Part shown: piece after piece, positions 1-64,000 of the stretch
Layout of the letters: each line of letters opens with the position of its first letter
How positions within the stretch are numbered: position 1 is the stretch's first letter
DNA from: Parvularcula marina
Lineage (GTDB): Bacteria; Pseudomonadota; Alphaproteobacteria; Caulobacterales; Parvularculaceae
Length of the DNA stretch: 64,000 nucleotides
Direction of reading: 5' to 3'
Assembly: GCF_003399445.1 (NCBI RefSeq)
Contig: NZ_QUQO01000001.1
Location: forward strand, 2,725,001 to 2,789,000
The notes under the pieces: model-generated
What the model saw: only the letters and a program-made list of their open reading frames with translations
Database searches by the model: none
What the model was told of the DNA's origin: nothing
Program-made: the position numbers and the translations under genes

Positions 1-754
1 TGACAAAGGCCTGCTCGCCCATGACGTCGGTCGTCGGGAAGCCCCATGATTCGTAACGCTGAGACTGGGTAGGGGTCGACTGCGTCGCGAAGCCGAGAAC
101 GATACCGACAGTACCATCTGCAAACTGATCAACGTAGGAGGCTGTGAAACGGTAGCCATCATTCTCTGTCCCGGCGTTCAGCGCATCCTGCTCGTTCCAC
201 TCATACCGAGCGCCAACAGCAACAGCGCGAGAGCCAAAGGCGAGCGGACGGATCGTCCGTAGATCGGCTGTGCCGGCAAGGCCGGCCGCAACGAGGGAGG
301 CTTCCGGTGTTTTATAGACAAGCACGCTGGAAAGGAGTTCCGCAGGGAACTGATCGAATTCAACGCCGCGGTTGTCACCTGCGGTGACCTGCTCGCGGCC
401 ATTCAGCGTGGCGGTCGTGAAGTCCGGGCCGAGACCGCGGACGGAGATCACCTGAGCACGGCCGCGCAGGCGCTGTGCGGCAAGGCCGGGCAGGCGGGCC
501 AGCGATTCTGCGATCGAGACATCCGGCAGTTTGCCGATATCTTCGGCGGAAACGGCTTCGACGATCGAGGTGCTCTCTGCCTTGGTCGCGATCGATTGCT
601 GGATCGCGCTCTTCAGGCCACGGACGACAACAACGTCCCCGTCATCTTCTTCGTCATCCTGTGCCATGGCCGGTGCGGCTGCCATGAACATGGCGAGCCC
701 GGTCGCCGCTGTGCCCATGAGCCACCGGCGATCTAGTGAATCTTTGCGAGACAT
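1..754 (-). CDS. TonB-dependent receptor, N-terminal part (runs off left edge)
   Basis: Reading the reverse strand from the ATG at 754 gives 251 codons open to the window edge. Residues 1-31 form a signal peptide (hydrophobic core, cleavage after AMA at 31). A TonB-box-like DVVVVRG follows at about 40-46. Residues ~52-170 are a plug domain, with DIGKLPDVSIAESLARLPG and SVRGLGPDFTTATLNGRE typical of the TonB receptors of Caulobacterales and Sphingomonadales. A Shine-Dalgarno-like gggaggac lies just upstream. The receptor would move a ligand across the outer membrane. Its position beside amylases, an alpha-glucosidase and a LacI regulator suggests maltodextrins (inference). The beta-barrel lies outside the window. 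Confidence 0.93.
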   Translation of the reverse strand, partial: MSRKDSLDRRWLMGTAATGLAMFMAAAPAMAQDDEEDDGDVVVVRGLKSAIQQSIATKAESTSIVEAVSAEDIGKLPDVSIAESLARLPGLAAQRLRGRAQVISVRGLGPDFTTATLNGREQVTAGDNRGVEFDQFPAELLSSVLVYKTPEASLVAAGLAGTADLRTIRPLAFGSRAVAVGARYEWNEQDALNAGTENDGYRFTASYVDQFADGTVGIVLGFATQSTPTQSQRYESWGFPTTDVMGEQAFV

Positions 755-903
755 TTCTGTCCTCCCCTGAGGTGTTTGTGTGCCGGCACGCCTTGGCATG
801 GCCACCCGGTCATTCGCCGAAAAAGAATGCAAAATGATGCAGTCCAGGGCGGCAATCAGCCTGAAAACCCTTCAAAGATCAAGGGCAGCAAAACAGTGCA
901 TTC

Positions 904-922
904 TTTATTGCAGCGCAATAAA
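904..922. promoter_or_regulatory. Candidate operator: perfect inverted repeat upstream of the TonB receptor
   Basis: Arms TTTATTGC and GCAATAAA are exact complements around a 3-base spacer (agc). The repeat lies ~150 bp upstream of the TonB receptor start. Half-site TTGC/GCAA recurs at 974-987, 1004-1012 and 5778-5789. A LacI-family operator is plausible; not proven. Confidence 0.45.
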
Positions 923-973
923 CCGCATTGTTCCGTACCAATTTTATTGAGTTTCAATATGCTCGAAGGGTAA

Positions 974-987
974 TGCAAAAAATTGCA
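974..987. promoter_or_regulatory. Second TTGCA-type inverted repeat
   Basis: TGCAA, four A, TTGCA is a perfect palindrome in the spacer between the LacI gene end and the TonB receptor start. A shorter one, TTGC-A-GCAA, lies at 1004-1012. They may be additional operator half-sites; the A-rich context makes chance occurrence possible. Confidence 0.3.
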
Positions 988-1032
988 AAAAAAATCTCGA
1001 AAGTTGCAGCAATTTTGCCACATGAAAGCGGC

Positions 1033-2058
1033 TTAGGCGCCGCAGCTTTCGCGGATGATCAGGCTCGTCTGTACGCGTTCAGACACCGGGCGGTGGCCTT
1101 GCGAATCAAGCAGCTTGGAAACGAGAATCCGCCCGGCAAGTGTCGCGTCCTGATCAATAGTCGACAGGGGAGGCGTGACGAGGCGGCTGGCTGGGATGTT
1201 ATCATATCCCACGACGGAGACGTCTTTGGGCACATTGCGGCCAGCGCGGTGCAACGCCCGGATCGCCCCGATCGCGATCAGATCACTGGCGGCAATAACG
1301 CCATCAAAATCGATACCGCGGTCGATCATGCCGGCAGTCGTCGCTTCGGCGGACTGCACGTCGAAATGAGCGGGCGCGAAGAGCTCCTCGTCGATCTCGA
1401 TCCCTTCATCGGCCAGCGCGCCGCGATAGCCGCGCCAGCGCTGCTCGGCTTCGGGGGCTTCGGTGTCGCCAAGGAAGAGGATGCGCCGACGTCCAAGCCG
1501 TACAAGGTGGGATGTTGCCCGCCGGCCGCCCAGCTCATTGTCACTGCCGATTGAGCAATAGGCGGTGTCGGGAAATTCAGCGCCCCAGACGACAAACCGG
1601 GAATCCCGGCCTGCCAGATTATTGAACGCATGGTGCAGCGAGCTTTGCCCGATGAAGATCACGCCACTGGCGCGGCTGGTGCTCAGCGCATAGTCGAGAT
1701 CGTCATCGGCTCGTGGGCTCAGATGGCTGACCAGCAGGTCTGCCCGCCGCTCTCGCGCGGCATCGCCGATCCCGGCTAGCAGCTCGAAGAAGAAAGGGTC
1801 GGCGATCCGTGTACTGCGCCCTTGCGGGGCGGGCACGACGACGGCGATGGTCGCCTCTGCGCCGATCGGCCCGGCGGGCATGTGGCTGCGAAAGGCATAG
1901 TCATATTCCCGGGCAATCTTCCAGACGAGCTGTTTGGTCCGCCGGTTGACGGCTGGGCTGTCATTCAGGGCCCGTGAGACCGTTGAGATGGAGACGCCGG
2001 CTCGGCGGGCGATGTCTTCAAGGCGCGCGCCTTTGGTGGATGATCCGGATTCTGACAT
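1033..2058 (-). CDS. LacI-family transcriptional regulator
   Basis: 341 residues. The N-terminal helix-turn-helix (about 12-35, LEDIARRAGVSISTVSRALN) and the hinge are typical of the LacI/GalR family. A periplasmic-binding-protein-like effector domain follows (about 68-341), with VVGYDNIPASRLVTPPLSTI near the C-terminus. The gene starts 5 bp after the alpha-glucosidase stop, so it is the last gene of the amylase-glucosidase operon and probably regulates itself, the TonB receptor and the divergent operon in response to maltose or a related sugar. The operon and family are clear; the effector is inferred from context. Confidence 0.9.
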   Translation of the reverse strand: MSESGSSTKGARLEDIARRAGVSISTVSRALNDSPAVNRRTKQLVWKIAREYDYAFRSHMPAGPIGAEATIAVVVPAPQGRSTRIADPFFFELLAGIGDAARERRADLLVSHLSPRADDDLDYALSTSRASGVIFIGQSSLHHAFNNLAGRDSRFVVWGAEFPDTAYCSIGSDNELGGRRATSHLVRLGRRRILFLGDTEAPEAEQRWRGYRGALADEGIEIDEELFAPAHFDVQSAEATTAGMIDRGIDFDGVIAASDLIAIGAIRALHRAGRNVPKDVSVVGYDNIPASRLVTPPLSTIDQDATLAGRILVSKLLDSQGHRPVSERVQTSLIIRESCGA

Positions 2059-2063
2059 ATCGC

Positions 2064-3722
2064 TCAGCTATGGGCCTCCAGGACGGCCCAGTAGCCAGAT
2101 TTTGGCGGCAGGGCGGTGGGTAAGGGGGCGTCTTCTGCCAGATTCTCAGGCGTTGCGATAATGCGGGCGGTCCCGGGCAGCATGTCGGGTTGCCAGTCGA
2201 CAGTATCCGTTCCGAGATTATAGGCACACAGCATCCGCGCGCCGTTCGTCTCCCGAATAAAAGCGACGATGTCGTCAGGCGTGTCCAGCAGCTCCAGCGA
2301 GCCAGTAATCAGCGCGGGCAGCGTCTTGCGCAATGCCAGAAGCGCCCTTGTGAAATTCAGCTGGGATTTCGGATCCGTCTGCTGAACATCAACAGCGAGC
2401 TTGGCATGAGCCGGATCGGGCTTCAGCCATGCGGCGCTGTCCGAGAACCCGGCAAAAGGCAATTTGCTCATCCAGGGGAAGGGTGTGCGAGCGCCATCCC
2501 GGCCGAGCGTATGCGGCCAGTTCGTGATGGCCTCTGGATCCTGCAGATCCTCAAAGGCAACTTCGCCCTGCGGCAGGCCAAGCTCTTCCCCCTGATAGAT
2601 GAAGGCGTTCCCGCGCAGGCTGGTCAGCAGCATGGCGAGAAGACGGCTTATCGCCTCGCGCGTATCGGGCCCGGTCCAGCGGGAGACGGCGCGTGGCGCG
2701 TCATGGTTGGAGAAGGCCCAGCTTGGCCAGCCTTCGCCTTGCTGGGCGGGCCATTGCTCAAGGCACTGGCGCACGAGCTTGGCGTCGAGCTTGTCCGCGT
2801 AAAGAAAGTCGAAATTGTAAGCGGAGTTGAGGCGGCCACTCCCCTCGGTAAAGGCCTTCATCTCGGCCAGCGGGGCGGGGCCGCCAACTTCCGCGACAGT
2901 GAATTTGTCAGGGTAATCGTCAAAGACGGCCCTGATCCGCTCGAGGAATTTGGGGATGTCAGGGTGCGACTGGCTATGGACATGGATCTGCATGTCAAAG
3001 GGGCGGGTAACCTTTAGCATGTCCCGGCCCGACGGCGGATTATCCCGGAACTGAGGGTCATGCATCGCGAAATTGAGGGCATCGAGGCGGAAGCCATCCA
3101 CCCCACGGTCAAGCCAGAACCGCGCGACATCAAGAAGCGCGTCCTGAACTTCTGCGTTATGGACGTTGAGGTCCGGCTGGCTGACGAGGAAATTATGCAG
3201 GTAATATTGCTTGCGCGGGCCATCCCATTGCCATGACGATCCGCCGAATACGGATTGCCAGTTCGAAGGCGGGGAGCCGTCCGGTTTGGGGTCGGCCCAG
3301 ACATACCAGTCCGCTTTCGGATTGGTTCGGTCCTGCCGGCTCTCCTGAAACCAGGCATGCTCATCGGAAGTATGCGAATAAACCTGATCGATGATGATCT
3401 TAAGGCCTAGCCCATGGGCTTTCTCGATGATCCGGTCGAAATCCGCGAACGTGCCGAAGCTCGGATCAATGCCGCGGTAATCGGCAACATCATAGCCGAA
3501 ATCCTTCATCGGCGAGGTGAAGAAAGGCGAGATCCAGACCGCATCGACGCCGAGTGAGGCGATGTGATCGAGCCCCTCGACGATGCCTTTGAGGTCGCCG
3601 ATGCCGTCGCCGCTCGTATCGCGAAAGCTGCGCGGATAGATCTGATAGATGACTGCGCCGCGCCACCAGGGGGCGTCATGCGTCGCCAGATTCACGGGGT
3701 GGGATGCCTGATTCACGCTCAC
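2064..3722 (-). CDS. Alpha-glucosidase, GH13 (subfamily 23-like), cytoplasmic
   Basis: 552 residues with no signal peptide, so it probably acts on imported maltose or maltodextrin in the cytoplasm. The GH13 core is complete: DQVYSHTSDEH (region I, ~112-122), nucleophile D214 in GFRLDALNF, acid/base E278 in TVAEVGG, and D341 in FSNHD. The N-terminal YQIYPRSFRDTSGDGIGDL and the VYSHTSDEH variant match alpha-glucosidases of the HaG type (Halomonas) rather than trehalose synthases. The start is a GTG overlapping the stop of the upstream amylase gene by 4 bp (GTGA), indicating translational coupling. Confidence 0.92.
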   Translation of the reverse strand: MSVNQASHPVNLATHDAPWWRGAVIYQIYPRSFRDTSGDGIGDLKGIVEGLDHIASLGVDAVWISPFFTSPMKDFGYDVADYRGIDPSFGTFADFDRIIEKAHGLGLKIIIDQVYSHTSDEHAWFQESRQDRTNPKADWYVWADPKPDGSPPSNWQSVFGGSSWQWDGPRKQYYLHNFLVSQPDLNVHNAEVQDALLDVARFWLDRGVDGFRLDALNFAMHDPQFRDNPPSGRDMLKVTRPFDMQIHVHSQSHPDIPKFLERIRAVFDDYPDKFTVAEVGGPAPLAEMKAFTEGSGRLNSAYNFDFLYADKLDAKLVRQCLEQWPAQQGEGWPSWAFSNHDAPRAVSRWTGPDTREAISRLLAMLLTSLRGNAFIYQGEELGLPQGEVAFEDLQDPEAITNWPHTLGRDGARTPFPWMSKLPFAGFSDSAAWLKPDPAHAKLAVDVQQTDPKSQLNFTRALLALRKTLPALITGSLELLDTPDDIVAFIRETNGARMLCAYNLGTDTVDWQPDMLPGTARIIATPENLAEDAPLPTALPPKSGYWAVLEAHS

Positions 3723-5581
3723 TGGGTCTGGAACTCCGTCTTGCAGATGACAAAGCCAGTCGCGGGAAGCGTGACTTCATACATGCCCGGGGCCGGGCTT
3801 TCATTGAGGCAATCGCCATGTAGGGCTTGCCATGCGCCGGCGCGGCCGTCGACGGGAAAGCGGATTGTCCGCACCTCGTTCTCTGCATTAAAGGCACCAA
3901 TGAGCTCACCGCTGCCTTCGGGGTGCATCCGTGACAGGACGAACACGCCGCCTTCAAGGTCCGAATGACGGACCATCTGTGCGCCGCGCCGCAGAGCGGG
4001 TTCGGACTGACGTATGGCTGCGAGCTCGGAGATGGCGGTATAGATGGGATGGCTGCGGTCGAAATTTTCTTCCGCGACGGTGGCGTCAGTCCCGGCAAGG
4101 TCATTGTCGGTATAGACATCAGTGACGCTTGGGAACAGCGTCTCGCGGGCATCCTGATCATGGCCGTCCGACACAAAGCCCTGCTCATCGCCATAATAGA
4201 TCGTCGGCACACCGCGCGAAACCATCAGGATCGCATGGCCGAGAATGATCCGGGCCGTCAGTTCTTCGTCGGAAATCTCAGGGTTTGCCTCCCGGATAAA
4301 GCCGGAGAACCGGCCCATATCGTGATTGCCGAGGAAAGTGGGGAGCTGTTTTGCTGTCTCAAACCCTTTTGCATAGACAGCATCGGTCGTGAACAGACGA
4401 TCAAGATCGCGCGCGGGCTTGCCTTCGGCGACCATGCCACGGACACGGCCCTGAAAGGCAAAATCTAGGATTGCCGGGAAGCCGTCTTCGGTTGTGAATT
4501 TGGCAAGCTGGCCGGGCTCGAACTCATAGACCTCGCCGAACATATGGAAATTCGGAATGCCTTCTGCGGCAGCGTGATCCAGGATGGCGGGTGCGAAGAC
4601 CTGCCAGAATTCAGGGTTCACATGCCGGGCCGTATCGATACGGTAGCCATCGACCCGGAAATCCGTGATCCATTGTTTATAGATATCGATCATGCCCTGA
4701 ACAACGAAGGGGTCTTCCGTCATCAGATCATCAAGGCCGACAAAATCGCCCATGCGCGAATTCTCGCCCTCGAACCGCGTATTGCCGCGATTATGATAAT
4801 AGCGGACATCATTGAGCCAGGCGGGGTTTTTCACCCGGCGCTCAGCACGCGGCACAAAAGGCGTATAGGCGTAATTCGGATTGGTGAGTTTTGAGAAATT
4901 CTCTGTCGTAAGATGGGCAGGATCATCTCCAAGGTAGCCCTGATTGACTGGCTTGCCGTCCGGGCCGCCAATCGTCGTATAGGGATAATCGCCTTTCGAG
5001 CGGTAGGGGCATTCGCCGCTTTCTTTCAGCTCGGGCAGGGCATTCTTGCCATGGCATTCCTGATACTGAATGACATCCGCCGTGTGATTGGTGATGATGT
5101 CCATATAGACCTTCATGCCGCGCGCATGGGCGGCATCGACAAGGACCTTGAATTCCTCACGCGTGCCTAAATGCGGATCGACATTCAGGAAATCCGTGAT
5201 CCAGTAGCCGTGATAGCCGGCGGAGACATATTTCCCGCGGCCTTGCACTGGCTTGTTCTCGAAGATAGGCGAGAGCCAGATGGCGGTCGCGCCAAGCGAC
5301 TGGATATAATCTAGCCGGGCTGTCAGCCCCGCCAGATCCCCGCCCTGGTAAAATCCCTTATGCGTCGGATCGAAGCCGTGCTTCAGCCGGTCGCCGCGAA
5401 TGCCGCCCCGGTCATTGTCCGTGTCCCCATTTTCGAACCGGTCGGGCAGGACGAAATAAATGATCTCGTCCTCGGGCGGACGGTCGGTGACGGCGGCTGG
5501 AGTGGTGTCCATTTGCGCTGAGCTGCCAGCCAGCATGGCGGCGGCAAAGGGTGCGGCAAGGAGTGCCGAAAATCCGATCAT
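3719..5581 (-). CDS. Secreted alpha-amylase family protein (GH13)
   Basis: 620 residues from the ATG at 5581. This start was chosen because a gggaagg ribosome site precedes it and a signal peptide begins there (hydrophobic residues ~4-19). An upstream in-frame start at 5629 would bury the signal. Catalytic motifs are visible: DIITNHTADV (~161-170), D316 in DGYRIDTARH, E350 in MFGEVYE, D421 in FLGNHDMGRF. The N-terminal IYFVLPDRFENGD and YQGGDLAGL resemble cyclomaltodextrinase-like or CGTase-like amylases. It would cut starch or maltodextrin in the periplasm or outside the cell. First gene of the minus-strand operon. Confidence 0.9.
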   Translation of the reverse strand: MIGFSALLAAPFAAAMLAGSSAQMDTTPAAVTDRPPEDEIIYFVLPDRFENGDTDNDRGGIRGDRLKHGFDPTHKGFYQGGDLAGLTARLDYIQSLGATAIWLSPIFENKPVQGRGKYVSAGYHGYWITDFLNVDPHLGTREEFKVLVDAAHARGMKVYMDIITNHTADVIQYQECHGKNALPELKESGECPYRSKGDYPYTTIGGPDGKPVNQGYLGDDPAHLTTENFSKLTNPNYAYTPFVPRAERRVKNPAWLNDVRYYHNRGNTRFEGENSRMGDFVGLDDLMTEDPFVVQGMIDIYKQWITDFRVDGYRIDTARHVNPEFWQVFAPAILDHAAAEGIPNFHMFGEVYEFEPGQLAKFTTEDGFPAILDFAFQGRVRGMVAEGKPARDLDRLFTTDAVYAKGFETAKQLPTFLGNHDMGRFSGFIREANPEISDEELTARIILGHAILMVSRGVPTIYYGDEQGFVSDGHDQDARETLFPSVTDVYTDNDLAGTDATVAEENFDRSHPIYTAISELAAIRQSEPALRRGAQMVRHSDLEGGVFVLSRMHPEGSGELIGAFNAENEVRTIRFPVDGRAGAWQALHGDCLNESPAPGMYEVTLPATGFVICKTEFQTQ

Positions 5582-5841
5582 GCTGTACCTTCCCCGTGAA
5601 ATTGCCACTGTATCGCGGCTTTTTTCCAATTTTTTGTGCAGTGCGGAACAGATGTCTTCCTCTTTTTGGAAAGTTCGTCATCTCCCCTGAATTACAGCAG
5701 TTTTGTGTCTCTTATGCCGCCTGGTCAAGTGTAACGCAGCCAGCATATGCGCAAATTACATGAAAGATCTTGCAGGAAATTGCAATTGCGCCAAGGTGGG
5801 GTGTCAGCGGCCGGAAGTGCCGCGGCCAAGGGAGATAAGTG
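5582..5841. promoter_or_regulatory. Divergent promoter region of the maltodextrin operons
   Basis: This 260-bp spacer separates the minus-strand amylase operon from the plus-strand GH97 operon. It contains AATTGCAATT (5778-5787) overlapping GCAATTGC (5782-5789), nested palindromes with the same TTGC/GCAA half-site as the repeats upstream of the TonB receptor. This fits one regulator controlling both sides. No confident -35/-10 pair was assigned. Confidence 0.5.
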
Positions 5842-7884
5842 ATGTCCGTTCGCCTGTTGCCGGGGCTCGTCGCCCTGATGTCGTCCACCACCATCGCCGC
5901 GGCGCTCGCCGAAGAGGTGAGTGTCAGCTCGCCTGACGGGCGGACTGAAATCACCGTGACGGATGAGGGCGGCATCCCGCGATATCAGGTTGCGCGGGAT
6001 GGGGATATCATCATTTCCGCCTCGCGGCTTGGCATGCGTTTCAAGGCTGGCGGCAATCTCGACGAAGGTTTTGAGATCACGAGCTCTGCTCGCGACAGCG
6101 CCGATGAGACATGGGAGCAGCCATGGGGTGAAAGCCGTCTGGTCACGGACCGTCACGAGGAACTGCTCGTTTCATTCGAAGACGAAGACGGCGCGAATTT
6201 TGACGTTCGCTTCCGGGCTTTCGATGAAGGTCTTGGCTTTCGCTATGAAGTTCCGGGCAAGGGGACACGTGTCCTGATCGATGAGCTGACCGAGTTCCGC
6301 GTTGAGCCCGATGCGATGACATGGTGGACCCCGGCGGGGGCCTTCAACCGTTACGAATATATCTACCGTACTACGCCGCTGCGCCAGATGGAGCGGGCGC
6401 ATACCCCCCTGACCCTGCGGCTTGCAGACGGCACGCACCTTGCCATTCACGAGGCGGCGCTTGTCAATTATGGCGGAGCCTGGCTCGATCAGCGCCGGGA
6501 TGGTGTCCTCGAGATAGAGGTCGCGCCTCGTTATGACGGCACGAAAGTCGTCACTGAGGGCGATTTTGTCACCCCGTGGCGGACCGTTCAGATTGCGGAT
6601 AATGCTGCTGGTCTCGTCAATGGCGCGGTCATGACGCTCAACCTCAATGAGCCGAATGCGCTGGGCGATGTCTCATACGTCACGCCTATGAAATATATCG
6701 GCATCTGGTGGGGCATGCATATCGGCACCCAGACATGGGGCTCTGGCGAAAAGCATGGGGCGACCACGGAGAATACCAAAGCCTATATGGATTTTGCCGC
6801 CACGCATGGTTTTGGCGGTGTGTTGGTCGAGGGCTGGAATATCGGCTGGGATGGTGACTGGTTCAATAATGGCGATCTCTTCCGCTTTGCTGAATCCTAT
6901 CCCGATTTCGATATCGAGGAAGTCACCGCCTACGGAAAGAAGCTGGGCGTCCAGCTGATCGGCCACAACGAAACCTCGGCCAACATCACTAATTATGAGA
7001 ACCAGATCAATGAGGCCTTTGCGCTTTATGAGCGCCTCGGCATGCATGCGATCAAGACAGGCTATGTCGCGGATGCGAGCGACCTCAAATATATTGGGCC
7101 GGACGGCGAGCCGCGCTATACGTGGCATGACAGCCAGGAAAGCGTAGATCACCATATCCGTGTCCTGAAAAAGGCGCATGAGCACAAGCTGATGATCAAT
7201 GCGCATGAGCCGGTGAAGGACACAGGACTTCGCCGCACCTATCCCAATGCGGTCAGCCGCGAGGGCGCGCGGGGGATGGAGTTCAATGCCTGGGGCACGC
7301 CTCCCAATCCGCCCGAGCATGAGGCCATTCTTCCCTATACGCGGCTTCTGGCCGGGCCGATGGATTTCACGCCGGGCGTCTTCGACCTGATGCCGAACGG
7401 GGAGGGCGCGGAGAACCGGATCAACACGACGCTTGCCAAGCAATTGGCGCTTTATGTCGTGATCCACAGCCCGGTGCAGATGGCCGCTGACCTGCCGGAG
7501 AATTACGCGCCGCATATGGATGCGTTCCGGTTCATCGAGGATGTGCCCGCCGATTGGGAGCAATCGATTGCGCTCGATGGTGAAGTCGGTGACTTTATCG
7601 TCATGGCGCGGCAGGGCCGGGGCACGGACAATTGGTATGTTGGGGTGCTGACGGATGAAGATGCGCGTACCGTGAAAGTGCCGCTCAGCTTCCTTGAAGA
7701 CGGCGTCATGTACCGCGCGAAAATCTACAAGGATGGCCGCCGCGCCAATTACCTGAGCCGACCGTATGATATCTCCATCTCAGAAGAAGAAGTGACAGCT
7801 AGCGACACGCTGACCTTCCGGTTGGGCAAGAGCGGCGGGGCCGCGATCAGCCTTGAGCCGGTCGAGACGGGCACTGAGGAATGA
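5842..7884 (+). CDS. Glycoside hydrolase family 97 (SusB-like alpha-glucosidase)
   Basis: 680 residues with an N-terminal signal peptide, so periplasmic. An N-terminal beta-sandwich domain (~25-270) precedes a (beta/alpha)8 barrel with KYIGIWWGMHIGT, VLVEGWNIGWDGDW, NAHEPVKDTGLRRTYPN and EGARGMEFNAWG, all hallmark GH97 stretches. A short C-terminal beta domain follows. Family members hydrolyse alpha-glucosides, by inversion in SusB and by retention in some others; the conserved glutamates in NAHEP and GMEFN suggest the inverting type. ATG at 5842 is preferred over GTG at 5839 because the AGGGAG ribosome site is 7 bases upstream. First gene of a tightly coupled three-gene operon. Confidence 0.92.
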   Translation: MSVRLLPGLVALMSSTTIAAALAEEVSVSSPDGRTEITVTDEGGIPRYQVARDGDIIISASRLGMRFKAGGNLDEGFEITSSARDSADETWEQPWGESRLVTDRHEELLVSFEDEDGANFDVRFRAFDEGLGFRYEVPGKGTRVLIDELTEFRVEPDAMTWWTPAGAFNRYEYIYRTTPLRQMERAHTPLTLRLADGTHLAIHEAALVNYGGAWLDQRRDGVLEIEVAPRYDGTKVVTEGDFVTPWRTVQIADNAAGLVNGAVMTLNLNEPNALGDVSYVTPMKYIGIWWGMHIGTQTWGSGEKHGATTENTKAYMDFAATHGFGGVLVEGWNIGWDGDWFNNGDLFRFAESYPDFDIEEVTAYGKKLGVQLIGHNETSANITNYENQINEAFALYERLGMHAIKTGYVADASDLKYIGPDGEPRYTWHDSQESVDHHIRVLKKAHEHKLMINAHEPVKDTGLRRTYPNAVSREGARGMEFNAWGTPPNPPEHEAILPYTRLLAGPMDFTPGVFDLMPNGEGAENRINTTLAKQLALYVVIHSPVQMAADLPENYAPHMDAFRFIEDVPADWEQSIALDGEVGDFIVMARQGRGTDNWYVGVLTDEDARTVKVPLSFLEDGVMYRAKIYKDGRRANYLSRPYDISISEEEVTASDTLTFRLGKSGGAAISLEPVETGTEE

Positions 7885-9491
7885 CCATGCGCAAGCCTGC
7901 GATGAATTTCGCCCAGATCTGGAACATGAGTTTCGGATTCTTAGGCATCCAGATCGGCTTTGACCTCCAGAACGGTAATGTCAGCCGGATCTTCCAGACG
8001 CTCGGCGCGGATGTGAATTCGCTCGCCATTCTCTGGATCGCGGCGCCGATGACGGGCCTCCTCGTCCAGCCGATCATCGGGCATTTCTCTGACAAGACAT
8101 GGGGGCCGCTCGGCCGCCGTCGGCCCTATTTCCTCGTCGGCGCGCTGCTGGCAAGCCTTGCCCTCTTCATCATGCCCAATTCGCCGAGCCTGTGGATGGC
8201 GGCGGGCATGCTCTGGATCATGGATGCTTCGCTAAATATCACGATGGAGCCGTTCCGCGCCTTTGTCGGAGACAATCTGCCGAACCGTCAGCGCACGATG
8301 GGCTATGCGATGCAGAGCTTCTTCATCGGGCTTGGGGCGGTGATCGCAGGGGTACTGCCCATCTTTTTTACGAAGATCGTGGGGCTGAGCAATACAGCGC
8401 CGCCCGGTGAAATCCCGATCACGGTGCAGCTTGCTTTCTATGTCGGTGGCGCAGCGCTGCTCGCGGCCGTTTTCTGGACGGTAGTGACGAGCAAGGAATA
8501 CAGCCCCGATGATCTTGCCCGGTTCGCGGCGGCACGGCGCAAGGCGCTCGGTCTCGATGGCGACGCGCCGGTCACAAAGCAACGCGCTGCAGGCGCCTTT
8601 TTCAGTGGTGGTCTGATCTGGCTTGTGGTCGGGCTCGCCTTCGGCGCTTTCGTGCATTTCGCACGTGCAGAGCCGCGCCCGGAATTCCTCTCTTTCCTCG
8701 GCACGCTCGATATCGCCAAGGATCTTTATGTCCTTGCCGGGTTGATCGCTGTTTTCGGGATTATCCAACTAATCGCGGGGGTGATGCGGCAGGGCGGTTC
8801 GAAAGAGAATGGCTATCTGGAGGTCGTCAACGATCTCTTCGACATGCCGACAACCATGCGCCAGCTTGCTGTAGTCCAGTTCTTTGCTTGGTTCGCCATG
8901 TTCGCGATGTGGATCTATGGCACCCCGGCGGTCGCGGAATATCATTATGCCGCCACCGACCCCACGACAGTGGAATATCAGGATGCCGCCGACTGGTGGG
9001 CGCTGCTCGGCTCCATCCGGAACGGGATGGCCGCCGCAGCCGCGCTCGGCTTCATCTGGCTTGCGACCAAGATGGACCGGCGGCGCCTTCACGCCATGAA
9101 TCTCCTGATTGGCGCGGTCGGCTTTGTTTCGATGATGCTCATCCGGGATGGCAGTATGCTCTGGGTCTCGATGATCGGTGTCGGGATCGCCTGGGCGTCG
9201 ATTGTCTCGCTGCCTTATGCGATCCTTGCCGGTTCCGTGCCGCCCGCGAAAATGGGTGTCTATATGGGCATCTTCAACATCTTCATCGTTGTACCCCAGC
9301 TTGTAGCCGCGACGCTGCTCGGCTTTCTCCTCACCACCTTCTTTGACGGTAAGCCGATCTGGGCCCTGATGATCTCCGCCGGGTCATTCACGCTGGCCGC
9401 GATTGCGACCCTGTTCGTGAAAGATGTCATCGACGATGTCGCCGATGCCGAACCCGCCCCTGAACACCGTCCGCAAGGAGCTGCGCCATGA
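7881..9491 (+). CDS. MFS sugar transporter (SLC45/GPH-like, probable maltose/maltodextrin carrier)
   Basis: 536 residues with about 12 hydrophobic segments. IWNMSFGFLGIQIGFDLQ at the N-terminus and GHFSDKTWGPLGRRRPYF in the first cytoplasmic loop are typical of the SLC45/GPH-like disaccharide carriers of alphaproteobacteria. The start overlaps the GH97 stop by 4 bp (ATGA) and its own stop overlaps the next start in the same way. Placed between two alpha-glucan hydrolases, it most likely carries maltose, glucose or short maltodextrins across the inner membrane. Confidence 0.9.
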   Translation: MTMRKPAMNFAQIWNMSFGFLGIQIGFDLQNGNVSRIFQTLGADVNSLAILWIAAPMTGLLVQPIIGHFSDKTWGPLGRRRPYFLVGALLASLALFIMPNSPSLWMAAGMLWIMDASLNITMEPFRAFVGDNLPNRQRTMGYAMQSFFIGLGAVIAGVLPIFFTKIVGLSNTAPPGEIPITVQLAFYVGGAALLAAVFWTVVTSKEYSPDDLARFAAARRKALGLDGDAPVTKQRAAGAFFSGGLIWLVVGLAFGAFVHFARAEPRPEFLSFLGTLDIAKDLYVLAGLIAVFGIIQLIAGVMRQGGSKENGYLEVVNDLFDMPTTMRQLAVVQFFAWFAMFAMWIYGTPAVAEYHYAATDPTTVEYQDAADWWALLGSIRNGMAAAAALGFIWLATKMDRRRLHAMNLLIGAVGFVSMMLIRDGSMLWVSMIGVGIAWASIVSLPYAILAGSVPPAKMGVYMGIFNIFIVVPQLVAATLLGFLLTTFFDGKPIWALMISAGSFTLAAIATLFVKDVIDDVADAEPAPEHRPQGAAP

Positions 9492-10852
9492 TGAAATCCC
9501 TTCTCGGCGGCATCGCCGCCGTGTCACTTGTCGCAGCGCCCGCCATGGCCGAGCCCTATGATCCTGTACCTTATGTAAAGTTTGAGCACGCGGACTGGGC
9601 AAAGGACGCGGTTCTCTACCAGATCAATACCCGTCAGTTTACGAAGGAAGGCACGTTCGATGCGGCGCGTGAGCATCTGCCGCGCCTAGCCGAGATGGGC
9701 GTTGATATCCTCTGGCTGATGCCTATCCACCCAATCGGAGAGAAGAACCGCAAGGGCGGGCTTGGCTCTCCTTATTCGGTGATGGATTATCGCGGCGTGA
9801 ACCCTGAATTCGGGACGGTCGAGGACCTCAAGGAATTCGTAGATGCCGCGCATGAGCTTGGGATGCATGTCATCCTCGACTGGGTTGCGAACCATTCCTC
9901 ATGGGACAATCATCTCGTGACGGAGCATCCAGACTGGTATTACCATACACCCGAGGGCGAGTTCTCCTCGACGCCGGGCACGGATTGGTCGGACATTATC
10001 GATTTTGATTACAGCCAGCCGGGCCTTCGCGAATATATGACCGAAAGCCTTGTTTACTGGGTGCGCGATGTTGGTATTGATGGCTACCGCGCCGATGTCG
10101 CGGGCTTTGTGCCGCTCGATTTTTGGGAGAATGCGCGGGCTGAACTCGAAGAAGTGAAGCCTGTGTTCATGCTTGCCGAATGGGAGCAGCGCGACATGCA
10201 CCAACGCGCCTTTGATGCAACCTATGCCTGGTCGTGGAAAGAGGCGATGCAGAAAATTGCCGAAGAAGGCGGTACGGGGCCGCTTAACTCATTCTATTAC
10301 GAGGACACCAATAGCTGGCCAGACGATGCCTATCGTATGGTGTACACGTCCAATCATGACCAGAATTCATGGGATGGCGTGGCGTCGGAAATTTACGGCG
10401 ATGCCTATGAAGCTGCCATCGTCATGAGTTTTGTCGGTGAGGGCCTGCCGCTCATCTATAATGGACAGGAAGCCGACCTTGGTCATCAGCTCGAATTCTT
10501 CGAGAAGGACGAAATCATCTGGGACAAGGGGCAGTATGCTGATCTCTTCCGCAAACTGATCAGCCTTAAACATGAGACGAAAGCGCTCTGGAATGGCGGG
10601 GCAGGTGCGCCGATCCTTCGTGTGCCGAATGACCATCCCGACACGGTGTTCAGTTTCATGAGAGCAGGCGATGAAGACAAGATCTTCGCCGTCTTTAACC
10701 TGTCGGATGAGACGGCGAGTGTCAGCTTCTCGAAGGCCCGTCATCACGGCAATTACCGGGACGCTTTCAGCGGCCGAAAGGTCAGGATCGGTGAGGCGAC
10801 GAGTTTCGAGCTGGGTCCCTGGAGCTACCGGGTCTTCCGCGCGGAGAATTGA
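9488..10852 (+). CDS. Secreted alpha-amylase (GH13)
   Basis: 454 residues with a signal peptide cleaved after AMA (~21). Catalytic triad: D203 in GYRADVAG, E231 in MLAEWE, D291 in TSNHDQNS. Region I is DWVANHSSWD (~131-140). A short C-terminal beta-domain ends in SYRVFRAEN. It is compact compared with the 620-residue amylase of the opposite operon, and the two are not close paralogues. Expected to degrade maltodextrin in the periplasm. It overlaps the transporter gene by 4 bp and ends the plus-strand operon. Confidence 0.92.
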   Translation: MMKSLLGGIAAVSLVAAPAMAEPYDPVPYVKFEHADWAKDAVLYQINTRQFTKEGTFDAAREHLPRLAEMGVDILWLMPIHPIGEKNRKGGLGSPYSVMDYRGVNPEFGTVEDLKEFVDAAHELGMHVILDWVANHSSWDNHLVTEHPDWYYHTPEGEFSSTPGTDWSDIIDFDYSQPGLREYMTESLVYWVRDVGIDGYRADVAGFVPLDFWENARAELEEVKPVFMLAEWEQRDMHQRAFDATYAWSWKEAMQKIAEEGGTGPLNSFYYEDTNSWPDDAYRMVYTSNHDQNSWDGVASEIYGDAYEAAIVMSFVGEGLPLIYNGQEADLGHQLEFFEKDEIIWDKGQYADLFRKLISLKHETKALWNGGAGAPILRVPNDHPDTVFSFMRAGDEDKIFAVFNLSDETASVSFSKARHHGNYRDAFSGRKVRIGEATSFELGPWSYRVFRAEN

Positions 10853-10907
10853 ACTGTCCGGTGGAAGGCGGGTCATGCGGCCTGCTGACTCCTATCACGA
10901 GAATCAT

Positions 10908-10924
10908 CGCACGCATTCCGTGCG
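10908..10924 (+). terminator. Hairpin after the GH97-MFS-amylase operon
   Basis: CGCACG and CGTGCG pair around a 5-base loop (cattc), 56 bp after the amylase stop. No uninterrupted T-tract follows (a short ttcttt occurs ~10 bases later), so an intrinsic terminator is possible but weak. Confidence 0.35.
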
Positions 10925-11105
10925 CCAGCGTATTCTTTAGTAATCCCGTCCTTCGTTGGATTCAGCCCACTGAGTGTGCCAAAAACTCTAGTAAAATCAG
11001 TCTTCTGCCCTCTGATTTTGCGGGGGCGCCGAATATGCCCTAGAATCCGAATCGGGCGGATGAGATGGGCGAGAAAACTTCTTCTCCATAGGAGTCAGCC
11101 AGAAG

Positions 11106-11126
11106 GCAAAACCCCCGGGATTTTGC
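11106..11126. promoter_or_regulatory. Palindrome 73 bp upstream of the adhesin start
   Basis: Outer arms GCAAAA and TTTTGC and inner arms CCC and GGG are symmetric around one central C, with a single mismatched pair. A one-base centre cannot form an RNA hairpin loop, so a protein-binding operator is more likely than a terminator. Confidence 0.4.
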
Positions 11127-11198
11127 GTTCTCAACGCGGCGCGCATTGCGCTGAATCGGGGCGCTGATCGACCGGGGCGAAGGGAGTTCGGGGGCACT

Positions 11199-14100
11199 AT
11201 GTCGATCATGAATACAAGCGAGCCGCGGCGCCTGCCCGGTGTCCGAAAGTATTTGCTAGCTTCTTCTGCGTCCTTGTCTCTCGTTTGCGGTATGGGGTAT
11301 GCGCAGGCCATCAATCAGCAGGGTGCGGATATTCTGATGGTCCCCAATCCGGGCCATGCCGCACCGCCAGTCCAGCAGAATGCCGTCAAAGCCAAGAAGG
11401 CGCCGCCCGCTGTCGCGCCGGATCGCGTCGTCACCAATCTTCAGACGCCCGTCACGCCGCCTTCGACCTCGAATATTCAGGCCGTCTCGGGATCAGACAC
11501 GACGGTCAGCGAAATGGTTTCAGGCGAGTTCGTCATTACAACGACGGAGCTGAATGCCGCAGGGACAACCGCCTTCAACCGGTTCACCGATTTCACCCTC
11601 GCCAGTGGGGACAGTGCGGATCTTTACCTGCCCGGCAATGCGACGACGCTTCTCAATATCGTCCGGGACAGCCGCGTTTTCATCGACGGTACGCTGACCA
11701 GTATTTTGTCTGATGGGACAGGGAACCTCGGCGGTCACCTGATCTTTGCCAGCCCCGATGGGGTTATTGTCGGGGCCAATGGGGTGCTCAATGTCGGGGC
11801 ACTGACGCTCGTCACGCCGACAACGGATTATCTCGATACCAATTTCACAGCAGGCGCCATTTCCTCAGGTGCGATCACAGATCTTGCGCGCGGCTCCGTG
11901 CCGTTGACGGCCTCCGGTCTCATTCAGGTGACGGGGACTATCTATGCGCCGGACGGAATTGTCCTTGCGGCGCCTGAGATCAGCATTTTCGATGGCGGTG
12001 CCCTCTGGGCAGGCAGCCAGCTTTATGATTCAGGCTCCGGCGATTTCGGCAATGCCGCTTTTGAGGCGACCGTCCAGACAGCGGGCGGCATCTCGGTCGG
12101 CACGGCGCTGGTCGAGAATAATGGCGCCATCGAGATCGTTGCGTCCACAGAAGAAGAGTTCACCGGCAATCTTGGCTCGCTTGTCGCAGGTGAGCGGCCC
12201 GTGGCGGAATCCGTTATCTCCATCGATGGCGCGATCTGGGGCGACGGCATCAATGTGACGGCAACAGCGAAAGCCAGCTCGACCTTTGATCAGAGTGCGA
12301 ACCTCCTGCCGGGCGTCAATCTTGCCGATTACCCCTTTGCCGCTGGCGTCGTTGAAGCAACCGCCATTGCCGATATCGTCATCGGCGCGAATGCCGACCT
12401 TCAGTCAACGGCGGATGTCGATCTTTCAGCCTCTACCGAAGCTGAAGCCACACTGATGACGGCGAACAGCAATTCGGATCTGCCATTCTCGATCGGCGTC
12501 AGTGTCGCAGACCTCGTCGCCAGTGCAGAAGTTGTGATCCAGGCCGGCGCCTCCGTGATGGCGGCGGATAAGCTTTCCGTTTCGGCAAAGAACAAGACCA
12601 AGCTTGATAATAATGCATCCTCGGCGGGCTCGACCATTCCGATCACGGCCGCCTTCAGCTTTGCCAATGTCGATGCGGCTGCCGTCATCGAGTCCGGCGC
12701 GAATATTGATGCGGACACGGTCAATGTCACCGCGCTGAACCAGAACTCCTTCAAGACCTCTGCCGAGGCGGAGACGGGCGATGACGGGACCGCCGCCATC
12801 GCGTTCGCCTTTGCGGATACCGAAAGCGACACGCTAGCTTTCGTCGGCGCTGACATTGGCAGCAATGGCAGCCCGATTTCCGCTGTCACGGTTGAAGCAA
12901 GCTCCATCACGACAGAGAACCGTATCTCCGCTTCTTCGACCCAGATGAGCGCGCCGAGCGCCATGGGCACGGATATGGATGCGGGCTCGGAAGCCGCGCT
13001 CAGCCAAGAAATTGCTGACATGTCCGACATGGCGGCGGGCATGAGTGATAGTGCAGGCAACCAGCTCGAAGGCGTCGGCGGCACGAACCTCAAGATCGGC
13101 GCGACGACCACGATCAATTTCTCCTCGCAAAGCTCGCGCGCCGTCATCGAGGGGGGCACCTACGCTTCCGCCGCGAATGGTACGGATGTCGGGACCATCA
13201 CGACAGATCCCGCCAATGCGCCCATGATCTATGCGGATGATGTCGCGATCTATTCAGAGACGCTCGACAATCTGATCCGCAACTTTGCGATCTCCGATGG
13301 CAGTGCCGAGGTTGATAGTGGCGGCAGCTCGGTTGTCATTACGGCGGCGATTGCGCTCGGTTTCTATGATTATACGACTGAGGCGGAAGTCGGCGAGGAT
13401 ACGCAGATCACGGCCCAGCGGGTCGGGGTCGGCGCGTTCAGTGCCAAGAAATTCGGCTTTACCCTGATCGATAGCCTGACGCCGGGCAGTTCTATCGATG
13501 GCATCTACACCTATCTTGAAGATCTGAGCAGCCGCCTCAGCGCGAGCGATTTCGGCCTCGCCGAAGACCTCTTCACCAGCTACGCGGCGGCCTCATCATC
13601 GGCGTCTGGCGGGAATAGCGATACGGCGATTGCCGGGAATATCTCCTATCAGGAAATCCATCAGGATACGCGCGCCTGGGTCGACAGCGGGGCACGGATC
13701 ACCGCGACGGGTTCCGCGGCGGGGCAGGCCTTCACGACCGACCTTTCCTCCATCGATGACGGAATGGGCGGGGAGACAGCGCGCAGTTTTGACTGGTGGC
13801 TGCCGTCCTCGGGCGAAGACCAGCCGGGCGTGGTCATCACCGCAAAATCCATGACCGAAGGCGTCCATGTGGCGGGCGCGATCAATTTCTTCGGCGCGTC
13901 TCTCTCCTCTGATGGCAATGCGATTGGCGGCTCGGTCAATATCGTTCAGCAAGAAACAAGCACCATTGCCGGTGTCGCTGATGGGGCGGTCATCACGACT
14001 GACCGTGCTCTGACGATCAAGGCGGAGACGAATAATTTCCTGATCGGTATCACGCCGACATCGGGCGAAGGCAGTGGCGTCACGGGCGTTGGTCTCGTCA

Positions 14101-17100
14101 GTGTCATTAATATCGAGAACACGACCATTGCGTCGGTCAGCAATCTGGCCCGCGTTGAAGCGCTCGCTGTCAATATCGACTCGAACCAGTTCATGACGGC
14201 TTGGAGTGTTGCGGCCGCCAAAGCGAGTGCGGAGGGAACCGCCATCGGCCTTGCCGGGGCGGTCAATATCATCGCGACGGACACGCAAGCCTTCATCGGT
14301 GACAACAGCGCCTATGATAAGGATCCAGGCACGCCGACCGGGCCGACGGGACCTTATCCTGGCAATAACAATCTGCCCAATAATCAGGTGATTGCCCAAA
14401 ACCTGCGCGTCCGTGCCCGGACGAGTGGCGAGTCCGGCACGCTAGCCGTGGCCGGCAGCCAGTCGAGCCGAAATATGCCGATGGGCGGCGATGCCGGCAT
14501 GATGGATATCAGCCGGAACACCATGTCCTCCGGCGATACGATGGATCTCATCGACAATATGGAGGATACGGAGGACCGCTCGCAGAGCAGTGTGGACAGC
14601 TCCGATCCGAATGAGCGGGATGTAACCGGTGTCCTTGATGATGCGACCGGTGATCTGACCGACCAGAGCGGCGATTCCCCGCTCAGCTCTGGCGGCGGCG
14701 GCTCACAGCAGCCAAGATTCGGTTTCGCGATTTCCGGCTCTGCATCGGTCAGCCTCAATGAGCTGATCACCAAAGCCTATGTTGACGGCGCCAATGTGAC
14801 AGGCACGACGGGCGCCTCGCCGACCGGCCTCTTGGTCGAGGCGGTGACGGATACGGACCAGATCAGCCTCTCTGGCGCGGCAGCGCTCTCCTCATCATCG
14901 GGCAGTTCAGCATCCGGCGCGATTTCGGGTGCGGTGGCCTATCAGGTCAGTGAGAACCAGAACGACGCAGGCATTTATAACGCAACTGTTCTCGACATGA
15001 ATGATGTCGATGTCCGTGCCCTGACGGGGGGGCTCAAAGTCGGCGCGGCTCTCGGGCTCTCGGCAGAGACTGGCAGCTCCCAGAACTCAGCGGCCGTTGC
15101 GGGTTCCTTCTCGATTGCGAGGGTTGCGGATTCGGCTGATGCGCGGATCAGGGGCTCGGTCTTCACCCTGACTAATTCGGCAGCCCAGACCGACATGGTC
15201 AATGTCGATGCCTATAACCGCAACACGATCGGGATCGGCGCGGGCAGTGTCGCCTATGGCGGGCGGGCATCTGCTGCGGGCGGGCTCACCTATGCCGAGA
15301 TCGACAACCGGGATGGCGATGCGGCGGATGGCTCGGGCCTTGCTGCCTTTGCCGGCATTCTGGATACGGAAATTACCGACTATGATGATGTCTCTGTGGC
15401 GGCGATCAATGCGGCCCAGACAATCGGTGTCGGGGTGGTGGGGTCGGCCACGACCCAGAATTTTGCCATCGCAGGCGCAATCGTCATTAACCGGATTGAT
15501 GCGGATGCGCTGGCGCGGATCGGCGAGGGCTCGGTCATCACGGTCGATGACGATTTGACCGTGGCCGCGGGTGGCGGCGAGATTGCGGCCTTTGATGCGA
15601 TCATCGCCGGCGAGCGCATCGGCGGGCGCGAGGCCAATGAATATGATGTCGGCGTCAATGACCTTGTCTTTGACAGCAATGGCGACACGCCGGACAGCTT
15701 CGGCACGGGCGCGCGGGCCTTTGCGTTGGCAGGAGCGGTCTCTGTCGGCAAGACCTCCGCAGGCTTTGCCATCGCCATCAACGATATCGACAGTGACCGG
15801 ACGGCTATTATCGATGGCGATACGACCTCGGTCACGGCGGGCGGCAATGTCGACGTCATTGCGGACAATGAGAGCGAGATCCTTGCCCTTTCCATCGCGA
15901 CAGCAGCGGGCACGGATTCGGGGGCCTTCACCGGCTCGTTGACCGTCAACTTCATCGAAGATGAGACCATCGCCCGCATCGGGGACACGATCGATTCCGG
16001 CATGATGCAGACGACCGTCTCGGGCTCGACCGTCGATGTCATCGCGCGCGGCAATGCCCAGATCAATGCGCTATCAGGCGGTATCTCCATCTCGGCCGGA
16101 AATGCGGCGATTGGTGCTTCGATCTCGGTCAATGAGATCGGCGGCTCGATCGATGCCGGGATCATCGACACCGAGATCAATGACGCGAGCAGCCTCAATG
16201 TTATTGCGACGACATCGGATGAATCAGACCCCGGCGCCCCGGGCGCGGAGATCAACTCCATCGCCATTGCAGGTGGGGTCTCTTCGGGCGGGCTCGCGCT
16301 GTCGGGCTCGGCCACGGCCAATCTCATCGAAACCAATGTGATGGCGCGGATCGAGAATTCGACCACGGACAATGAGACGGGCCTCTTCGCCAATGTGGCG
16401 GCGGACCGCTATGCGCGGATCCAGTCGATTGCCGGGGCGCTCGGCGCATCAGGCGGTTCAGGGGTTGGCATCGGGGTCGGGGTCAACCGGATCAAGGGGA
16501 CGGTTTCCTCCCGCGTCACTGGCGGCAGCCTCACGCTCAATACACTGACAGTCACGTCCGTTGCGCGCGATGTCATCCGCACCATCGGTGTTGGTCTCGG
16601 CGGCGGCGGCTCCATCGGGGCGGCAGGCTCGGTCGTCGTCAATCTGATGAGCACCGATGTCACAAGCGCGATCGGCGGCGGTGCTATTGTCATTACCCGG
16701 AATAATGTCGGCGTGAATGCGCTCGCTGACAGCGAGATCGAAGCCCTTGCCGGGGCGGCGGCCTTTGGCGGCTCGGGCGGTGTCGGCGTTGCCAGCGCGG
16801 TCAACATCATCGATGGCGAGACCACTGCCAAAATCACGGGCGCCTCAACGCAGGTGACGGCCAAGGCACTCGATCCCGCAGAGACACTGACAGTGCGTGA
16901 CGGCACGCTTCTGAACCCCCTGACCTTCAACCAGGTCACCATCCCCGTCATCGATGTGACGATCCGTGCCAAGAGCGGTGCGGCCTTTGATGAAAATACC
17001 AAGCAGGTTCGCGGGCTTTCAGTGAACGCAACCGCGCTGCGTGAGACAGATGTGATCGCCACTGCCATCTCAATTGGCGGCTATGTCGGGGCCGCGCTCA

Positions 17101-20100
17101 ATGCCGGGGTCAATGTCATCTCCGGCACGACAAGGGCGCAGATCACCGACGCGACGATCAACCCGATCGCGCAGGGCGATGCGACGGCACGCGCGGGCGA
17201 TGTTGATGTGAAGGCCAGCACCCATGTCTATGGCGGTGCCTATTCCATCGGGGTCGCGGGCTCGGGTGGCGTCGGGGTGGCAGGCGCGGGGATCGGTGAC
17301 AGCTATGAGACTGAGACCTTTGCCCTCATCGATGGCGCGACGGTCACGGCGGATGATGTCCTGATCAATTCGGTCAGTTCGTATACCACCGCGAATGTGA
17401 TCGCGGCGGCAGGCGCCGGCATTGGCGGGGTTGCCGCTGGCGGGATCGTGACGATCTTTGATGCCACAACCGTGGGGCAGTTGATCGGCGGCACAACGAC
17501 GTCGAACTCATTGGGCGTGAATGCCGAGATGGACGCCTTTGTCGGCGGCTTCGGTCTCGTGCTGGCCGGCGGGGGGCTGGCGGCTGCGGGCACCTTCAAC
17601 GTCCTCGTCAATGAGAGTGACACAGAGGCACTGATCGGCAGACGGAACACCGCGACCGAACCGGCTGAGGTAACAACCGTTAATTCGGACGATGTCGATG
17701 TCACGGCGGACACAACGACGATTGTCGATACGACCGGGGCGTCGGGCGCCGTCGGCGGCGGGATCGGCATTGCGGGCACGGCTTCCGTCATCGTCAGTGA
17801 AACAAACACGCGCGCGCGGATCGAGAATGCGGCCGTCACGGGCGGTGCGGGCTCCAGCACGAATGTTCAGGCAACCGATAATTTCTCGACATCCGCTTCC
17901 ACGGCCTCGGCCAGCTTCGGCGGCGTCGGGGCAGGGGGCGCCAGCGTCAATGTCGTCGTCGCCAAGTCCAAGACCAACGCGAGCGTCGATAATTCAACGA
18001 TCACCACCGGCGCACTGACGGTCGATGCCGATGGCGTCACCGATATCGACACCAATACCTACGCGCTGGCCGTCGGCGGCTCTGCGGGGATCAGCGGCGC
18101 GATCTCGGTCATCAAGCTGGGCGGTAATCTCGATGCTGATGCTTCCAGTGAGATCAGCGGCACGCTGACGACGGCGGAAATGACCGCCAATGAAAGCTCG
18201 GATACCGGCGACAATAACGTACTCGACGCAAGCGAGCAGGCGATGTTGTCGAGCAATGGCTCTTATGATGTTGATGGCGAGACCCTTAATTCGGACACGC
18301 ATCTTGTTGCCGCCAATGTGACAGGCTCGACCGTCAATGCGACGACCTTGTCGGTAACCTCTGACGCCATGACCGGCACCCATGCCATGCTGGGCGGGGC
18401 CGCTGCAGGTGGGCTCGCCGGGATTGGTGCGGCCATCGGCTTTACGACCATCGATACCGGCGTTTCGGCGGGGATTGATTCAGGCTCGACCATCAATGCG
18501 GGTGGAGCGGTCACCGTGACGGCGGAGTCGGGCGATAATGGCCGGGATGCAGCCGAGATCGACGCCATTGTCGGCGCCGCGGGACTCGGTGTCGGGCTAG
18601 GCGCGGCGGTGGCTAATGTCGAAGTCACCTCGGATGTGCTAGCTAATGTCAGTGGACGCATTAATGGCGCGAATGGCGGCGCGCTAACGGTCACGGCGCG
18701 CGATACCACCCATGCCGATGCGGATGCCTCCGGTGTCTCGCTGGGCCTGCTCGGCGCGGCAGGCGTCGTTGTGGCGCGGGCGGAGAAAATTGGCTCGGCC
18801 ACAGCCACGATCGGTCATGCAACCAATGACATCACGGGCATGCTCGGCGCCAATGTCGGGGCTGAAGCTGCGGGTGGGGCCAGTGCAAATGCGCAAGGAG
18901 CGTCCGGCGGCATCGGTATCAGTGTTCAGGGGACGATCGCCACGGCAAGCGAAAGCACGGCAGTTACGGCCAGCGTCCGTGACGCGGCTACAATCGCGCT
19001 GATGGGCGCTCTTAATGTCAGTGCAAGCTCAAAGCCTGATGTCTATGCCAATGCCCGGGGCGTGTCGGTCGCGGGCGGCGCAGGGGTTGGCGTTTCGCTG
19101 GCCACAGCGCGGATTGGCTCTGCCGCCACCCCGTCCCTCGTTCAGGCCAGCATCGGCAACAACGTCAATCTGATGAATGTCCTTGGCGGCGTGAATGTGG
19201 ATTCTTCCATGACACGCAGCGGACGCTCGGCAGAAGCCTATGCGACAGGCTCCGCAGGCGGATTGTTGCTCGGCGCGCAGGCCAGCAAGGCCAAAGTTGA
19301 GACCAATGCCAATGTCTATGCGCTGGTCGGCGATGGCGTGACCTTGCCGATTGGCGGGCTCTCCGTCATTGCGGGTAAATCAACCAGTCAGATTGCGGAC
19401 AGCTCGGGCAAGTCTGGCGGCTTTGTCTCCGTCGGAGCGGCGGATAGTGAGGCCATTTCGCGCGGTGAGACCATTGCGCGTGTCGGCTCGGACTTTATCT
19501 ACACTGACTTTGTGACCGGCAATGGCAATGACTATGCAATGCCGACCTTCAAGGTCAATTCAGGCACCAGCGAAGTCAATGAAGCGGTCTCGGAGTCAGG
19601 CAGCGGCGGGGTTATCGCGGGTGCGGCGACGACCTCAACCATCACGTCGACAGCGACGACCAAGACGCAAATCGGCCAGCCCGGCGGCAATGCGGGTTCA
19701 GATCGCATCAAGGCGCGCAATGTCGACATCCAGTCGCTTCATCTGTCGAACTTCCGTGAACTGGCGGATGCCTCATCCGCAGGCCTTGCGGGCAAGAGCG
19801 GTGCGTCGACCAATGTGAATATCGCGAACTCTTCCGTCATCGACATTGCCGATGGCTTCAAGATTTCCGGCGGCACGATCCGTATTCTTGCCAATTCGGA
19901 GACAACCCGCACGGGCGATCCGGTCAGCGTGAAGGGCGGGGCGGGCGGCCTTGGTGCCTTTGCCTCTGCGGATGGCAATGTGCGGATCAGCCAGCTCAGC
20001 GATGTCAGTATCGGAGATAATGCTGATATCAAGACGCTCGATATCTTCAATTTCAGTGCAGACAATAGCGATATCAAGATCGATGCAAGAAGCTCCATGA

Positions 20101-23100
20101 ACGTCGATGACATCGTCGTTCAGCGCGCCTCGGGCGGTCTTGCCGTGCCGACCTCATCGATGGAGTTCGATGCGACGATCACGGACAGTGTCAGTATTGG
20201 TGATGGCGCCAGCCTCGATGCCGACGGCGGTATCTATATCGGCGTCTCGCCGAGCGCTGACATTAATGCGCGGGCGGCCTCGAAATCTTCTGCCGGGATC
20301 GGCGTCACCGATGCGCGCGCAACAGCGGGCAATATCCAGAACGACATCGTCATCAACCAGTCCATCACGGTCGGACAGAACGCAAAACTCAGTGCCGAGA
20401 GAGATGTGCGCCTCAATACGGGCGGCAACGGCTTTGGCGGCACCCCGGCGTCGATCGAAGTCGATATCACGAGTGACTCTTATAACTCTGCGCTGATCCC
20501 AGCCTCGACGTCGGCCTCTGCGGTGCTGAACTTCACGAACAATGCGGGTATCACCATCGATACCGGTGCCATTGTCGAGAGTATCCGTGATGTGATTATC
20601 ACCGCCAGCCGCGGGGACATTGATCTATTTGCCGAGGCGGTTGCGACCTTCAAGATCAATCTTCTCCTTGGTGTCATTACGCAAACGGATCGGTCCGGCA
20701 CGGTCGTTGATAATGGTGAAGGCACGGTCACGATCAACGGGACGGTGGAGGCAGGCTTCCTTGCCGAGCGTCGCTTTGACATTGACGTTAATGGCAATGT
20801 CACGGTCACGAATGAGGAAGAAGACCGCCCGCATGTCAGTACACGCAATGGCTTCAACCCGCTTGACGAAGTGAATGCCCGCATTGCAGCCCTGCAGGCT
20901 ATGATCGATGCCGGAGACACAAGCGCGGCAGGTGAACTGGCAATTCTCCAGGAACTCGCCCGCTTCCTGCAAGGGGACACGGGCGGCTCGGTCGATCCGG
21001 ATACATCGACCGGGACGGTGACGACGTCGATCCCGACCTTCGATGGCGATCCGAATGATCCCAATGTCAATCTAACGCGTCCGGATGATGTCAATGGCGC
21101 GATCGAGATCAGCGGCGTGACGGCGGCCTCTGGGAATGTCGAGATCTTTGCAGATGCCCTTAACGGCAATGGCGCCCTGACCGCTAATGGCGGGCCGATC
21201 ATCGCGATCACGAACCAGTCCGGCCGTGATCTGATCGTTGGCGATCTTGATATCTTCGATGCTTCGATCGGGGAGGTGCGTCTGACAGGCATGGCGCAGT
21301 CCTTCGGCAATCTCTCGGTAACGGAGAACCGCAAGGGCGAACGCTCGGTCATCATCATCGATAACAGCCCGGCGAGTTTTGCTGTGGACAATACGTCCGA
21401 CCTTTATATCACTGGCGATATCATCAATCTCTTCGGGCTCGTCGATATCGATGTGAAGAATGGCGATCTTCTGCAGACGGCGGTTGTCGGGGCAGGGGAT
21501 TTGCGCATCGATGTGCCCAATGGCGGCTATTTTGCGATTCTGCCCGATGGCCTCATCCCGCTTGGGCCAGATCCACGCGCGCGGTTCGAGCAATACATCA
21601 TTCTCGAAAACCTGCTCTTCCTGCGAGACAATACGGCCGCGTTCGATAATTTCGGCGACCCGAATTATGACCCGAATGTAGACAGCCTCGTGCGGCTGAT
21701 CGCACAGATCCCCTTCCTGCTTGGAGAGGATACGACAGACGGCCTGCCGAACATCCGTGATGAGAATGATTTTGCGGCTTTCATGACGCATTATCTGGCC
21801 AATCCCTTGGGACTCACCGGAGATACGGCGCTCACAGATCTTCTGGCTTCTGGTCAGATCAACACGGATGGAGTCGATGACCGTCTGGGTAACCGTGGCG
21901 CGCCAATTGATACATTTCTCAATGGCACGACCTTCGAAGATGTGCCGACAGTGCTTGCGCTTTATTACTGGGAGACTTTTGGCGGATATCATGGTGACCT
22001 GCTCAACGGCGCACCATTCCGGACCGGGTTTGACGGAGATGTCGCGCTGACGACAGCTCCTCTGCAGCTCGACATGAACAGGTCCTTCCTGTTCGGAGAC
22101 AATACGGTCATCAACAAGACGCGGGCACAGGTGGACGCCATTCTCGCCCGTCGTGGTGAATTCTCGACAGATCCGCGCTTCTCGAACCGTCTGCAGGATC
22201 TTGGAGGCGTCATCGATGTGGCCGGCGTGGTCGGGATTTCGGCGCAGTCGATCGATATCGGCGGCACGGTCGTCAGTGGCCGGAGCGGCAACCGGAACCT
22301 GCAGCTAACGGCGCAGGATGCGCAGACCCTGCAATTCTGGATCGACAACCCCGCCTCGCGGCCGCAGCCGGCAAATGGCGATCCGTCCCTGCCGCCAAAC
22401 CTGATCGATATCTCCTCACTGATCGACACGATCGGCGGCGATCCACGCGAGAAGATCACGGCTGTTTATGATCTCAACAGCCAGCAGATCATTGTCGAGA
22501 ATGTGAATGCCTCCGGCGGTGGTCACATCATCCTCAACGGCCAGATCCTGTCGACGACTGGCGATGGGCAATTGCTCGTCCGCAATGGCCGCGGTCAGGT
22601 GGTGATCGACAACCAGACCGGCTTTGATATTCAGATCAATGATATTGATGCCGGACGCGATACGCGCGGCATCATTCAGATTACGGACACGGCGAAAATC
22701 CAGCCCAATGGCAATGCGCTGACGACTTTCTATGTGCAGGAAGCCGGCAAGGATATCGAGGTCTACCAGACCGATCAGGTCGGGGCCGATTATACAACGC
22801 TGAGCCTGAGCCAGTCAGTTGCAGGCAATTTCAGCACCTATACGCCCAAAGAGGGCATAGCCTTCGAATATTTCGAAGAGCGTTTCCTGATGCGGGAGCT
22901 GACCAGTGTCGATGATCCGAATGACGATGAATTCGGCTTCCAGATTTTCGGCAGCGGTAACTGGGTATGGGCCGACAGCGATCCGCGCTTTGGTCAGCGG
23001 GTCACAACAGTTGCCTCGGATGCGCCATACTTCCAGCAAGCGCTGTCGGGAGAGATCGGCAATTCCTGGCGGATCAATTTCTATGAGAACGGGAACGCAC

Positions 23101-26100
23101 GGTTCAGCCTGCTGGTCCCGCAGAGCTATCGCCTGCGCCGGACGCAGACGATCCGGGCAGATAATCCTGTCACGATTGGCTTCCAGGGCAGCGCGACGGG
23201 GTCCATCTCTGTTACCTCCGCGTCTGATATCTCGATTGCAGGGACACTGAACAACCCCACCGGCACAGTCCTCGTCAACTCGACCAACGGCTCCGTGCTT
23301 CAGGCAGGCAATGGCCGTATCCTAGCGACCATGGCCGATCTTCGCGCGACGGGCGCGATCGGCGATATTGCTGACCGCCTCGATCTCTTTATTTCGTCAG
23401 GCGGCGATGTTTCGGCGACGGGCGGTAGCGACATCGGCCTCCAGCTCTTTGGCGAAGACGAGATCGATATCGTCAATGTGAGTACCTCTGCTGGTGATAT
23501 TGATGTCACGGCCAATTCGACGGCGCTGAATATCAGCTCGGTCATTTCGACCGGCGGAAATGTCTCTCTCGTCAATACAGGCCATCTATTCCAGCCGAAC
23601 CCGGCCGGCACCGCCGTTTCAGGGCAGGACATCTCGCTGACGTCGCTCGGGGGACGGATCTTTGGTCTTGGCGATACACCCTTCCGGATCGATTCAAGCA
23701 TTGGGGCGCCGGACGCAACGAATGCAGCTGTCACGCTCAGTGCCAATGGCGACATCATCGCCGAAGAAACGGTCGGCACGCTGCGCCTGTCAGAGGTGCG
23801 CTCGACGACCGGCGGCGTCACGCTGATCTCGCTGGATGGCGACATCACTAATGCCTTCAACTCGGCGGAGGTCGATGAGAATCAGGTCGAGCGGATCAAT
23901 GCCGCGATCGATGCGCTCCTTCTGCGGACGGATGATGGTTCCGACAACATTCTCGGCTTTGAGAACCGGGTCGCCAACCAGTATGGCGTTCTTGCTCGCA
24001 TCCGTGAGCGCGCCTCTGTAGATGGGGCAGGGATGGTGTCACTGTCGGCGGTGCAGGCCCAGCAATTTGCCGCACAATATGCGGCCAGTATCGGCGATCC
24101 GCTGCCCGGCGATCCTGTGGCCTATGCCGCAGCCAATTTCGCGGCGATCACAGCCTTCGTGCAGGCACAATATGATGAGGCCTTCACCTTCCTGACGACC
24201 GGTATCACTCAGCTCACTGATGTTGATGGTTCCATGCTCGATGCCTCGGGCGATATCCTGTTGACGGTCACGGGCACACGGCTTGTCGATGTGCTTGATG
24301 TCAACGGCATGGTCATCGGTCAGCAGACCCAAGTCACAACCCTGACGGATGTGACGCTGGCGCAGGCTCTCTCCGGTACGCTATTCCCCGATGGCATGCT
24401 GCAATCGGTGACGGCGGATGTCGTTGATGGCTCGGGCCTCAACATGCTTCTCATCGCTGGGGTCACTTTCACACAGTCAGAGCTTGATAACCAGATCCCG
24501 GCCTCGGCAGTTGCCGATGCGCTGGCGGGCATCAACCCCGGCGATACGCTGATCAGTACGCCGAGCACACAAGTCTTCAATCTCGACTCGACGATCTTTG
24601 CCGATACGGTCTCGCTGATCACCGGCGGTTCGGTTGGCGGTTCCTTCACGCCAATCGTCATCGAGTTCACGACCGGCACCAATCCCAACCTGGATCCCTT
24701 TACGCGGGCGCTGCTGGCCACCGCTTCGCCGGGTGATATCACGGTCGAGTTCGATGAGGGCGCCAATCTCACGCGCTTCATCATTTCGCCGGCCAACCCG
24801 CTGTTTGTGGACACGTCACGCGTTGATACGAATGCGGACGGAGATGTCTTTGTCGGCAGTAACACCTTCCTGACCATCGGCAGCATCATTGCCGGCATGA
24901 ATGGTGACGCCCGAATCTACGGGCGCGACGGCATTCAGGCGGCAGCGGATGTGCCGGGCGGCACGCCCTCCATCACTGCCAATGACCTTCTGATCGAGTC
25001 AGCTGATGGCGCAATCGGCGCGGCAGACCGGCCGCTCGAGATTGCGCTTTCCGGCGCGCTCAGCCGGGCGGGTTCCAATCTTGGTGTCTATCTGCGGGAG
25101 CTGAATGGCGACTTTAATATCGGCAACATCTTCTCCAATGGCGATATTCATCTTTATGCGCCCTTTGGTGGCATCCTGTCCTCAATCGACAATGAGAATG
25201 TCCATATCGAAGGCCAGAACATTCGGTTTGAATCTTCCGAAGAAATCGGTGAGCTGGGCCGGGCCATCGGCATCCGTTCCAATAACGGCACGGTCATCGC
25301 GATTGCCGATGGCGGCGCGGTCAATCTGCGTTCACCGCTGACCGAGCTGATGCTCGACCGTGTTACCGCGACCGGCGATGTCGATATCGTCTCGGCGGGG
25401 GACCTCACCATTCTGGATACGGTTTCCGCTGGCGGCGCGCTTCTTCTAGGCGCAACGACGGGCGATGTCGTCGGCACGGCGGGCTCTGTGGTCGAAAGCA
25501 CTGCAGGCTCGGGCAATATCGAAGGGGAGAATGTCCTCTTTGATGTCGCTAGCCTGCTCTCGATCTTCGGTGATCTGACGGTTACGGCAACAACTGGCCA
25601 GATCACGCTGGGCGAGGTCACGACAGTGGGTACGCTCAGCGGGTCCTCGGTCACCAGCACCCAGCTTCAGAATGATGTCACCGCGGGCAGCGACACGGTC
25701 TTCACGGCAGGCACACTGTTCAGCGTTGATCCGGCGGTGAATGTCTCCTCTGGTGGGCTCTTCTCTGCATCCGGCGAGGAAATCCTCCTCGAAGATGATG
25801 TCATGCTGATGGCGCAAGACCAGCTCGACCTCTCGGCCAGCAATGGCGATGTCACGCTTGGCAACAATGTTGTTGTACAGAGCAAAGCCGGTTCGAGCAC
25901 CATCACAGGCAACAATCTGATTTTTGCGATGAACAGCCTCGTCGATATCTTTGGCGACCTCGTTCTCAGTGCGACGGCTGGGCAGACTGTGCTTGGTCAG
26001 GCGAGTGTCGGCGGCACGCTGACTTCGAACTCGTCAACAGACACGCTCTTCACCAATCTCGTGATGGTCGGCGGGGATGCGAGCTTCACGGCAGGCGGTA

Positions 26101-27317
26101 ATTTCACCATGCAGCCGGGTACGTCGCTCATCTCTGATACAGGCATGATTGATGTCGAGGCGATGGCGATCATGATGGGGCAGGGCAGTCAGATGACAGC
26201 CGCTGGCCCGATTTCGCTCCAGTCTCTCACCGGTGATGTGATTATCAGTCAACTGACCAGCATGTTCGACGGTGAAGGTGCGATCGACATTATGTCCGCT
26301 GGCTCAATCCTGCCAGTCTTCCCTGGCGAGACGAATCTCACGGCAACAGCGCCGGGGGCATTGGTCCGGCTGATGGCCGAGGGCGATATTGGCTCGATTG
26401 ATGAGGATCGTCCGATCGTTATCGATGTCACGTCCATCGAGGCGGTCAGCAATAATGGCGACATCTATTTCGTCGGCCTCAGCGATCTCAACGCCCCGCT
26501 GATCAGCGCCGCCAATGGCGCGATCAAACTCCGCATCAATGGCTCGCTCACCTTCGGCGAAATCATCGGCGAACCGGATATCGAGATCATGGGCTCCCTG
26601 ACCGGGGACCGCATGGTCTTCCGCAATGGTGTGCTGGTTGCCTCCGAAGGGATCAATATCGGCCTTCTCGAGGTCGGTGAGTCGCTCACCCTTCGCGGCA
26701 CGGATATCATGGCGAATATCCTGCACACGGAGGCGACGAGCGATCCGCTCAACCTCATCCTCACCGGGTTCGATCCGGATACGGAGGCAAGCACGGTCCT
26801 CCTCGACATCGATGCACCGTTGGGGCTCCTCAGCCCGACCTATTACGCGAGGAATTCGGTCATCACGACGACCGCCAACCGCGTGATGATCGAAGATGGT
26901 CTGGTGACAGGTGACCTTATCTTGAGAACGCCGAGCGTCGATCTTGTGCTCGATAACGCAAGCCAGGTGCCGCGCAACATGTTCGACATCCAGCTTTATA
27001 ATATCCAACCACGCTTCTTCCTGATGCAGGATGGATTCTCGACGGTGACGGATGAATTTATCCTGTTCTACCTGCCGGGCTTCCTTGATACCCAGCAGAC
27101 GCCGCTGGCCTTCGATGCGATCTCGATCCGCCGGAACCAGCAATTGGCACCGGGCAGTGCCCTCTGGGGCGACTCCTACCGCATGGTGATCCGCTATCGT
27201 GACGACACGCGGACGGAGCAGGAAAAGGCAGAAGAAGCCAAGCGCAGCAAGCCTGTGACGACACCGGATGATGGGTATACGGTGAATGTCTCGGCTGAAT
27301 TCAACATGGTCGAGTAG
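11199..27317 (+). CDS. Giant two-partner-secretion adhesin (TpsA; LktA/filamentous haemagglutinin-like), 5372 aa
   Basis: A single uninterrupted 16.1-kb frame. Residues ~1-37 form a signal peptide (ASLSLVCGMGYAQA). Residues ~105-215 resemble the TPS/haemagglutination domain (FNRFTDFTLASGDSADLYLP, LGGHLIFASPDGVIVGANG), closest in style to the LktA family of filamentous adhesins. The rest is Gly/Ala/Ser/Asp-rich beta-helix-like sequence of many degenerate modules (GSGGVGVASAVNIIDGETTA and relatives, about 400-3000), then filament-like repeats near 4760-4980. There is no autotransporter barrel; export depends on the TpsB gene 9 bp downstream. The short C-terminus (~5335-5372) is charged and may act in retention or release (inference). 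Likely a surface or secreted adhesin for attachment or biofilm. I saw no obvious cysteine after the signal peptide. Confidence 0.9.
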   Translation: MSIMNTSEPRRLPGVRKYLLASSASLSLVCGMGYAQAINQQGADILMVPNPGHAAPPVQQNAVKAKKAPPAVAPDRVVTNLQTPVTPPSTSNIQAVSGSDTTVSEMVSGEFVITTTELNAAGTTAFNRFTDFTLASGDSADLYLPGNATTLLNIVRDSRVFIDGTLTSILSDGTGNLGGHLIFASPDGVIVGANGVLNVGALTLVTPTTDYLDTNFTAGAISSGAITDLARGSVPLTASGLIQVTGTIYAPDGIVLAAPEISIFDGGALWAGSQLYDSGSGDFGNAAFEATVQTAGGISVGTALVENNGAIEIVASTEEEFTGNLGSLVAGERPVAESVISIDGAIWGDGINVTATAKASSTFDQSANLLPGVNLADYPFAAGVVEATAIADIVIGANADLQSTADVDLSASTEAEATLMTANSNSDLPFSIGVSVADLVASAEVVIQAGASVMAADKLSVSAKNKTKLDNNASSAGSTIPITAAFSFANVDAAAVIESGANIDADTVNVTALNQNSFKTSAEAETGDDGTAAIAFAFADTESDTLAFVGADIGSNGSPISAVTVEASSITTENRISASSTQMSAPSAMGTDMDAGSEAALSQEIADMSDMAAGMSDSAGNQLEGVGGTNLKIGATTTINFSSQSSRAVIEGGTYASAANGTDVGTITTDPANAPMIYADDVAIYSETLDNLIRNFAISDGSAEVDSGGSSVVITAAIALGFYDYTTEAEVGEDTQITAQRVGVGAFSAKKFGFTLIDSLTPGSSIDGIYTYLEDLSSRLSASDFGLAEDLFTSYAAASSSASGGNSDTAIAGNISYQEIHQDTRAWVDSGARITATGSAAGQAFTTDLSSIDDGMGGETARSFDWWLPSSGEDQPGVVITAKSMTEGVHVAGAINFFGASLSSDGNAIGGSVNIVQQETSTIAGVADGAVITTDRALTIKAETNNFLIGITPTSGEGSGVTGVGLVSVINIENTTIASVSNLARVEALAVNIDSNQFMTAWSVAAAKASAEGTAIGLAGAVNIIATDTQAFIGDNSAYDKDPGTPTGPTGPYPGNNNLPNNQVIAQNLRVRARTSGESGTLAVAGSQSSRNMPMGGDAGMMDISRNTMSSGDTMDLIDNMEDTEDRSQSSVDSSDPNERDVTGVLDDATGDLTDQSGDSPLSSGGGGSQQPRFGFAISGSASVSLNELITKAYVDGANVTGTTGASPTGLLVEAVTDTDQISLSGAAALSSSSGSSASGAISGAVAYQVSENQNDAGIYNATVLDMNDVDVRALTGGLKVGAALGLSAETGSSQNSAAVAGSFSIARVADSADARIRGSVFTLTNSAAQTDMVNVDAYNRNTIGIGAGSVAYGGRASAAGGLTYAEIDNRDGDAADGSGLAAFAGILDTEITDYDDVSVAAINAAQTIGVGVVGSATTQNFAIAGAIVINRIDADALARIGEGSVITVDDDLTVAAGGGEIAAFDAIIAGERIGGREANEYDVGVNDLVFDSNGDTPDSFGTGARAFALAGAVSVGKTSAGFAIAINDIDSDRTAIIDGDTTSVTAGGNVDVIADNESEILALSIATAAGTDSGAFTGSLTVNFIEDETIARIGDTIDSGMMQTTVSGSTVDVIARGNAQINALSGGISISAGNAAIGASISVNEIGGSIDAGIIDTEINDASSLNVIATTSDESDPGAPGAEINSIAIAGGVSSGGLALSGSATANLIETNVMARIENSTTDNETGLFANVAADRYARIQSIAGALGASGGSGVGIGVGVNRIKGTVSSRVTGGSLTLNTLTVTSVARDVIRTIGVGLGGGGSIGAAGSVVVNLMSTDVTSAIGGGAIVITRNNVGVNALADSEIEALAGAAAFGGSGGVGVASAVNIIDGETTAKITGASTQVTAKALDPAETLTVRDGTLLNPLTFNQVTIPVIDVTIRAKSGAAFDENTKQVRGLSVNATALRETDVIATAISIGGYVGAALNAGVNVISGTTRAQITDATINPIAQGDATARAGDVDVKASTHVYGGAYSIGVAGSGGVGVAGAGIGDSYETETFALIDGATVTADDVLINSVSSYTTANVIAAAGAGIGGVAAGGIVTIFDATTVGQLIGGTTTSNSLGVNAEMDAFVGGFGLVLAGGGLAAAGTFNVLVNESDTEALIGRRNTATEPAEVTTVNSDDVDVTADTTTIVDTTGASGAVGGGIGIAGTASVIVSETNTRARIENAAVTGGAGSSTNVQATDNFSTSASTASASFGGVGAGGASVNVVVAKSKTNASVDNSTITTGALTVDADGVTDIDTNTYALAVGGSAGISGAISVIKLGGNLDADASSEISGTLTTAEMTANESSDTGDNNVLDASEQAMLSSNGSYDVDGETLNSDTHLVAANVTGSTVNATTLSVTSDAMTGTHAMLGGAAAGGLAGIGAAIGFTTIDTGVSAGIDSGSTINAGGAVTVTAESGDNGRDAAEIDAIVGAAGLGVGLGAAVANVEVTSDVLANVSGRINGANGGALTVTARDTTHADADASGVSLGLLGAAGVVVARAEKIGSATATIGHATNDITGMLGANVGAEAAGGASANAQGASGGIGISVQGTIATASESTAVTASVRDAATIALMGALNVSASSKPDVYANARGVSVAGGAGVGVSLATARIGSAATPSLVQASIGNNVNLMNVLGGVNVDSSMTRSGRSAEAYATGSAGGLLLGAQASKAKVETNANVYALVGDGVTLPIGGLSVIAGKSTSQIADSSGKSGGFVSVGAADSEAISRGETIARVGSDFIYTDFVTGNGNDYAMPTFKVNSGTSEVNEAVSESGSGGVIAGAATTSTITSTATTKTQIGQPGGNAGSDRIKARNVDIQSLHLSNFRELADASSAGLAGKSGASTNVNIANSSVIDIADGFKISGGTIRILANSETTRTGDPVSVKGGAGGLGAFASADGNVRISQLSDVSIGDNADIKTLDIFNFSADNSDIKIDARSSMNVDDIVVQRASGGLAVPTSSMEFDATITDSVSIGDGASLDADGGIYIGVSPSADINARAASKSSAGIGVTDARATAGNIQNDIVINQSITVGQNAKLSAERDVRLNTGGNGFGGTPASIEVDITSDSYNSALIPASTSASAVLNFTNNAGITIDTGAIVESIRDVIITASRGDIDLFAEAVATFKINLLLGVITQTDRSGTVVDNGEGTVTINGTVEAGFLAERRFDIDVNGNVTVTNEEEDRPHVSTRNGFNPLDEVNARIAALQAMIDAGDTSAAGELAILQELARFLQGDTGGSVDPDTSTGTVTTSIPTFDGDPNDPNVNLTRPDDVNGAIEISGVTAASGNVEIFADALNGNGALTANGGPIIAITNQSGRDLIVGDLDIFDASIGEVRLTGMAQSFGNLSVTENRKGERSVIIIDNSPASFAVDNTSDLYITGDIINLFGLVDIDVKNGDLLQTAVVGAGDLRIDVPNGGYFAILPDGLIPLGPDPRARFEQYIILENLLFLRDNTAAFDNFGDPNYDPNVDSLVRLIAQIPFLLGEDTTDGLPNIRDENDFAAFMTHYLANPLGLTGDTALTDLLASGQINTDGVDDRLGNRGAPIDTFLNGTTFEDVPTVLALYYWETFGGYHGDLLNGAPFRTGFDGDVALTTAPLQLDMNRSFLFGDNTVINKTRAQVDAILARRGEFSTDPRFSNRLQDLGGVIDVAGVVGISAQSIDIGGTVVSGRSGNRNLQLTAQDAQTLQFWIDNPASRPQPANGDPSLPPNLIDISSLIDTIGGDPREKITAVYDLNSQQIIVENVNASGGGHIILNGQILSTTGDGQLLVRNGRGQVVIDNQTGFDIQINDIDAGRDTRGIIQITDTAKIQPNGNALTTFYVQEAGKDIEVYQTDQVGADYTTLSLSQSVAGNFSTYTPKEGIAFEYFEERFLMRELTSVDDPNDDEFGFQIFGSGNWVWADSDPRFGQRVTTVASDAPYFQQALSGEIGNSWRINFYENGNARFSLLVPQSYRLRRTQTIRADNPVTIGFQGSATGSISVTSASDISIAGTLNNPTGTVLVNSTNGSVLQAGNGRILATMADLRATGAIGDIADRLDLFISSGGDVSATGGSDIGLQLFGEDEIDIVNVSTSAGDIDVTANSTALNISSVISTGGNVSLVNTGHLFQPNPAGTAVSGQDISLTSLGGRIFGLGDTPFRIDSSIGAPDATNAAVTLSANGDIIAEETVGTLRLSEVRSTTGGVTLISLDGDITNAFNSAEVDENQVERINAAIDALLLRTDDGSDNILGFENRVANQYGVLARIRERASVDGAGMVSLSAVQAQQFAAQYAASIGDPLPGDPVAYAAANFAAITAFVQAQYDEAFTFLTTGITQLTDVDGSMLDASGDILLTVTGTRLVDVLDVNGMVIGQQTQVTTLTDVTLAQALSGTLFPDGMLQSVTADVVDGSGLNMLLIAGVTFTQSELDNQIPASAVADALAGINPGDTLISTPSTQVFNLDSTIFADTVSLITGGSVGGSFTPIVIEFTTGTNPNLDPFTRALLATASPGDITVEFDEGANLTRFIISPANPLFVDTSRVDTNADGDVFVGSNTFLTIGSIIAGMNGDARIYGRDGIQAAADVPGGTPSITANDLLIESADGAIGAADRPLEIALSGALSRAGSNLGVYLRELNGDFNIGNIFSNGDIHLYAPFGGILSSIDNENVHIEGQNIRFESSEEIGELGRAIGIRSNNGTVIAIADGGAVNLRSPLTELMLDRVTATGDVDIVSAGDLTILDTVSAGGALLLGATTGDVVGTAGSVVESTAGSGNIEGENVLFDVASLLSIFGDLTVTATTGQITLGEVTTVGTLSGSSVTSTQLQNDVTAGSDTVFTAGTLFSVDPAVNVSSGGLFSASGEEILLEDDVMLMAQDQLDLSASNGDVTLGNNVVVQSKAGSSTITGNNLIFAMNSLVDIFGDLVLSATAGQTVLGQASVGGTLTSNSSTDTLFTNLVMVGGDASFTAGGNFTMQPGTSLISDTGMIDVEAMAIMMGQGSQMTAAGPISLQSLTGDVIISQLTSMFDGEGAIDIMSAGSILPVFPGETNLTATAPGALVRLMAEGDIGSIDEDRPIVIDVTSIEAVSNNGDIYFVGLSDLNAPLISAANGAIKLRINGSLTFGEIIGEPDIEIMGSLTGDRMVFRNGVLVASEGINIGLLEVGESLTLRGTDIMANILHTEATSDPLNLILTGFDPDTEASTVLLDIDAPLGLLSPTYYARNSVITTTANRVMIEDGLVTGDLILRTPSVDLVLDNASQVPRNMFDIQLYNIQPRFFLMQDGFSTVTDEFILFYLPGFLDTQQTPLAFDAISIRRNQQLAPGSALWGDSYRMVIRYRDDTRTEQEKAEEAKRSKPVTTPDDGYTVNVSAEFNMVE
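25488..26123 (+). repeat. Diverged tandem repeat inside the adhesin (period 128 codons)
   Basis: The protein segment starting at 25488 (VVESTAGSGNIEGENVLF) is repeated in diverged form from 25872 (VVQSKAGSSTITGNNLIF). The shared frame includes SLLSIFGDLTVTAT / SLVDIFGDLVLSAT and VFTAG / SFTAG. The offset is 384 bp exactly. The second copy can be followed to about 26123. Confidence 0.75.
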
Positions 27318-27326
27318 GGGGCAGAC

Positions 27327-28991
27327 ATGGCTAAGAAAATGAACACCGGCCTTCGTGCTTCGACTTCCCGCCTTGTGATTTCGGCGGGGCTGTCGGCGAT
27401 CTCCCTTGTCGGCATTGCTGGCGCGCAGGATCTGCCGCCCGGCTCTGATCCTGCACGGATTAATGAAGAGCTGCGCCGCCGGCAGGAACAGCTCCGCGAG
27501 ACCCAGCCCGTCACCGAACGTGGCGAGGTCACCAACGCGCAGAGCTTTGAGTTTGATCCCCTGAAGGACACAGGCGTCAGCTTTGTTCTGAATGAGGTCC
27601 AGTTTGAAAGCTCCGCCTTCCTTACGCAGGCCCAGCTTGACGGAATTGCGGCGGAGTATACCGGCCGCGAGGTCACCTTCACCGATCTCAATGAGATGGT
27701 CGCCAAGGTGAATGCCCTTTATGACGCAGGCGGATATCTGACGGCACGGGCCGTCCTTGCGCCCCAACGGATCGAAGGCGGTGTCGTCAAGGTGACGCTG
27801 GTTGAGGGCGTTGTTGAGGATATGAGCGTCACCGGCAACACCTATTACGGTGCGGAATATGTCGCCGGCCGACTATTCGTCCCCAGCGGTACGGTGGTCG
27901 ATCTGCCGGAGTTGGAGAAAGAACTCCTGCGGTTCAACCGGCTGAACAACGCCAAGGTCATGGCGGATATCAAGCCGGGCGGCGCGTTTGGCACGACCGA
28001 CATCACCCTGATCATGCAGGAGCCTGACCGCAACCAACTCGATCTCTTTGTCGACAATAACGGCTTTGAGAGTACAGGCGAATTCGAGGGCGGGGCGATT
28101 GGTCGCCGTTATCGTCTGTTCAGGGATGATGACCAGCTAAGCGGCTTTATTGTCGGTGCGGGCGGTTCGGTCTCGGGCAGCGTTTCCTACAGCATGCCGT
28201 TGGGCAAGCGCGGGATGCGCGGCGGTCTCTCTTATGTCCGTGGCCAGACCGAAGTCATCAACGGGCCGTTCAAGGATCTCTCGGTTGAGGGCACGTCCGA
28301 CACGATTGCGGCGACGGCTTCCATGCCGCTTCTCTTCCGTCAGGGCCGGTTCGTCGGGGCGGATCTGACGATCAGCCGTACGGCAGCAGAGACGACCGTT
28401 GACGGTATCCAGACGAGTGACACAGAGATCATCCAGGCTGAGGCGGGGCTGAGCGCCGACTTCGTGACGGAGAAGAATGTCATCGTACTGCGCACTTCCG
28501 GCCTGATGGCCAGCGCCGAAGAACAGCTTTTTGACGACACGCGCGACATTTCACTCCTGCGTGGCGCGGCCCTTTTCTCGCGTAGCATCACGCCTAAGAC
28601 GCGCGGCTCGGTCGATCTGCAATGGCAATATGCGTTTGAGGATGACCTGCCGGGCACGCTTGAATTCCAGCTTGGCGGCGCAAACTCGATTCGGGCGTTT
28701 GATCCGGGCACGGTTGCAGGCGATTCAGGCTATTTCGCGAAGGTCCAGCTCGACCGCGAAGTCCATCGCGGTGAGCAATATGCGCTCGACATCTTCGGCT
28801 TCTACGATATGGGCGAGGTTCAGTCGCTATTCCCGACCGTCAATCTCAGCGCGGCGGGTCTAGGTGCACGGCTGTCGCGCGGCCAGCGGATCAATCTGTC
28901 GGGTTCTGTCGGCGTGCCGATCGAAGATGGCGATTTGCCTGAGCAATCGGATGTCCGAGCCTTCGTCACTCTGTCTGTCAAAGCTTATTGA
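27327..28991 (+). CDS. TpsB outer-membrane transporter (ShlB/FhaC/HecB family)
   Basis: 554 residues. A signal peptide (~1-34) is followed by a Q/R-rich linker, a POTRA domain (~85-165, FVLNEVQFESSAFLTQAQLD through VVKVTLVEGVVEDMSVTG), and a C-terminal 16-strand barrel. The barrel has the family motif at SIRAFDPGTVAGDSGY, the counterpart of VRGY in FhaC loop 6. FhaC-type proteins secrete the partner TpsA from the periplasm without ATP. It lies 9 bp after the giant adhesin with its own aggggg ribosome site, so the pair is one operon with the order tpsA-tpsB. Confidence 0.93.
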   Translation: MAKKMNTGLRASTSRLVISAGLSAISLVGIAGAQDLPPGSDPARINEELRRRQEQLRETQPVTERGEVTNAQSFEFDPLKDTGVSFVLNEVQFESSAFLTQAQLDGIAAEYTGREVTFTDLNEMVAKVNALYDAGGYLTARAVLAPQRIEGGVVKVTLVEGVVEDMSVTGNTYYGAEYVAGRLFVPSGTVVDLPELEKELLRFNRLNNAKVMADIKPGGAFGTTDITLIMQEPDRNQLDLFVDNNGFESTGEFEGGAIGRRYRLFRDDDQLSGFIVGAGGSVSGSVSYSMPLGKRGMRGGLSYVRGQTEVINGPFKDLSVEGTSDTIAATASMPLLFRQGRFVGADLTISRTAAETTVDGIQTSDTEIIQAEAGLSADFVTEKNVIVLRTSGLMASAEEQLFDDTRDISLLRGAALFSRSITPKTRGSVDLQWQYAFEDDLPGTLEFQLGGANSIRAFDPGTVAGDSGYFAKVQLDREVHRGEQYALDIFGFYDMGEVQSLFPTVNLSAAGLGARLSRGQRINLSGSVGVPIEDGDLPEQSDVRAFVTLSVKAY

Positions 28992-29016
28992 TAGCTCTAA
29001 GGCCGGGCGACTAGCC

Positions 29017-29649
29017 TTACGCGTTGCTCGCAACTGACAAGTGTTCTCGCTCGTCTTCATTTGATTGCGTCAAAAGATTAGAGAGAACCTGCCGCATGTG
29101 GTGGGTAATCCGTGTGCGGTCGAGCCCCGGGTTCCGGATGATCCGGATGGCAAGCCCAGTGAAGAGGGCGAACATGACCTCGACCCGCCCATGCGCGTCT
29201 TCAAGGTCCAGCCGCTCTTTCAGGGTATTGGCAAAATTGTCGCGCAATTCCTTGTCGACTTCCTGAACGATGGTCATGACCTTGGAGCTGCGGGCCGCCT
29301 CGGCAAGGATTTCGAGCATCAGGACGGAGTGGAAGGTGTCGGTATTGCTCTGCACCCCTTCCTCGACACAAGACATCAGATTGCTGATCAATTCACTGGG
29401 GGAGCATTCGCGGAACTGGTCGAAAAAGGCGCGTGCGTCGATTTCTTCCCGCCGCACGATGTCGGAGATGATCGCTTCTTTGCTCTCGAAATAGTGATAG
29501 ATGTGTCCGGGGCTCATGCCGGCGGCCTTGGCGATGCGCGACATGCTGGCGCCATGAAACCCCTCCTCGACGAAACAGCGTGCCGCGGCCTGCAGCACCT
29601 GATCCTGCCGTGTCACCGGCTCGGCCGTCATCAAACTCGATTTGCCCAT
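29017..29649 (-). CDS. TetR/AcrR-family repressor of the RND efflux operon
   Basis: 210 residues. The N-terminal HTH (~19-62) has VLQAAARCFVEEGFHGASMS and IAKAAGMSPGHIYHYFESKE, a textbook TetR DNA-binding domain; the C-terminal ligand domain is helical. ATG at 29649 follows a ggagga site. It is transcribed divergently from the efflux operon, with a palindromic operator between them, so it most likely represses the pump and itself and is released by a pump substrate. The ligand is unknown. Confidence 0.92.
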   Translation of the reverse strand: MGKSSLMTAEPVTRQDQVLQAAARCFVEEGFHGASMSRIAKAAGMSPGHIYHYFESKEAIISDIVRREEIDARAFFDQFRECSPSELISNLMSCVEEGVQSNTDTFHSVLMLEILAEAARSSKVMTIVQEVDKELRDNFANTLKERLDLEDAHGRVEVMFALFTGLAIRIIRNPGLDRTRITHHMRQVLSNLLTQSNEDEREHLSVASNA

Positions 29650-29718
29650 GATCCTCCGGGGTTTTCCTCAGTTATTTCCCAATTCCCGCTTTTCATCAAA
29701 TTTGTGCACTGCAGCACA

Positions 29719-29760
29719 TTGACAATCTTCAGGGAATGTTTAGATCGAACGTTCATTCTA
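29719..29760 (+). promoter_or_regulatory. Efflux operon promoter with overlapping TetR operator
   Basis: A consensus -35 TTGACA lies at 29719-29724. The palindrome TAGATCGAACGTTCATTCTA (29741-29760) is symmetric at 16 of 20 positions around a perfect GAACGTTC core, the size and form of TetR/AcrR operators. It covers the expected -10 region, so binding would block the polymerase. Confidence 0.7.
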
Positions 29761-29805
29761 ACTGATATACGTTACCAGCCTCCAACTGCAAGCAGGAATT
29801 TTTTC

Positions 29806-31032
29806 ATGACAGTCGATCACTCAACAGCACGGACTTCCGCGGTTTCGCGCCGGTTTGCTCCTCTCTTCCTGCTGTTCGCGCCTGTCGCGCTGGCCCTGAC
29901 GGGCTGCGGCGCAGAGAGTGAGGAGGTCGGCGCTCATGGCGCGGCGGCGCCTGCAATGCAGGTGGCTACCGAAGCGGCCGAAGGCGAGAATATCGAGCTG
30001 ACCGCCTCGCTACAGGGGCGGACCCGTCCTTTTGCCGTCTCGGAAGTTCGTCCACAGGTTTCAGGCCTCATTCAGAAGCGTCTCTTTGAAGAAGGCGAAG
30101 CGGTCGAGGAGGGCACGCCCCTTTATCAGATCGAGGACAGCGAATACCGCGCTGCGGTCGAAAGTGCTTCGGCCTCGCTGGCTCGCGCACGTGCCAATGC
30201 AAATGTTGCAGTTCAAAACGCCGAACGCCTCAAGGGACTTGTCGCCATCAAGGCGGTCAGCGACCAGCAATATGATGAGGCAGAAGCCGCGGCCGCACAG
30301 GCGCGGGCCGATGTCGCCATGGCAAACGCTGCGCTGACTCAAGCCAAGATCAATCTTGACCGCACGACTATCCGTGCCCCGATCAGCGGCAAGATTGGCC
30401 GCTCTTCAGTGACCCCCGGTGCGCTCGTCACTCAGAACCAGGCATCGACGCTTGCCACGATCCGCCAGCTTGATCCGCTCTATGTCGATCTGACGGCTGC
30501 CGCGACAGATGTCCTGCGCTGGAAGCGGGCAATGGCGAGCGATCTGACGAGTGCCGAGACCAAGGTGCCGGTGACTGTCACGCTTGAAGATGGCAGCACC
30601 TATGAGCATCAGGGCCAGCTGGCCTTCTCTGAGGTCAGTGTCGATGAGACTTCCGGTACGGTCGTCCTTCGCGCCATTGTGCCGAACCCTGACGGCTATT
30701 TGCTGCCAGGCATGTTCGTTCGAGCTAGCCTGCCTGTCGGTCAGCTTGAAGACGCTATCCTTGTCTCGCAAGCTGCTGTCATGCGTACCCCGACCGCTGA
30801 GCCTTATGTACTGGTGGTAGGGGAGAACGGCACCGCCGAGCAACGCATGCTGACCATCGCGCAGGCGCGGGCAGGCGACTGGGTCGTCACGGGCGGCCTC
30901 TCTGAGGGCAGCCAGGTCATCACATCCGGTCTTCAGATGCTGCGCCCCGGCGCGCCCGTCGCAGCGATGGAAAAGACACAAGACAATTCGTCCAGCAACG
31001 TTGCGAACGCTGCCGGCAACGCGGCGCTCTAG
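29806..31032 (+). CDS. RND efflux periplasmic adaptor (AcrA/MexA family lipoprotein)
   Basis: 408 residues from the ATG at 29806. The frame stays open upstream to 29065, but that part overlaps the TetR gene and has no ribosome site. The N-terminus is a lipoprotein signal with a lipobox-like LALTGC (~34-35). RPQVSGLIQKRLFEEGEAVEEG is the first half of the lipoyl/barrel-sandwich domain, a coiled coil of ~90 residues follows, and TIRAPISGKIGRSSVTPGAL is the second half. It bridges the pump and the outer-membrane channel. First gene of a three-gene operon. Confidence 0.94.
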   Translation: MTVDHSTARTSAVSRRFAPLFLLFAPVALALTGCGAESEEVGAHGAAAPAMQVATEAAEGENIELTASLQGRTRPFAVSEVRPQVSGLIQKRLFEEGEAVEEGTPLYQIEDSEYRAAVESASASLARARANANVAVQNAERLKGLVAIKAVSDQQYDEAEAAAAQARADVAMANAALTQAKINLDRTTIRAPISGKIGRSSVTPGALVTQNQASTLATIRQLDPLYVDLTAAATDVLRWKRAMASDLTSAETKVPVTVTLEDGSTYEHQGQLAFSEVSVDETSGTVVLRAIVPNPDGYLLPGMFVRASLPVGQLEDAILVSQAAVMRTPTAEPYVLVVGENGTAEQRMLTIAQARAGDWVVTGGLSEGSQVITSGLQMLRPGAPVAAMEKTQDNSSSNVANAAGNAAL

Positions 31033-31050
31033 GCCCGCAACGAGGTTCAC

Positions 31051-34000
31051 ATGGCGAAGTATTTTATCGACCGGCCCGTCTTCGCATGGGTCGTAGCCAT
31101 CATTCTCATGCTTGCGGGTGTCATGGCGCTACGCGTCCTGCCGGTTTCGCAGTACCCGGAGATTGCGCCGCCCAGCGTGACGGTCAGCGCGATCTATCCG
31201 GGGGCTTCTGCCAAAGCGGTGGAAGATTCCGTGACGCAGGTTCTGGAACGTCAGATGACCGGGCTCGACGGGCTCAAATATTTCTCATCAAGTTCCAGCT
31301 CTTCGGGCGCCAGCACCGTGACACTGACCTTCGAGGCCGGGACCGATCCCGACATCGCGCAGGTTCAGGTCCAGAACAAGCTTTCGCAGGCAACGCCGCT
31401 TCTGCCTGAACAGGTCCAGCGTCAGGGCGTGACGGTCAGTAAATCTGGCCAGAACTTTCTGCTTGTTGTCGGACTGGTCTCGCCCAACGGCACACACAAC
31501 CAGACCGACCTTGCCGATTATGCGCAGTCCGTCATGATCGACCCTGTCAGCCGCGTAGACGGTGTCGGTAATGTGCAGATTTTCGGTGCGCAATACGCCA
31601 TGCGGATCTGGATCAACCCTGACAAGCTCACGCAGTACAGCCTGACACCAAACGACGTGGTCAACGCGATCCGTGAGCAGAACACTCAAGTCTCCTCTGG
31701 CTCACTTGGCGGACTGCCAAATGCCGGTAACCAGGAGATTTCAGCGACCATCACGCTACAGTCGCTTCTGACTGATCCGTCCGAATTCGAGAACATTTTC
31801 CTCAAGACGACGCCGGATGGCGCGGCTGTTACCGTCGCCGATGTCGCACGGGTTGAGATGGGGGCGGAGAATTATGAATTCGTCTCTCGCTGGAACGGCA
31901 GTCCCTCCATGGGCTTTGCAATCCAGCTTGCCTCCGGCGCCAACGCGCTCGACACGGCAGAGGCAGTCCGTCACCGGGTCAATGAACTGGCAGCGACAAC
32001 GCTGCCGGACGATGTTGAGGTCATCTACCCTTATGACGTGACGCCCTTCGTCGACAAATCCATTCACGAAGTGCAAAAAACGCTGATCGAGGCGATCTTC
32101 CTCGTCTTCATCGTGATGCTGGTTTTCCTGCAGAATTTACGGGCGACACTCGTACCCATGATCGCTGTGCCGGTCGTTCTCCTCGGGACCTTCGCTGTCC
32201 TTGCCGCCTTTGGCTATTCCATCAATGTGCTGACCATGTTCGCCATGGTGCTCGCCATTGGCCTGCTGGTCGATGACGCCATCGTCGTGGTCGAGAACGT
32301 CGAGCGGGTGATGAAAGAGGAGGGGCTTTCCCCACGTGAGGCCACGCGCAAGTCGATGGATCAGATCACCGGCGCCCTGATTGGTATTGCGACTGTCCTC
32401 TCCGCGGTCTTTGTGCCGATGGCGTTTTTTCCGGGCTCGACAGGCATTATCTACCGTCAGTTCTCGGTGACCATCGTCTCGGCAATGATTCTCTCCGTGG
32501 TCGTCGCGCTGGTCCTCTCGCCGGCACTCTGCGCCACCATGCTGAAATCAGCCACTCACGAAGCAAAGGGCCTGACGGGCCGGGCAAGCGCTGCCTTCAA
32601 TCGCGGTTTTGCAAGAATGACCGACAGCTATGAGCGGATGGTTTCCCGGATACTCCGTCGTCGCCGGGTTTTCTTCGGCGTCTTTGTTGCACTGCTTCTT
32701 GGCGCCGGGCTGCTTTCAACTCGCATCCCGACCTCCTTCCTGCCGAATGAGGATCAGGGCATCGCTCTCGCGCTTGTTCAATTGCCGCCGCTGGCCAGCG
32801 TGTCGCGTACAGAAGAGATGATGGCCGATGTCCGCGACCACATCTTGACCGAAGAAGAGGCGTCAGTGCGCGGTATCTTCACCATTTCTGGCTTCTCCTT
32901 TGCCGGACAGGGTCAGAATATGGGTCTTGCCTTCATTCCGATGAAGGACTGGTCAGAGCGCGACAAGCCGGGCCTTGATGTCCAAAGCGTTGCTAACCGT
33001 TCAATGGGTGTTTTCTCTCAGTTTACGGACGGCATGGCGTTCACCATCGTGCCGCCGCCCATCCCGGAACTTGGGACATCGAGCGGTTTCGACCTCTTCC
33101 TCCAGGATCGTGGCGGGCTCGGTCATGAAGCGCTGATCAATGCGCGCAACCAGCTTCTCGGCACCGCTGGGCAAAGCCCGCTTCTGATGGGGGTGCGCCC
33201 GAACGGTCAGGACGATAACCCGCAATTCAACATCTCGATCGACTCGCAAAAGGCGCAAGCCCTTGGCCTCAGCATCGCCGATGTGAACAGCACGCTGTCA
33301 ACCGCGCTGGGCGGACTTTACGTCAATGACTTCATTGACCGTGGCCGGATCAAACGCGTTTTCGTGCAGGCGGATGCGCCCTTCCGCATGATGCCCGAAG
33401 ATATCGAGCAGATCCGTGTCAGGAATGCGCAAGGTGAGATGATCCCGCTGAGCGCGATCGCGACGATGGAGTGGGATTACGGCTCGCCGCAATTGCAACG
33501 CTATAATGGTGTCCCGGCCATCCAGCTTCAGGGGGCTGCCGCCCCCGGCTACAGCTCAGGCGATGCCATGGCGGAAATGGAACGCCTAATCGGGCAACTT
33601 CCTGAAGGGATCGGCTTTGAATGGACGGGTCTGAGTGAACAGGAGCAATCCTCCGGGGCACAGGCGCCTCTGCTTTATGCGCTCTCTGTGCTGATCGTCT
33701 TTCTTTGCCTTGCGGCACTTTATGAAAGCTGGACGGTGCCGGTCTCCGTGCTGCTTGTAATGCCGCTCGGCATTATCGGGGCGCTGGTCTCGGCCTATTT
33801 CCGCGGGCTCTCAAATGACATCTTCTTCCAGGTGGGTATGCTGACGACCATTGGTCTTGCGTCAAAGAACGCGATCCTGATTGTCGAATTTGCCAAGTCG
33901 CTGGAAGAGCAGGGCAAAGAGCTTATCGAGGCGACCAAGGAAGCAGTCCGCATGCGGCTACGGCCGATCCTGATGACATCGCTCGCCTTTGGTTTTGGCG

Positions 34001-34209
34001 TCATCCCGCTGGCCTTATCAAGCGGGGCAGGGGCGGCAGCGCGGATTGCCATTGGCTCTGCCGTTCTTGGCGGGGTGATCGCCGCGACGATTTTCGGTAT
34101 CTTCTTTGCTCCACTCTTTTACGTCATGATACGGAAGATCACAGGCGCACGGCCTCTCAAACGGCCGGGCGAAGCTGACCTCAACCCGTCCATGCAACCG
34201 GCGGAATAG
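31051..34209 (+). CDS. RND multidrug efflux pump (HAE1, AcrB/MexB family)
   Basis: 1052 residues, full family length. It starts with the classic MAKYFIDRPVFAWVVAIILM. TM4 carries GLLVDDAIVVVENVERVM with the two proton-relay aspartates, and TM helices plus two large periplasmic loops are in order. It exports hydrophobic or amphiphilic compounds by proton antiport. It starts 18 bp after the adaptor gene, and the outer-membrane factor follows 6 bp downstream, so the tripartite system is complete. Confidence 0.96.
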   Translation: MAKYFIDRPVFAWVVAIILMLAGVMALRVLPVSQYPEIAPPSVTVSAIYPGASAKAVEDSVTQVLERQMTGLDGLKYFSSSSSSSGASTVTLTFEAGTDPDIAQVQVQNKLSQATPLLPEQVQRQGVTVSKSGQNFLLVVGLVSPNGTHNQTDLADYAQSVMIDPVSRVDGVGNVQIFGAQYAMRIWINPDKLTQYSLTPNDVVNAIREQNTQVSSGSLGGLPNAGNQEISATITLQSLLTDPSEFENIFLKTTPDGAAVTVADVARVEMGAENYEFVSRWNGSPSMGFAIQLASGANALDTAEAVRHRVNELAATTLPDDVEVIYPYDVTPFVDKSIHEVQKTLIEAIFLVFIVMLVFLQNLRATLVPMIAVPVVLLGTFAVLAAFGYSINVLTMFAMVLAIGLLVDDAIVVVENVERVMKEEGLSPREATRKSMDQITGALIGIATVLSAVFVPMAFFPGSTGIIYRQFSVTIVSAMILSVVVALVLSPALCATMLKSATHEAKGLTGRASAAFNRGFARMTDSYERMVSRILRRRRVFFGVFVALLLGAGLLSTRIPTSFLPNEDQGIALALVQLPPLASVSRTEEMMADVRDHILTEEEASVRGIFTISGFSFAGQGQNMGLAFIPMKDWSERDKPGLDVQSVANRSMGVFSQFTDGMAFTIVPPPIPELGTSSGFDLFLQDRGGLGHEALINARNQLLGTAGQSPLLMGVRPNGQDDNPQFNISIDSQKAQALGLSIADVNSTLSTALGGLYVNDFIDRGRIKRVFVQADAPFRMMPEDIEQIRVRNAQGEMIPLSAIATMEWDYGSPQLQRYNGVPAIQLQGAAAPGYSSGDAMAEMERLIGQLPEGIGFEWTGLSEQEQSSGAQAPLLYALSVLIVFLCLAALYESWTVPVSVLLVMPLGIIGALVSAYFRGLSNDIFFQVGMLTTIGLASKNAILIVEFAKSLEEQGKELIEATKEAVRMRLRPILMTSLAFGFGVIPLALSSGAGAAARIAIGSAVLGGVIAATIFGIFFAPLFYVMIRKITGARPLKRPGEADLNPSMQPAE

Positions 34210-34215
34210 ATCATC

Positions 34216-35631
34216 ATGAAACATATTTTTGTCATGACGGCCGCAACGGCCTTCGCACTGACCGGCTGTGTCAGTATGGCGCCAGATTATGAGCGTCCCG
34301 ATGCACCGATCGCCTCCTCCCTGCCGGCACAAACTTCAAATGTCGGCGTGGCGGCAGCAGGGCTCGGCTGGCGGCAATTTATTGCCGATCCGGCGCTCGA
34401 GGGGCTGATCGATACAGCGCTTACGAATAATCGTGACCTTCGAGTCGCGATCCTCAATGTGCAGGCGGCGCAAGCACAGTACGGCATCACCCGCTCCCAG
34501 CGCTTCCCCTCTATCGATGCGCAAGGCACGGTGACCGACCGTGGACTGTTTGAGGATGATGGGGCGAGCCAGAACCCCGCCCTTCAGGCGCAGAGCGTTG
34601 ATCAGGCGACGGCGCAACTGGCCGTCACAGCCTATGAGCTTGATCTCTTCGGCCGGGTGACGAGCCTCAACCGGGCCGCGCAGCAGCACTACTTTGCGGC
34701 GGAAGAGAACGCCCGTGCGGCCCAGCTTTCGCTGATCGGCGCGGTGTCGAATGGCTGGCTTGGCCTTGTGACAAACACCCAGCTTCTCGCGCTGGCGCAG
34801 GAAACCGCGAGCAGTCAGGAAGAATCTCTCAACCTCACACGCGCGCGGTTAGAGGCAGGCATTGCAAGCGATCTTGATTATCAGCGTGCGGTCACAAGCG
34901 TTGAGCAAGCGCGGGCCGATACGGCCCGCTATGAGGCGGCTGTCCGCCAGAGCCTCAATGCGCTGGAGCTTCTCGTCGGTGGCCCCTTGCCGGAAGGGAT
35001 CGCTGAGGCTGCGGCGGAAAGTGAGATGTCCGTCCGGCTCGATCTTTATGCCGATCAGTCATCTGACATTCTTCTCTCGCGGCCGGATGTTCAGGCAGCG
35101 GAGAATACGCTTCGGGCAGCGAATGCGGAGATCGGGGCGGCACGCGCGGCTTTCTTCCCGCAGATCAGCCTGACGGGCAGCGCAGGCTATGCCAGCACCG
35201 AGCTCGACAATCTCTTCTCCAGCGCTAATGGCGTTTGGAGTTATGGCCCGCAGGTCTCCCTGCCGATTTTCTCCGGCGGCCAAAACCGCGCCAATCTACG
35301 GCTCGCAAAAACGCAGCGCGAGATCGCTCTTGCCCAATATGAGGGCGCCATCCAGAGCGCCTTCCGCGAGACAGCCGATGCGCTGGCAGTCGCGGACACG
35401 ATTGATGATCAGATTGCCGCGCTTGACCGGCTGGTTGCGGCGAGCGAGCGGGCGCAGTTCCTTTCGGAACAGCGCCTCAAAGACGGGGTTGATAATTACC
35501 TCTCCGTACTCGACGCACAGCGCGCGGTCTATCAAGCGCAGCAGGCCCTTATCTCGGCCCGGCTCGAACGCTCGCGAAATGCGGTTGCGCTCTATCTCGC
35601 TCTTGGTGGCGGGCAGGCGGGTTCAATCTAG
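34216..35631 (+). CDS. Outer-membrane efflux lipoprotein (NodT/OprM family)
   Basis: 471 residues. The lipoprotein signal has a lipobox ending ALTGC at about residue 16, followed by APDYERPDAP, typical of the NodT/OprM group. Two outer-membrane efflux repeats follow (about 60-250 and 270-460), including DLFGRVTSLNRAAQQ and LSRPDVQAAENTLRAANAEIGAARAAFFPQISL-type motifs (given in part). It forms the outer-membrane channel of the efflux pump encoded just upstream. Last gene of the operon; the interrupted tRNA-Arg begins 6 bp later. Confidence 0.94.
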   Translation: MKHIFVMTAATAFALTGCVSMAPDYERPDAPIASSLPAQTSNVGVAAAGLGWRQFIADPALEGLIDTALTNNRDLRVAILNVQAAQAQYGITRSQRFPSIDAQGTVTDRGLFEDDGASQNPALQAQSVDQATAQLAVTAYELDLFGRVTSLNRAAQQHYFAAEENARAAQLSLIGAVSNGWLGLVTNTQLLALAQETASSQEESLNLTRARLEAGIASDLDYQRAVTSVEQARADTARYEAAVRQSLNALELLVGGPLPEGIAEAAAESEMSVRLDLYADQSSDILLSRPDVQAAENTLRAANAEIGAARAAFFPQISLTGSAGYASTELDNLFSSANGVWSYGPQVSLPIFSGGQNRANLRLAKTQREIALAQYEGAIQSAFRETADALAVADTIDDQIAALDRLVAASERAQFLSEQRLKDGVDNYLSVLDAQRAVYQAQQALISARLERSRNAVALYLALGGGQAGSI

Positions 35632-35637
35632 GCTGAC

Positions 35638-35683
35638 TGGTGACCCCGACTGGATTCGAACCAGTGGCCTACAGATTAGGAAT
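35638..35683 (-). pseudogene. 3' part of host tRNA-Arg(CCT), interrupted by the element
   Basis: Reading the minus strand, this holds the anticodon loop and 3' anticodon stem (within the att core), the variable loop, a complete T-arm (ACTGG TTCGAAT CCAGT), acceptor strand CGGGGTC, discriminator A and an encoded CCA. The 5' part is 11 kb away at 46793-46839. The sequence now upstream of this half is element DNA that does not pair with the acceptor strand, so this end cannot make a normal tRNA. Confidence 0.9.
35668..35683. repeat. Attachment core, left copy (attL)
   Basis: CCTACAGATTAGGAAT, identical to 46793-46808. On the tRNA strand it spans the end of the 5' anticodon stem, the anticodon loop and the 3' anticodon stem, the usual crossover site for anticodon-loop tyrosine integrases. 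Confidence 0.92.
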
Positions 35684-35766
35684 ACGCTGTCGGTGCCTAA
35701 CTTGAGCTAATTCACCCCGCAGAAGCTTGAAATCATTTACTTCTGAGGGCCTCCGATATAACTCGA

Positions 35767-35809
35767 GTTACCGTTACAAAGGTTTCTCGGTTTCTCAAGG
35801 GGGTTTCTC
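35767..35809. repeat. Short repeats next to attL: GTTAC pair and three GGTTTCTC copies
   Basis: GTTACC and GTTAC lie back to back at 35767-35777, matching the iteron motif after the primase gene. GGTTTCTC occurs at 35781, 35789 and 35802, the last copy touching the integrase start. GTTTCTCGTG recurs near the other end at 46719-46728. They may be integrase arm-type or excisionase sites (inference). Confidence 0.5.
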
Positions 35810-36907
35810 GTGGCGGTCAAACGGATAACAGAAGCAGTGGCGCGGCAGGCTCAGTTGGGCCAGCCACAGGCGGTGTGGGACACGGAGCTGAAGGGATTCG
35901 GGCTCGTTGTTCGGAAGACCGGCAAGGTCTCGCTCCTTATTCAGAAAAACATCGGTGGCCGGAAGACCCGCCTTTCGCTGGGTCATTGGCCCACGTTGAA
36001 GATCGAAGAGGCTCGTCGGCTGGCTCGCGTCAAGCTGGCTGAGATTGAGTCCGGAGTGGTGGTCAAAGAAGAGCGGCAGGGAATGACGCTCCGCGAGGCC
36101 GCCGAGACACATATACAGGACATGATCAAGGACGCCCGTAGCAGCTACAAGGGGCTCTTGCCGGAGCTAGAGCGGTACATGGCCGACTGGCTGGACCGCC
36201 CGTTGTCGAGGATCTCGGCCGAGGAGGTGAAGCACCGTCACGGCCAGATGAAGGACAAGAAGGCGACAGCGAACCGCGTGTTCCGAATCTTCCGGGCCGT
36301 TTGGAACACCGCGCGCCCGATAGACGATCTGCCCGAATGCCCAACACGCGCGCTGCGCTGGTACTACGTGCCCGGAAAGACGTCGCGCATCGAAGACCTC
36401 GCCGATTGGCACAAGATGGTGGACGGCGTGCGTAATCTCGTTGTTCGCGACTGGCTTCTATTCACGTTGGGCTCGGGGCTCCGGGTCTCTGATGCCTTGT
36501 CCGTGAAGCTTTCGGAGGTGGACTGGGAGGAGGCTGTGCTGACACGCCCTCGGCCCAAGGGGGGCGAGCGCCGAGCTTTTCGCATCCCCATGAGCACGCA
36601 GTTGATGGAGATTTTGGAACGTCGGCGACAATGGGGCGGAGTCTGGGCGTTCCCGTCGTCTCGCAATGACGGTCACCTGACAAACCCCAAGAGATCGATG
36701 ATCGCTGCGGGACTGCCCACGCAAACGCATGACATGCGGCGTACCTACTCGTCTGTGGCGCTGACACTTGGGGTGCCGCAGCCGATAATCTCCATTCTCA
36801 TGAACCACGCGCCGCAGGGCATGACTGCGAGGTATCAGAACCTCACTCCAGAGGAGTTGCGTCCTTGGCAACAGAAGATCAGTGACGCTTTGTTCACGAG
36901 AGGCTGA
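35810..36907 (+). CDS. Tyrosine recombinase integrase
   Basis: 365 residues from GTG at 35810. The N-terminal part (~1-90, VWDTELKGFGLVVRKTGKVS, RKTRLSLGHWPTLKIEEAR) is the DUF4102-type arm-binding domain; residues ~92-170 are a SAM-like core-binding domain. The catalytic domain is complete: R225 (GLRVSD), K250, H307-x-x-R310 (THDMRRTY), H333 (LMNH) and nucleophile Y342 (ARYQNL). It lies 126 bp from attL and points inward. It would integrate and, with a helper, excise the element at tRNA-Arg(CCT). Confidence 0.95.
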   Translation: MAVKRITEAVARQAQLGQPQAVWDTELKGFGLVVRKTGKVSLLIQKNIGGRKTRLSLGHWPTLKIEEARRLARVKLAEIESGVVVKEERQGMTLREAAETHIQDMIKDARSSYKGLLPELERYMADWLDRPLSRISAEEVKHRHGQMKDKKATANRVFRIFRAVWNTARPIDDLPECPTRALRWYYVPGKTSRIEDLADWHKMVDGVRNLVVRDWLLFTLGSGLRVSDALSVKLSEVDWEEAVLTRPRPKGGERRAFRIPMSTQLMEILERRRQWGGVWAFPSSRNDGHLTNPKRSMIAAGLPTQTHDMRRTYSSVALTLGVPQPIISILMNHAPQGMTARYQNLTPEELRPWQQKISDALFTRG

Positions 36908-36914
36908 ATGGTGT

Positions 36915-36942
36915 TTGTTACAGCGAACGCTTGCGTTATAAT
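36915..36942 (+). promoter_or_regulatory. Strong sigma70-like promoter for the xis/primase genes
   Basis: TTGTTA (36915-36920), a 16-base spacer, then a consensus TATAAT (36937-36942). The spacer and the start of the -10 contain the inverted repeat AACGC-tt-GCGTT (36926-36937), a likely operator. A GTTAC iteron-like motif overlaps the -35. The AlpA-like gene starts ~130 bp downstream. Confidence 0.6.
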
Positions 36943-37072
36943 TTGGACACGCATTGCGGTCAGGCCTTCGAAGACACCCACGCACAAGTGAACATCGGCC
37001 TGAAGAGCTGCCAGGGGCCTCCGGCGGGAGGCAGGCGGGTTAAGTCGGATACCCGCGTTCCCGAAAGGTGAG

Positions 37073-37366
37073 ATGCAGCGCCGCCTCTATTTGCCCGATA
37101 TGGGCAGGAGGCGGAGTGTGAGTCTAGAAGACCAAATCCGACAGATGGCCGTGGAAGCCATCGAACAAATCATCCCTGAAACGGTCGCGGTTCGTCAGGA
37201 ATACCTGACGCCCAAACAAGCAGCCGATTATCTCGGCGTTGCTCAGCAGACTATGTATAACTGGCGCTCCCGTCGCGAGGGGCCGCCCGCTCTTCGAATG
37301 GGCGAGCGCTATCTTCGCTATAAGCGTAGCGATCTAGACCAGTGGGTCGCGGGGGGTGGGCGATGA
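37073..37366 (+). CDS. AlpA/excisionase-like helix-turn-helix protein
   Basis: 97 residues. ATG at 37073 follows the ribosome site aaaggtgag. Residues ~42-95 form an HTH_17/MerR-like winged helix: LTPKQAADYLGVAQQTMYNW and then RMGERYLRYKRSDLDQWV. Such proteins act as excisionases or as activators of satellite excision (AlpA of P4-like elements). The stop overlaps the primase start by 4 bp (ATGA), so it is co-translated with the replication gene. The role in excision or induction is inferred. Confidence 0.85.
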   Translation: MQRRLYLPDMGRRRSVSLEDQIRQMAVEAIEQIIPETVAVRQEYLTPKQAADYLGVAQQTMYNWRSRREGPPALRMGERYLRYKRSDLDQWVAGGGR

Positions 37367-39549
37367 GCAGTCCCCGTCGAGCGAGCCACGACCCGACGGA
37401 GACAAGTTCGCATACGGAGGTCCTCACGGACAAGGCGAAGGTAGCTCCGCGCGATTCCGAAGTAAATGAAGCTTGGTCCTTCCTGAGCCGTCTGCGGGCG
37501 GGCGGCCCATGGCTGCTCTGCCGCAAAGAACGAAGTGGTGGACTCAAGGGACATCTCATAAAGAGTCGAGAAAAGCTCGCAGAATGGCTGACCGCATGTC
37601 CCCACGACGACTGGTACGTCACAATCGGCGAACTCCATCGGGAAATCCACAAGAAGCCCAACAAAGAGGACATGGCTGGTGCTCGCTGGCTCTGGGTCGA
37701 CATCGATCCGGTGGGCGAAGAGACGGTCGAAGACATCGTTGCCCGTCTCCTGTCGATGAAGCCGGACATCGTGGTCCGGTCGGGGCGAGGTGCATGGGGG
37801 CTATGGGAACTCGACGCTCTCGGCACGAAAGAAGAGGTCGAGGCGGCCAACCGTGTCCTTATAGGCAAGGCGGGTGGAGATGCTTGCCACAATATCGACC
37901 GCCTTATGCGTCTGCCCGGCTCAATAAACTCGAAGAACGGCCAACGCGCATCTTGGGAAGCGGTTCGCGATCCCGCTCCGCGAAGTCTCGCTGACTTTCC
38001 GAAGCTAGAGGAAGCGAGGTCAGTGGCGCCTGTGGCTGTGGAGACAGACTATCTAAATGTCGATCCCTCCGACATTCACGATCTGGACATCCCACCTAAG
38101 GCAAAGGAGGCGGCACTACAGGCACCGCAAGGTTCCCGCAACGAAGCGGCCAGAACATTCCTCACTTCCTGCGCGGCGGTGGGCGTGCCGGACGAGCTCG
38201 TCCTAGGCATCGCTTTGTCGGGCCTCCCTGTCACCGACTTCTTCGTCCGTGATAAGAACAACGGGCAGCGTTCGGACCCGGTGGCTTTCGCTGCGAAGCA
38301 ACTGGCGAAGGCAAAGGAATGGGTCAAAGCGCGGCGCGCCGATGAGCCAAGCTGGCACGAGACATCTAAGGAGGGGCGACCCTTCGCCAGCTACCGCAAC
38401 GCCCGCGAGGCTCTTGGCCACCTCGATCTCGACATTTGGCACGATGCCTTCAGCGCCGTAGATATGGTGGAGGGGCTCCCAGTGCAGACCTACAACGGAC
38501 CTGTAGGCGACACGGCGCTCGCCGTCTTGCGCGACATGGTGATCGTCCGGCACGGCTTCGATCCGAAGAAGGAGCACCTGCGAGATGCGTTTGCCTCGCT
38601 CGCCATCGAGCATCGGCGAGACCCGATTGTCGACTATCTGGAAGAGCTGACCTGGGATGGGCAGGAGCGGCTCGCAACGTGGATGGTCCGCGCATATGGT
38701 GCGCCGGACACGCCCTATGTGCGGGCGGTAGGTCGTCTAATGCTCCGGGCCATGTGCCGGAGGGCGCGAGAACCGGGGGTCAAGTATGACCACATGGTGA
38801 TCCTCGAAGGGCCGCAAGGCGTTGGCAAATCATTGTCGCTGTCGATACTAGCTAGCGAGCGATTTTCCGATGCGAGCCTATTTACTCGAGACGCCGGGCG
38901 AGATCGCGCAGAACTCCTACAAGGAAACTGGATCAACGAGGTTGCCGAGTTGGAAGGTCTAACCAAGCGAGACATGACCGACGTGAAGGCGTTCATTACC
39001 CAGACAGTCGACGAATACCGTCCCGCCTATGGCTACCACAAGAAACGCTTCCCGAGGCGCGGCATACTTGTAGGCACCACGAACGAGCAGGACTGGAATC
39101 GCGACCCGACTGGCGCAAGACGGTTCCTTCCGGTGTGGTGCGAGAAGGTCGATGTGGAATGGCTGCGTGCGAATCGCGACCAGCTCTTCGCCGAGGCGGA
39201 TGCCGCAGGGGATGGCCCACTGGTCTTGCCAGCAGACGTGATCGGTGACGCACAGACGGAGCAGGCCGCAAGGGCCGAGGCCCATGCGTGGGACGACGTT
39301 CTCGAACGCATGGCGCCGGAGGCACGGTTCGCGGGTACCGACCGGGTCAGCTCTGAGTATGTAATGCGGAAGATTTTGGCGCTTTCTGCGACCGACATGG
39401 CAAGGCGCGAGACACCCCGCACCTTAAGGCGACGGATGAATGAGCTGGGTTGGGATGGGCCGAAGACGGTTGTCCTAGAGGATAGCGAACGCGCGAAGGG
39501 TTATACACGGCCCACGCCGCCAAACGTACAGCAAGAAATACCGTTCTAG
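37363..39549 (+). CDS. Primase-polymerase / VirE-type helicase replication protein
   Basis: 728 residues from the ATG at 37363, chosen because it overlaps the upstream stop as ATGA; the in-frame start at 37342 lies inside the HTH gene. The N-terminal domain has the archaeo-eukaryotic-primase-like metal motif WVDIDP (D113, D115) and NIDRLMRLPGSINSKNG (~177-193), typical of plasmid and phage prim-pols. The C-terminal domain is a virulence-associated-E (PF05272)-like ATPase: Walker A GPQGVGKS at 483-490, WINEVAEL (~523-530) as Walker B, and GTTNEQDWNRDPTGARRFLP downstream. It would prime and unwind at the element's own origin, the role of the P4 alpha protein or PICI primase-helicases. The iteron cluster begins at its stop codon. 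Confidence 0.9.
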   Translation: MSSPRRASHDPTETSSHTEVLTDKAKVAPRDSEVNEAWSFLSRLRAGGPWLLCRKERSGGLKGHLIKSREKLAEWLTACPHDDWYVTIGELHREIHKKPNKEDMAGARWLWVDIDPVGEETVEDIVARLLSMKPDIVVRSGRGAWGLWELDALGTKEEVEAANRVLIGKAGGDACHNIDRLMRLPGSINSKNGQRASWEAVRDPAPRSLADFPKLEEARSVAPVAVETDYLNVDPSDIHDLDIPPKAKEAALQAPQGSRNEAARTFLTSCAAVGVPDELVLGIALSGLPVTDFFVRDKNNGQRSDPVAFAAKQLAKAKEWVKARRADEPSWHETSKEGRPFASYRNAREALGHLDLDIWHDAFSAVDMVEGLPVQTYNGPVGDTALAVLRDMVIVRHGFDPKKEHLRDAFASLAIEHRRDPIVDYLEELTWDGQERLATWMVRAYGAPDTPYVRAVGRLMLRAMCRRAREPGVKYDHMVILEGPQGVGKSLSLSILASERFSDASLFTRDAGRDRAELLQGNWINEVAELEGLTKRDMTDVKAFITQTVDEYRPAYGYHKKRFPRRGILVGTTNEQDWNRDPTGARRFLPVWCEKVDVEWLRANRDQLFAEADAAGDGPLVLPADVIGDAQTEQAARAEAHAWDDVLERMAPEARFAGTDRVSSEYVMRKILALSATDMARRETPRTLRRRMNELGWDGPKTVVLEDSERAKGYTRPTPPNVQQEIPF

Positions 39550-39734
39550 TAACCCCATCGTAACTGCTCGGTAACCGGAGGATTACGTCTTAAGTTCCCG
39601 CAAACACTACAGGTAACCGTAGTAACCCTAGGAACAGGGAAAATCTCGGAAGGAGGAGTGGGGCGAGGCTGGCGCTGCTGTGGGCGGAATTCCAGAACAA
39701 TGATTTTAAGCGGTTACTCCGGTTACCGGTTACC
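39549..39734. repeat. GTAAC/GGTAACC iteron cluster, candidate replication origin
   Basis: GTAAC-type motifs in forward orientation lie at 39549, 39560, 39570 (GGTAACC), 39612 (GGTAACC) and 39622. In inverse orientation GGTTACT lies at 39712 and GGTTACC at 39721 and 39728, the last two touching. The two arrays face each other across ~85 bp. Repeats right after a primase-helicase gene are the arrangement of phage and satellite origins (P4 type). The rest of the 316-bp gap (39550-39865) shows no supported gene. Confidence 0.65.
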
Positions 39735-39865
39735 TTCTCACGATCTCGTTTTGCTCGGGTATGAAATCCGAAGACGAGTTATCGTTGCGGAGATTCGGCG
39801 GATTGCTCCCGGCAAAAAGGCCAGCAGCTTTTTAGGCTCCTGTCCGATATCGGAACTCTCCGCCA

Positions 39866-40360
39866 TTGCAGTCACTTGCGAGGCCGACATTGCGACGGGA
39901 AACCGAGGCGAAACCTGAGACTCCGAAATCAGCGGATGATGTGGTTGTGCGGAACGAAGGCGGCCACACGCGGCGCGTCGGCGCGCGCGGCGTCTCTGTG
40001 GTCGAGGACATGGCGAGGAATGGCTGTTCAGAAACCAGCATTGCCAAGAAGCTTCGCGTCGCAACGAGCACCTTCCGTGAGATAAAGAGACGTCAACCGG
40101 AAGTCTTGGAAGCGCTGGAGCGTGGCTATAGCGCGATGGAGGACGAGCTTGTCGACCTCCTCATGAGACGCGCGCGCGACCCGAGTCACAAGGGCGGCGT
40201 GACCGCAGCCATCTTTCTGCTCAAGGCGCGACGTGGCTACGAGGGAACGAAGACGCCAGCTCACATCACCATCAACAACGACAATCGTCAGCAGACGATG
40301 TTGCTGCCATCAGCGGATGAGATGGATGTCTACCTAAGCCGCGCGAGGGAGATGGCATGA
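39866..40360 (+). CDS. Terminase small-subunit-like HTH protein
   Basis: Up to 164 residues from TTG at 39866; the true start is uncertain and may be a GTG further in. Residues ~45-75 (VVEDMARNGCSETSIAKKLR, STFREIKRR) are a helix-turn-helix, followed by a helical region (LEALERGYSAMEDELVDLLM, AAIFLLKARRGYEG) as in phage small terminases. It sits two genes before the large terminase, as TerS usually does. It would recognise the packaging site and set which DNA is packaged. The assignment rests on architecture and position. Confidence 0.65.
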   Translation: MQSLARPTLRRETEAKPETPKSADDVVVRNEGGHTRRVGARGVSVVEDMARNGCSETSIAKKLRVATSTFREIKRRQPEVLEALERGYSAMEDELVDLLMRRARDPSHKGGVTAAIFLLKARRGYEGTKTPAHITINNDNRQQTMLLPSADEMDVYLSRAREMA

Positions 40361-40467
40361 AGACCTCTCACCCCTTTCGGGACAAGGTCGTCCGGCTGCG
40401 GTGGATCACCCTGTACCTCCGCCGCCAGGCGAAACGTCGAGAAGCAAAGAAGAAGGAGCAGGTCTAA
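40357..40467 (+). CDS. 36-residue basic peptide, coupled on both sides
   Basis: ATG at 40357 overlaps the stop of the TerS-like gene (ATGA), and the stop TAA at 40465-40467 is followed at once by the ATG of the large terminase. The product begins MKTSHPFRDKVVRLRWITLY and is very basic, ending KKKEQV. It exactly fills the gap, and the fit at both ends argues that it is translated. It may be only a ribosome-relay peptide or a DNA-binding packaging cofactor; the function is unknown. Confidence 0.6.
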   Translation: MKTSHPFRDKVVRLRWITLYLRRQAKRREAKKKEQV

Positions 40468-41859
40468 ATGGCTCAGATGTCACCCTTCCAGCTCTCGGTA
40501 TTAAAGACGCCAGAGACCGCCAATCTGGCTCTCTTGGGCGCGAGGGGCGGAGGAAAGACTACAGCCGCCGTCCTGTTGGCGCTGCGTCACGTGCAGCAGT
40601 ACGGCGAGGACGCAAGTGTTCTAATTGTCCGCCGCACCTTCCGCTCTCTTTCTCAGTTCGAGGATGAGATGTTGTCCCTCTTGGGTGCTGTGAGTGGCGG
40701 AGCGCACAGCTTCAACCGAGCCGAGCACATTGCACGATTCAATGGAGCGACCATCGAGCTGTCCGCCATAGAGGATCAGCGCGGATATGACCGCCTTCAG
40801 GGCAAGAGCTACACCCTCATCATCGTCGACGAGGTCACTCAGTACCCGTCTGAGAGACTGCTGCGCCTGCTGCGGTCCAACCTGCGCGGGCCCGGCCACG
40901 TGCCCACGCGCGTGGTCTACTGTGGCAACCCCGGCGGCCCCCTTCATGGGCGAATCTACGAACGCCATGTCAGGGGACGCCGAAGCCATGTCCCATACGA
41001 ACTCGAGCTGGCTGACAGCGACGAGACGGAGACATGGATCACGATCAATTCTGGTCCGGCTGACAACCCCTTCATCGACACGCAGGCATACATTCGTCGT
41101 CTGCGCGAGGCCTGCCACGGCGACCCAGTGAGACTGCAACAATGGCTCTTCGGATCTTGGGAGCAGGGCTCCGGCCTAATGTGGCCCATGTTTGACTCAT
41201 CCGTCCACGTTATATCATGGGACGCTCCCGTGGACCCGGACCAGTTCGTGCCCCGTGTGGGCATTGACTTCGGCCTCTCCGCGCCGTCCTGCGCCCATCT
41301 CGGCATCCGCGCCAAGCGTGACCTGACCTTCCCCGATGGGAGGAGGCTGCCCCGTGACAGCGTCATCGTCGTTGACGAGGTGTCCGACGTCATCTGGCAG
41401 GACGACAACCTCAACACCTCCTCGGAGTGGGGCCCTGATCGTCTAGCAGAGAGGGTCGCCTCGATGTGTGCCAATCATGGTGTTCATCGTCCCTCTGGCG
41501 TGGTCGACAATTACAGGGGCATTCAGGGTGACGATGTCATCAACGTCATGCGCCAGACAGGGCAGTTCTGGAACTTGACTCTGCCCAAGAAGGGCCGCCG
41601 CGCGGAGCGCTGGGCGCTCATGGGCTCGATGTTGACCGCCGCCACCGAGCAGAACCCAAGTCGTCCGCATCTCTTCGTCAGCGAGCGCTGCAAATTTCTC
41701 ATTCACGCCATAGGCAACTCGGTCCGGGATGAGAAGGACCCGGACGACGTGGCCGACACGCCTCATTGCCCGGATCACCCGTTAGATTCGTGCACGTACA
41801 TGCTGGCCGAGCAACGCGTGCAACGTGTCACATCCAGCCGACTGGTCGGCGTCTACTGA
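40468..41859 (+). CDS. Phage terminase large subunit (TerL)
   Basis: 463 residues, a normal TerL length. The N-terminal packaging ATPase has Walker A GARGGGKT (24-31) and Walker B LIIVDE (117-122), with GNPGGP as a coupling-type motif (~153-158). The C-terminal RNase H-fold nuclease has the first acidic residue in VGIDFG (D267), more acidic residues in VVDEVSD (~300) and SGVVDNYRG (~345), and ends CTYMLAEQRVQRV. The protein looks intact. It would pump element DNA into a procapsid, but no portal or capsid is encoded here, so a helper phage would have to supply it. Annotated as family-certain, role inferred. Confidence 0.92.
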   Translation: MAQMSPFQLSVLKTPETANLALLGARGGGKTTAAVLLALRHVQQYGEDASVLIVRRTFRSLSQFEDEMLSLLGAVSGGAHSFNRAEHIARFNGATIELSAIEDQRGYDRLQGKSYTLIIVDEVTQYPSERLLRLLRSNLRGPGHVPTRVVYCGNPGGPLHGRIYERHVRGRRSHVPYELELADSDETETWITINSGPADNPFIDTQAYIRRLREACHGDPVRLQQWLFGSWEQGSGLMWPMFDSSVHVISWDAPVDPDQFVPRVGIDFGLSAPSCAHLGIRAKRDLTFPDGRRLPRDSVIVVDEVSDVIWQDDNLNTSSEWGPDRLAERVASMCANHGVHRPSGVVDNYRGIQGDDVINVMRQTGQFWNLTLPKKGRRAERWALMGSMLTAATEQNPSRPHLFVSERCKFLIHAIGNSVRDEKDPDDVADTPHCPDHPLDSCTYMLAEQRVQRVTSSRLVGVY

Positions 41860-41870
41860 GGAAAACTGAT

Positions 41871-42554
41871 ATGACAACCATCGACGATGTATTGCGAAAC
41901 CGTCCACGAGCGAGACAACCGTATCCGGACCCGGCACGACAGGCTGCCATGCGCGCCCGACGCTTGGACCCCCCGCCCATCGACTTCAATGTGCGAGGCG
42001 AGAGCATGGCCGCTATGTCCGCCCGCCACGGACTTGAGACTCTCTTGGGCGCGTGGCGTCAGATCAGCGAGTTGGCTTGCAATCCGCACACGCCGCTGCG
42101 AGAACTTGGCGAGCGAGGCTGGAACGCCATGCAGCGGGGCCTCGCCGCGACTGATCGGGCACGGAACACCGTGGAGGCGAACATCAAGGCACTGGACAAG
42201 ACCATCGCTGAGAAGACCATGCCTCCCATTTCAGATGCAATGGCCGGGGAGCTTCGTTCTCTGGTCCGACAGGACCCCTCGCGTGCATTCGACCTCGTGC
42301 GGGAAGACGTGCGCTTCTCATCAGCGCTATTGCGCGCACCGGCGGCGCTGTCCGGCCTAAGGCCCGACCAGCACGACAAGGTGCGAGAAATGGCAGAGCT
42401 TACTCACGCTCCCCGCGAGGTCGCCTTGCGCGGGGAGGCGACCGCCGCTCGCGAGGTGCTGGACAAGGCGGGGGAGCGGGCCATGGGTGTCGTCGCGGCC
42501 AAGCTGAGCGAGTGGCAGGAGGCCACGCCCGACATGGGGGCGCTCGATGGGTGA
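41871..42554 (+). CDS. Unknown helical protein following TerL
   Basis: 227 residues from the ATG at 41871, preceded by gagg. The open frame extends upstream into TerL without a ribosome site. The sequence is Ala/Arg/Glu-rich and predicted mostly helical, with a long helix around ~65-115 (LETLLGAWRQISELA, ANIKALDKTIAEKT). There is no signal peptide, membrane segment or recognised motif. By position after TerL it could replace or modify a portal or head component, or be a packaging accessory. It is too short for a portal and I do not recognise it. Confidence 0.7.
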   Translation: MTTIDDVLRNRPRARQPYPDPARQAAMRARRLDPPPIDFNVRGESMAAMSARHGLETLLGAWRQISELACNPHTPLRELGERGWNAMQRGLAATDRARNTVEANIKALDKTIAEKTMPPISDAMAGELRSLVRQDPSRAFDLVREDVRFSSALLRAPAALSGLRPDQHDKVREMAELTHAPREVALRGEATAAREVLDKAGERAMGVVAAKLSEWQEATPDMGALDG

Positions 42555-42717
42555 CCGCGGACCGAGCCGCCCGCCTGTGACACGCGGAGAAGGGCCGGAT
42601 CGTGGCTTTCGAACATCTACAGTCACCGAGTTGCGCGAACGTGAGCAGCGCGAGGCGGTCAAGGCATTACAAGAGAAGTATTTGAGCGATGGGTCGTTTC
42701 AACACCGAAATTCCTGA
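42547..42717 (+). CDS. Small unknown protein (56 aa), overlapping both neighbours
   Basis: ATG at 42547 lies 8 bp inside the end of the 227-residue gene, and its stop at 42717 lies 29 bp inside the next gene. The product starts MGDRGPSRPPVTRGEGPDRG and then has a charged helix (TVTELREREQREAVKALQEK). The nested arrangement is typical of phage small genes. Coding status is plausible, not certain. Confidence 0.5.
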   Translation: MGDRGPSRPPVTRGEGPDRGFRTSTVTELREREQREAVKALQEKYLSDGSFQHRNS

Positions 42718-43000
42718 TGTGCTCATCGCTCAGGCAATGCACCATCTCAGCCACGAGCAGCTCGCGGTGATCCGGGGCTTGGCGCGGGCGCAAATCGAGA
42801 CGGGACGGCGGTTCTCGCAGCCTTCGATCCGAGCGTTCTGCGACGAGCACGGGATTCCGGGAGACCCTGTGCTACGCGCACTTGGCTGGGGGCCGGGAGA
42901 CCACGACATGGTCCTTGGTCGCATCACCAGTGTCGTGGAGGACATGGCCTGCACCTCCGGGGCGGCACTGTGCGCGTTGGCGAAGTGTTCGGACTGCTGA
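42689..43000 (+). CDS. Unknown small protein (103 aa)
   Basis: ATG at 42689, starting inside the 56-residue ORF. It is an all-helical, soluble-looking sequence (VLIAQAMHHLSHEQLAVIRG, RRFSQPSIRAFCDEHGIPGD) ending with three cysteines near the C-terminus (ALCALAKCSDC). A compact HTH-like fold in ~40-70 is possible. No family recognised. It ends the coupled gene series that starts at the AlpA-like gene. Confidence 0.6.
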   Translation: MGRFNTEIPDVLIAQAMHHLSHEQLAVIRGLARAQIETGRRFSQPSIRAFCDEHGIPGDPVLRALGWGPGDHDMVLGRITSVVEDMACTSGAALCALAKCSDC

Positions 43001-43243
43001 CGACGTAGAACTCTCGCTGACGCGACCACGCTCGATGGGTGGCGCGTGCCTCTTCTCTTGCTCATACCAGACTCATACGCCGACCCTGCCGCAGAGCGCT
43101 AACGTCCGTTTACCGATCTTTTGGGTTTACTTCTGGCTCGGGTTCGCCCTATGAAAGGTTCATGTTTTGTTCTGTTTCAATCCCATTCCTCGTCAGCGCG
43201 TGCGCCGTGCTCGACTATCACGGGCCAGAAATGGAGACCCAGT

Positions 43244-43498
43244 ATGCCCACAACGTCCAAGTCGAAGACCTCCGCCCGCCGGGCGAGGCAGGAAGAGCCG
43301 TCCTTGCGGCTCTGCGTGAGCGAGAATCCGAAGAAGCCCGGCTCCGCTGCCCATGCGCGCTTCGCAGCCATGATGACCGCCGCGACCGATGGCGTCGTCT
43401 CAATCGAGGCGGCCCTGTCTGCGGGCTACACCCGCGCCGACCTCGCCCATGACAGGGGCAAAGGATTCATCGCACTCAAAACGCGAATCAGTGAGTGA
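43244..43498 (+). CDS. Unknown small protein (84 aa)
   Basis: The ATG at 43244 is favoured over in-frame starts further upstream (43121, 43151) because ggagaccc precedes it and the upstream part looks non-coding. The N-terminus is Lys/Arg/Ser-rich (MPTTSKSKTSARRARQEEPS). The C-terminal half is better conserved-looking: SAAHARFAAMMTAATDGVVS and EAALSAGYTRADLAHDRGKG, probably an HTH-like fold. Separated from the packaging genes by ~240 bp without a supported gene. Function unknown. Confidence 0.55.
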   Translation: MPTTSKSKTSARRARQEEPSLRLCVSENPKKPGSAAHARFAAMMTAATDGVVSIEAALSAGYTRADLAHDRGKGFIALKTRISE

Positions 43499-43563
43499 GT
43501 TTTTTATGATGGGATTGGTACGTACCCTCAAAGAATCGCATTGCATCCGAGAATCGCTTAAAC

Positions 43564-43588
43564 GCATCCTTCTTACCCTTAAGGATGC
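43564..43588 (+). promoter_or_regulatory. Inverted repeat just before the restriction endonuclease start
   Basis: GCATCCTT (43564-43571) and AAGGATGC (43581-43588) are perfect 8-bp arms around a 9-base spacer. The repeat ends 6 bases before the ATG at 43595, so it covers the ribosome-binding area. It could be an operator or an RNA hairpin that limits endonuclease expression. Confidence 0.5.
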
Positions 43589-43594
43589 AGTTAG

Positions 43595-44326
43595 ATGGGC
43601 GAACTTGCCGCTTCCATGGATCAAATCATAATCCCGCGGCAGGAATTGTCAGATTGGGGTACCGCATGGCTGGGCACTGTTAACGCGACTAATGGGAAAA
43701 CTAAGTCGGCAAGCGCGTTTGATCGCCAACAATCAGTAAACTTCGCAAGTTTTATTGACATGGAGGTCGGAAAAGCGCTCGCTAAATTCCTTGGTGGAAT
43801 CAACGTGGTTACGCCTCATCCTTACGCTTTGCTTCCACCCGAACCTGACTGTGTCGAAGTAGGGCCCGCGCGCATAATCGGGGGCATCCGGCCGCAGAAC
43901 TTTGATGTTGCGTATCGACCCGATGGGCCGCGTATCGTTTTCGATAGCAAGTCGCTCAATGATCAAAAGTCCATCGGTAAGAACTGGCAGAACATGGTCA
44001 ACGACCTCGGCACAGAAGCCGCAACTGTTCACACAAGATTCCCGTACGCGATTGTTGCGTTTATGGTGGTTCTACCCAAGCCGGCAGTAGCAAAGAAACA
44101 AGAAGCAGACCTGGTTCGCACTCTAGAACGACTGGGAAATCGCAAAGATGTGCTCGATCAAGCTCATCTTGCTGAGGCACTTTCGCTGATACTTTGGGAT
44201 CCCCAAACTGGTGATGTTTGTCCGGATTCGCCTCCGCAGAACTCTTCACTGAGACTCGAAAACTTCTCTAGAGCTTTGGCACCCCACTACATTGATAGAT
44301 ACAAAGGGCTTCCGCCCCACGAGTAG
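43595..44326 (+). CDS. Probable type II restriction endonuclease (PD-(D/E)XK-like)
   Basis: 243 residues; ATG at 43595, with ATG at 43616 an alternative. A PD-(D/E)XK-type core is visible: D104 in NFDVAYRPDG, a beta-strand, then D117-S-K119 in RIVFDSKSLND. QNMVNDLGTEA follows, as in restriction endonucleases that protect themselves through a partner methylase. The gene is 3 bp upstream of an N6-adenine methyltransferase, which gives the functional assignment. AT-richer and with more AGA/AGG/TTT-type codons than the host genes around, so it was probably acquired separately. The recognition site is unknown. Confidence 0.75.
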   Translation: MGELAASMDQIIIPRQELSDWGTAWLGTVNATNGKTKSASAFDRQQSVNFASFIDMEVGKALAKFLGGINVVTPHPYALLPPEPDCVEVGPARIIGGIRPQNFDVAYRPDGPRIVFDSKSLNDQKSIGKNWQNMVNDLGTEAATVHTRFPYAIVAFMVVLPKPAVAKKQEADLVRTLERLGNRKDVLDQAHLAEALSLILWDPQTGDVCPDSPPQNSSLRLENFSRALAPHYIDRYKGLPPHE

Positions 44327-44329
44327 AAT

Positions 44330-46003
44330 ATGCAAAGACCAATATTTAAGAATAAACCTGTTGCAGATGAGAAAAAACTTCGGGGGGGATACTACACTCC
44401 TGTTGAGTTGGCGGAGTACCTAACTGCTTGGGCAATTAGAACAGGTGCTGAATCTATCCTTGAGCCGTCGTGTGGCGACGGAAATTTTTTGGTCGCTGCA
44501 CTGAGTAGACTCAATCAATTGTACGGCGCGGAACCCAAGCAGTCGCCACATTTGGTTGCTGTAGAAGTTCTTGAATCGGAAATTGAAAGAGCGCAGTCCC
44601 GCTGTTCTGCTCAAGTTTTCCCTGGTCTGACGACTGAATGGATATGTGACGACTTTTTCGCTTCGTACGGGGATCAACTAAAGCACTCCTCTTTTGATGT
44701 GATCATCGGCAATCCGCCGTTTATTCGGTTTCAATACTTTGACCCAGAGGTGCGCGATATTGCATTCAACCATCTCAGGGACGCATCCTATCGTCCAACA
44801 AAATTGGCGAATGCCTGGGCGGCCTTCGTTCAACTGTCGGTCGAGCTGCTGAAACCCGGTGGACGTTTGGCGATGGTAGTGCCAGCAGAACTGCTTCAAG
44901 TGGGTTACGCCTCCGAATTACGCGACCGACTTTCTAGGGGCTTCGAAGACATCGGGCTGATCGGGTTTCGGCAGCTAGTTTTTCCACAGATCCAACAGGA
45001 AGTAGTTTTATTGCTTGCCGAGGGAAAAACAGAGAGGCCGAATAATTCTGCCAGAATACACACAGTGGAATACATCAACGGGCAAGATCTTCCGAGTAAA
45101 CACGACTTCTTGGATGCTGTGCAGCATGCGCCAGAAAAATACACACGCTCCGGCATGAAATGGACGTCCTTGTTTCTAGATGACAGAGAATTTGATGCAC
45201 TGAGTGCAGCACAAAGTCACAATGGACTTGTCTCCTTAGGAGATCTAGCGCGTGTCGAAGTGGGTGTTGTCACGGGCCGAAATAGTTTCTTCGTGCTCGA
45301 TCAAGAATCTGTGAAATCAGCAAAAGCAGCCAGGTTTGTAACGAAAGTGGTTGGTAGAACGAACGCCTTGAGATCGATTGAGTTTTCCGCAGATGACTTC
45401 GGTCAGTATGCGGCACGTTCGCCAGCATATTTATTGGACTTGAGCAGGGTTACAGACAAGAAGTTCACGAAGGGGCTTCAAGAATACATTCAGGCTGGTG
45501 AAGATGCAGGAGTAAACACTGGTTACAAGTGCCGGATTAGAAAGCGTTGGTATGATGTGCCGTCCATCTATGTTCCAGATGGATTTATGTTTCGTCAAAT
45601 ACATCAGTTCCCTCTGTTGGTATCGAATGAAGCTGGTGCCACATCGACTGACACGATTCACAGGGTGCGAATAAAAGGCGATACTGACATTAAGCAGCTA
45701 GCATTTCGCGCATTCAATTCCCTCACCTTTGCTTGGTCAGAGGTGTGTGGCCGTAGCTATGGCGGCGGAGTTCTGGAACTTGAACCTCGTGAGGCGCAGG
45801 AACTTCCCATCCCCGATGTCGAGATAGATCAACAGGATGTACGAAAGCTCGACAATATGTTGCGAAATGCGCGCATCACCGAGGCGTTGGATTTCGCCGA
45901 TGAAGTCCTTCTGCGCAGAGGGTTGGGCTTTGGCGTTGCCGACGTCAAGCTGCTAAGAAGCAGTTGGGAGACGCTCCGTGATCGTCGTATCGGTCGGAGA
46001 TGA
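44330..46003 (+). CDS. N6-adenine DNA methyltransferase (M.TaqI/Eco57I-like class)
   Basis: 557 residues. Motif X is GGYYTP (19-24), SAM-binding motif I is [12 protein letters not shown] (43-54), and catalytic motif IV is NPPF (128-131, in [12 protein letters not shown]). The C-terminal half (~260-530) should be the target-recognition domain, ending with [17 protein letters not shown] as in type I/IIG-like enzymes. It would methylate adenine in the partner endonuclease site. The class gamma order (X-I-IV-TRD) matches M.TaqI. The 3-bp spacing after the endonuclease and the shared low GC show one cassette. A solitary orphan methylase is unlikely. Confidence 0.9.
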
Positions 46004-46007
46004 GCGA

Positions 46008-46084
46008 TGGCGACCCCGGCGCGATTCGAACGCGCGACCTCCGGATTAGGAATCCGATGCTCTATCCTGCTGAGCTACGGGGTC
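46008..46084 (-). tRNA. tRNA-Arg(CCT), complete copy carried by the element
   Basis: 77 nt on the minus strand. Acceptor GACCCCG pairs perfectly with CGGGGTC; the D-arm is GCTC/GAGC; anticodon stem TCGGA/TCCGG holds loop TTCCTAA with anticodon CCT (46048-46050); T-arm GCGCG-TTCGAAT-CGCGC; discriminator G and encoded CCA. It has the same anticodon as the host gene that the element splits, but differs in the anticodon and T stems, so it is not a simple duplicate. It lies ~710 bp inside attR and most likely restores AGG decoding. Confidence 0.95.
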
Positions 46085-46095
46085 TCAGTTGATGA

Positions 46096-46137
46096 ATAGC
46101 CTGTCGCGTGCGAAGAGACAAACCTAGGGCAGGCTAT
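46096..46137. promoter_or_regulatory. Inverted repeat between the tRNA and the orphan gene
   Basis: ATAGCCTG (46096-46103) and CAGGCTAT (46130-46137) are perfect 8-bp arms separated by 26 bases. The right arm is 13 bases before the GTG of the next gene. It lies between the divergent tRNA and the orphan gene and may be an operator for either. Confidence 0.35.
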
Positions 46138-46150
46138 CGGGGAGGGAGTC

Positions 46151-46729
46151 GTGGACCATGAATTCAACTATACCGTCGATACGAGAGCTGAGTACCGTCC
46201 CTATCTCCCGCAAACCTACAAGGAACCTTTCAGAGTCGCTCAAGGCGAGGCGTTTGCCTTCCTGATCGACGAGCCAGTCCGCTTATCGAATGGCAACGAG
46301 TTTGTATATTCGTACTCAATGAAGCGCGAGCGTCGCCGGGCGTTCTCGACTTGGCACCGGACCTGGCCCTTTCGTCGTCAGAAACATCTATCCAAGGTAG
46401 GGAAAGCAACCGGCGATCCTCTTCGAGAAGTTCGAAATCAGTTCGCTCGAACGGTCGACGATGATAACGAAGAGATGATCACTCGGCGTGTTCCGGAATA
46501 TCCTCAGATCGACATGGTGGTATTTGTCGATGACGCGTATGACTGCGAGCAGGCCTTTCATAGCTCAATTCGATCATTTCAGTACCTGGGCGGCGCTGGA
46601 TATGAGTTCTTTGACACCAACGGCGATGAGCTTCTGCGCTTCTGCAAGATTTGGATGAAGAACCGTCAGCGTGCGAAGCGCATTGCGCGCAAGGGCGAGG
46701 AGCTGGCTGCTCGTCGAAGTTTCTCGTGA
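46151..46729 (+). CDS. Orphan gene at the right end of the element (192 aa)
   Basis: GTG at 46151 follows a strong ggaggga ribosome site. The product is soluble, with no signal or membrane segment; the middle is rich in Arg/Lys (MKRERRRAFSTWHRTWPFRR) and the C-terminus is a basic helix (KNRQRAKRIARKGEELAARR). PQIDMVVFVDDAYDCEQAF is the only hydrophobic core strand I notice. No family recognised. Its place between the replacement tRNA and attR is typical of satellite cargo (anti-phage or toxin genes), but nothing in the sequence shows that. Confidence 0.7.
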   Translation: MDHEFNYTVDTRAEYRPYLPQTYKEPFRVAQGEAFAFLIDEPVRLSNGNEFVYSYSMKRERRRAFSTWHRTWPFRRQKHLSKVGKATGDPLREVRNQFARTVDDDNEEMITRRVPEYPQIDMVVFVDDAYDCEQAFHSSIRSFQYLGGAGYEFFDTNGDELLRFCKIWMKNRQRAKRIARKGEELAARRSFS

Positions 46730-46792
46730 GTTTCCCGTGCCTACCAGCGTGTCGCTGAACTCGCTGTATATGCTGGCTTTTTGCCCTCGCGA

Positions 46793-46808
46793 CCTACAGA
46801 TTAGGAAT
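46793..46808. repeat. Attachment core, right copy (attR)
   Basis: CCTACAGATTAGGAAT, identical to 35668-35683. To its left is element DNA (gccctcgcga), to its right the 5' part of the host tRNA gene. Confidence 0.92.
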
Positions 46809-46839
46809 CTGTTGCTCTATCCTGCTGAGCTACGGGGCC
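46793..46839 (-). pseudogene. 5' part of host tRNA-Arg(CCT), interrupted by the element
   Basis: On the minus strand: acceptor GGCCCCG, D-arm GCTC-AGCAGGATA-GAGC, anticodon stem ACAGA, loop TTCCTAA and stem TCTGT. Joined with 35638-35667 it gives a 77-nt tRNA whose acceptor stem pairs fully (one G-U), with T-arm and CCA. In its present place transcription would run from the tRNA into element DNA (AGGTCGCGAGGG), which resembles only the start of a T-arm. Confidence 0.9.
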
Positions 46840-46908
46840 GTCATGCCCGCAATAGCGGCTTCTGAAGGGGCGGACAACCAACCGGTTGCCGCCACCTGAA
46901 AGGCGTTC

Positions 46909-47661
46909 TTAGAAGAACCGCTCCGGCACGAAGATGACATCGCCATCCTGCACGGCGGCCTCCAGATCACCGACCGAGCGTTCCTGCCCGCCGCGATAGA
47001 GCTTGAGGCCGCGTTCTGAGCCTGCATTGCTCGGGCCACCGCCAAATGCCAGCGCCTGACGCAGGGTCATTTTCTCGGTGATCGCATAGCTGCCCGGTGA
47101 CTGGACCTGCCCATAGATAAAGAAACGCCGCGGGGCGGGGACATGGATCACATCACCCGGCTGCACGACCGGATCGGCGACGCCGGACGCGACGTCAGAC
47201 ATGCTCAGCGTCCGGACGGCTTCACCGGGGCGGCGCAGGACAACGATTTCGTGCCCGGCGCGGACGCCGCCTGCCTTGGCAAGAAGACGCGACAATGGCT
47301 CTGGCCCGATGATCGGTTGCAGGCCCGGCTTTTCGACCGCGCCAAGAACGGTTGCCGCCTTGCTCTGATAGGAGAGCACTTCGACATTGACGATCGGGTC
47401 TTTCAGATACCCGCCGGCCTTCATCTTCTGGGCAACGCGCTCGGCAAATTGCAGTGGCGACTGGCCATCGGCCTCGACCGCGCCAATCAGCGGCAGGGTC
47501 ACCGTGCCGCGCTCGGTCACGCGAAGGGCAAGCGGCTCTTCGGTCTGGCCATAGATCATGACCTCGATCTGGTCATTCGGGCCCAGCTCATAGCCTTGGG
47601 TCTGCGCCTGCGCGGCGCTGCCGAGGAATAGGGCGAGGGCGGAAAGAAGGAACGTTCTCAT
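46909..47661 (-). CDS. Polysaccharide export protein (Wza/GumB-like)
   Basis: 250 residues with a cleavable signal (~1-20, ends AQAQ) and no lipobox cysteine. Poly_export domain (~22-100, GYELGPNDQIEVMIYGQTEE) and SLBB domains (~105-160 and ~180-240; AATVLGAVEKPGLQPI, FFIYGQVQSPGSYAI). It forms the periplasmic/outer-membrane exit path for the exopolysaccharide. The ATG overlaps the stop of the upstream gene by 4 bp, and it is the last gene of the minus-strand EPS operon. Absence of the lipid anchor is like the shorter export proteins that pair with a separate outer-membrane barrel, here the upstream gene. Confidence 0.92.
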   Translation of the reverse strand: MRTFLLSALALFLGSAAQAQTQGYELGPNDQIEVMIYGQTEEPLALRVTERGTVTLPLIGAVEADGQSPLQFAERVAQKMKAGGYLKDPIVNVEVLSYQSKAATVLGAVEKPGLQPIIGPEPLSRLLAKAGGVRAGHEIVVLRRPGEAVRTLSMSDVASGVADPVVQPGDVIHVPAPRRFFIYGQVQSPGSYAITEKMTLRQALAFGGGPSNAGSERGLKLYRGGQERSVGDLEAAVQDGDVIFVPERFF

Positions 47662-48839
47662 CTGGTCACTCCGAGTGAGACGAAAATCTGGGTCGAATCA
47701 TAGGTGCCGCGCGGGCCATCGGTCTCGCGCTCAAGATGCTCCACGCCAGCGGTGACTTTAAGCTGTTTGCGCAGGCGGTAATGGATGGCGCCGCGTACGG
47801 CATCGGTCTCATCATAGGACCGGACGAGCGGGCGGAAATTGAGGTTGGAGTAGAAATCCCGTTCGATTCGGCGGGCGGAGATCTCGGCGCCGATGATCGG
47901 AGTTACCTCGAAATTGGCGGCGACCGCGATTCGGTCACGCAGGAAGAAATCGGCGCTCACATCGCTCGAATAGCCAATACCGCGATTATAGGCGGAGCTG
48001 ACTGAGAGGCGGCTCGACGGGTTGAGCTCTGCCGCAAGATGGCCGGTCGCGCCCGCAAAATCCGGGGTGAGGGGGCCATTACCCGGCTCGGCGTCACTAT
48101 GGCCGAGTGCTGCGTCGAGTTTTAGCGAATTGCCGAAACGCCGCTTTGCGGTGGCTTCGATCACGACGATGTCGACCGTCGGTGCGCCAAGATTCGGGTA
48201 GTCGATATCGGTATCGCTATAGGAGAGGCCATATGTGCTGGTCTCATTCGGGCTATATTCGAGCTTTCCGCCGAATCGGAATGCTTCGAGGTCGTCGGTC
48301 CGCTGGGCGCCGTTCGAATTCGAGCTCTCGATATAGTCAGCACCGCCTTCGGCGTACCAGTTGGACCGCAGATAACAGCCAGCAGTCCCGGTATACGTCT
48401 CGGTCTCACGGGTATTGTCGACCACGGCATCTAGATCGGCGAGGTCCGTCTGACGGCGCTCGACCCGGGCGGAAAGAATGCCGCCGCAGCGTGAGGTGAG
48501 GCCCCAGTCGAGCCCGGCGGTCAGGTCGATCTTCTCATTATCGAGAAAAGTATTGTCCCGATGCCAGACATAACCGGCAGTACCTTCGAGAAAGACCCGT
48601 TGAAGCCCTGATTTATAAGACAGATCCAGACTCGCCTCGGCGGAGGTGATCAGGTCATCCTCACTGCCGCCCGGCGGCGGGGCGACGCCTTCTTCGAGGC
48701 GCAAACGGTTGGTGTCATAGACACTGCCCAGAGACAGCGAGATGTCCGCGCCATTCACCTCATCCGCATTCTGGGCGGCAAGGGTGCCCGTGGCGCTCAG
48801 CGCCATCGCGGCTGTGGTGCAAAGGGCAAGTCTTTTCAT
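47658..48839 (-). CDS. Outer-membrane beta-barrel protein of the EPS locus
   Basis: 393 residues from the ATG at 48839, chosen because it starts a signal peptide (MKRLALCTTAAMALSATGTL) and follows ctcaaggaagg; the longer frame to 48962 lacks this. The mature part is a series of amphipathic strands (SLDLSYKSGLQRVFLEGTAG, RISKLEYSPNETSTYGLSYS-like) and ends in an aromatic/hydrophobic strand (STQIFVSLGVTR), as outer-membrane barrels do. It belongs to the beta-barrel type found beside Wza in gammaproteobacterial and alphaproteobacterial EPS clusters. It probably forms the outer-membrane pore or assembly factor for export; function by context. Confidence 0.8.
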   Translation of the reverse strand: MKRLALCTTAAMALSATGTLAAQNADEVNGADISLSLGSVYDTNRLRLEEGVAPPPGGSEDDLITSAEASLDLSYKSGLQRVFLEGTAGYVWHRDNTFLDNEKIDLTAGLDWGLTSRCGGILSARVERRQTDLADLDAVVDNTRETETYTGTAGCYLRSNWYAEGGADYIESSNSNGAQRTDDLEAFRFGGKLEYSPNETSTYGLSYSDTDIDYPNLGAPTVDIVVIEATAKRRFGNSLKLDAALGHSDAEPGNGPLTPDFAGATGHLAAELNPSSRLSVSSAYNRGIGYSSDVSADFFLRDRIAVAANFEVTPIIGAEISARRIERDFYSNLNFRPLVRSYDETDAVRGAIHYRLRKQLKVTAGVEHLERETDGPRGTYDSTQIFVSLGVTR

Positions 48840-48968
48840 GAGCTTCTGGCCTTCCTTGAGAGAGAGTGCTCCGCAAGGCACATGCCAGAAAACGGCTGGT
48901 TTCGCCAATCGGTCTTGTTGAAGGCCGCGTTGCGCCGCCGCCGCTAGGAGACGGGCACGCATGACATC

Positions 48969-49685
48969 CTACTCCGCCCCTCGCCGCAACAGGACGGTGG
49001 GGATGGTCCGAAGGATGATCGACATATCAAGCGCGATCGAGCGGCGCTTGGCATAGACCGTATCGATAGCGACGCGCCGGCGATAGGTCGTGTTGTTCCG
49101 CCCGCTGACTTGCCACAGGCCGGAAATGCCCGGCGTGCATTGCAGGTAGAATTTGGCGCGTGACCCGTAACGGGAAAGTTCATGCGCCGTGATCGGGCGC
49201 GGGCCGATGAGGCTCATATCGCCGCGGAAGACGTTGATCAGCTGCGGCAGCTCATCAAGGCTCCATAATCTCAGCGTGCGGCCGATCTTGGTGATTCGCA
49301 CATCGTTCTTGAGCTTCTGGCGCTCGGCCCATTCGCGGCGCGCTTCCGGATCAGCAGCCAGATGCTTGCGCAGGGCTTCCTGCGAATCAACGCGCATGGA
49401 GCGGAATTTGAGGCATTTGAAGCTCTTGCCGTCACGGCCGACGCGCTCATGGGCGAACATGGCCGGGCCGCCATCGCGGCGAACGAGCAGGGCAAGGGTG
49501 ATAAAGAGAGGGGCAATGAAAAGAAGCAACGTACCCGAAACAAGGATGTCGCCAAGCCGCTTGATTTGGTCAGAGAACGTCGTCTGACGCTCGATCTGGA
49601 AGTCATCTACAGTCTCGACCGGAGCAAAATCCAAATCGAGTACGGGACCAGGTTCAAAGGCCCGGTCCTTTAACGCCGCACGCAT
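48969..49685 (-). CDS. Initiating sugar transferase (polyprenyl-phosphate phosphoglycosyltransferase)
   Basis: 238 residues from ATG at 49685, preceded by a ggggggag site; the frame extends to 49766 but without a ribosome site. One N-terminal membrane helix (~50-72, ILVSGTLLLFIAPLFITLAL) then the bacterial sugar-transferase domain: KFRSMRVDSQE, RITKIGRTLRLWSLDELPQL, NVFRGDMSLIGPRP, TPGISGLWQVSGRN. It is the short monotopic type (ExoY/PssY, not the five-helix WbaP). It transfers the first sugar phosphate to undecaprenyl phosphate to begin the EPS repeat unit. Confidence 0.94.
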   Translation of the reverse strand: MRAALKDRAFEPGPVLDLDFAPVETVDDFQIERQTTFSDQIKRLGDILVSGTLLLFIAPLFITLALLVRRDGGPAMFAHERVGRDGKSFKCLKFRSMRVDSQEALRKHLAADPEARREWAERQKLKNDVRITKIGRTLRLWSLDELPQLINVFRGDMSLIGPRPITAHELSRYGSRAKFYLQCTPGISGLWQVSGRNNTTYRRRVAIDTVYAKRRSIALDMSIILRTIPTVLLRRGAE

Positions 49686-49897
49686 ACTAAATTCTCCCCC
49701 CAGCCTAACCGAAACGCAACTGACACGCCGGACTGGCCGACGCTCTCCCAGATAATTCGTTACCATGGGGTGTTCCCCTCAGCAAGCTTACTCTTCTGAT
49801 TTATCTAGCAATTGTCGGGCCAAGAGTGCCGCCGAATGTGGGAAATTCACCCCAAATAGGTGCATTACAAGGGGAACCTGCCTTGCCAGAGGAAGTG

Positions 49898-50779
49898 CTA
49901 TGCAGCCGCCTCGTCATTGCCCGATTTTCGGTGCAGTGCCCTTTTGTAGACGAAACGGCCAAGCGACGCCGGGATGAGGCGTGCTGGTGTTCTGACGGCC
50001 AGATTCTTCATGGCATCAAAACGAGACATCAGCCCTTCATCTATGATCTGCTCGAAGAAGGTTATCTCCTTCTTTACATAGGCAAACCCGCGCCGCCGCT
50101 CGATCATGGCCGGGCCACCGCGGAAATCCATCTGTACACTATCAATCGCCTCGATCGGCCACCCGCGTTTGGAGAATCGCAAGGACAACCACCAGTCCTC
50201 GAAGGGCAGTCTCGTATCGGGATAATCTTCGCGCTCCTGCGTCAGGGCAGAGGCGCGGATGATCGTGCAGCTATGGTTTATCGGTGTCCGCCAGCGTGAA
50301 TAATCGCGCAGATCGATTCCCGCCGGCAGATAACGTGAGCCGACAGGGTTCTCCGGCGTGCCTTCAAAGATCGAGACCTGGCCGCTGGCCATGCCCACTT
50401 CGGGACGTTGCTCCATGAATTCAATCTGCTCGGCGAGCCGGTAGGGCCGCGAGATGTCATCGGCGTCATGCCGGATAACGTAGGTCACATCTTCGGGAAT
50501 CGCCTGCAGTCCGACATTGAGCGCAAGGCTGAGGCCGCCATTCTCAGACAGCGGCATCACGGTAAACGGGCAGGGTGACTTATCCTTATAGGTGTCGAGG
50601 ACACCGTTCAGCTCCGGTCCGACGGGGCCGTCGATCACGATCATCGCACCATCAGGAGTGCGCGTCTGATTAATCAGAATGCTTTTCAGCGCGTCATCAA
50701 GCGCGGCGGCGTCGTCTCCGCGATAGACAGTCATCAGCACCCAGGCCGTGACGGGCGTATTCTCCCCGTTCTTATTCAT
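49898..50779 (-). CDS. Glycosyltransferase family 2
   Basis: 293 residues. GT-A fold: AWVLMTVYRGDDAAALDDAL at the nucleotide-binding start, DGPVGPELN, SENGGLSLALNVGL, metal-binding RHDADDISRP (DxD), and FEDWWLSLRFSKRG toward the acceptor side. No membrane segment. It adds a sugar to the lipid-linked EPS repeat unit in the cytoplasm; donor and linkage cannot be told. Located in the EPS operon between the polymerase-like gene and the sugar transferase. Confidence 0.92.
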   Translation of the reverse strand: MNKNGENTPVTAWVLMTVYRGDDAAALDDALKSILINQTRTPDGAMIVIDGPVGPELNGVLDTYKDKSPCPFTVMPLSENGGLSLALNVGLQAIPEDVTYVIRHDADDISRPYRLAEQIEFMEQRPEVGMASGQVSIFEGTPENPVGSRYLPAGIDLRDYSRWRTPINHSCTIIRASALTQEREDYPDTRLPFEDWWLSLRFSKRGWPIEAIDSVQMDFRGGPAMIERRRGFAYVKKEITFFEQIIDEGLMSRFDAMKNLAVRTPARLIPASLGRFVYKRALHRKSGNDEAAA

Positions 50780-50861
50780 TGGTGACTTTCATCATAGCAG
50801 GGTGTGACCCGGAAATCCGGTCTATTTGGATGGAGCTGAGTGAATGTCCACAAACCATAGG

Positions 50862-51869
50862 TCACATCACAAAATTACGGGTGTTCGGAAAGGCGATCAT
50901 CGGAAGTGAAAGCATCAGGAACAGGACTGCCAGCAGCAAGAAGCGTTCCCAGCGGCCAAATCGGCCGAAACTTTCGACGAGGTCGGGGATCATCAGGATC
51001 AGAAAGATCATTGCGGTCCGCTCTGCGGGCGCATCAGCGAAAAAGGCAATCATGCCCGGCGTAATGAAAAGAGCCGAGAAACAGGCCGGGCTCGCATTGG
51101 CGGCCCGGACGACATTGCCTTTCTCCGCATAAAGAAAATATACGAAGAAGACGATGAAGAGCGCAAGATAGACCAGCGACATGTCTAGTCCGGTGGTCGC
51201 GTTCGATTTCGACAGCGCGCTCACTGCCCCGCTGGAGATCAGGCCAAGGCCAAGCACGGCCGAAATTGTGACACCGAAGAAAATCAGGAACACCAGCGGT
51301 GCGTCCTTGAAGAATTTGGTCCGCAGAAAGATCGCAGGAGCCGTCAGAGCCGCGCTGTTGTGACTGAAGATCCCGAGCAGGAAAGATAAGGACGGCAGAA
51401 CAACCCGCCCCGGCGCGGCATGGTAGGCGAGCATGATGAAGCCGATACCGATATGCTGGCGGTAGAAATTCTGGAACCCCATCAGGACGGGGAATGACAT
51501 CAGAATGATCGCAAAGGCCGCATATTGAAGGTTGGATTTACCGAACCGCATCCTCAAGGAGATCGCGGCAAGTAAGATCCAGCCTGCATCCATCAAGAGA
51601 AAGGCGAGACGTTCATCCTTGGTCAGAAGATAGGCGCCGTGAGAGAGGGTGAAATAGACCATCTCGCGCAACGCAAAGAAGCCGGAGAAATCGCGCTTCA
51701 TCCATTCGGCGAATTTCGCGACATCAGTGTCAAAGCCTGAATAGCGCGAGACGACGATATAAGCGGCAAAGACCGGGATCGCGACCAGCCAGAAAAGCCG
51801 CCTGCCGGGGAATGCCACCGGCAGGAACAGGACGCATAGGGCAATGAGATAGACCTCAAACTCGCCCAT
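50862..51869 (-). CDS. EpsG-family membrane protein, probable EPS polymerase (Wzy-like)
   Basis: 335 residues with about 9-10 hydrophobic helices. FQNFYRQHIGIGFIMLAYHA and LLGIFSHNSAALTAPAIFL match EpsG/Wzy-type polymerases, where RQ and H are conserved. It would polymerise repeat units at the periplasmic face. It lies 43 bp downstream of the Wzc-like gene in the same operon. The wzy role is inferred from fold and place. Confidence 0.85.
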   Translation of the reverse strand: MGEFEVYLIALCVLFLPVAFPGRRLFWLVAIPVFAAYIVVSRYSGFDTDVAKFAEWMKRDFSGFFALREMVYFTLSHGAYLLTKDERLAFLLMDAGWILLAAISLRMRFGKSNLQYAAFAIILMSFPVLMGFQNFYRQHIGIGFIMLAYHAAPGRVVLPSLSFLLGIFSHNSAALTAPAIFLRTKFFKDAPLVFLIFFGVTISAVLGLGLISSGAVSALSKSNATTGLDMSLVYLALFIVFFVYFLYAEKGNVVRAANASPACFSALFITPGMIAFFADAPAERTAMIFLILMIPDLVESFGRFGRWERFLLLAVLFLMLSLPMIAFPNTRNFVM

Positions 51870-51912
51870 GATGCTCCGTTCCCGTCTCTTTGCTCACTTG
51901 GTGGTGAAAGGC

Positions 51913-54045
51913 TCAGCTGGCCCGGCCAAGGAAGCCCTTGGGCAGGATCCCCCGGGTCAGAAGGCCGTGAGTGTAGACCTCGTGGCGGCGCTCATCGACA
52001 TCGAAAAGGACGACGCCTTCGAGTTTTGCGCGGTCCTCACCCAAATGGTGCAGGGCGCTGACGATCGCATCGCGCGGGGTCAGCTCCCAGCGCACCGACA
52101 GAAGGATGTCGTCTGCAGCCTTGTAGATCGGTCCGGTCCGGCGGCCCGACAGAAGCGGCGGCGCCTTGACGATGACATTGTCATATTCGCCGGCGAGCTT
52201 TTCCATCAGCGCGGCGACGCCCTCGGCGGCGGTGGCTGCATCGATCATCACCTCACGGAGGTTTGCGATGATGTGGAGCGGTGAGGCCAGATCCTTGATC
52301 GTAATCGAGGGCAGAGCGGCCTTACCTTCGAGGTAATCACCGAGCGACGGGCCTTCATGTTTCAGTTCGGACGGGCGCGGCACGGTCGGGTGCAGCACAT
52401 CCGCATCGACCAGCACCGTCTTGCGGCCATCCTCGGCAAGCGCGCGGCCAGCTGAGAGCGAAAGCGCTGTTGCGCCTTCTGAGGGCAGGGTGGAGGTGAT
52501 CGCAACGACCCGGCGGTTGCCGTCGGTCGGGCGTTTCAGGAGGGCCGCGACATCGCGGATCGCTGCACTATGCGGCGAACGCGGATTATCGATGACCCGG
52601 CGGGACATAACGAGGACTGCCGTCTCGCGATTCTTGTTCAGCTCGCGCAAGGACGGCACGGTTGCCAGCACCGGCACGCCGAGATGGCGGCTGATAGCCA
52701 TATCAGAGCGGAATCCGCTCCCGGTCAGGATCTCAATAGCGAGCGCGACGCCATAACCTGCTGCGAGTCCAAATGGGATCATGAAAGCGAGCAGGACGAG
52801 CTTTGAGGTCGAGGCTGGCGCGGTAGGTGGCACAGCGGCGGAGAGGATCCGTGCATCGGGCGCCAGACCGTCATTACCCGGCGCGCTCTGGCCAAGGCGT
52901 GAGAGGGTGGCGAGATAAATCTCCTGCCGGGTCTGCACATTGCGCTCAAGCTCGCGCAGCTGGATGCGCTTCTCGCTTTGCTCTTCGAACGTACCCTGAA
53001 TACCGGCAAGCTGTTCCTCAAGTGTCGAGACGCGAGCTTGGGCAACATCAACATCATTCTGGAGTTGCTGAATGAAGCGGCCTATCTGCTGGTTGATACT
53101 GCTGCGCAATTCGCGCTGTTCTGCCGCCATTTCGATGACGTCCGGGTGGTTCGGGCCGAGCCGTTCGCGAAGCTGAGCGGCCTCACGGTTCAGATCCGTC
53201 TGGCGCTGACGCAATTGGGAGATCAGGGGCGAGGCAAGAACATCGGACAGGGTCTCTAGGCTGGCACCGGACTGGCGAAGCTGGCGCGCCTGATTGACCT
53301 TGGCAGTGGCTGCGGTCAGCGAGCTACGGGCTGCGGCCAGCTCACGGTTGAGATCGGCAAGCTGAAGCCCGGTCAGCGACTGGTTGCCTGCGACATCCGT
53401 CAGATCATTCTCGACCTGGAATGTGTTCAGCGCTTCTTCGGCCTCACGCACATCTTCAGCGAGTTCGGCAACCCGGACGGCCAGCTGTTCGGACGTGCTT
53501 TGCTCAAGGGACTGACGATATTCGGATTGAACAGCGAGATAGGCGTCAGCCAGCTCATTGGCGATATTCGCGGACAGCTCGGCGTTCGGTGTGCGAGCGA
53601 TAATAGTGATGACGCCTGAGCCTTCCTGGAAACGGATCCGGGTACGGCGCTGCAGACGGTCGATCATCTCGTCCATGTCGCCGCCTTCTTTGACGAGCGA
53701 CAGCTCCTCGGCAACGCGTTGCAGGACCGGACGCGACTGCAGGATCTCAACCTGATTGCGCATCATCATTTCGGTTTCCGCGCGGCCTCTTGCGGCGCTT
53801 TCCGCGGCGAGCAGGCCACTTGTCTGCGGCTCAACGATGATCGTTGTGTCAGCGCGATAGACCGTGCTGCGGGTCAGAACGTAACCGGCGCCGATCACGA
53901 GAACAGCGGCGGCAACAGCCAGCATCAACGGGAAGCGTGCAGCAGCAATGACGATCAAATCCCGTAATGATACAGAATCGACACCTTTCGGATCTGATGG
54001 GTACAGGCCTGCACCCTGATCATAATGGGAACCGGGAACGCTCAT
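51913..54045 (-). CDS. Wzc-like EPS chain-length protein with a degenerate kinase domain
   Basis: 710 residues from ATG at 54045 (ggagagag before it). Wzz domain with TM1 (~37-58, LMLAVAAAVLVIGAGYVL), long coiled coil (~180-400), PxxP-type TM2 (PPTAPASTSKLVLLAFMI, ~400-430), and a C-terminal BY-kinase-like ATPase fold (~513-710). The ATPase motifs are eroded: Walker A is TSTLPSEGATALSLS (Lys replaced by Ala, ~518-530), A' is TVLVDADVLHP, and the Walker B aspartate is Lys in DNVIVKAPPLL (~622-632). There is no C-terminal tyrosine cluster. So it probably sets EPS chain length and spans the periplasm but does not phosphorylate. First gene of the minus-strand operon. Confidence 0.9.
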   Translation of the reverse strand: MSVPGSHYDQGAGLYPSDPKGVDSVSLRDLIVIAAARFPLMLAVAAAVLVIGAGYVLTRSTVYRADTTIIVEPQTSGLLAAESAARGRAETEMMMRNQVEILQSRPVLQRVAEELSLVKEGGDMDEMIDRLQRRTRIRFQEGSGVITIIARTPNAELSANIANELADAYLAVQSEYRQSLEQSTSEQLAVRVAELAEDVREAEEALNTFQVENDLTDVAGNQSLTGLQLADLNRELAAARSSLTAATAKVNQARQLRQSGASLETLSDVLASPLISQLRQRQTDLNREAAQLRERLGPNHPDVIEMAAEQRELRSSINQQIGRFIQQLQNDVDVAQARVSTLEEQLAGIQGTFEEQSEKRIQLRELERNVQTRQEIYLATLSRLGQSAPGNDGLAPDARILSAAVPPTAPASTSKLVLLAFMIPFGLAAGYGVALAIEILTGSGFRSDMAISRHLGVPVLATVPSLRELNKNRETAVLVMSRRVIDNPRSPHSAAIRDVAALLKRPTDGNRRVVAITSTLPSEGATALSLSAGRALAEDGRKTVLVDADVLHPTVPRPSELKHEGPSLGDYLEGKAALPSITIKDLASPLHIIANLREVMIDAATAAEGVAALMEKLAGEYDNVIVKAPPLLSGRRTGPIYKAADDILLSVRWELTPRDAIVSALHHLGEDRAKLEGVVLFDVDERRHEVYTHGLLTRGILPKGFLGRAS

Positions 54046-54301
54046 AGTCTCTCTCCGAAAGGGCATACTGCGCAGATACGCTCATGCCCCATCCTCTCTC
54101 CTGAAAGGCTGAACTGCATTTGTCGTGGAATTTCAAGTGCAAGCTGCGGGCCGCACCGAAGCGGCGCTTTATCATGCCCGCAAAAAAATAAATCCCGTCC
54201 CGGTGATTGCGAGGGAATGGTTCTTGCGAGATAGCGCGCGAGAGAATGTGCGTGGCCGTCGCGGTTTTGGCGGCCTGGGGGATGAGTTGAGAGTAGAGAC
54301 G

Positions 54302-55699
54302 ATGCCGAAGACGGTCAGTTTCCGTCACTTCCTGCGCGATATATTCAAGGTCTCGGTCATTACCTTTTTCACCCGGGCGCTTGGCTTCGCGCGCGAATTT
54401 TTCGTCGCGGCGTTCATTGGAGTCGGTCCGGTTGCGGATGCTTTTGCGCTCGCGCTGCGCGCGCAGATCCTGTTCCGCCAGAGCCTTGTCGAGCGTGCGC
54501 TGCCCATCGCATTCGTGCCGCGCCACAGTGAGGCAGAGGCGATAAGCGAGGAGGCAGCTGAAGCCTTCCGGCAAAAATCCGTGGACGCCATGGCGGCGCT
54601 CGCCATGCTGACCAGCGTCTTCCTCCTCGTCGGCACACCGCTGATCGTGCATCTGCTGGCGCCGGGCTTCATCGGCGAGCCGGCCCGCGTCTACCGCGCC
54701 TATTTCCTCGTCGCCGCCGTTACCGCCGCGATCCAGTTCTACATGCTGGGGGGAATGCTTCTCGCTTTCCTTCAGGCGAAGAAGAAGTTCATCGATTCGA
54801 ACCTGACCCTGATGGTCATGAATGTCGTCATCGTCCTCGCGGTCCTTCTGACGGCAGTTGAAGATTGCTGGGTGCCGCTCGGCTTTATCGATACGACGGG
54901 CATTCTGGCGCTCGGGCTTTTTGGGGCAGGGCTGATCCAGCTCACCGTTGCGATCCTTCTGACCCGCCGGGCAGGGCTATTTCCCAAGCCCCAGATCAAG
55001 GGCCTCGGGCTCATCCCGGCCTTCAGGCTCCTTGGCACCATCGCGCCGGTCTCTCTTGTTTCTTTCTCCCTGACCGGGCCGATCCTTCTTGCCACCCGAT
55101 TTGTCTCGGATGTGGAAGGCGCGGTCGCCATTCTTTTTTATGCGGAGCGTTTCGTGCTCATCGCGCCTTATTTTGTGGGCTTTGCCATCGCCAATGTGCT
55201 CTTGCCCAATCTCTCAGGGCTGATTGCGCAAGGCGCGATCGCCGAAGCGCGGCGGCTCCTGATCCGTACCCTGTTCATGGCGGGCGGCCTCGGCCTTGTC
55301 CTCTGGGCCGGTCTCATCGTTGCGGGGCACCCCGCGCTCAGCCTTGTCTTCTCGCGCACCCAGCTTGGGCAGGACGGGGTCGATGCTGTCTGGCACGCGC
55401 TCCTGTGGCTCTCGCCGCTGGTGCCGATCCGCTTCTGCCTCCAGCCGGTCATGCAGTTCGTCTTTGCCCGGAAGGCCATGCGCGTAGCTTTTGCCGCAGG
55501 CTTCGGCGGCACGCTGGTCACGGCCATTGCCTTCTTCGCGCTGCGCAGCCTCCTGCCTGATATCATCGCGACGGCTTGCGCCGCTGTCGTCATCGGCCAG
55601 TTCTTCCAGCTTCTCCTGCCATTCCTCTGGATGGTTGCGGATCGGGGCGAGACTGATAACGGGGACACAGATCACGCAATGGAAAGGGAGAGCCTGTGA
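54302..55699 (+). CDS. MurJ/MviN-family flippase, probably the EPS repeat-unit flippase
   Basis: 465 residues from ATG at 54302; the frame is open to 54125 without good reason to start there. About 14 hydrophobic segments. The MurJ N-terminal signature is present: TRALGFAREFFVAAFIGVGP, then ADAFALALRAQILFRQ and IAFVPRHSE. MurJ flips lipid II. This gene faces the EPS operon and overlaps a sulfotransferase gene by 4 bp, so a Wzx role in the EPS pathway is more likely than the housekeeping role (inference). No wzx of the usual MOP type is seen in the locus. Confidence 0.8.
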   Translation: MPKTVSFRHFLRDIFKVSVITFFTRALGFAREFFVAAFIGVGPVADAFALALRAQILFRQSLVERALPIAFVPRHSEAEAISEEAAEAFRQKSVDAMAALAMLTSVFLLVGTPLIVHLLAPGFIGEPARVYRAYFLVAAVTAAIQFYMLGGMLLAFLQAKKKFIDSNLTLMVMNVVIVLAVLLTAVEDCWVPLGFIDTTGILALGLFGAGLIQLTVAILLTRRAGLFPKPQIKGLGLIPAFRLLGTIAPVSLVSFSLTGPILLATRFVSDVEGAVAILFYAERFVLIAPYFVGFAIANVLLPNLSGLIAQGAIAEARRLLIRTLFMAGGLGLVLWAGLIVAGHPALSLVFSRTQLGQDGVDAVWHALLWLSPLVPIRFCLQPVMQFVFARKAMRVAFAAGFGGTLVTAIAFFALRSLLPDIIATACAAVVIGQFFQLLLPFLWMVADRGETDNGDTDHAMERESL

Positions 55700-56562
55700 T
55701 ATCAAGAGTGCTCAAATGGCATGCGCAGGCGGCTTTGCTGAATATCTACGGCACCGGCATCCGCGCGCGGGCGCTTTTTGATCCATCGCTCCGGTCTCGC
55801 GAGGATGTGAGCTGGCTCCTGGTAGCAACCCTGCCGAACAGCGGCTCGACCGCCGTCTCGAAACTCCTGCAGGGCTCTTCACGCTCCCTCGCTGTAACAC
55901 CGAGCGGGGAGGGCCAGTGGCTGCTGCCCGCCATGTCCGCCCCCGGAAAAAGATGGGAGCCCTCGCGCTCCGTCGATTACGAACAGATGCGCCGCGTCTG
56001 GCTCTCGCGCGTGCCGAAAGGGGACGCGCCGGTCGTCGTCATCGACAAATCCCCATCTAACCTCGTTCGCCTCGCAGAGGTCGCCCACGCCCTATCTTCC
56101 ATGCCGGTCAAGCTGATCAGCGTGACCCGCGATCCTTATGCGACCGTTGCCAGCTGGGCCAAGCGATACCCCCCGGCGCGGGTGATCCGCGACTGGAGAC
56201 CGTCACTGAAAGGCCAGCTCGGCACCGATGACGCATTCTTTGAGGCGCTCGGCAATATCTGGGGAGAGTGGGCAGCCATGCTGCTCAAGCTCCGGGAGCG
56301 CGCCGACTATTCGACCTCTTATGAGACGCTGGTTGCTGCCCCGGCGGATTTTGTGACCGCCATTACCGGGCTTTACCCCGAACTTTCCGATATCGACCCG
56401 TCCGCCAACGTGTCGGTCAAGGATTACGAGGCACAGCCCTTGCGCAACATGAATGACGAGCAGATCGCGTCCTTAACCCCAGCGCAGCTTGGCGCTGTTA
56501 CGAAAGGACTCGCGCCGCATGAGGGAATCGTGCGCGCTCTGGGATACGAACTAAGGGGATAA
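55696..56562 (+). CDS. Sulfotransferase (PAPS-dependent type)
   Basis: 288 residues from GTG at 55696, which overlaps the flippase stop by 4 bp (GTGA). 5'-phosphosulfate-binding motif LPNSGSTAVSKLL (~42-55) and 3'-phosphate motif SVTRDPYATVASW (~140-152) are both visible. No signal or membrane segment, so cytoplasmic. It would transfer sulfate from PAPS to a hydroxyl of the EPS unit or another lipid-linked sugar. First of three adjacent sulfotransferase genes of different subfamilies. Confidence 0.85.
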   Translation: MISRVLKWHAQAALLNIYGTGIRARALFDPSLRSREDVSWLLVATLPNSGSTAVSKLLQGSSRSLAVTPSGEGQWLLPAMSAPGKRWEPSRSVDYEQMRRVWLSRVPKGDAPVVVIDKSPSNLVRLAEVAHALSSMPVKLISVTRDPYATVASWAKRYPPARVIRDWRPSLKGQLGTDDAFFEALGNIWGEWAAMLLKLRERADYSTSYETLVAAPADFVTAITGLYPELSDIDPSANVSVKDYEAQPLRNMNDEQIASLTPAQLGAVTKGLAPHEGIVRALGYELRG

Positions 56563-56572
56563 AAGGAAGAGA

Positions 56573-57214
56573 ATGGAGCTCGCCACCAAACAGATGCTGC
56601 GCCGCTGGTATGAACGGGCCACCTTCAAGGTGAACGTGCCCCAGCCCTGCATCCATCGTGGCTGCCTCTTCGTGCATATCCCGCGCGCAGCCGGCAGCTC
56701 GCTCTGCCTTGCCATGTTCGGTGTGCAGGTCGGCCACCGTAAGCTGAAGGAATACCAGCTTGGCCGCGACCGGCAGATGAACCAGCTGCTCAAATTCACG
56801 GTCTGCCGGAACCCCATCGACCGCGCCTATTCCGGCTACAGATTTCTGACTGTCGGTGGGCTCACCCGCTCGGATGAGGAATGGGCCAATAAGCACGATG
56901 TGGGGAAAATGAGCTTTGACGGCTTTGTGCGGGATGTTCTGGTGAAGGAACGTAACCGCCCGCATGTGCATTTCATTCCGCAGCATGAATTTGTCGAACG
57001 CTATACCTATGGCCCCGTGGGGGTCGATGTGATCTGCCGCTATGAGAATCTGGCCGAGGATGTCGGCGCGGTGGCAAAGAAGCTTGGCATGGAGCTCGAT
57101 CTCACCCATGTGAATGCGAGCCCCGCCGCAAAGGAAGAGCATGATCCCGAGACGATCGTCATGCTCAAACGCCTTTATGCGAAGGATTTCTACGTTTTCG
57201 GATACAGCCTGTGA
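56573..57214 (+). CDS. Sulfotransferase family 2-like protein
   Basis: 213 residues, ATG at 56573 after aaaaggaag. P-loop-like PSB motif FVHIPRAAGSSLCLAMFG (~33-50) and 3'-phosphate motif FTVCRNPIDRAYSGYRFL (~75-92), typical of carbohydrate (family 2) sulfotransferases that act on polysaccharides. Cytoplasmic; PAPS donor. Starts 10 bp after the previous sulfotransferase and overlaps the next by 4 bp. Acceptor sugar unknown, EPS by context. Confidence 0.85.
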   Translation: MELATKQMLRRWYERATFKVNVPQPCIHRGCLFVHIPRAAGSSLCLAMFGVQVGHRKLKEYQLGRDRQMNQLLKFTVCRNPIDRAYSGYRFLTVGGLTRSDEEWANKHDVGKMSFDGFVRDVLVKERNRPHVHFIPQHEFVERYTYGPVGVDVICRYENLAEDVGAVAKKLGMELDLTHVNASPAAKEEHDPETIVMLKRLYAKDFYVFGYSL

Positions 57215-57930
57215 GTGAGGTGATGACGAACCCGACCCCCACACGGCTGATGCGCCAGGCAACCCGGCTGCGGCTGCGGCGTGAATATCCCGTGCGGGTG
57301 CCGGACCTAGGCATTGCCTATGTCGCCGCCCCAAAAAATGCGTGTACGACGCTGAAGATGACGCTCTATCGCCTGCGCTTTGGCGAGGAGTTCGACATCG
57401 TCAATGTGCGCGGGCGCGATGTCTTTCATGTCCATCACGTTTTCCCGTCACAGGAATTCGATGCGCGCGGGCTGGAGGGGACGAAGGTCGAGGACCGGTT
57501 CTGCGTGATCCGCGATCCGATCGACCGGTTCGTCTCCTTTTACTGCAACCGCATTCTGTATCATGATGATCTGGCAAAATCCGGCCCGCTGCTGACCGCG
57601 CAGGGCCTCAAGACCCAGCCCGATATCAATGAGCTGGTCGCCGATCTCGACAAATACATGAAAGCCGCGCGGCTCGTCCGGCACCATGTCCTGCCGCAGA
57701 GCTATTTTCTTGGCACCGACCCTTCGCTTTACGGCCTTGTTGCCGATGTGTCGGAGCTCGATCAGGTCCGCGCCTTCCTCTCCGACCGCGTCGGCGAGGA
57801 TACAGGGGCCTTTCCGCGCTATCAGGAAGGCGGCAATGACCGGAAGGATGAGGTCCACGCGGCGCTCTCGCCGGAATCCCGTGCCGCCCTTGAAGAGTTC
57901 TACGCCGACGATCTGCGCATCTGGCGGTAG
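57211..57930 (+). CDS. Sulfotransferase family 2-like protein
   Basis: 239 residues from GTG at 57211, which overlaps the upstream stop by 4 bp (GTGA). PSB-type AYVAAPKNACTTLKMTLYRL (~37-56) and 3'-phosphate motif FCVIRDPIDRFVSFYCNR (~97-114). HHVLPQSYFLG matches carbohydrate sulfotransferases of the chondroitin/dermatan 2-O/4-O group. Not a close copy of the previous gene, so the three enzymes probably act at different positions or steps. Last gene of the plus-strand series. Confidence 0.85.
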   Translation: MSEVMTNPTPTRLMRQATRLRLRREYPVRVPDLGIAYVAAPKNACTTLKMTLYRLRFGEEFDIVNVRGRDVFHVHHVFPSQEFDARGLEGTKVEDRFCVIRDPIDRFVSFYCNRILYHDDLAKSGPLLTAQGLKTQPDINELVADLDKYMKAARLVRHHVLPQSYFLGTDPSLYGLVADVSELDQVRAFLSDRVGEDTGAFPRYQEGGNDRKDEVHAALSPESRAALEEFYADDLRIWR

Positions 57931-57968
57931 GTGATGACGCGCGCGCCTCTTTCGTGTAGGCGCCGCCG

Positions 57969-59339
57969 ATGGTCCTCAAAGTTGCTATTATCGGTCGCCC
58001 CAATGTGGGCAAATCCACGCTGTTCAACCGCCTTGCGGGCAAGAAGCTCGCGCTGGTCGATGACCAGCCGGGGGTGACGCGCGACCGCCGCGAATATGAC
58101 ATCAAATTCGGCGATCTCGACATCCGCCTGATCGACACGGCGGGGCTCGAGAACGCCTCTGACGGCTCGCTTCAGGCGCGGATGCGCGAGGGCACCGAAA
58201 AAGCCATCGCGCTCGCCGATGTCACGCTTTTCCTCGTCGATGCGCGATCCGGCCTCACCTCGCATGACGAAGAGCTGGCCGAGATGCTGCGCCGCGCAGG
58301 CCGGCCGGTTGTTCTTGTGGCGAACAAGACAGAGGGCCGCGGTGAAGCCGGCGCTTACGAGGCCTATAATCTCGGGCTCGGCGATCCCGTCGCGATCTCC
58401 GCCGAGCATGGCGAGGGCATGGCCGACCTTTATCAGGCGATCCGCGCCCATGTCCCCGAAGACGGGATGGACGACGAGGAAGATGCCGAGACCCTTGAAT
58501 GGGACGATCCGCTAAAACCCTTGCGGCTCGCCATTGTCGGGCGCCCCAATGCGGGCAAGTCGACCCTTGTGAACCGCCTTCTTGACGAAGACCGTGTACT
58601 GACGGGGCCGGAAGCAGGCATTACTCGTGATACGATTTCGGTCGAATGGTCATGGGAGGGATCAGAGCGCTCCTGGCCGGTCAAACTCTTTGACACCGCC
58701 GGGCTTCGCAAGCGTGCCAAGGTGCAGGACCGCTTGGAGAAAATGTCGACCGGCGACACGATCCGCGCCATCCAGTTCGCCGAGGTCGTGGCCGTCATCA
58801 TCGATGCGACCATGCCGTTTGAGAAACAGGATCTTCAGATTGCGGATCTTGCCGCGCGCGAAGGGCGCGGTGTCGTCATCGTCGCGAACAAGTGGGACCT
58901 GATCGAGGACAAGGACGAAACCGCAAAGGCGTTGCGCGAAGCGGCTGCGCGTCTATTGCCGCAGATCCCGAATGTGCCCGTCATCCTGATGTCCGCGCTG
59001 ACGGGGCGGGGGATCGACCGGCTGATGCCATGGGTCACGCGCGTCTATCGCGACTGGAACGCGAAGGTGAAAACCTCCGACCTCAACAAATGGCTGGAGG
59101 CGGCAACCCAGAAACACCCGCCGCCCGCTGTCGGCGGCCGCCGTATCAAGATCCGCTATATCACGCAGGTGAATACGCGTCCCCCCACCTTCATGGCACA
59201 TTGTCAGCGGGCAGATCACCTACCTGACAGCTATAAGCGATATCTCGTCAACGGTATCCGCGAGAGCTTCAGCATCGAAGCTGTCCCGATCCGCCTGTTC
59301 CTCCGTAAGGGAACCAACCCCTATGAGGGGAAGAAGTAG
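57969..59339 (+). CDS. der: Ribosome-assembly GTPase Der (EngA)
   Basis: 456 residues with two tandem GTPase domains, unique to Der. First: GRPNVGKST (G1), DTAGLE (G3), NKTEG (G4). Second, ~170-350: [24 protein letters not shown]. The C-terminal KH-like domain ends [16 protein letters not shown]. It acts in 50S subunit maturation. Housekeeping gene not related to the EPS genes upstream. Confidence 0.97.
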
Positions 59340-59363
59340 CGGCTGCGCCCCCTCCATCCGCCC

Positions 59364-59492
59364 ATCCCCGCGAAGGCGGGGATCTGCTTCTGAGGCGTCG
59401 GCCTCTCATCTTCAGAGTTCATGAAGATGAACTCTGACTATCCTACAGAAGGCCAGATGCCCGCCGGAGCTTAGCCCGGACTTGATCCGGGC
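59364..59492. repeat. Three consecutive hairpins after der
   Basis: Hairpin 1: ATCCCCGC-gaag-GCGGGGAT (59364-59383). Hairpin 2: CAGAGTTCAT-gaag-ATGAACTCTG (59413-59436). Hairpin 3: GCCCGGA-cttga-TCCGGGC (59474-59492). The first two share a GAAG loop; the first and third resemble REP-like palindromes common in alphaproteobacterial genomes. They lie between convergent genes and may end der transcription. Confidence 0.7.
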
Positions 59493-59532
59493 CGGGCATG
59501 ATCGGAGTAGGGCGGATCAAATGCCCAGGAGC

Positions 59533-59772
59533 CTATTCGTCAAATGAGGCGGAGAGTTCTTCTTCGGCGACAGCGACGCGGAACGCCTGACGGAAGAAAA
59601 TCCCGCCAACGACAATGGCCGTCACCATACCGAACATCATAGCTGCCCACGCCCAGACGAGGGGCGCAAGGAAAGGCGACAGGCCAAGCCAGACGACCGT
59701 GAACCCCGCAATGGAGGCTTCGGATGCGACAAGAATGGTAGAGGGAAGGATATCGAAAATGATATGTTTCAC
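59533..59772 (-). CDS. Small membrane protein (79 aa)
   Basis: GTG start at 59772, after gggagaacctcc. Two hydrophobic helices: ~9-30 and ~33-60 (LAPLVWAWAAMMFGMVTAIV), then a short cytoplasmic-looking acidic tail (EEELSASFDE). No family recognised. It is divergent from the TSUP permease with 82 bp between, which may hint at a shared regulation only. Confidence 0.65.
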   Translation of the reverse strand: MKHIIFDILPSTILVASEASIAGFTVVWLGLSPFLAPLVWAWAAMMFGMVTAIVVGGIFFRQAFRVAVAEEELSASFDE

Positions 59773-59854
59773 GGAGGTTCTCCCGTTGTAAGATGGAAGA
59801 TGCGCCTGCGGGAAACCGGCGGGAAGGCCAAAACTTCATTACGGAAATAATTTA

Positions 59855-60604
59855 ATGTTCGAGACCGAAGGGACGTTCGCGCTCTTCATGATGATCGGCT
59901 TTGTGGCCCAGCTTATCGATGGGGCGCTGGGCATGGCGTATGGCATCTCCGCCACGACGGCGCTGATCGCGCTAGGGCTGCCCCCGGCGCTGGCGAGCGC
60001 CAATGTGCATACAGCGGAAGTCTTCACCAGCGCCGCCTCTGGCGCCTCCCATATGGCAGCGAAGAATATCGACTGGCGTCTGGTTCGCCGTCTTGCGCCC
60101 GCCGGTGTCTTGGGCGGGATCCTTGGTACCCTACTGGTCAGCCACCTTGATACCCATACGGCACGCCCCCTGATCGCGGCCTACCTCTTCTATATGGGGC
60201 TCGTCGTTCTGAAAAAGGCGATCCGCCCAACTCATGCCAAGGCTAAGTCGCTGCGCGTGCGGGTGCTCGGTTTTGCGGGGGGATTGTGTGACGCCGTGGG
60301 CGGCGGCGGGTGGGGACCGGTCGTTGCCTCCCGCCTGCTGGCGAATGGGGAGGAGCCCGCCAAAACTGTGGGCAGCACGAACCTTGCTGAGTTTTTCATG
60401 ACGGCGGCGGTTTCAGTCACCTTCCTTTTTACGCTGGGACCGAGTTTCGGGCAGGCCGCATTGGGGCTGGTGCTCGGCGGCGTGATCGCGGCTCCCATCG
60501 CGGCTTTTGGGGCACGCCGCCTGCCGCGAAGGGGGCTGATGGGAATGGTCGGGGTCCTGATCTGTCTAGTCAGTGCCTTCAACATCGTGACGGCGCTGAT
60601 GTGA
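59855..60604 (+). CDS. TSUP (TauE/SafE) family permease
   Basis: 249 residues with about 8 hydrophobic segments. VAQLIDGALGMAYGISATTA (~18-37) and AGGLCDAVGGGGWGPVVASR (~140-160) are the two symmetric TauE/SafE signature halves; DAVGGGGWGP is typical of the group related to sulfite/organosulfonate export. It may export sulfite or similar anions. There is no operon partner. The link to the nearby sulfotransferases is only suggestive. Confidence 0.9.
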   Translation: MFETEGTFALFMMIGFVAQLIDGALGMAYGISATTALIALGLPPALASANVHTAEVFTSAASGASHMAAKNIDWRLVRRLAPAGVLGGILGTLLVSHLDTHTARPLIAAYLFYMGLVVLKKAIRPTHAKAKSLRVRVLGFAGGLCDAVGGGGWGPVVASRLLANGEEPAKTVGSTNLAEFFMTAAVSVTFLFTLGPSFGQAALGLVLGGVIAAPIAAFGARRLPRRGLMGMVGVLICLVSAFNIVTALM

Positions 60605-60955
60605 AGGCGACGCCTTGTCCTTCCCATGCTGAATTTATTTTCAGCTGACGCGGTGGAGGGACTTGCGCTTCTGGGTTTTCTGTCCAATTTTATAGTTGCG
60701 CACGGGATGCTGACAAAAAACGGCACACCCGGCGCCGTCATCCGAAAAGAAATATGTGACGGTGGGTTGGGTTCCGGCTGACTGAAGGTGGACAGGAGGG
60801 GTATTCCTGTCCTTTACGCAGGCGCACGGGTCATCAGGCCGTCAGTATGCCGATCGGTATACGCCCGTTCACCCTTGCCGCAGGGCTGGTGAGGGAGGCA
60901 CCCGGAATGGTGCGGCCTCGCCAACCTGCAAACTCACATTCTCAGGAATAGACAG
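60605..60955. other. 351-bp intergenic region with two hairpins
   Basis: No ORF is supported here. A perfect hairpin GGACAGGA-ggggtat-TCCTGTCC lies at 60790-60812, followed by cttt. A second stem-loop lies at 60888-60922: ggtgagg...cctcgcc outside and GCACC-cggaat-GGTGC inside. The second is ~33 bp before the PRC-barrel gene and would be in its 5' leader. Confidence 0.55.
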
Positions 60956-61390
60956 ATGAAACTTCATTCCCTTACCGCTCTTCTTCTGATCTCCAGCTCA
61001 ACGGCGCTCGCTGCCTGCGACGAGACCGAAGCTTCCGTTGCTGACGACACTGTTGTCATCGAGGAAACCGTTGCTGCAACCGATACGGTTGCTGTCATTG
61101 ATGAGCCGGACTTTATCGGCCTCACCGTGACTGACGCTGACGACGTCAATATCGGCATTGTCGACGACGTCATTGCCACGGCGGACCATGGCGAGCTCCT
61201 CGTAATCCGGATCGACCTGGCCGATGGCCCGACTTTCCGCGCGCTCAACGTTGATGAGTTCGAAATCGGTGGTGCCGACGAAGGCCTCGTCATCAGCCAT
61301 CTGACGAAAGAAGAAGTCATTAGCCTGCCGGAATTCTTCCCGTCGGCTGATGTACACGAAGATGAGGACAGCCTCGGCTATAACGGCTGA
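60956..61390 (+). CDS. PRC-barrel lipoprotein-like protein
   Basis: 144 residues. Signal peptide ending in the lipobox-like TALAAC (Cys ~20), then an acidic linker (ETEASVADDTVVIEETVAAT) and a PRC-barrel domain (~50-120, FIGLTVTDADDVNIGIVDDV, LLVIRIDLADGPTFRALNV). The strongly acidic mature part fits a surface or periplasmic protein of a marine bacterium. Function unknown; PRC-barrels often act as assembly or stress-response modules. Confidence 0.8.
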   Translation: MKLHSLTALLLISSSTALAACDETEASVADDTVVIEETVAATDTVAVIDEPDFIGLTVTDADDVNIGIVDDVIATADHGELLVIRIDLADGPTFRALNVDEFEIGGADEGLVISHLTKEEVISLPEFFPSADVHEDEDSLGYNG

Positions 61391-61402
61391 ACTGTTCCAT
61401 AG

Positions 61403-61430
61403 GTGACGGACCCGCAGCCGGGCCCGTCAC
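61403..61430. terminator. Bidirectional hairpin between convergent genes
   Basis: GTGACGG and CCGTCAC pair outside, CCCG and CGGG inside, with a cagc loop. It lies between the PRC-barrel gene (plus) and the glycosidase gene (minus), which both end here. No long T-tract. Confidence 0.5.
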
Positions 61431-61455
61431 TGGCCTGTCCGGAGTTCCGAGCGGT

Positions 61456-63087
61456 CTACTTGTAAGTGTAAAGTCGGAATTTCTGGATTGCGAAAGCGTC
61501 AGGGGTCAGGCGGATATGCCGCCCCTGATGGGTCTGATCGCCATTGAGCGTGCGGCCCGCTTCCCATTCACCCCGACGGCCAAAACGGCCTTCCTCCGCC
61601 ATTGCGATCCCGGCGCGCGCCGGGCCCTCGGCATCAAAAGTGAAGGTGACGCCCTTGCCAGCGACAAGGAATTCGTCATCTGAGAGGGCAATGATCAGCG
61701 CGCCGTGCCCTGCCATGTCCTGCGCGTCGCGCGGTGTCCACGGATCAATCATGGTCGCAGTGAACTGGTAATTCTCGAGCGTGAACGTCTGGGGCGCAAG
61801 ATCGATCTCTCCATCATAGTCGATGGGTGCGCGTAAGCCGCGCATCGTGCCATTGCCCTGATTGGCTGTGATCAGATGGCTGATATTATCAAGGATGTCA
61901 TAGGCATTGCCGAGGGGGTGGCTCTCTCCATCTTCGATGTCCTCGATTGAGAATGGGCTGTAGCCGATGGAGTCTAGCTCCCCAAATGACCAGAAGGCAT
62001 CCGCGCCAACTTCCGATCGCCCTGTGCGGTTCGCTTCTGGAATGAAGACGGCATTTCCGTCAACGTCATATTCTGCGATCCGGGTGACGAAGTCGTTGAA
62101 ATAAATATCCGGCGCCAGGAAATCGAGCGAGGGCGCTGCTGCCTGCCAGACTGCAAAGAGATGGGGCAGGGGCCCGCCGCTGGGGTAACCGCCGGGCGAG
62201 GTGTCTGGCCTTGCGAGTGCGGCATTGACATAGACCGGCAGGTCATAGGCATCGAGGCCCGCAGCCGTCACATGTTCAACAAAACGGCCAAGATGCCAGG
62301 CGGTGAATATCTCTTCCGCTTCCGGAGAATTACCGAACACTTCTTGCCAGCTTCCGCTCTCTGCGCTGCCTGTCGCCTGCCAAAGTGACATTAGGTGCTC
62401 CCCGGCATCGCCTGCTTCAAGACGCGCCATCAATTCGGCAGGAACATCTGCCTGCCAGTCCTCTTCCGCCGGCGCGGAATGATCGCGGGCTTCGGGGATC
62501 ATGCCGACCTCGTTCTCGACCTGCACCATGATGACGGTCCGCTGGCGCCGATCCGTCTCAGCGAGATGCGCCATCAGCGCCCGGAAGGCGTGGGCATCGG
62601 CATCGCGGATCGCCTCATCATGCGGGCTAAAAATATCCTGGGGTGTGCCGTCTTTCGTGCGAACACGGAAAAAGCGGCCGTCATCCTGCTTGCCCCATTC
62701 GGGCACATAGGTGGACATCGAGTTCTTCCACGTTCCGAACCACAGAAGGACCAGCCTTATATCCTCACGCCGCGCCCGCGTGATCAGCTGGTCGAGGACG
62801 GTGAAATCATAAACCCCTTCTTCAGGTTCGATCAGTTCCCAATAGACCGGCGCAAGGATCGTATTGATGTGGAGCGCGTCGAACGTCTCCCAATGCGGCT
62901 CGAGATAGGAAAGGTCAGAGGCGGAGGAATTCCCCAGCTCCCCGCCGAGCATCAGGTAAGGCTCGCCATCCACCATGAACTGAACGGCGTCTCCCTGTGA
63001 GCGAAGCGATGGGGCAGGCGTTTGCGCAAGCGCCCCTGTCATCAAGGGGAGGAGGCAAAGGAGGGCGGTCATCAGGCTGGTTTTCAT
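61456..63087 (-). CDS. Secreted beta-galactosidase-like glycosidase (GH35/GH42, DUF5597-type)
   Basis: 543 residues with signal peptide (~1-21, GALAQ). TIM-barrel start: LMLGGELGNSSASDLSYLEP and ILAPVYWELIEPEEGVYDF are typical of GH35/GH42. Acid/base Glu in VQVENEVGMI (~197) and nucleophile Glu in VFIPEANRTG (~345). The C-terminal region (~440-540) is a DUF5597-like beta-domain. Such enzymes cleave beta-galactosides or xylan/pectin side chains in the periplasm. No operon partner seen. Confidence 0.85.
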   Translation of the reverse strand: MKTSLMTALLCLLPLMTGALAQTPAPSLRSQGDAVQFMVDGEPYLMLGGELGNSSASDLSYLEPHWETFDALHINTILAPVYWELIEPEEGVYDFTVLDQLITRARREDIRLVLLWFGTWKNSMSTYVPEWGKQDDGRFFRVRTKDGTPQDIFSPHDEAIRDADAHAFRALMAHLAETDRRQRTVIMVQVENEVGMIPEARDHSAPAEEDWQADVPAELMARLEAGDAGEHLMSLWQATGSAESGSWQEVFGNSPEAEEIFTAWHLGRFVEHVTAAGLDAYDLPVYVNAALARPDTSPGGYPSGGPLPHLFAVWQAAAPSLDFLAPDIYFNDFVTRIAEYDVDGNAVFIPEANRTGRSEVGADAFWSFGELDSIGYSPFSIEDIEDGESHPLGNAYDILDNISHLITANQGNGTMRGLRAPIDYDGEIDLAPQTFTLENYQFTATMIDPWTPRDAQDMAGHGALIIALSDDEFLVAGKGVTFTFDAEGPARAGIAMAEEGRFGRRGEWEAGRTLNGDQTHQGRHIRLTPDAFAIQKFRLYTYK

Positions 63088-63154
63088 GACGGCTTGTTAG
63101 CGCAATCACTAACGGACGGCCATGGCTCACGGGGCGCTTGACGGCGGCTCATAA

Positions 63155-63174
63155 ATGTAGCAATGTAACTACAT
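63155..63174. promoter_or_regulatory. ArsR-type operator overlapping the regulator start codon
   Basis: ATGTAG (63155-63160) and CTACAT (63169-63174) are perfect arms around 8 bases (caatgtaa). ArsR-family SdpR-like regulators bind such ATGTAG/CTACAT palindromes. The right arm contains the first bases of the ATG at 63173, so the regulator is probably autoregulated. Confidence 0.65.
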
Positions 63175-63514
63175 GACTACTAATGAAGCCATGGATCTTG
63201 TTTTTCACGCGCTCGCCCATGAAACGCGGCGCGAGATGCTGGACCATGTCAAAACCGCCCCTGGCCAGACGGTCGGCAAACTCGCGGCCCATTTCGATGT
63301 CAGCCGCATCACCATCCTCAACCACCTCAAAGTACTGGAGGAGGCGGGTCTGATCATCAGTGAAAAAGACGGCCGGTCGCGTCGGCTCTATCTCAATCTA
63401 GTGCCCATACAGATGATTTATGACCGCTGGACGGATGAATATAGCGGATATTGGGCGGGGCGACTGACATCCATCAAATATGCGGCGGAAAAGGCCGCCA
63501 AGGAGAGAGACTGA
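63173..63514 (+). CDS. ArsR-family (SdpR-like) transcriptional regulator
   Basis: 113 residues. Winged HTH ~10-85: FHALAHETRREMLDHVKTAP, VGKLAAHFDVSRITILNHLK, VLEEAGLIISEKDGRSRRLY. No metal-binding cysteines. It precedes by 2 bp a SRPBCC/AHSA1 gene, the usual pairing for this subfamily. No ribosome site stands before the ATG at 63173; the operator overlaps it, so the mRNA may be leaderless or the start may be ATG at 63191. Confidence 0.9.
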   Translation: MTTNEAMDLVFHALAHETRREMLDHVKTAPGQTVGKLAAHFDVSRITILNHLKVLEEAGLIISEKDGRSRRLYLNLVPIQMIYDRWTDEYSGYWAGRLTSIKYAAEKAAKERD

Positions 63515-63516
63515 AA

Positions 63517-64000
63517 ATGAGCGGCAATAATGAGGCTGAAAAGGCCGTCTACAAAGTGTTGATCAATGCACCGATCGACAAGGTGTGGTCGGAGCTGGTG
63601 AAGACGGACGAAGTGCTTCCGTTCTTCTTCGGGGCGGTGTGTCGGACAGAAGAGGGCCTGACCGTGGGGCAGCCGATGGCGATGGAAACGCCGAACGGGA
63701 AATACCGCAGTGTCGTTGGCAAGGTGCTCGAATTCACCCCGCCGCATCGCTATTCGCACACGCTGAAATTCACCAATTTCGAGGATGCGCCGTGTACGAT
63801 TGTCTATGACCTCAAAGAAGTTGAGGGCGGGGTTGAATTCACGCTTACGACCCTTGGGGCCATTCCTGGATCGAAAACGGCAAAGAGCATGGCGCAGGGC
63901 GGCAAGTTCATTGTCGAGACGTTCAAGTCAGTCGTCGAGACGGGCAAGCCCTCCTTCGGCACACGCATGATGCTCGGCATGATGGGAATGATGGGGCCGT
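63517..64000 (+). CDS. SRPBCC/AHSA1-family protein (runs off right edge)
   Basis: 161 codons visible, open to the window end. START/AHSA1 fold begins VYKVLINAPIDKVWSELVKT, then FFFGAVCRTEEGLTVGQPMA and VVGKVLEFTPPHRYSHTLKF, and IVYDLKEVEGGVEFTLTTLG. The C-terminal part (GGKFIVETFKSVVETGKPSF) then turns methionine-rich (MMLGMMGMMGP). It forms an operon with the ArsR regulator. Ligand unknown. Confidence 0.88.
   Translation, partial: MSGNNEAEKAVYKVLINAPIDKVWSELVKTDEVLPFFFGAVCRTEEGLTVGQPMAMETPNGKYRSVVGKVLEFTPPHRYSHTLKFTNFEDAPCTIVYDLKEVEGGVEFTLTTLGAIPGSKTAKSMAQGGKFIVETFKSVVETGKPSFGTRMMLGMMGMMGP

Follow-up and report, generated by a model that had tools for sequence, protein, structure and literature searches.

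How does a bacterial host keep a tRNA-Arg(CCT) when an inserted element sits in the anticodon loop of the gene? In the window, the 64,000-nucleotide stretch of Parvularcula marina DNA analysed here, two halves of a host tRNA-Arg(CCT) gene lie at the ends of an insertion that has a complete tRNA-Arg(CCT) of its own (Table 1). We put at roughly 85% the probability that a satellite-like element splits the sole host tRNA-Arg(CCT) gene and supplies its own copy, in the manner of tRNA-dependent lysogeny. This reading draws on what can be read from the sequence, namely the split, the core, the lack of a rebuilt gene, the integrase, the sole intact cognate tRNA and the recurrence in relatives. We surmise that the tyrosine integrase would have inserted the 11.1-kb element at the anticodon loop of the single host gene, which would be rebuilt at neither junction because the element attachment site shares just 16 bp with it. 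The element's complete tRNA-Arg(CCT), presumably transcribed and charged, would then assume AGG decoding; excision, which probably still occurs, would rejoin the host gene exactly when clean at the core.

Table 1. Positions of the split host gene, the genes of the element and the der gene in the window
Feature	Positions	Strand	Evidence or remark
Host tRNA-Arg(CCT) 3' half with CCA	35638..35667	-	Joins 46793-46839 to give 77-nt tRNA-Arg(cct)
Core repeat, left copy CCTACAGATTAGGAAT	35668..35683	.	Exact repeat of 46793-46808
Tyrosine integrase, 365 aa	35810..36907	+	PF00589 8.5e-11; Arm-DNA-bind_3 2.5e-08; phrog_1 integrase 4.9e-36
Excisionase-like helix-turn-helix protein	37073..37366	+	HTH_17 2.1e-14; TIGR01764 excise above cut-off
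VapE-like primase-helicase	37342..39549	+	PF05272 6e-62; phrog_256 DNA helicase 1.7e-78
Terminase small subunit-like	39866..40360	+	phrog_309 4.3e-15
Terminase large subunit	40468..41859	+	PF03237 1e-13; phrog_2 6.6e-28, residues 4-453 of 463
Protein without family match, 243 aa	43595..44326	+	ORF
M.Eco57I-like N6-adenine DNA methylase	44330..46003	+	PF22837 1.8e-30; PADLOC MTase_II 2.5e-166
Replacement tRNA-Arg(CCT), sole intact CCT gene found in genome	46008..46084	-	ARAGORN; Rfam 67.7 bits; genome-wide count
192-aa protein between replacement tRNA and right end	46151..46729	+	ORF
Host tRNA-Arg(CCT) 5' half, including right core copy 46793-46808	46793..46839	-	Joins 35638-35667
der (EngA) GTPase	57969..59339	+	Adjoins intact tRNA-Arg(CCT) in some relatives; Pfam EngA KH domain

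The split gene and its junctions

The first-pass annotation had read the two outer pieces as one 77-nt tRNA, with all stems pairing and CCA encoded, interrupted in the anticodon loop by 11.1 kb. Its coordinates and the join were confirmed: ARAGORN accepts the 77 joined nucleotides as tRNA-Arg(cct), the acceptor, D, anticodon and T stems pair, with a single G-U in the acceptor stem, and CCA is encoded. The core takes up 16 bp of the host tRNA, from the anticodon loop through the 3' anticodon stem into the variable loop, and is present in two exact copies, so that the inserted unit measures 11,125 bp. The annotation had also held that the host gene stays broken at the element ends, and ARAGORN indeed called no tRNA gene at either junction (host half plus element flank), though the right-hand remnant (46782-46839) scores 31.1 bits with the Rfam tRNA model against a cut-off of 29. 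On direct reading of its bases, this remnant lacks the T-arm and the 3' acceptor strand. These data support the view that an integrated element broke the host tRNA-Arg(CCT) gene and rebuilds it at neither end.

An ordinary tRNA-targeting island would instead bring a 3' half, more rarely a 5' half, on its attP and use it to restore the gene at one of the two junctions. Rebuilding in this way is the usual rule as described for Islander, with 3760 islands carrying a 3' fragment and 159 a 5' fragment (PMC4383910); those islands share with the window element a tyrosine integrase and an anticodon-loop crossover (sublocation A) but, unlike it, restore the tRNA from the attP half (PMC4383910). Some viral sequence resembles a 5'-half carrier (L332 and L333, two places on one contig), in favour of such an island. 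However, by the ARAGORN result neither junction sequence holds an attP fragment restoring the gene, the right arm of the element retains only TCTGTAGGTCGCG, and the likeness of the left arm to the tRNA 5' half is insignificant (anchored p 0.16; local p 0.11), leaving a rebuilding island very improbable. A decayed 5' half in the left arm, where the motif TAGCTCA is present, was considered as well and rejected on these two p values.

The replacement tRNA and AGG decoding

A genome-wide count of tRNA-Arg(CCT) genes, proposed earlier as a check, returned a single intact copy among 43 tRNA matches, that of the element, with no second one found in an assembly that is 99.54% complete. This tRNA sits 0.7 kb inside the right end of the element; against the joined host tRNA it shows 13 differences over 77 positions, in agreement with the earlier description of the same anticodon on other stems. 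Its matches to phage records reached at most 90%, and no sigma-70-like promoter was found near it by a scan that fits few phyla.

The first-pass annotation had proposed, for the case that the host copy was the only CCT gene, an addiction-like hold on the host, in which loss of the element's tRNA would remove AGG decoding. In favour of such a hold, no intact CCT gene besides that of the element was found, and two relatives (G018 and G176) retain a foreign-looking tRNA with no integrase seen nearby, the test in G176 being weak. As stated, however, the claim is unsupported. Loss by excision would be cost-free because clean excision at the core would regenerate the host gene exactly, and the penalty would fall on unclean deletions alone. 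In addition, tRNA-Arg(TCT), which could decode AGG through wobble, is present in the same genome (locus L024), and AGG is rare in 20 host ORFs (1.35 per 1000 codons). We thus regard addiction as unlikely. The CCT gene may be dispensable given tRNA-Arg(TCT); 47 of 54 genomes from a single genus of this order lacked a match to the CCT pattern, as counted by eye and within the limits of that pattern.

Across 10 ORFs of the element, AGG reaches 9.4 per 1000 codons, a contrast with the host value that would fit a tRNA serving mainly the element's own translation, or acting against tRNA-cutting defences, with its match to the split gene incidental. Against an incidental match, the anticodon is that of the broken gene, the pairing recurs in four relatives (G018, G031, G176 and G201), and the host's only copy staying broken would go unexplained; we consider this alternative quite improbable as the main account, while noting that a role in the element's own translation and one in replacement are compatible.

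Gene content and known systems

The gene content suggests a phage-satellite-like element of 11.1 kb and not a complete phage. The PHROGs scan covered 15 of the plus-strand ORFs of the element, and no capsid, portal or tail family was detected in those 15, within which the satellite-type set (integrase, replication and packaging genes, small element, structural genes absent) was found. Since terminase genes occur without structural genes, we infer packaging of the element by a helper phage; it would work like tRNA-dependent lysogeny but, with no structural family in the scanned ORFs, is not classed as a lysogenic phage. At 1e-3 the 243-aa protein was unmatched in Pfam, NCBIfam, PHROGs and PADLOC, and PHROGs gave nothing up to E 1; the 192-aa protein had no family at 1e-3 in the same four collections, its lone PHROG match standing at E 0.16.

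No close sister element was found by integrase comparison with 398 relatives, named genomes and viral contigs. The integrase matched 34 of the 398 relatives at 1e-20, the window's genome included, with a best identity otherwise of 36%; the best value over most of the protein was 33% against named genomes (higher values being short segments) and 31% against viral contigs. Primase and large terminase had distant relatives only among viral contigs and phages, and the match of the whole element to phages was limited to its tRNA end, 45 bases in one record.

Breaking and replacing a tRNA is already known from temperate phages; what sets this case apart is the satellite-like carrier, tRNA-Arg(CCT) and the recurrence. 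Named and experimentally proven in mycobacteriophages, tRNA-dependent lysogeny is described for complete temperate phages of Actinobacteria (Fionnbharth, LeBron, Gaia) that use Lys, Ile2 or Leu tRNAs, the requirement being proven by mutants (PMC10865867). Like them, the window element has a tyrosine integrase, an attB in a tRNA gene with a short core (16 bp, against 8-17 bp among the phages so marked in Table 2 of that paper, Omega apart), an unrebuilt gene with no tRNA called at attL or attR (Rfam 31.1 bits at the right) and a carried cognate tRNA, tRNA-Arg(cct) at 46008-46084. Unlike them (PMC10865867), its carrier appears satellite-like and not a temperate phage, as judged from the 15 plus-strand ORFs, its tRNA is tRNA-Arg(CCT), and its case is made from sequence.

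Among other prophages, those like Lo5R7ANS of Sinorhizobium meliloti inactivate the host tRNA Leu-UAG and replace it with a foreign-looking tRNA (PMC11476347); in contrast to the satellite-like element of the window, these are prophages, of two strains and with another tRNA, and the part of that account drawn on here describes no scars outliving the element, whereas G018 and G176 are likely scars of this kind. Lj965 of Lactobacillus johnsonii, a prophage of another bacterium, shares with the window element the unrebuilt tRNA and a cognate tRNA carried inside (as described in PMC10865867). PICI, PICMI, VEIME and tycheposon satellites (PMC11389934, PMC10872708, PMC10803314, PMC10690885) are, like our element, small, with integrase, primase and terminase and no structural set; set against them, the window element has a large terminase, and the likeness is one of gene content.

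Recurrence in the order and the native locus

Relatives here are 398 genomes of the order, G000 being the window's own. Broken CCT halves were found by search in 5 of the 398, and with two found earlier (G018 and G117) the total is seven. Five of these (G000, G018, G176, G031 and G201) have a single intact CCT gene that differs from the broken half and is located downstream of it on the same strand, at distances from 126 bp to 25 kb; in G043 and G117, which are not counted among the five, half and intact gene are on different contigs. The replacement tRNA of G201 is identical to that of the window element (77 of 77 nt). Native flanks adjoin the broken half in G018, G031, G201 and G043 and lie downstream in G176, and the neighbouring genes, so far as sampled, differ among G018, G031, G176 and G201. 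The element in G031 is of conjugative type. In G018, no PF00589 match was found on the contig bearing the foreign-looking tRNA, and in G176 no integrase was found near it, in a weak test with three integrases; both are likely scars, the foreign tRNA having persisted after its element was lost. The single-copy rule has an exception in G051, with two CCT genes by ARAGORN, one of them with mismatched acceptor and T stems.

These parallels bear on whether a broken half might be a decayed tRNA copy that no element split. In G018 the half and the full copy are separated by just 166 bp, in G201 by 126 bp, and in G176, where the half could be a decayed copy, ARAGORN still takes the half plus the next bases for a tRNA-Arg(cct) of 93 nt whose T-arm is poor, and Rfam makes no call. 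In the window, however, an integrase-bearing unit has the complementary half at its opposite end, and the likeness to tRNA stops 13 bases past the anticodon loop at one junction; in addition, the intact copies have diverged, and the far end has a host 3' half, 25 kb away in G031 and 46.8 kb in G201. Decay is on this evidence hardly credible for the window. The search pattern demanded an intact loop, which makes any argument on breakpoints drawn from the parallels circular in part.

The first-pass annotation had looked to relatives for an intact tRNA at the oprM/wza junction. It was not found in nine genus relatives: both flank genes are missing from the 1.5 kb or so next to the CCT gene and from stretches of 9-14 kb that surround it, while der is near the tRNA in some relatives. 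Here der genes 71-79% identical start about 85-112 bp from tRNA-Arg(CCT) in G002, G007 and G008; the distance in G004 is 6.1 kb. None of the 379 loci examined contained an exact match to the joined 77-mer; as an identical empty site was not found, the neighbouring der gene supports the locus instead and likely marks the native site of tRNA-Arg(CCT). In the window genome, 11 kb separate the tRNA from der, with a polysaccharide export gene at the left end of that stretch.

A 2024 paper asks how common tRNA-dependent lysogeny is outside actinobacteriophages and where it came from (PMC10865867). On our reading, a mechanism only lately demonstrated in phages would extend to a satellite-like element and, in G031, to a conjugative-type one. 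A broken half beside a foreign cognate tRNA is a signature usable for searches; a genomic tRNA gene may be a mobile-element replacement, with consequences for tRNA phylogeny and for island-finding software designed around a rebuilt gene. More tentatively, and with somewhat less than even confidence, we speculate that many integrative elements, and not phages alone, share a general strategy in which a single-copy tRNA is broken and replaced, and that this acts as a one-way ratchet: the tRNA of a decayed element becomes the host's and may be split again by elements arriving later, so that tRNA-Arg(CCT) turnover in the order would be largely mobile-element-driven.

In the viral set, broken halves were seen at 45 loci, 3 of which (L233, L251 and L308) have an intact CCT gene on the opposite strand, no more than about 250 bp away; they were kept out of the recurrence count, the half there being host or attP. 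L329 has an intact CCT gene, but the pattern matched that very gene. Fourteen viral records were searched whole for tRNAs: eight with a broken half had none above the Rfam cut-off, and six had one.

The split host gene and the only intact tRNA-Arg(CCT)

In silico analysis with ARAGORN revealed a single tRNA in the 64-kb window, a tRNA-Arg(cct) on the minus strand that lies inside the element (see table). The first-pass annotation had proposed that the element splits the host tRNA-Arg(CCT) and brings a complete copy of its own; this observation is right, with better support than its reading of bare sequence could provide. The two host halves joined in silico form a 77-nt gene that ARAGORN calls as tRNA-Arg(cct), and neither the left nor the right junction, each taken with its element flank, is called as a tRNA gene. 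The right-hand remnant scores 31.1 bits with the Rfam tRNA model (cut-off 29) and, by our own reading, lacks the T-arm and the 3' acceptor strand. The distance between the core copies is 11,125 bp.

Features of the window
Feature	Position	Strand	Remark
Host tRNA 3' half	35638-35667	minus	sequence
Host tRNA 5' half	46793-46839	minus	sequence
16-bp core CCTACAGATTAGGAAT	35668-35683 and 46793-46808		identical copies, within or abutting the tRNA halves
Element tRNA-Arg(CCT)	46008-46084	minus	ARAGORN
Adenine methylase	44330-46003		
Gene cluster	46909-57930		polysaccharide export (Wza-type) gene at left end
der (EngA GTPase)	from 57969	plus	
ORF of 5372 codons	11199-27317	plus	upstream of genes ending with the efflux protein
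Outer membrane efflux protein	34216-35631		

The host genome (3.4 Mb, 99.54% complete) contains 43 tRNA matches, and ARAGORN, run on the loci covering them, found one intact CCT gene, that of the element; the remaining arginine tRNAs read CCG, ACG and TCT. One of the 43 matches is the broken CCT half itself, and another (contig C2, 347202-347266), not called by ARAGORN, has the anticodon loop CTCATAA and is therefore not CCT. The latter belongs to a pair of adjacent unusual tRNAs, possibly of mobile origin (C2, 347126-347266; locus L048, 127-267), its partner being a tRNA-Ser(tga) of just 75 nt by ARAGORN.

Across the order, an intact-CCT pattern matched in 238 of 300 genomes (requested completeness at least 98%), with no second match in any of the 300 when the table was read by eye, and exactly one CCT gene was present in all 18 genomes chosen for comparison. 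Of the 62 misses, 47 by eye were in one genus (g11), for which 54 genomes were searched; these may reflect either loss or divergence. Outside both sets, genome G051 (95% complete, ~280 contigs) has two CCT genes called by ARAGORN (loci L145 and L158), one with mismatched acceptor and T stems and an integrase ~1 kb downstream.

As to the native locus, three of the nine relatives from the genus (G002, G007, G008) have der close to an intact tRNA-Arg(CCT), the two genes being on opposite strands and der starting ~85-112 bp away; in G004 the order is the same and the distance 6.1 kb. Within the stretches seen, this linkage is absent in the other five. The window has der in the same order and on the same strands, with the polysaccharide export gene and others intervening. 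We surmise that the gap between the split tRNA and der may be an insertion hot spot, since G004 has ~6 kb between the same two genes. An empty site with the identical joined gene was not found among relatives: the exact 77-mer is absent from all 379 loci compared, where the nearest of 64 distinct CCT tRNAs show 4 differences from it. The element tRNA differs from the joined gene at 13 positions. In two genus relatives (G005, locus L148; G009, locus L150), ARAGORN called the tRNA-Arg(CCT) at 75 nt, with a 3' end of ACG and no encoded CCA; that of the other seven was called at 77 nt.

Broken CCT halves elsewhere in the order

A pattern requiring a CCT 5' half intact up to the anticodon loop and without T54, which by design overlooks a quarter or more of such halves, matched 5 of the 398 genomes searched within the order (the host, G031, G043, G176 and G201), vs. 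4 of 398 for a stricter earlier version; other searches added G018 and G117, for a total of seven. In five of these, a single intact CCT gene lies downstream on the same strand as the half, at 126 bp (G201), 166 bp (G018), 702 bp (G176), 755 bp (host) and 25.1 kb (G031), start to start. Half and intact gene are on separate contigs in G117 and G043, the latter with native flank at the half and none at the intact gene. Native flank also adjoins the half in G018, G031 and G201, and native sequence returns in G176 ~0.4 kb past the foreign-looking tRNA. G176 is the weakest case, because ARAGORN folds its half and the bases that come after it as one 93-nt tRNA-Arg(cct), a call that Rfam does not share.

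What these loci carry is varied: 1) the G031 unit starts with a protein containing an integrase N-terminal domain, also carries type I restriction, ArdC, a type IV coupling protein and a foreign-looking tRNA-Arg(CCT), and ends at the host tRNA 3' half; between the last two lie an extra tRNA 3' half and, after it, the end sequence for a second time, from which we infer that the replacement tRNA was later split by a second element; 2) in G201, from another family, the host halves are 46.8 kb apart, one of the ten ORFs sampled there is without a match and the other nine have metabolic, transport or transposase functions, and the replacement tRNA is identical to that of our element (77/77 nt); 3) G018 and G176 both keep the half together with a foreign-looking tRNA. 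In G018, all five ORFs sampled past the tRNA encode metabolic or transport functions and the contig of the half has no PF00589 match; of the three ORFs sampled in G176, one encodes an Mrr-like nuclease, and tblastn with three integrases, a weak test, detected no integrase near the half. It therefore seems that a foreign tRNA can persist after its element is gone.

Possible further cases are viral contigs L308 (75-294), L233 and L251, in each of which an intact CCT gene lies no more than ~250 bp from a broken CCT 5' half and is encoded on the other strand. Another viral contig (IMGVR_UViG_3300034760_000018, 38.7 kb) repeats the same tRNA-Arg(CCT) 5' half and downstream sequence at two places (L332 and L333), as if it held an attP carrying the 5' half.

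The element and the role of its tRNA

From the left, the element encodes a tyrosine integrase, an excisionase-like protein, a VapE-type primase-helicase and the small and large terminase subunits, followed by several proteins of unknown function, an M.Eco57I-like adenine methylase, the tRNA and a last unknown protein. Ten ORFs were scanned against Pfam, NCBIfam, PHROGs and PADLOC. A further PHROGs scan, with E values up to 1, covered nine ORFs, among them five new ones, and yielded just two weak matches, neither with a known function; no structural gene was recognised among the ORFs scanned. With packaging genes present and no structural gene recognised, the element looks like a phage satellite, a kind of element covered in PMC10872708 and PMC11389934, and no close relatives of it were found. 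The methylase, with no restriction partner recognised among the ten ORFs (Pfam, NCBIfam, PADLOC), may be an orphan.

An integrase-type split at the anticodon loop, with the gene unrebuilt and the sole cognate tRNA on the element, is shown here by sequence. tRNA-dependent lysogeny has the same features and was proved with phage mutants (PMC10865867). That paper asks how common such lysogeny is beyond actinobacteriophages and refers to prophage Lj965 of Lactobacillus; two Sinorhizobium strains have a prophage that disrupts tRNA-Leu(UAG) and brings a foreign copy instead (PMC11476347), a case cited in PMC12429752, which finds none in another prophage group. Usual islands rebuild the tRNA (Islander, PMC4383910); according to a review on archaeal integrases, integration is followed by reconstitution of an intact tRNA gene, which in all but very few bacterial cases retains the original promoter (PMC8371274). 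The tRNA fragments left behind by such insertions are treated in PMC9897764. In the literature searched (titles and abstract openings of the papers listed; few subscription journals), we found no report of satellites or conjugative elements doing the same; the mechanism is already known, and the kind of carrier is new.

We surmise that the element tRNA would be transcribed and charged, that excision would still be going on, and that packaging would depend on a helper. Clean excision would rejoin the host gene, and the element tRNA would therefore offset the cost of integration rather than hinder loss of the element, a penalty falling only on deletions that take this tRNA while the halves stay apart. 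The addiction-like hold on the host proposed at first pass is thus unsupported as stated. In hand-chosen ORFs rather than curated genes, AGG made up 1.35 of every 1000 codons in 20 host ORFs from the window vs. 9.4 in 10 element ORFs; since AGG is commoner in the latter, the element tRNA may also serve translation of the element's own genes.
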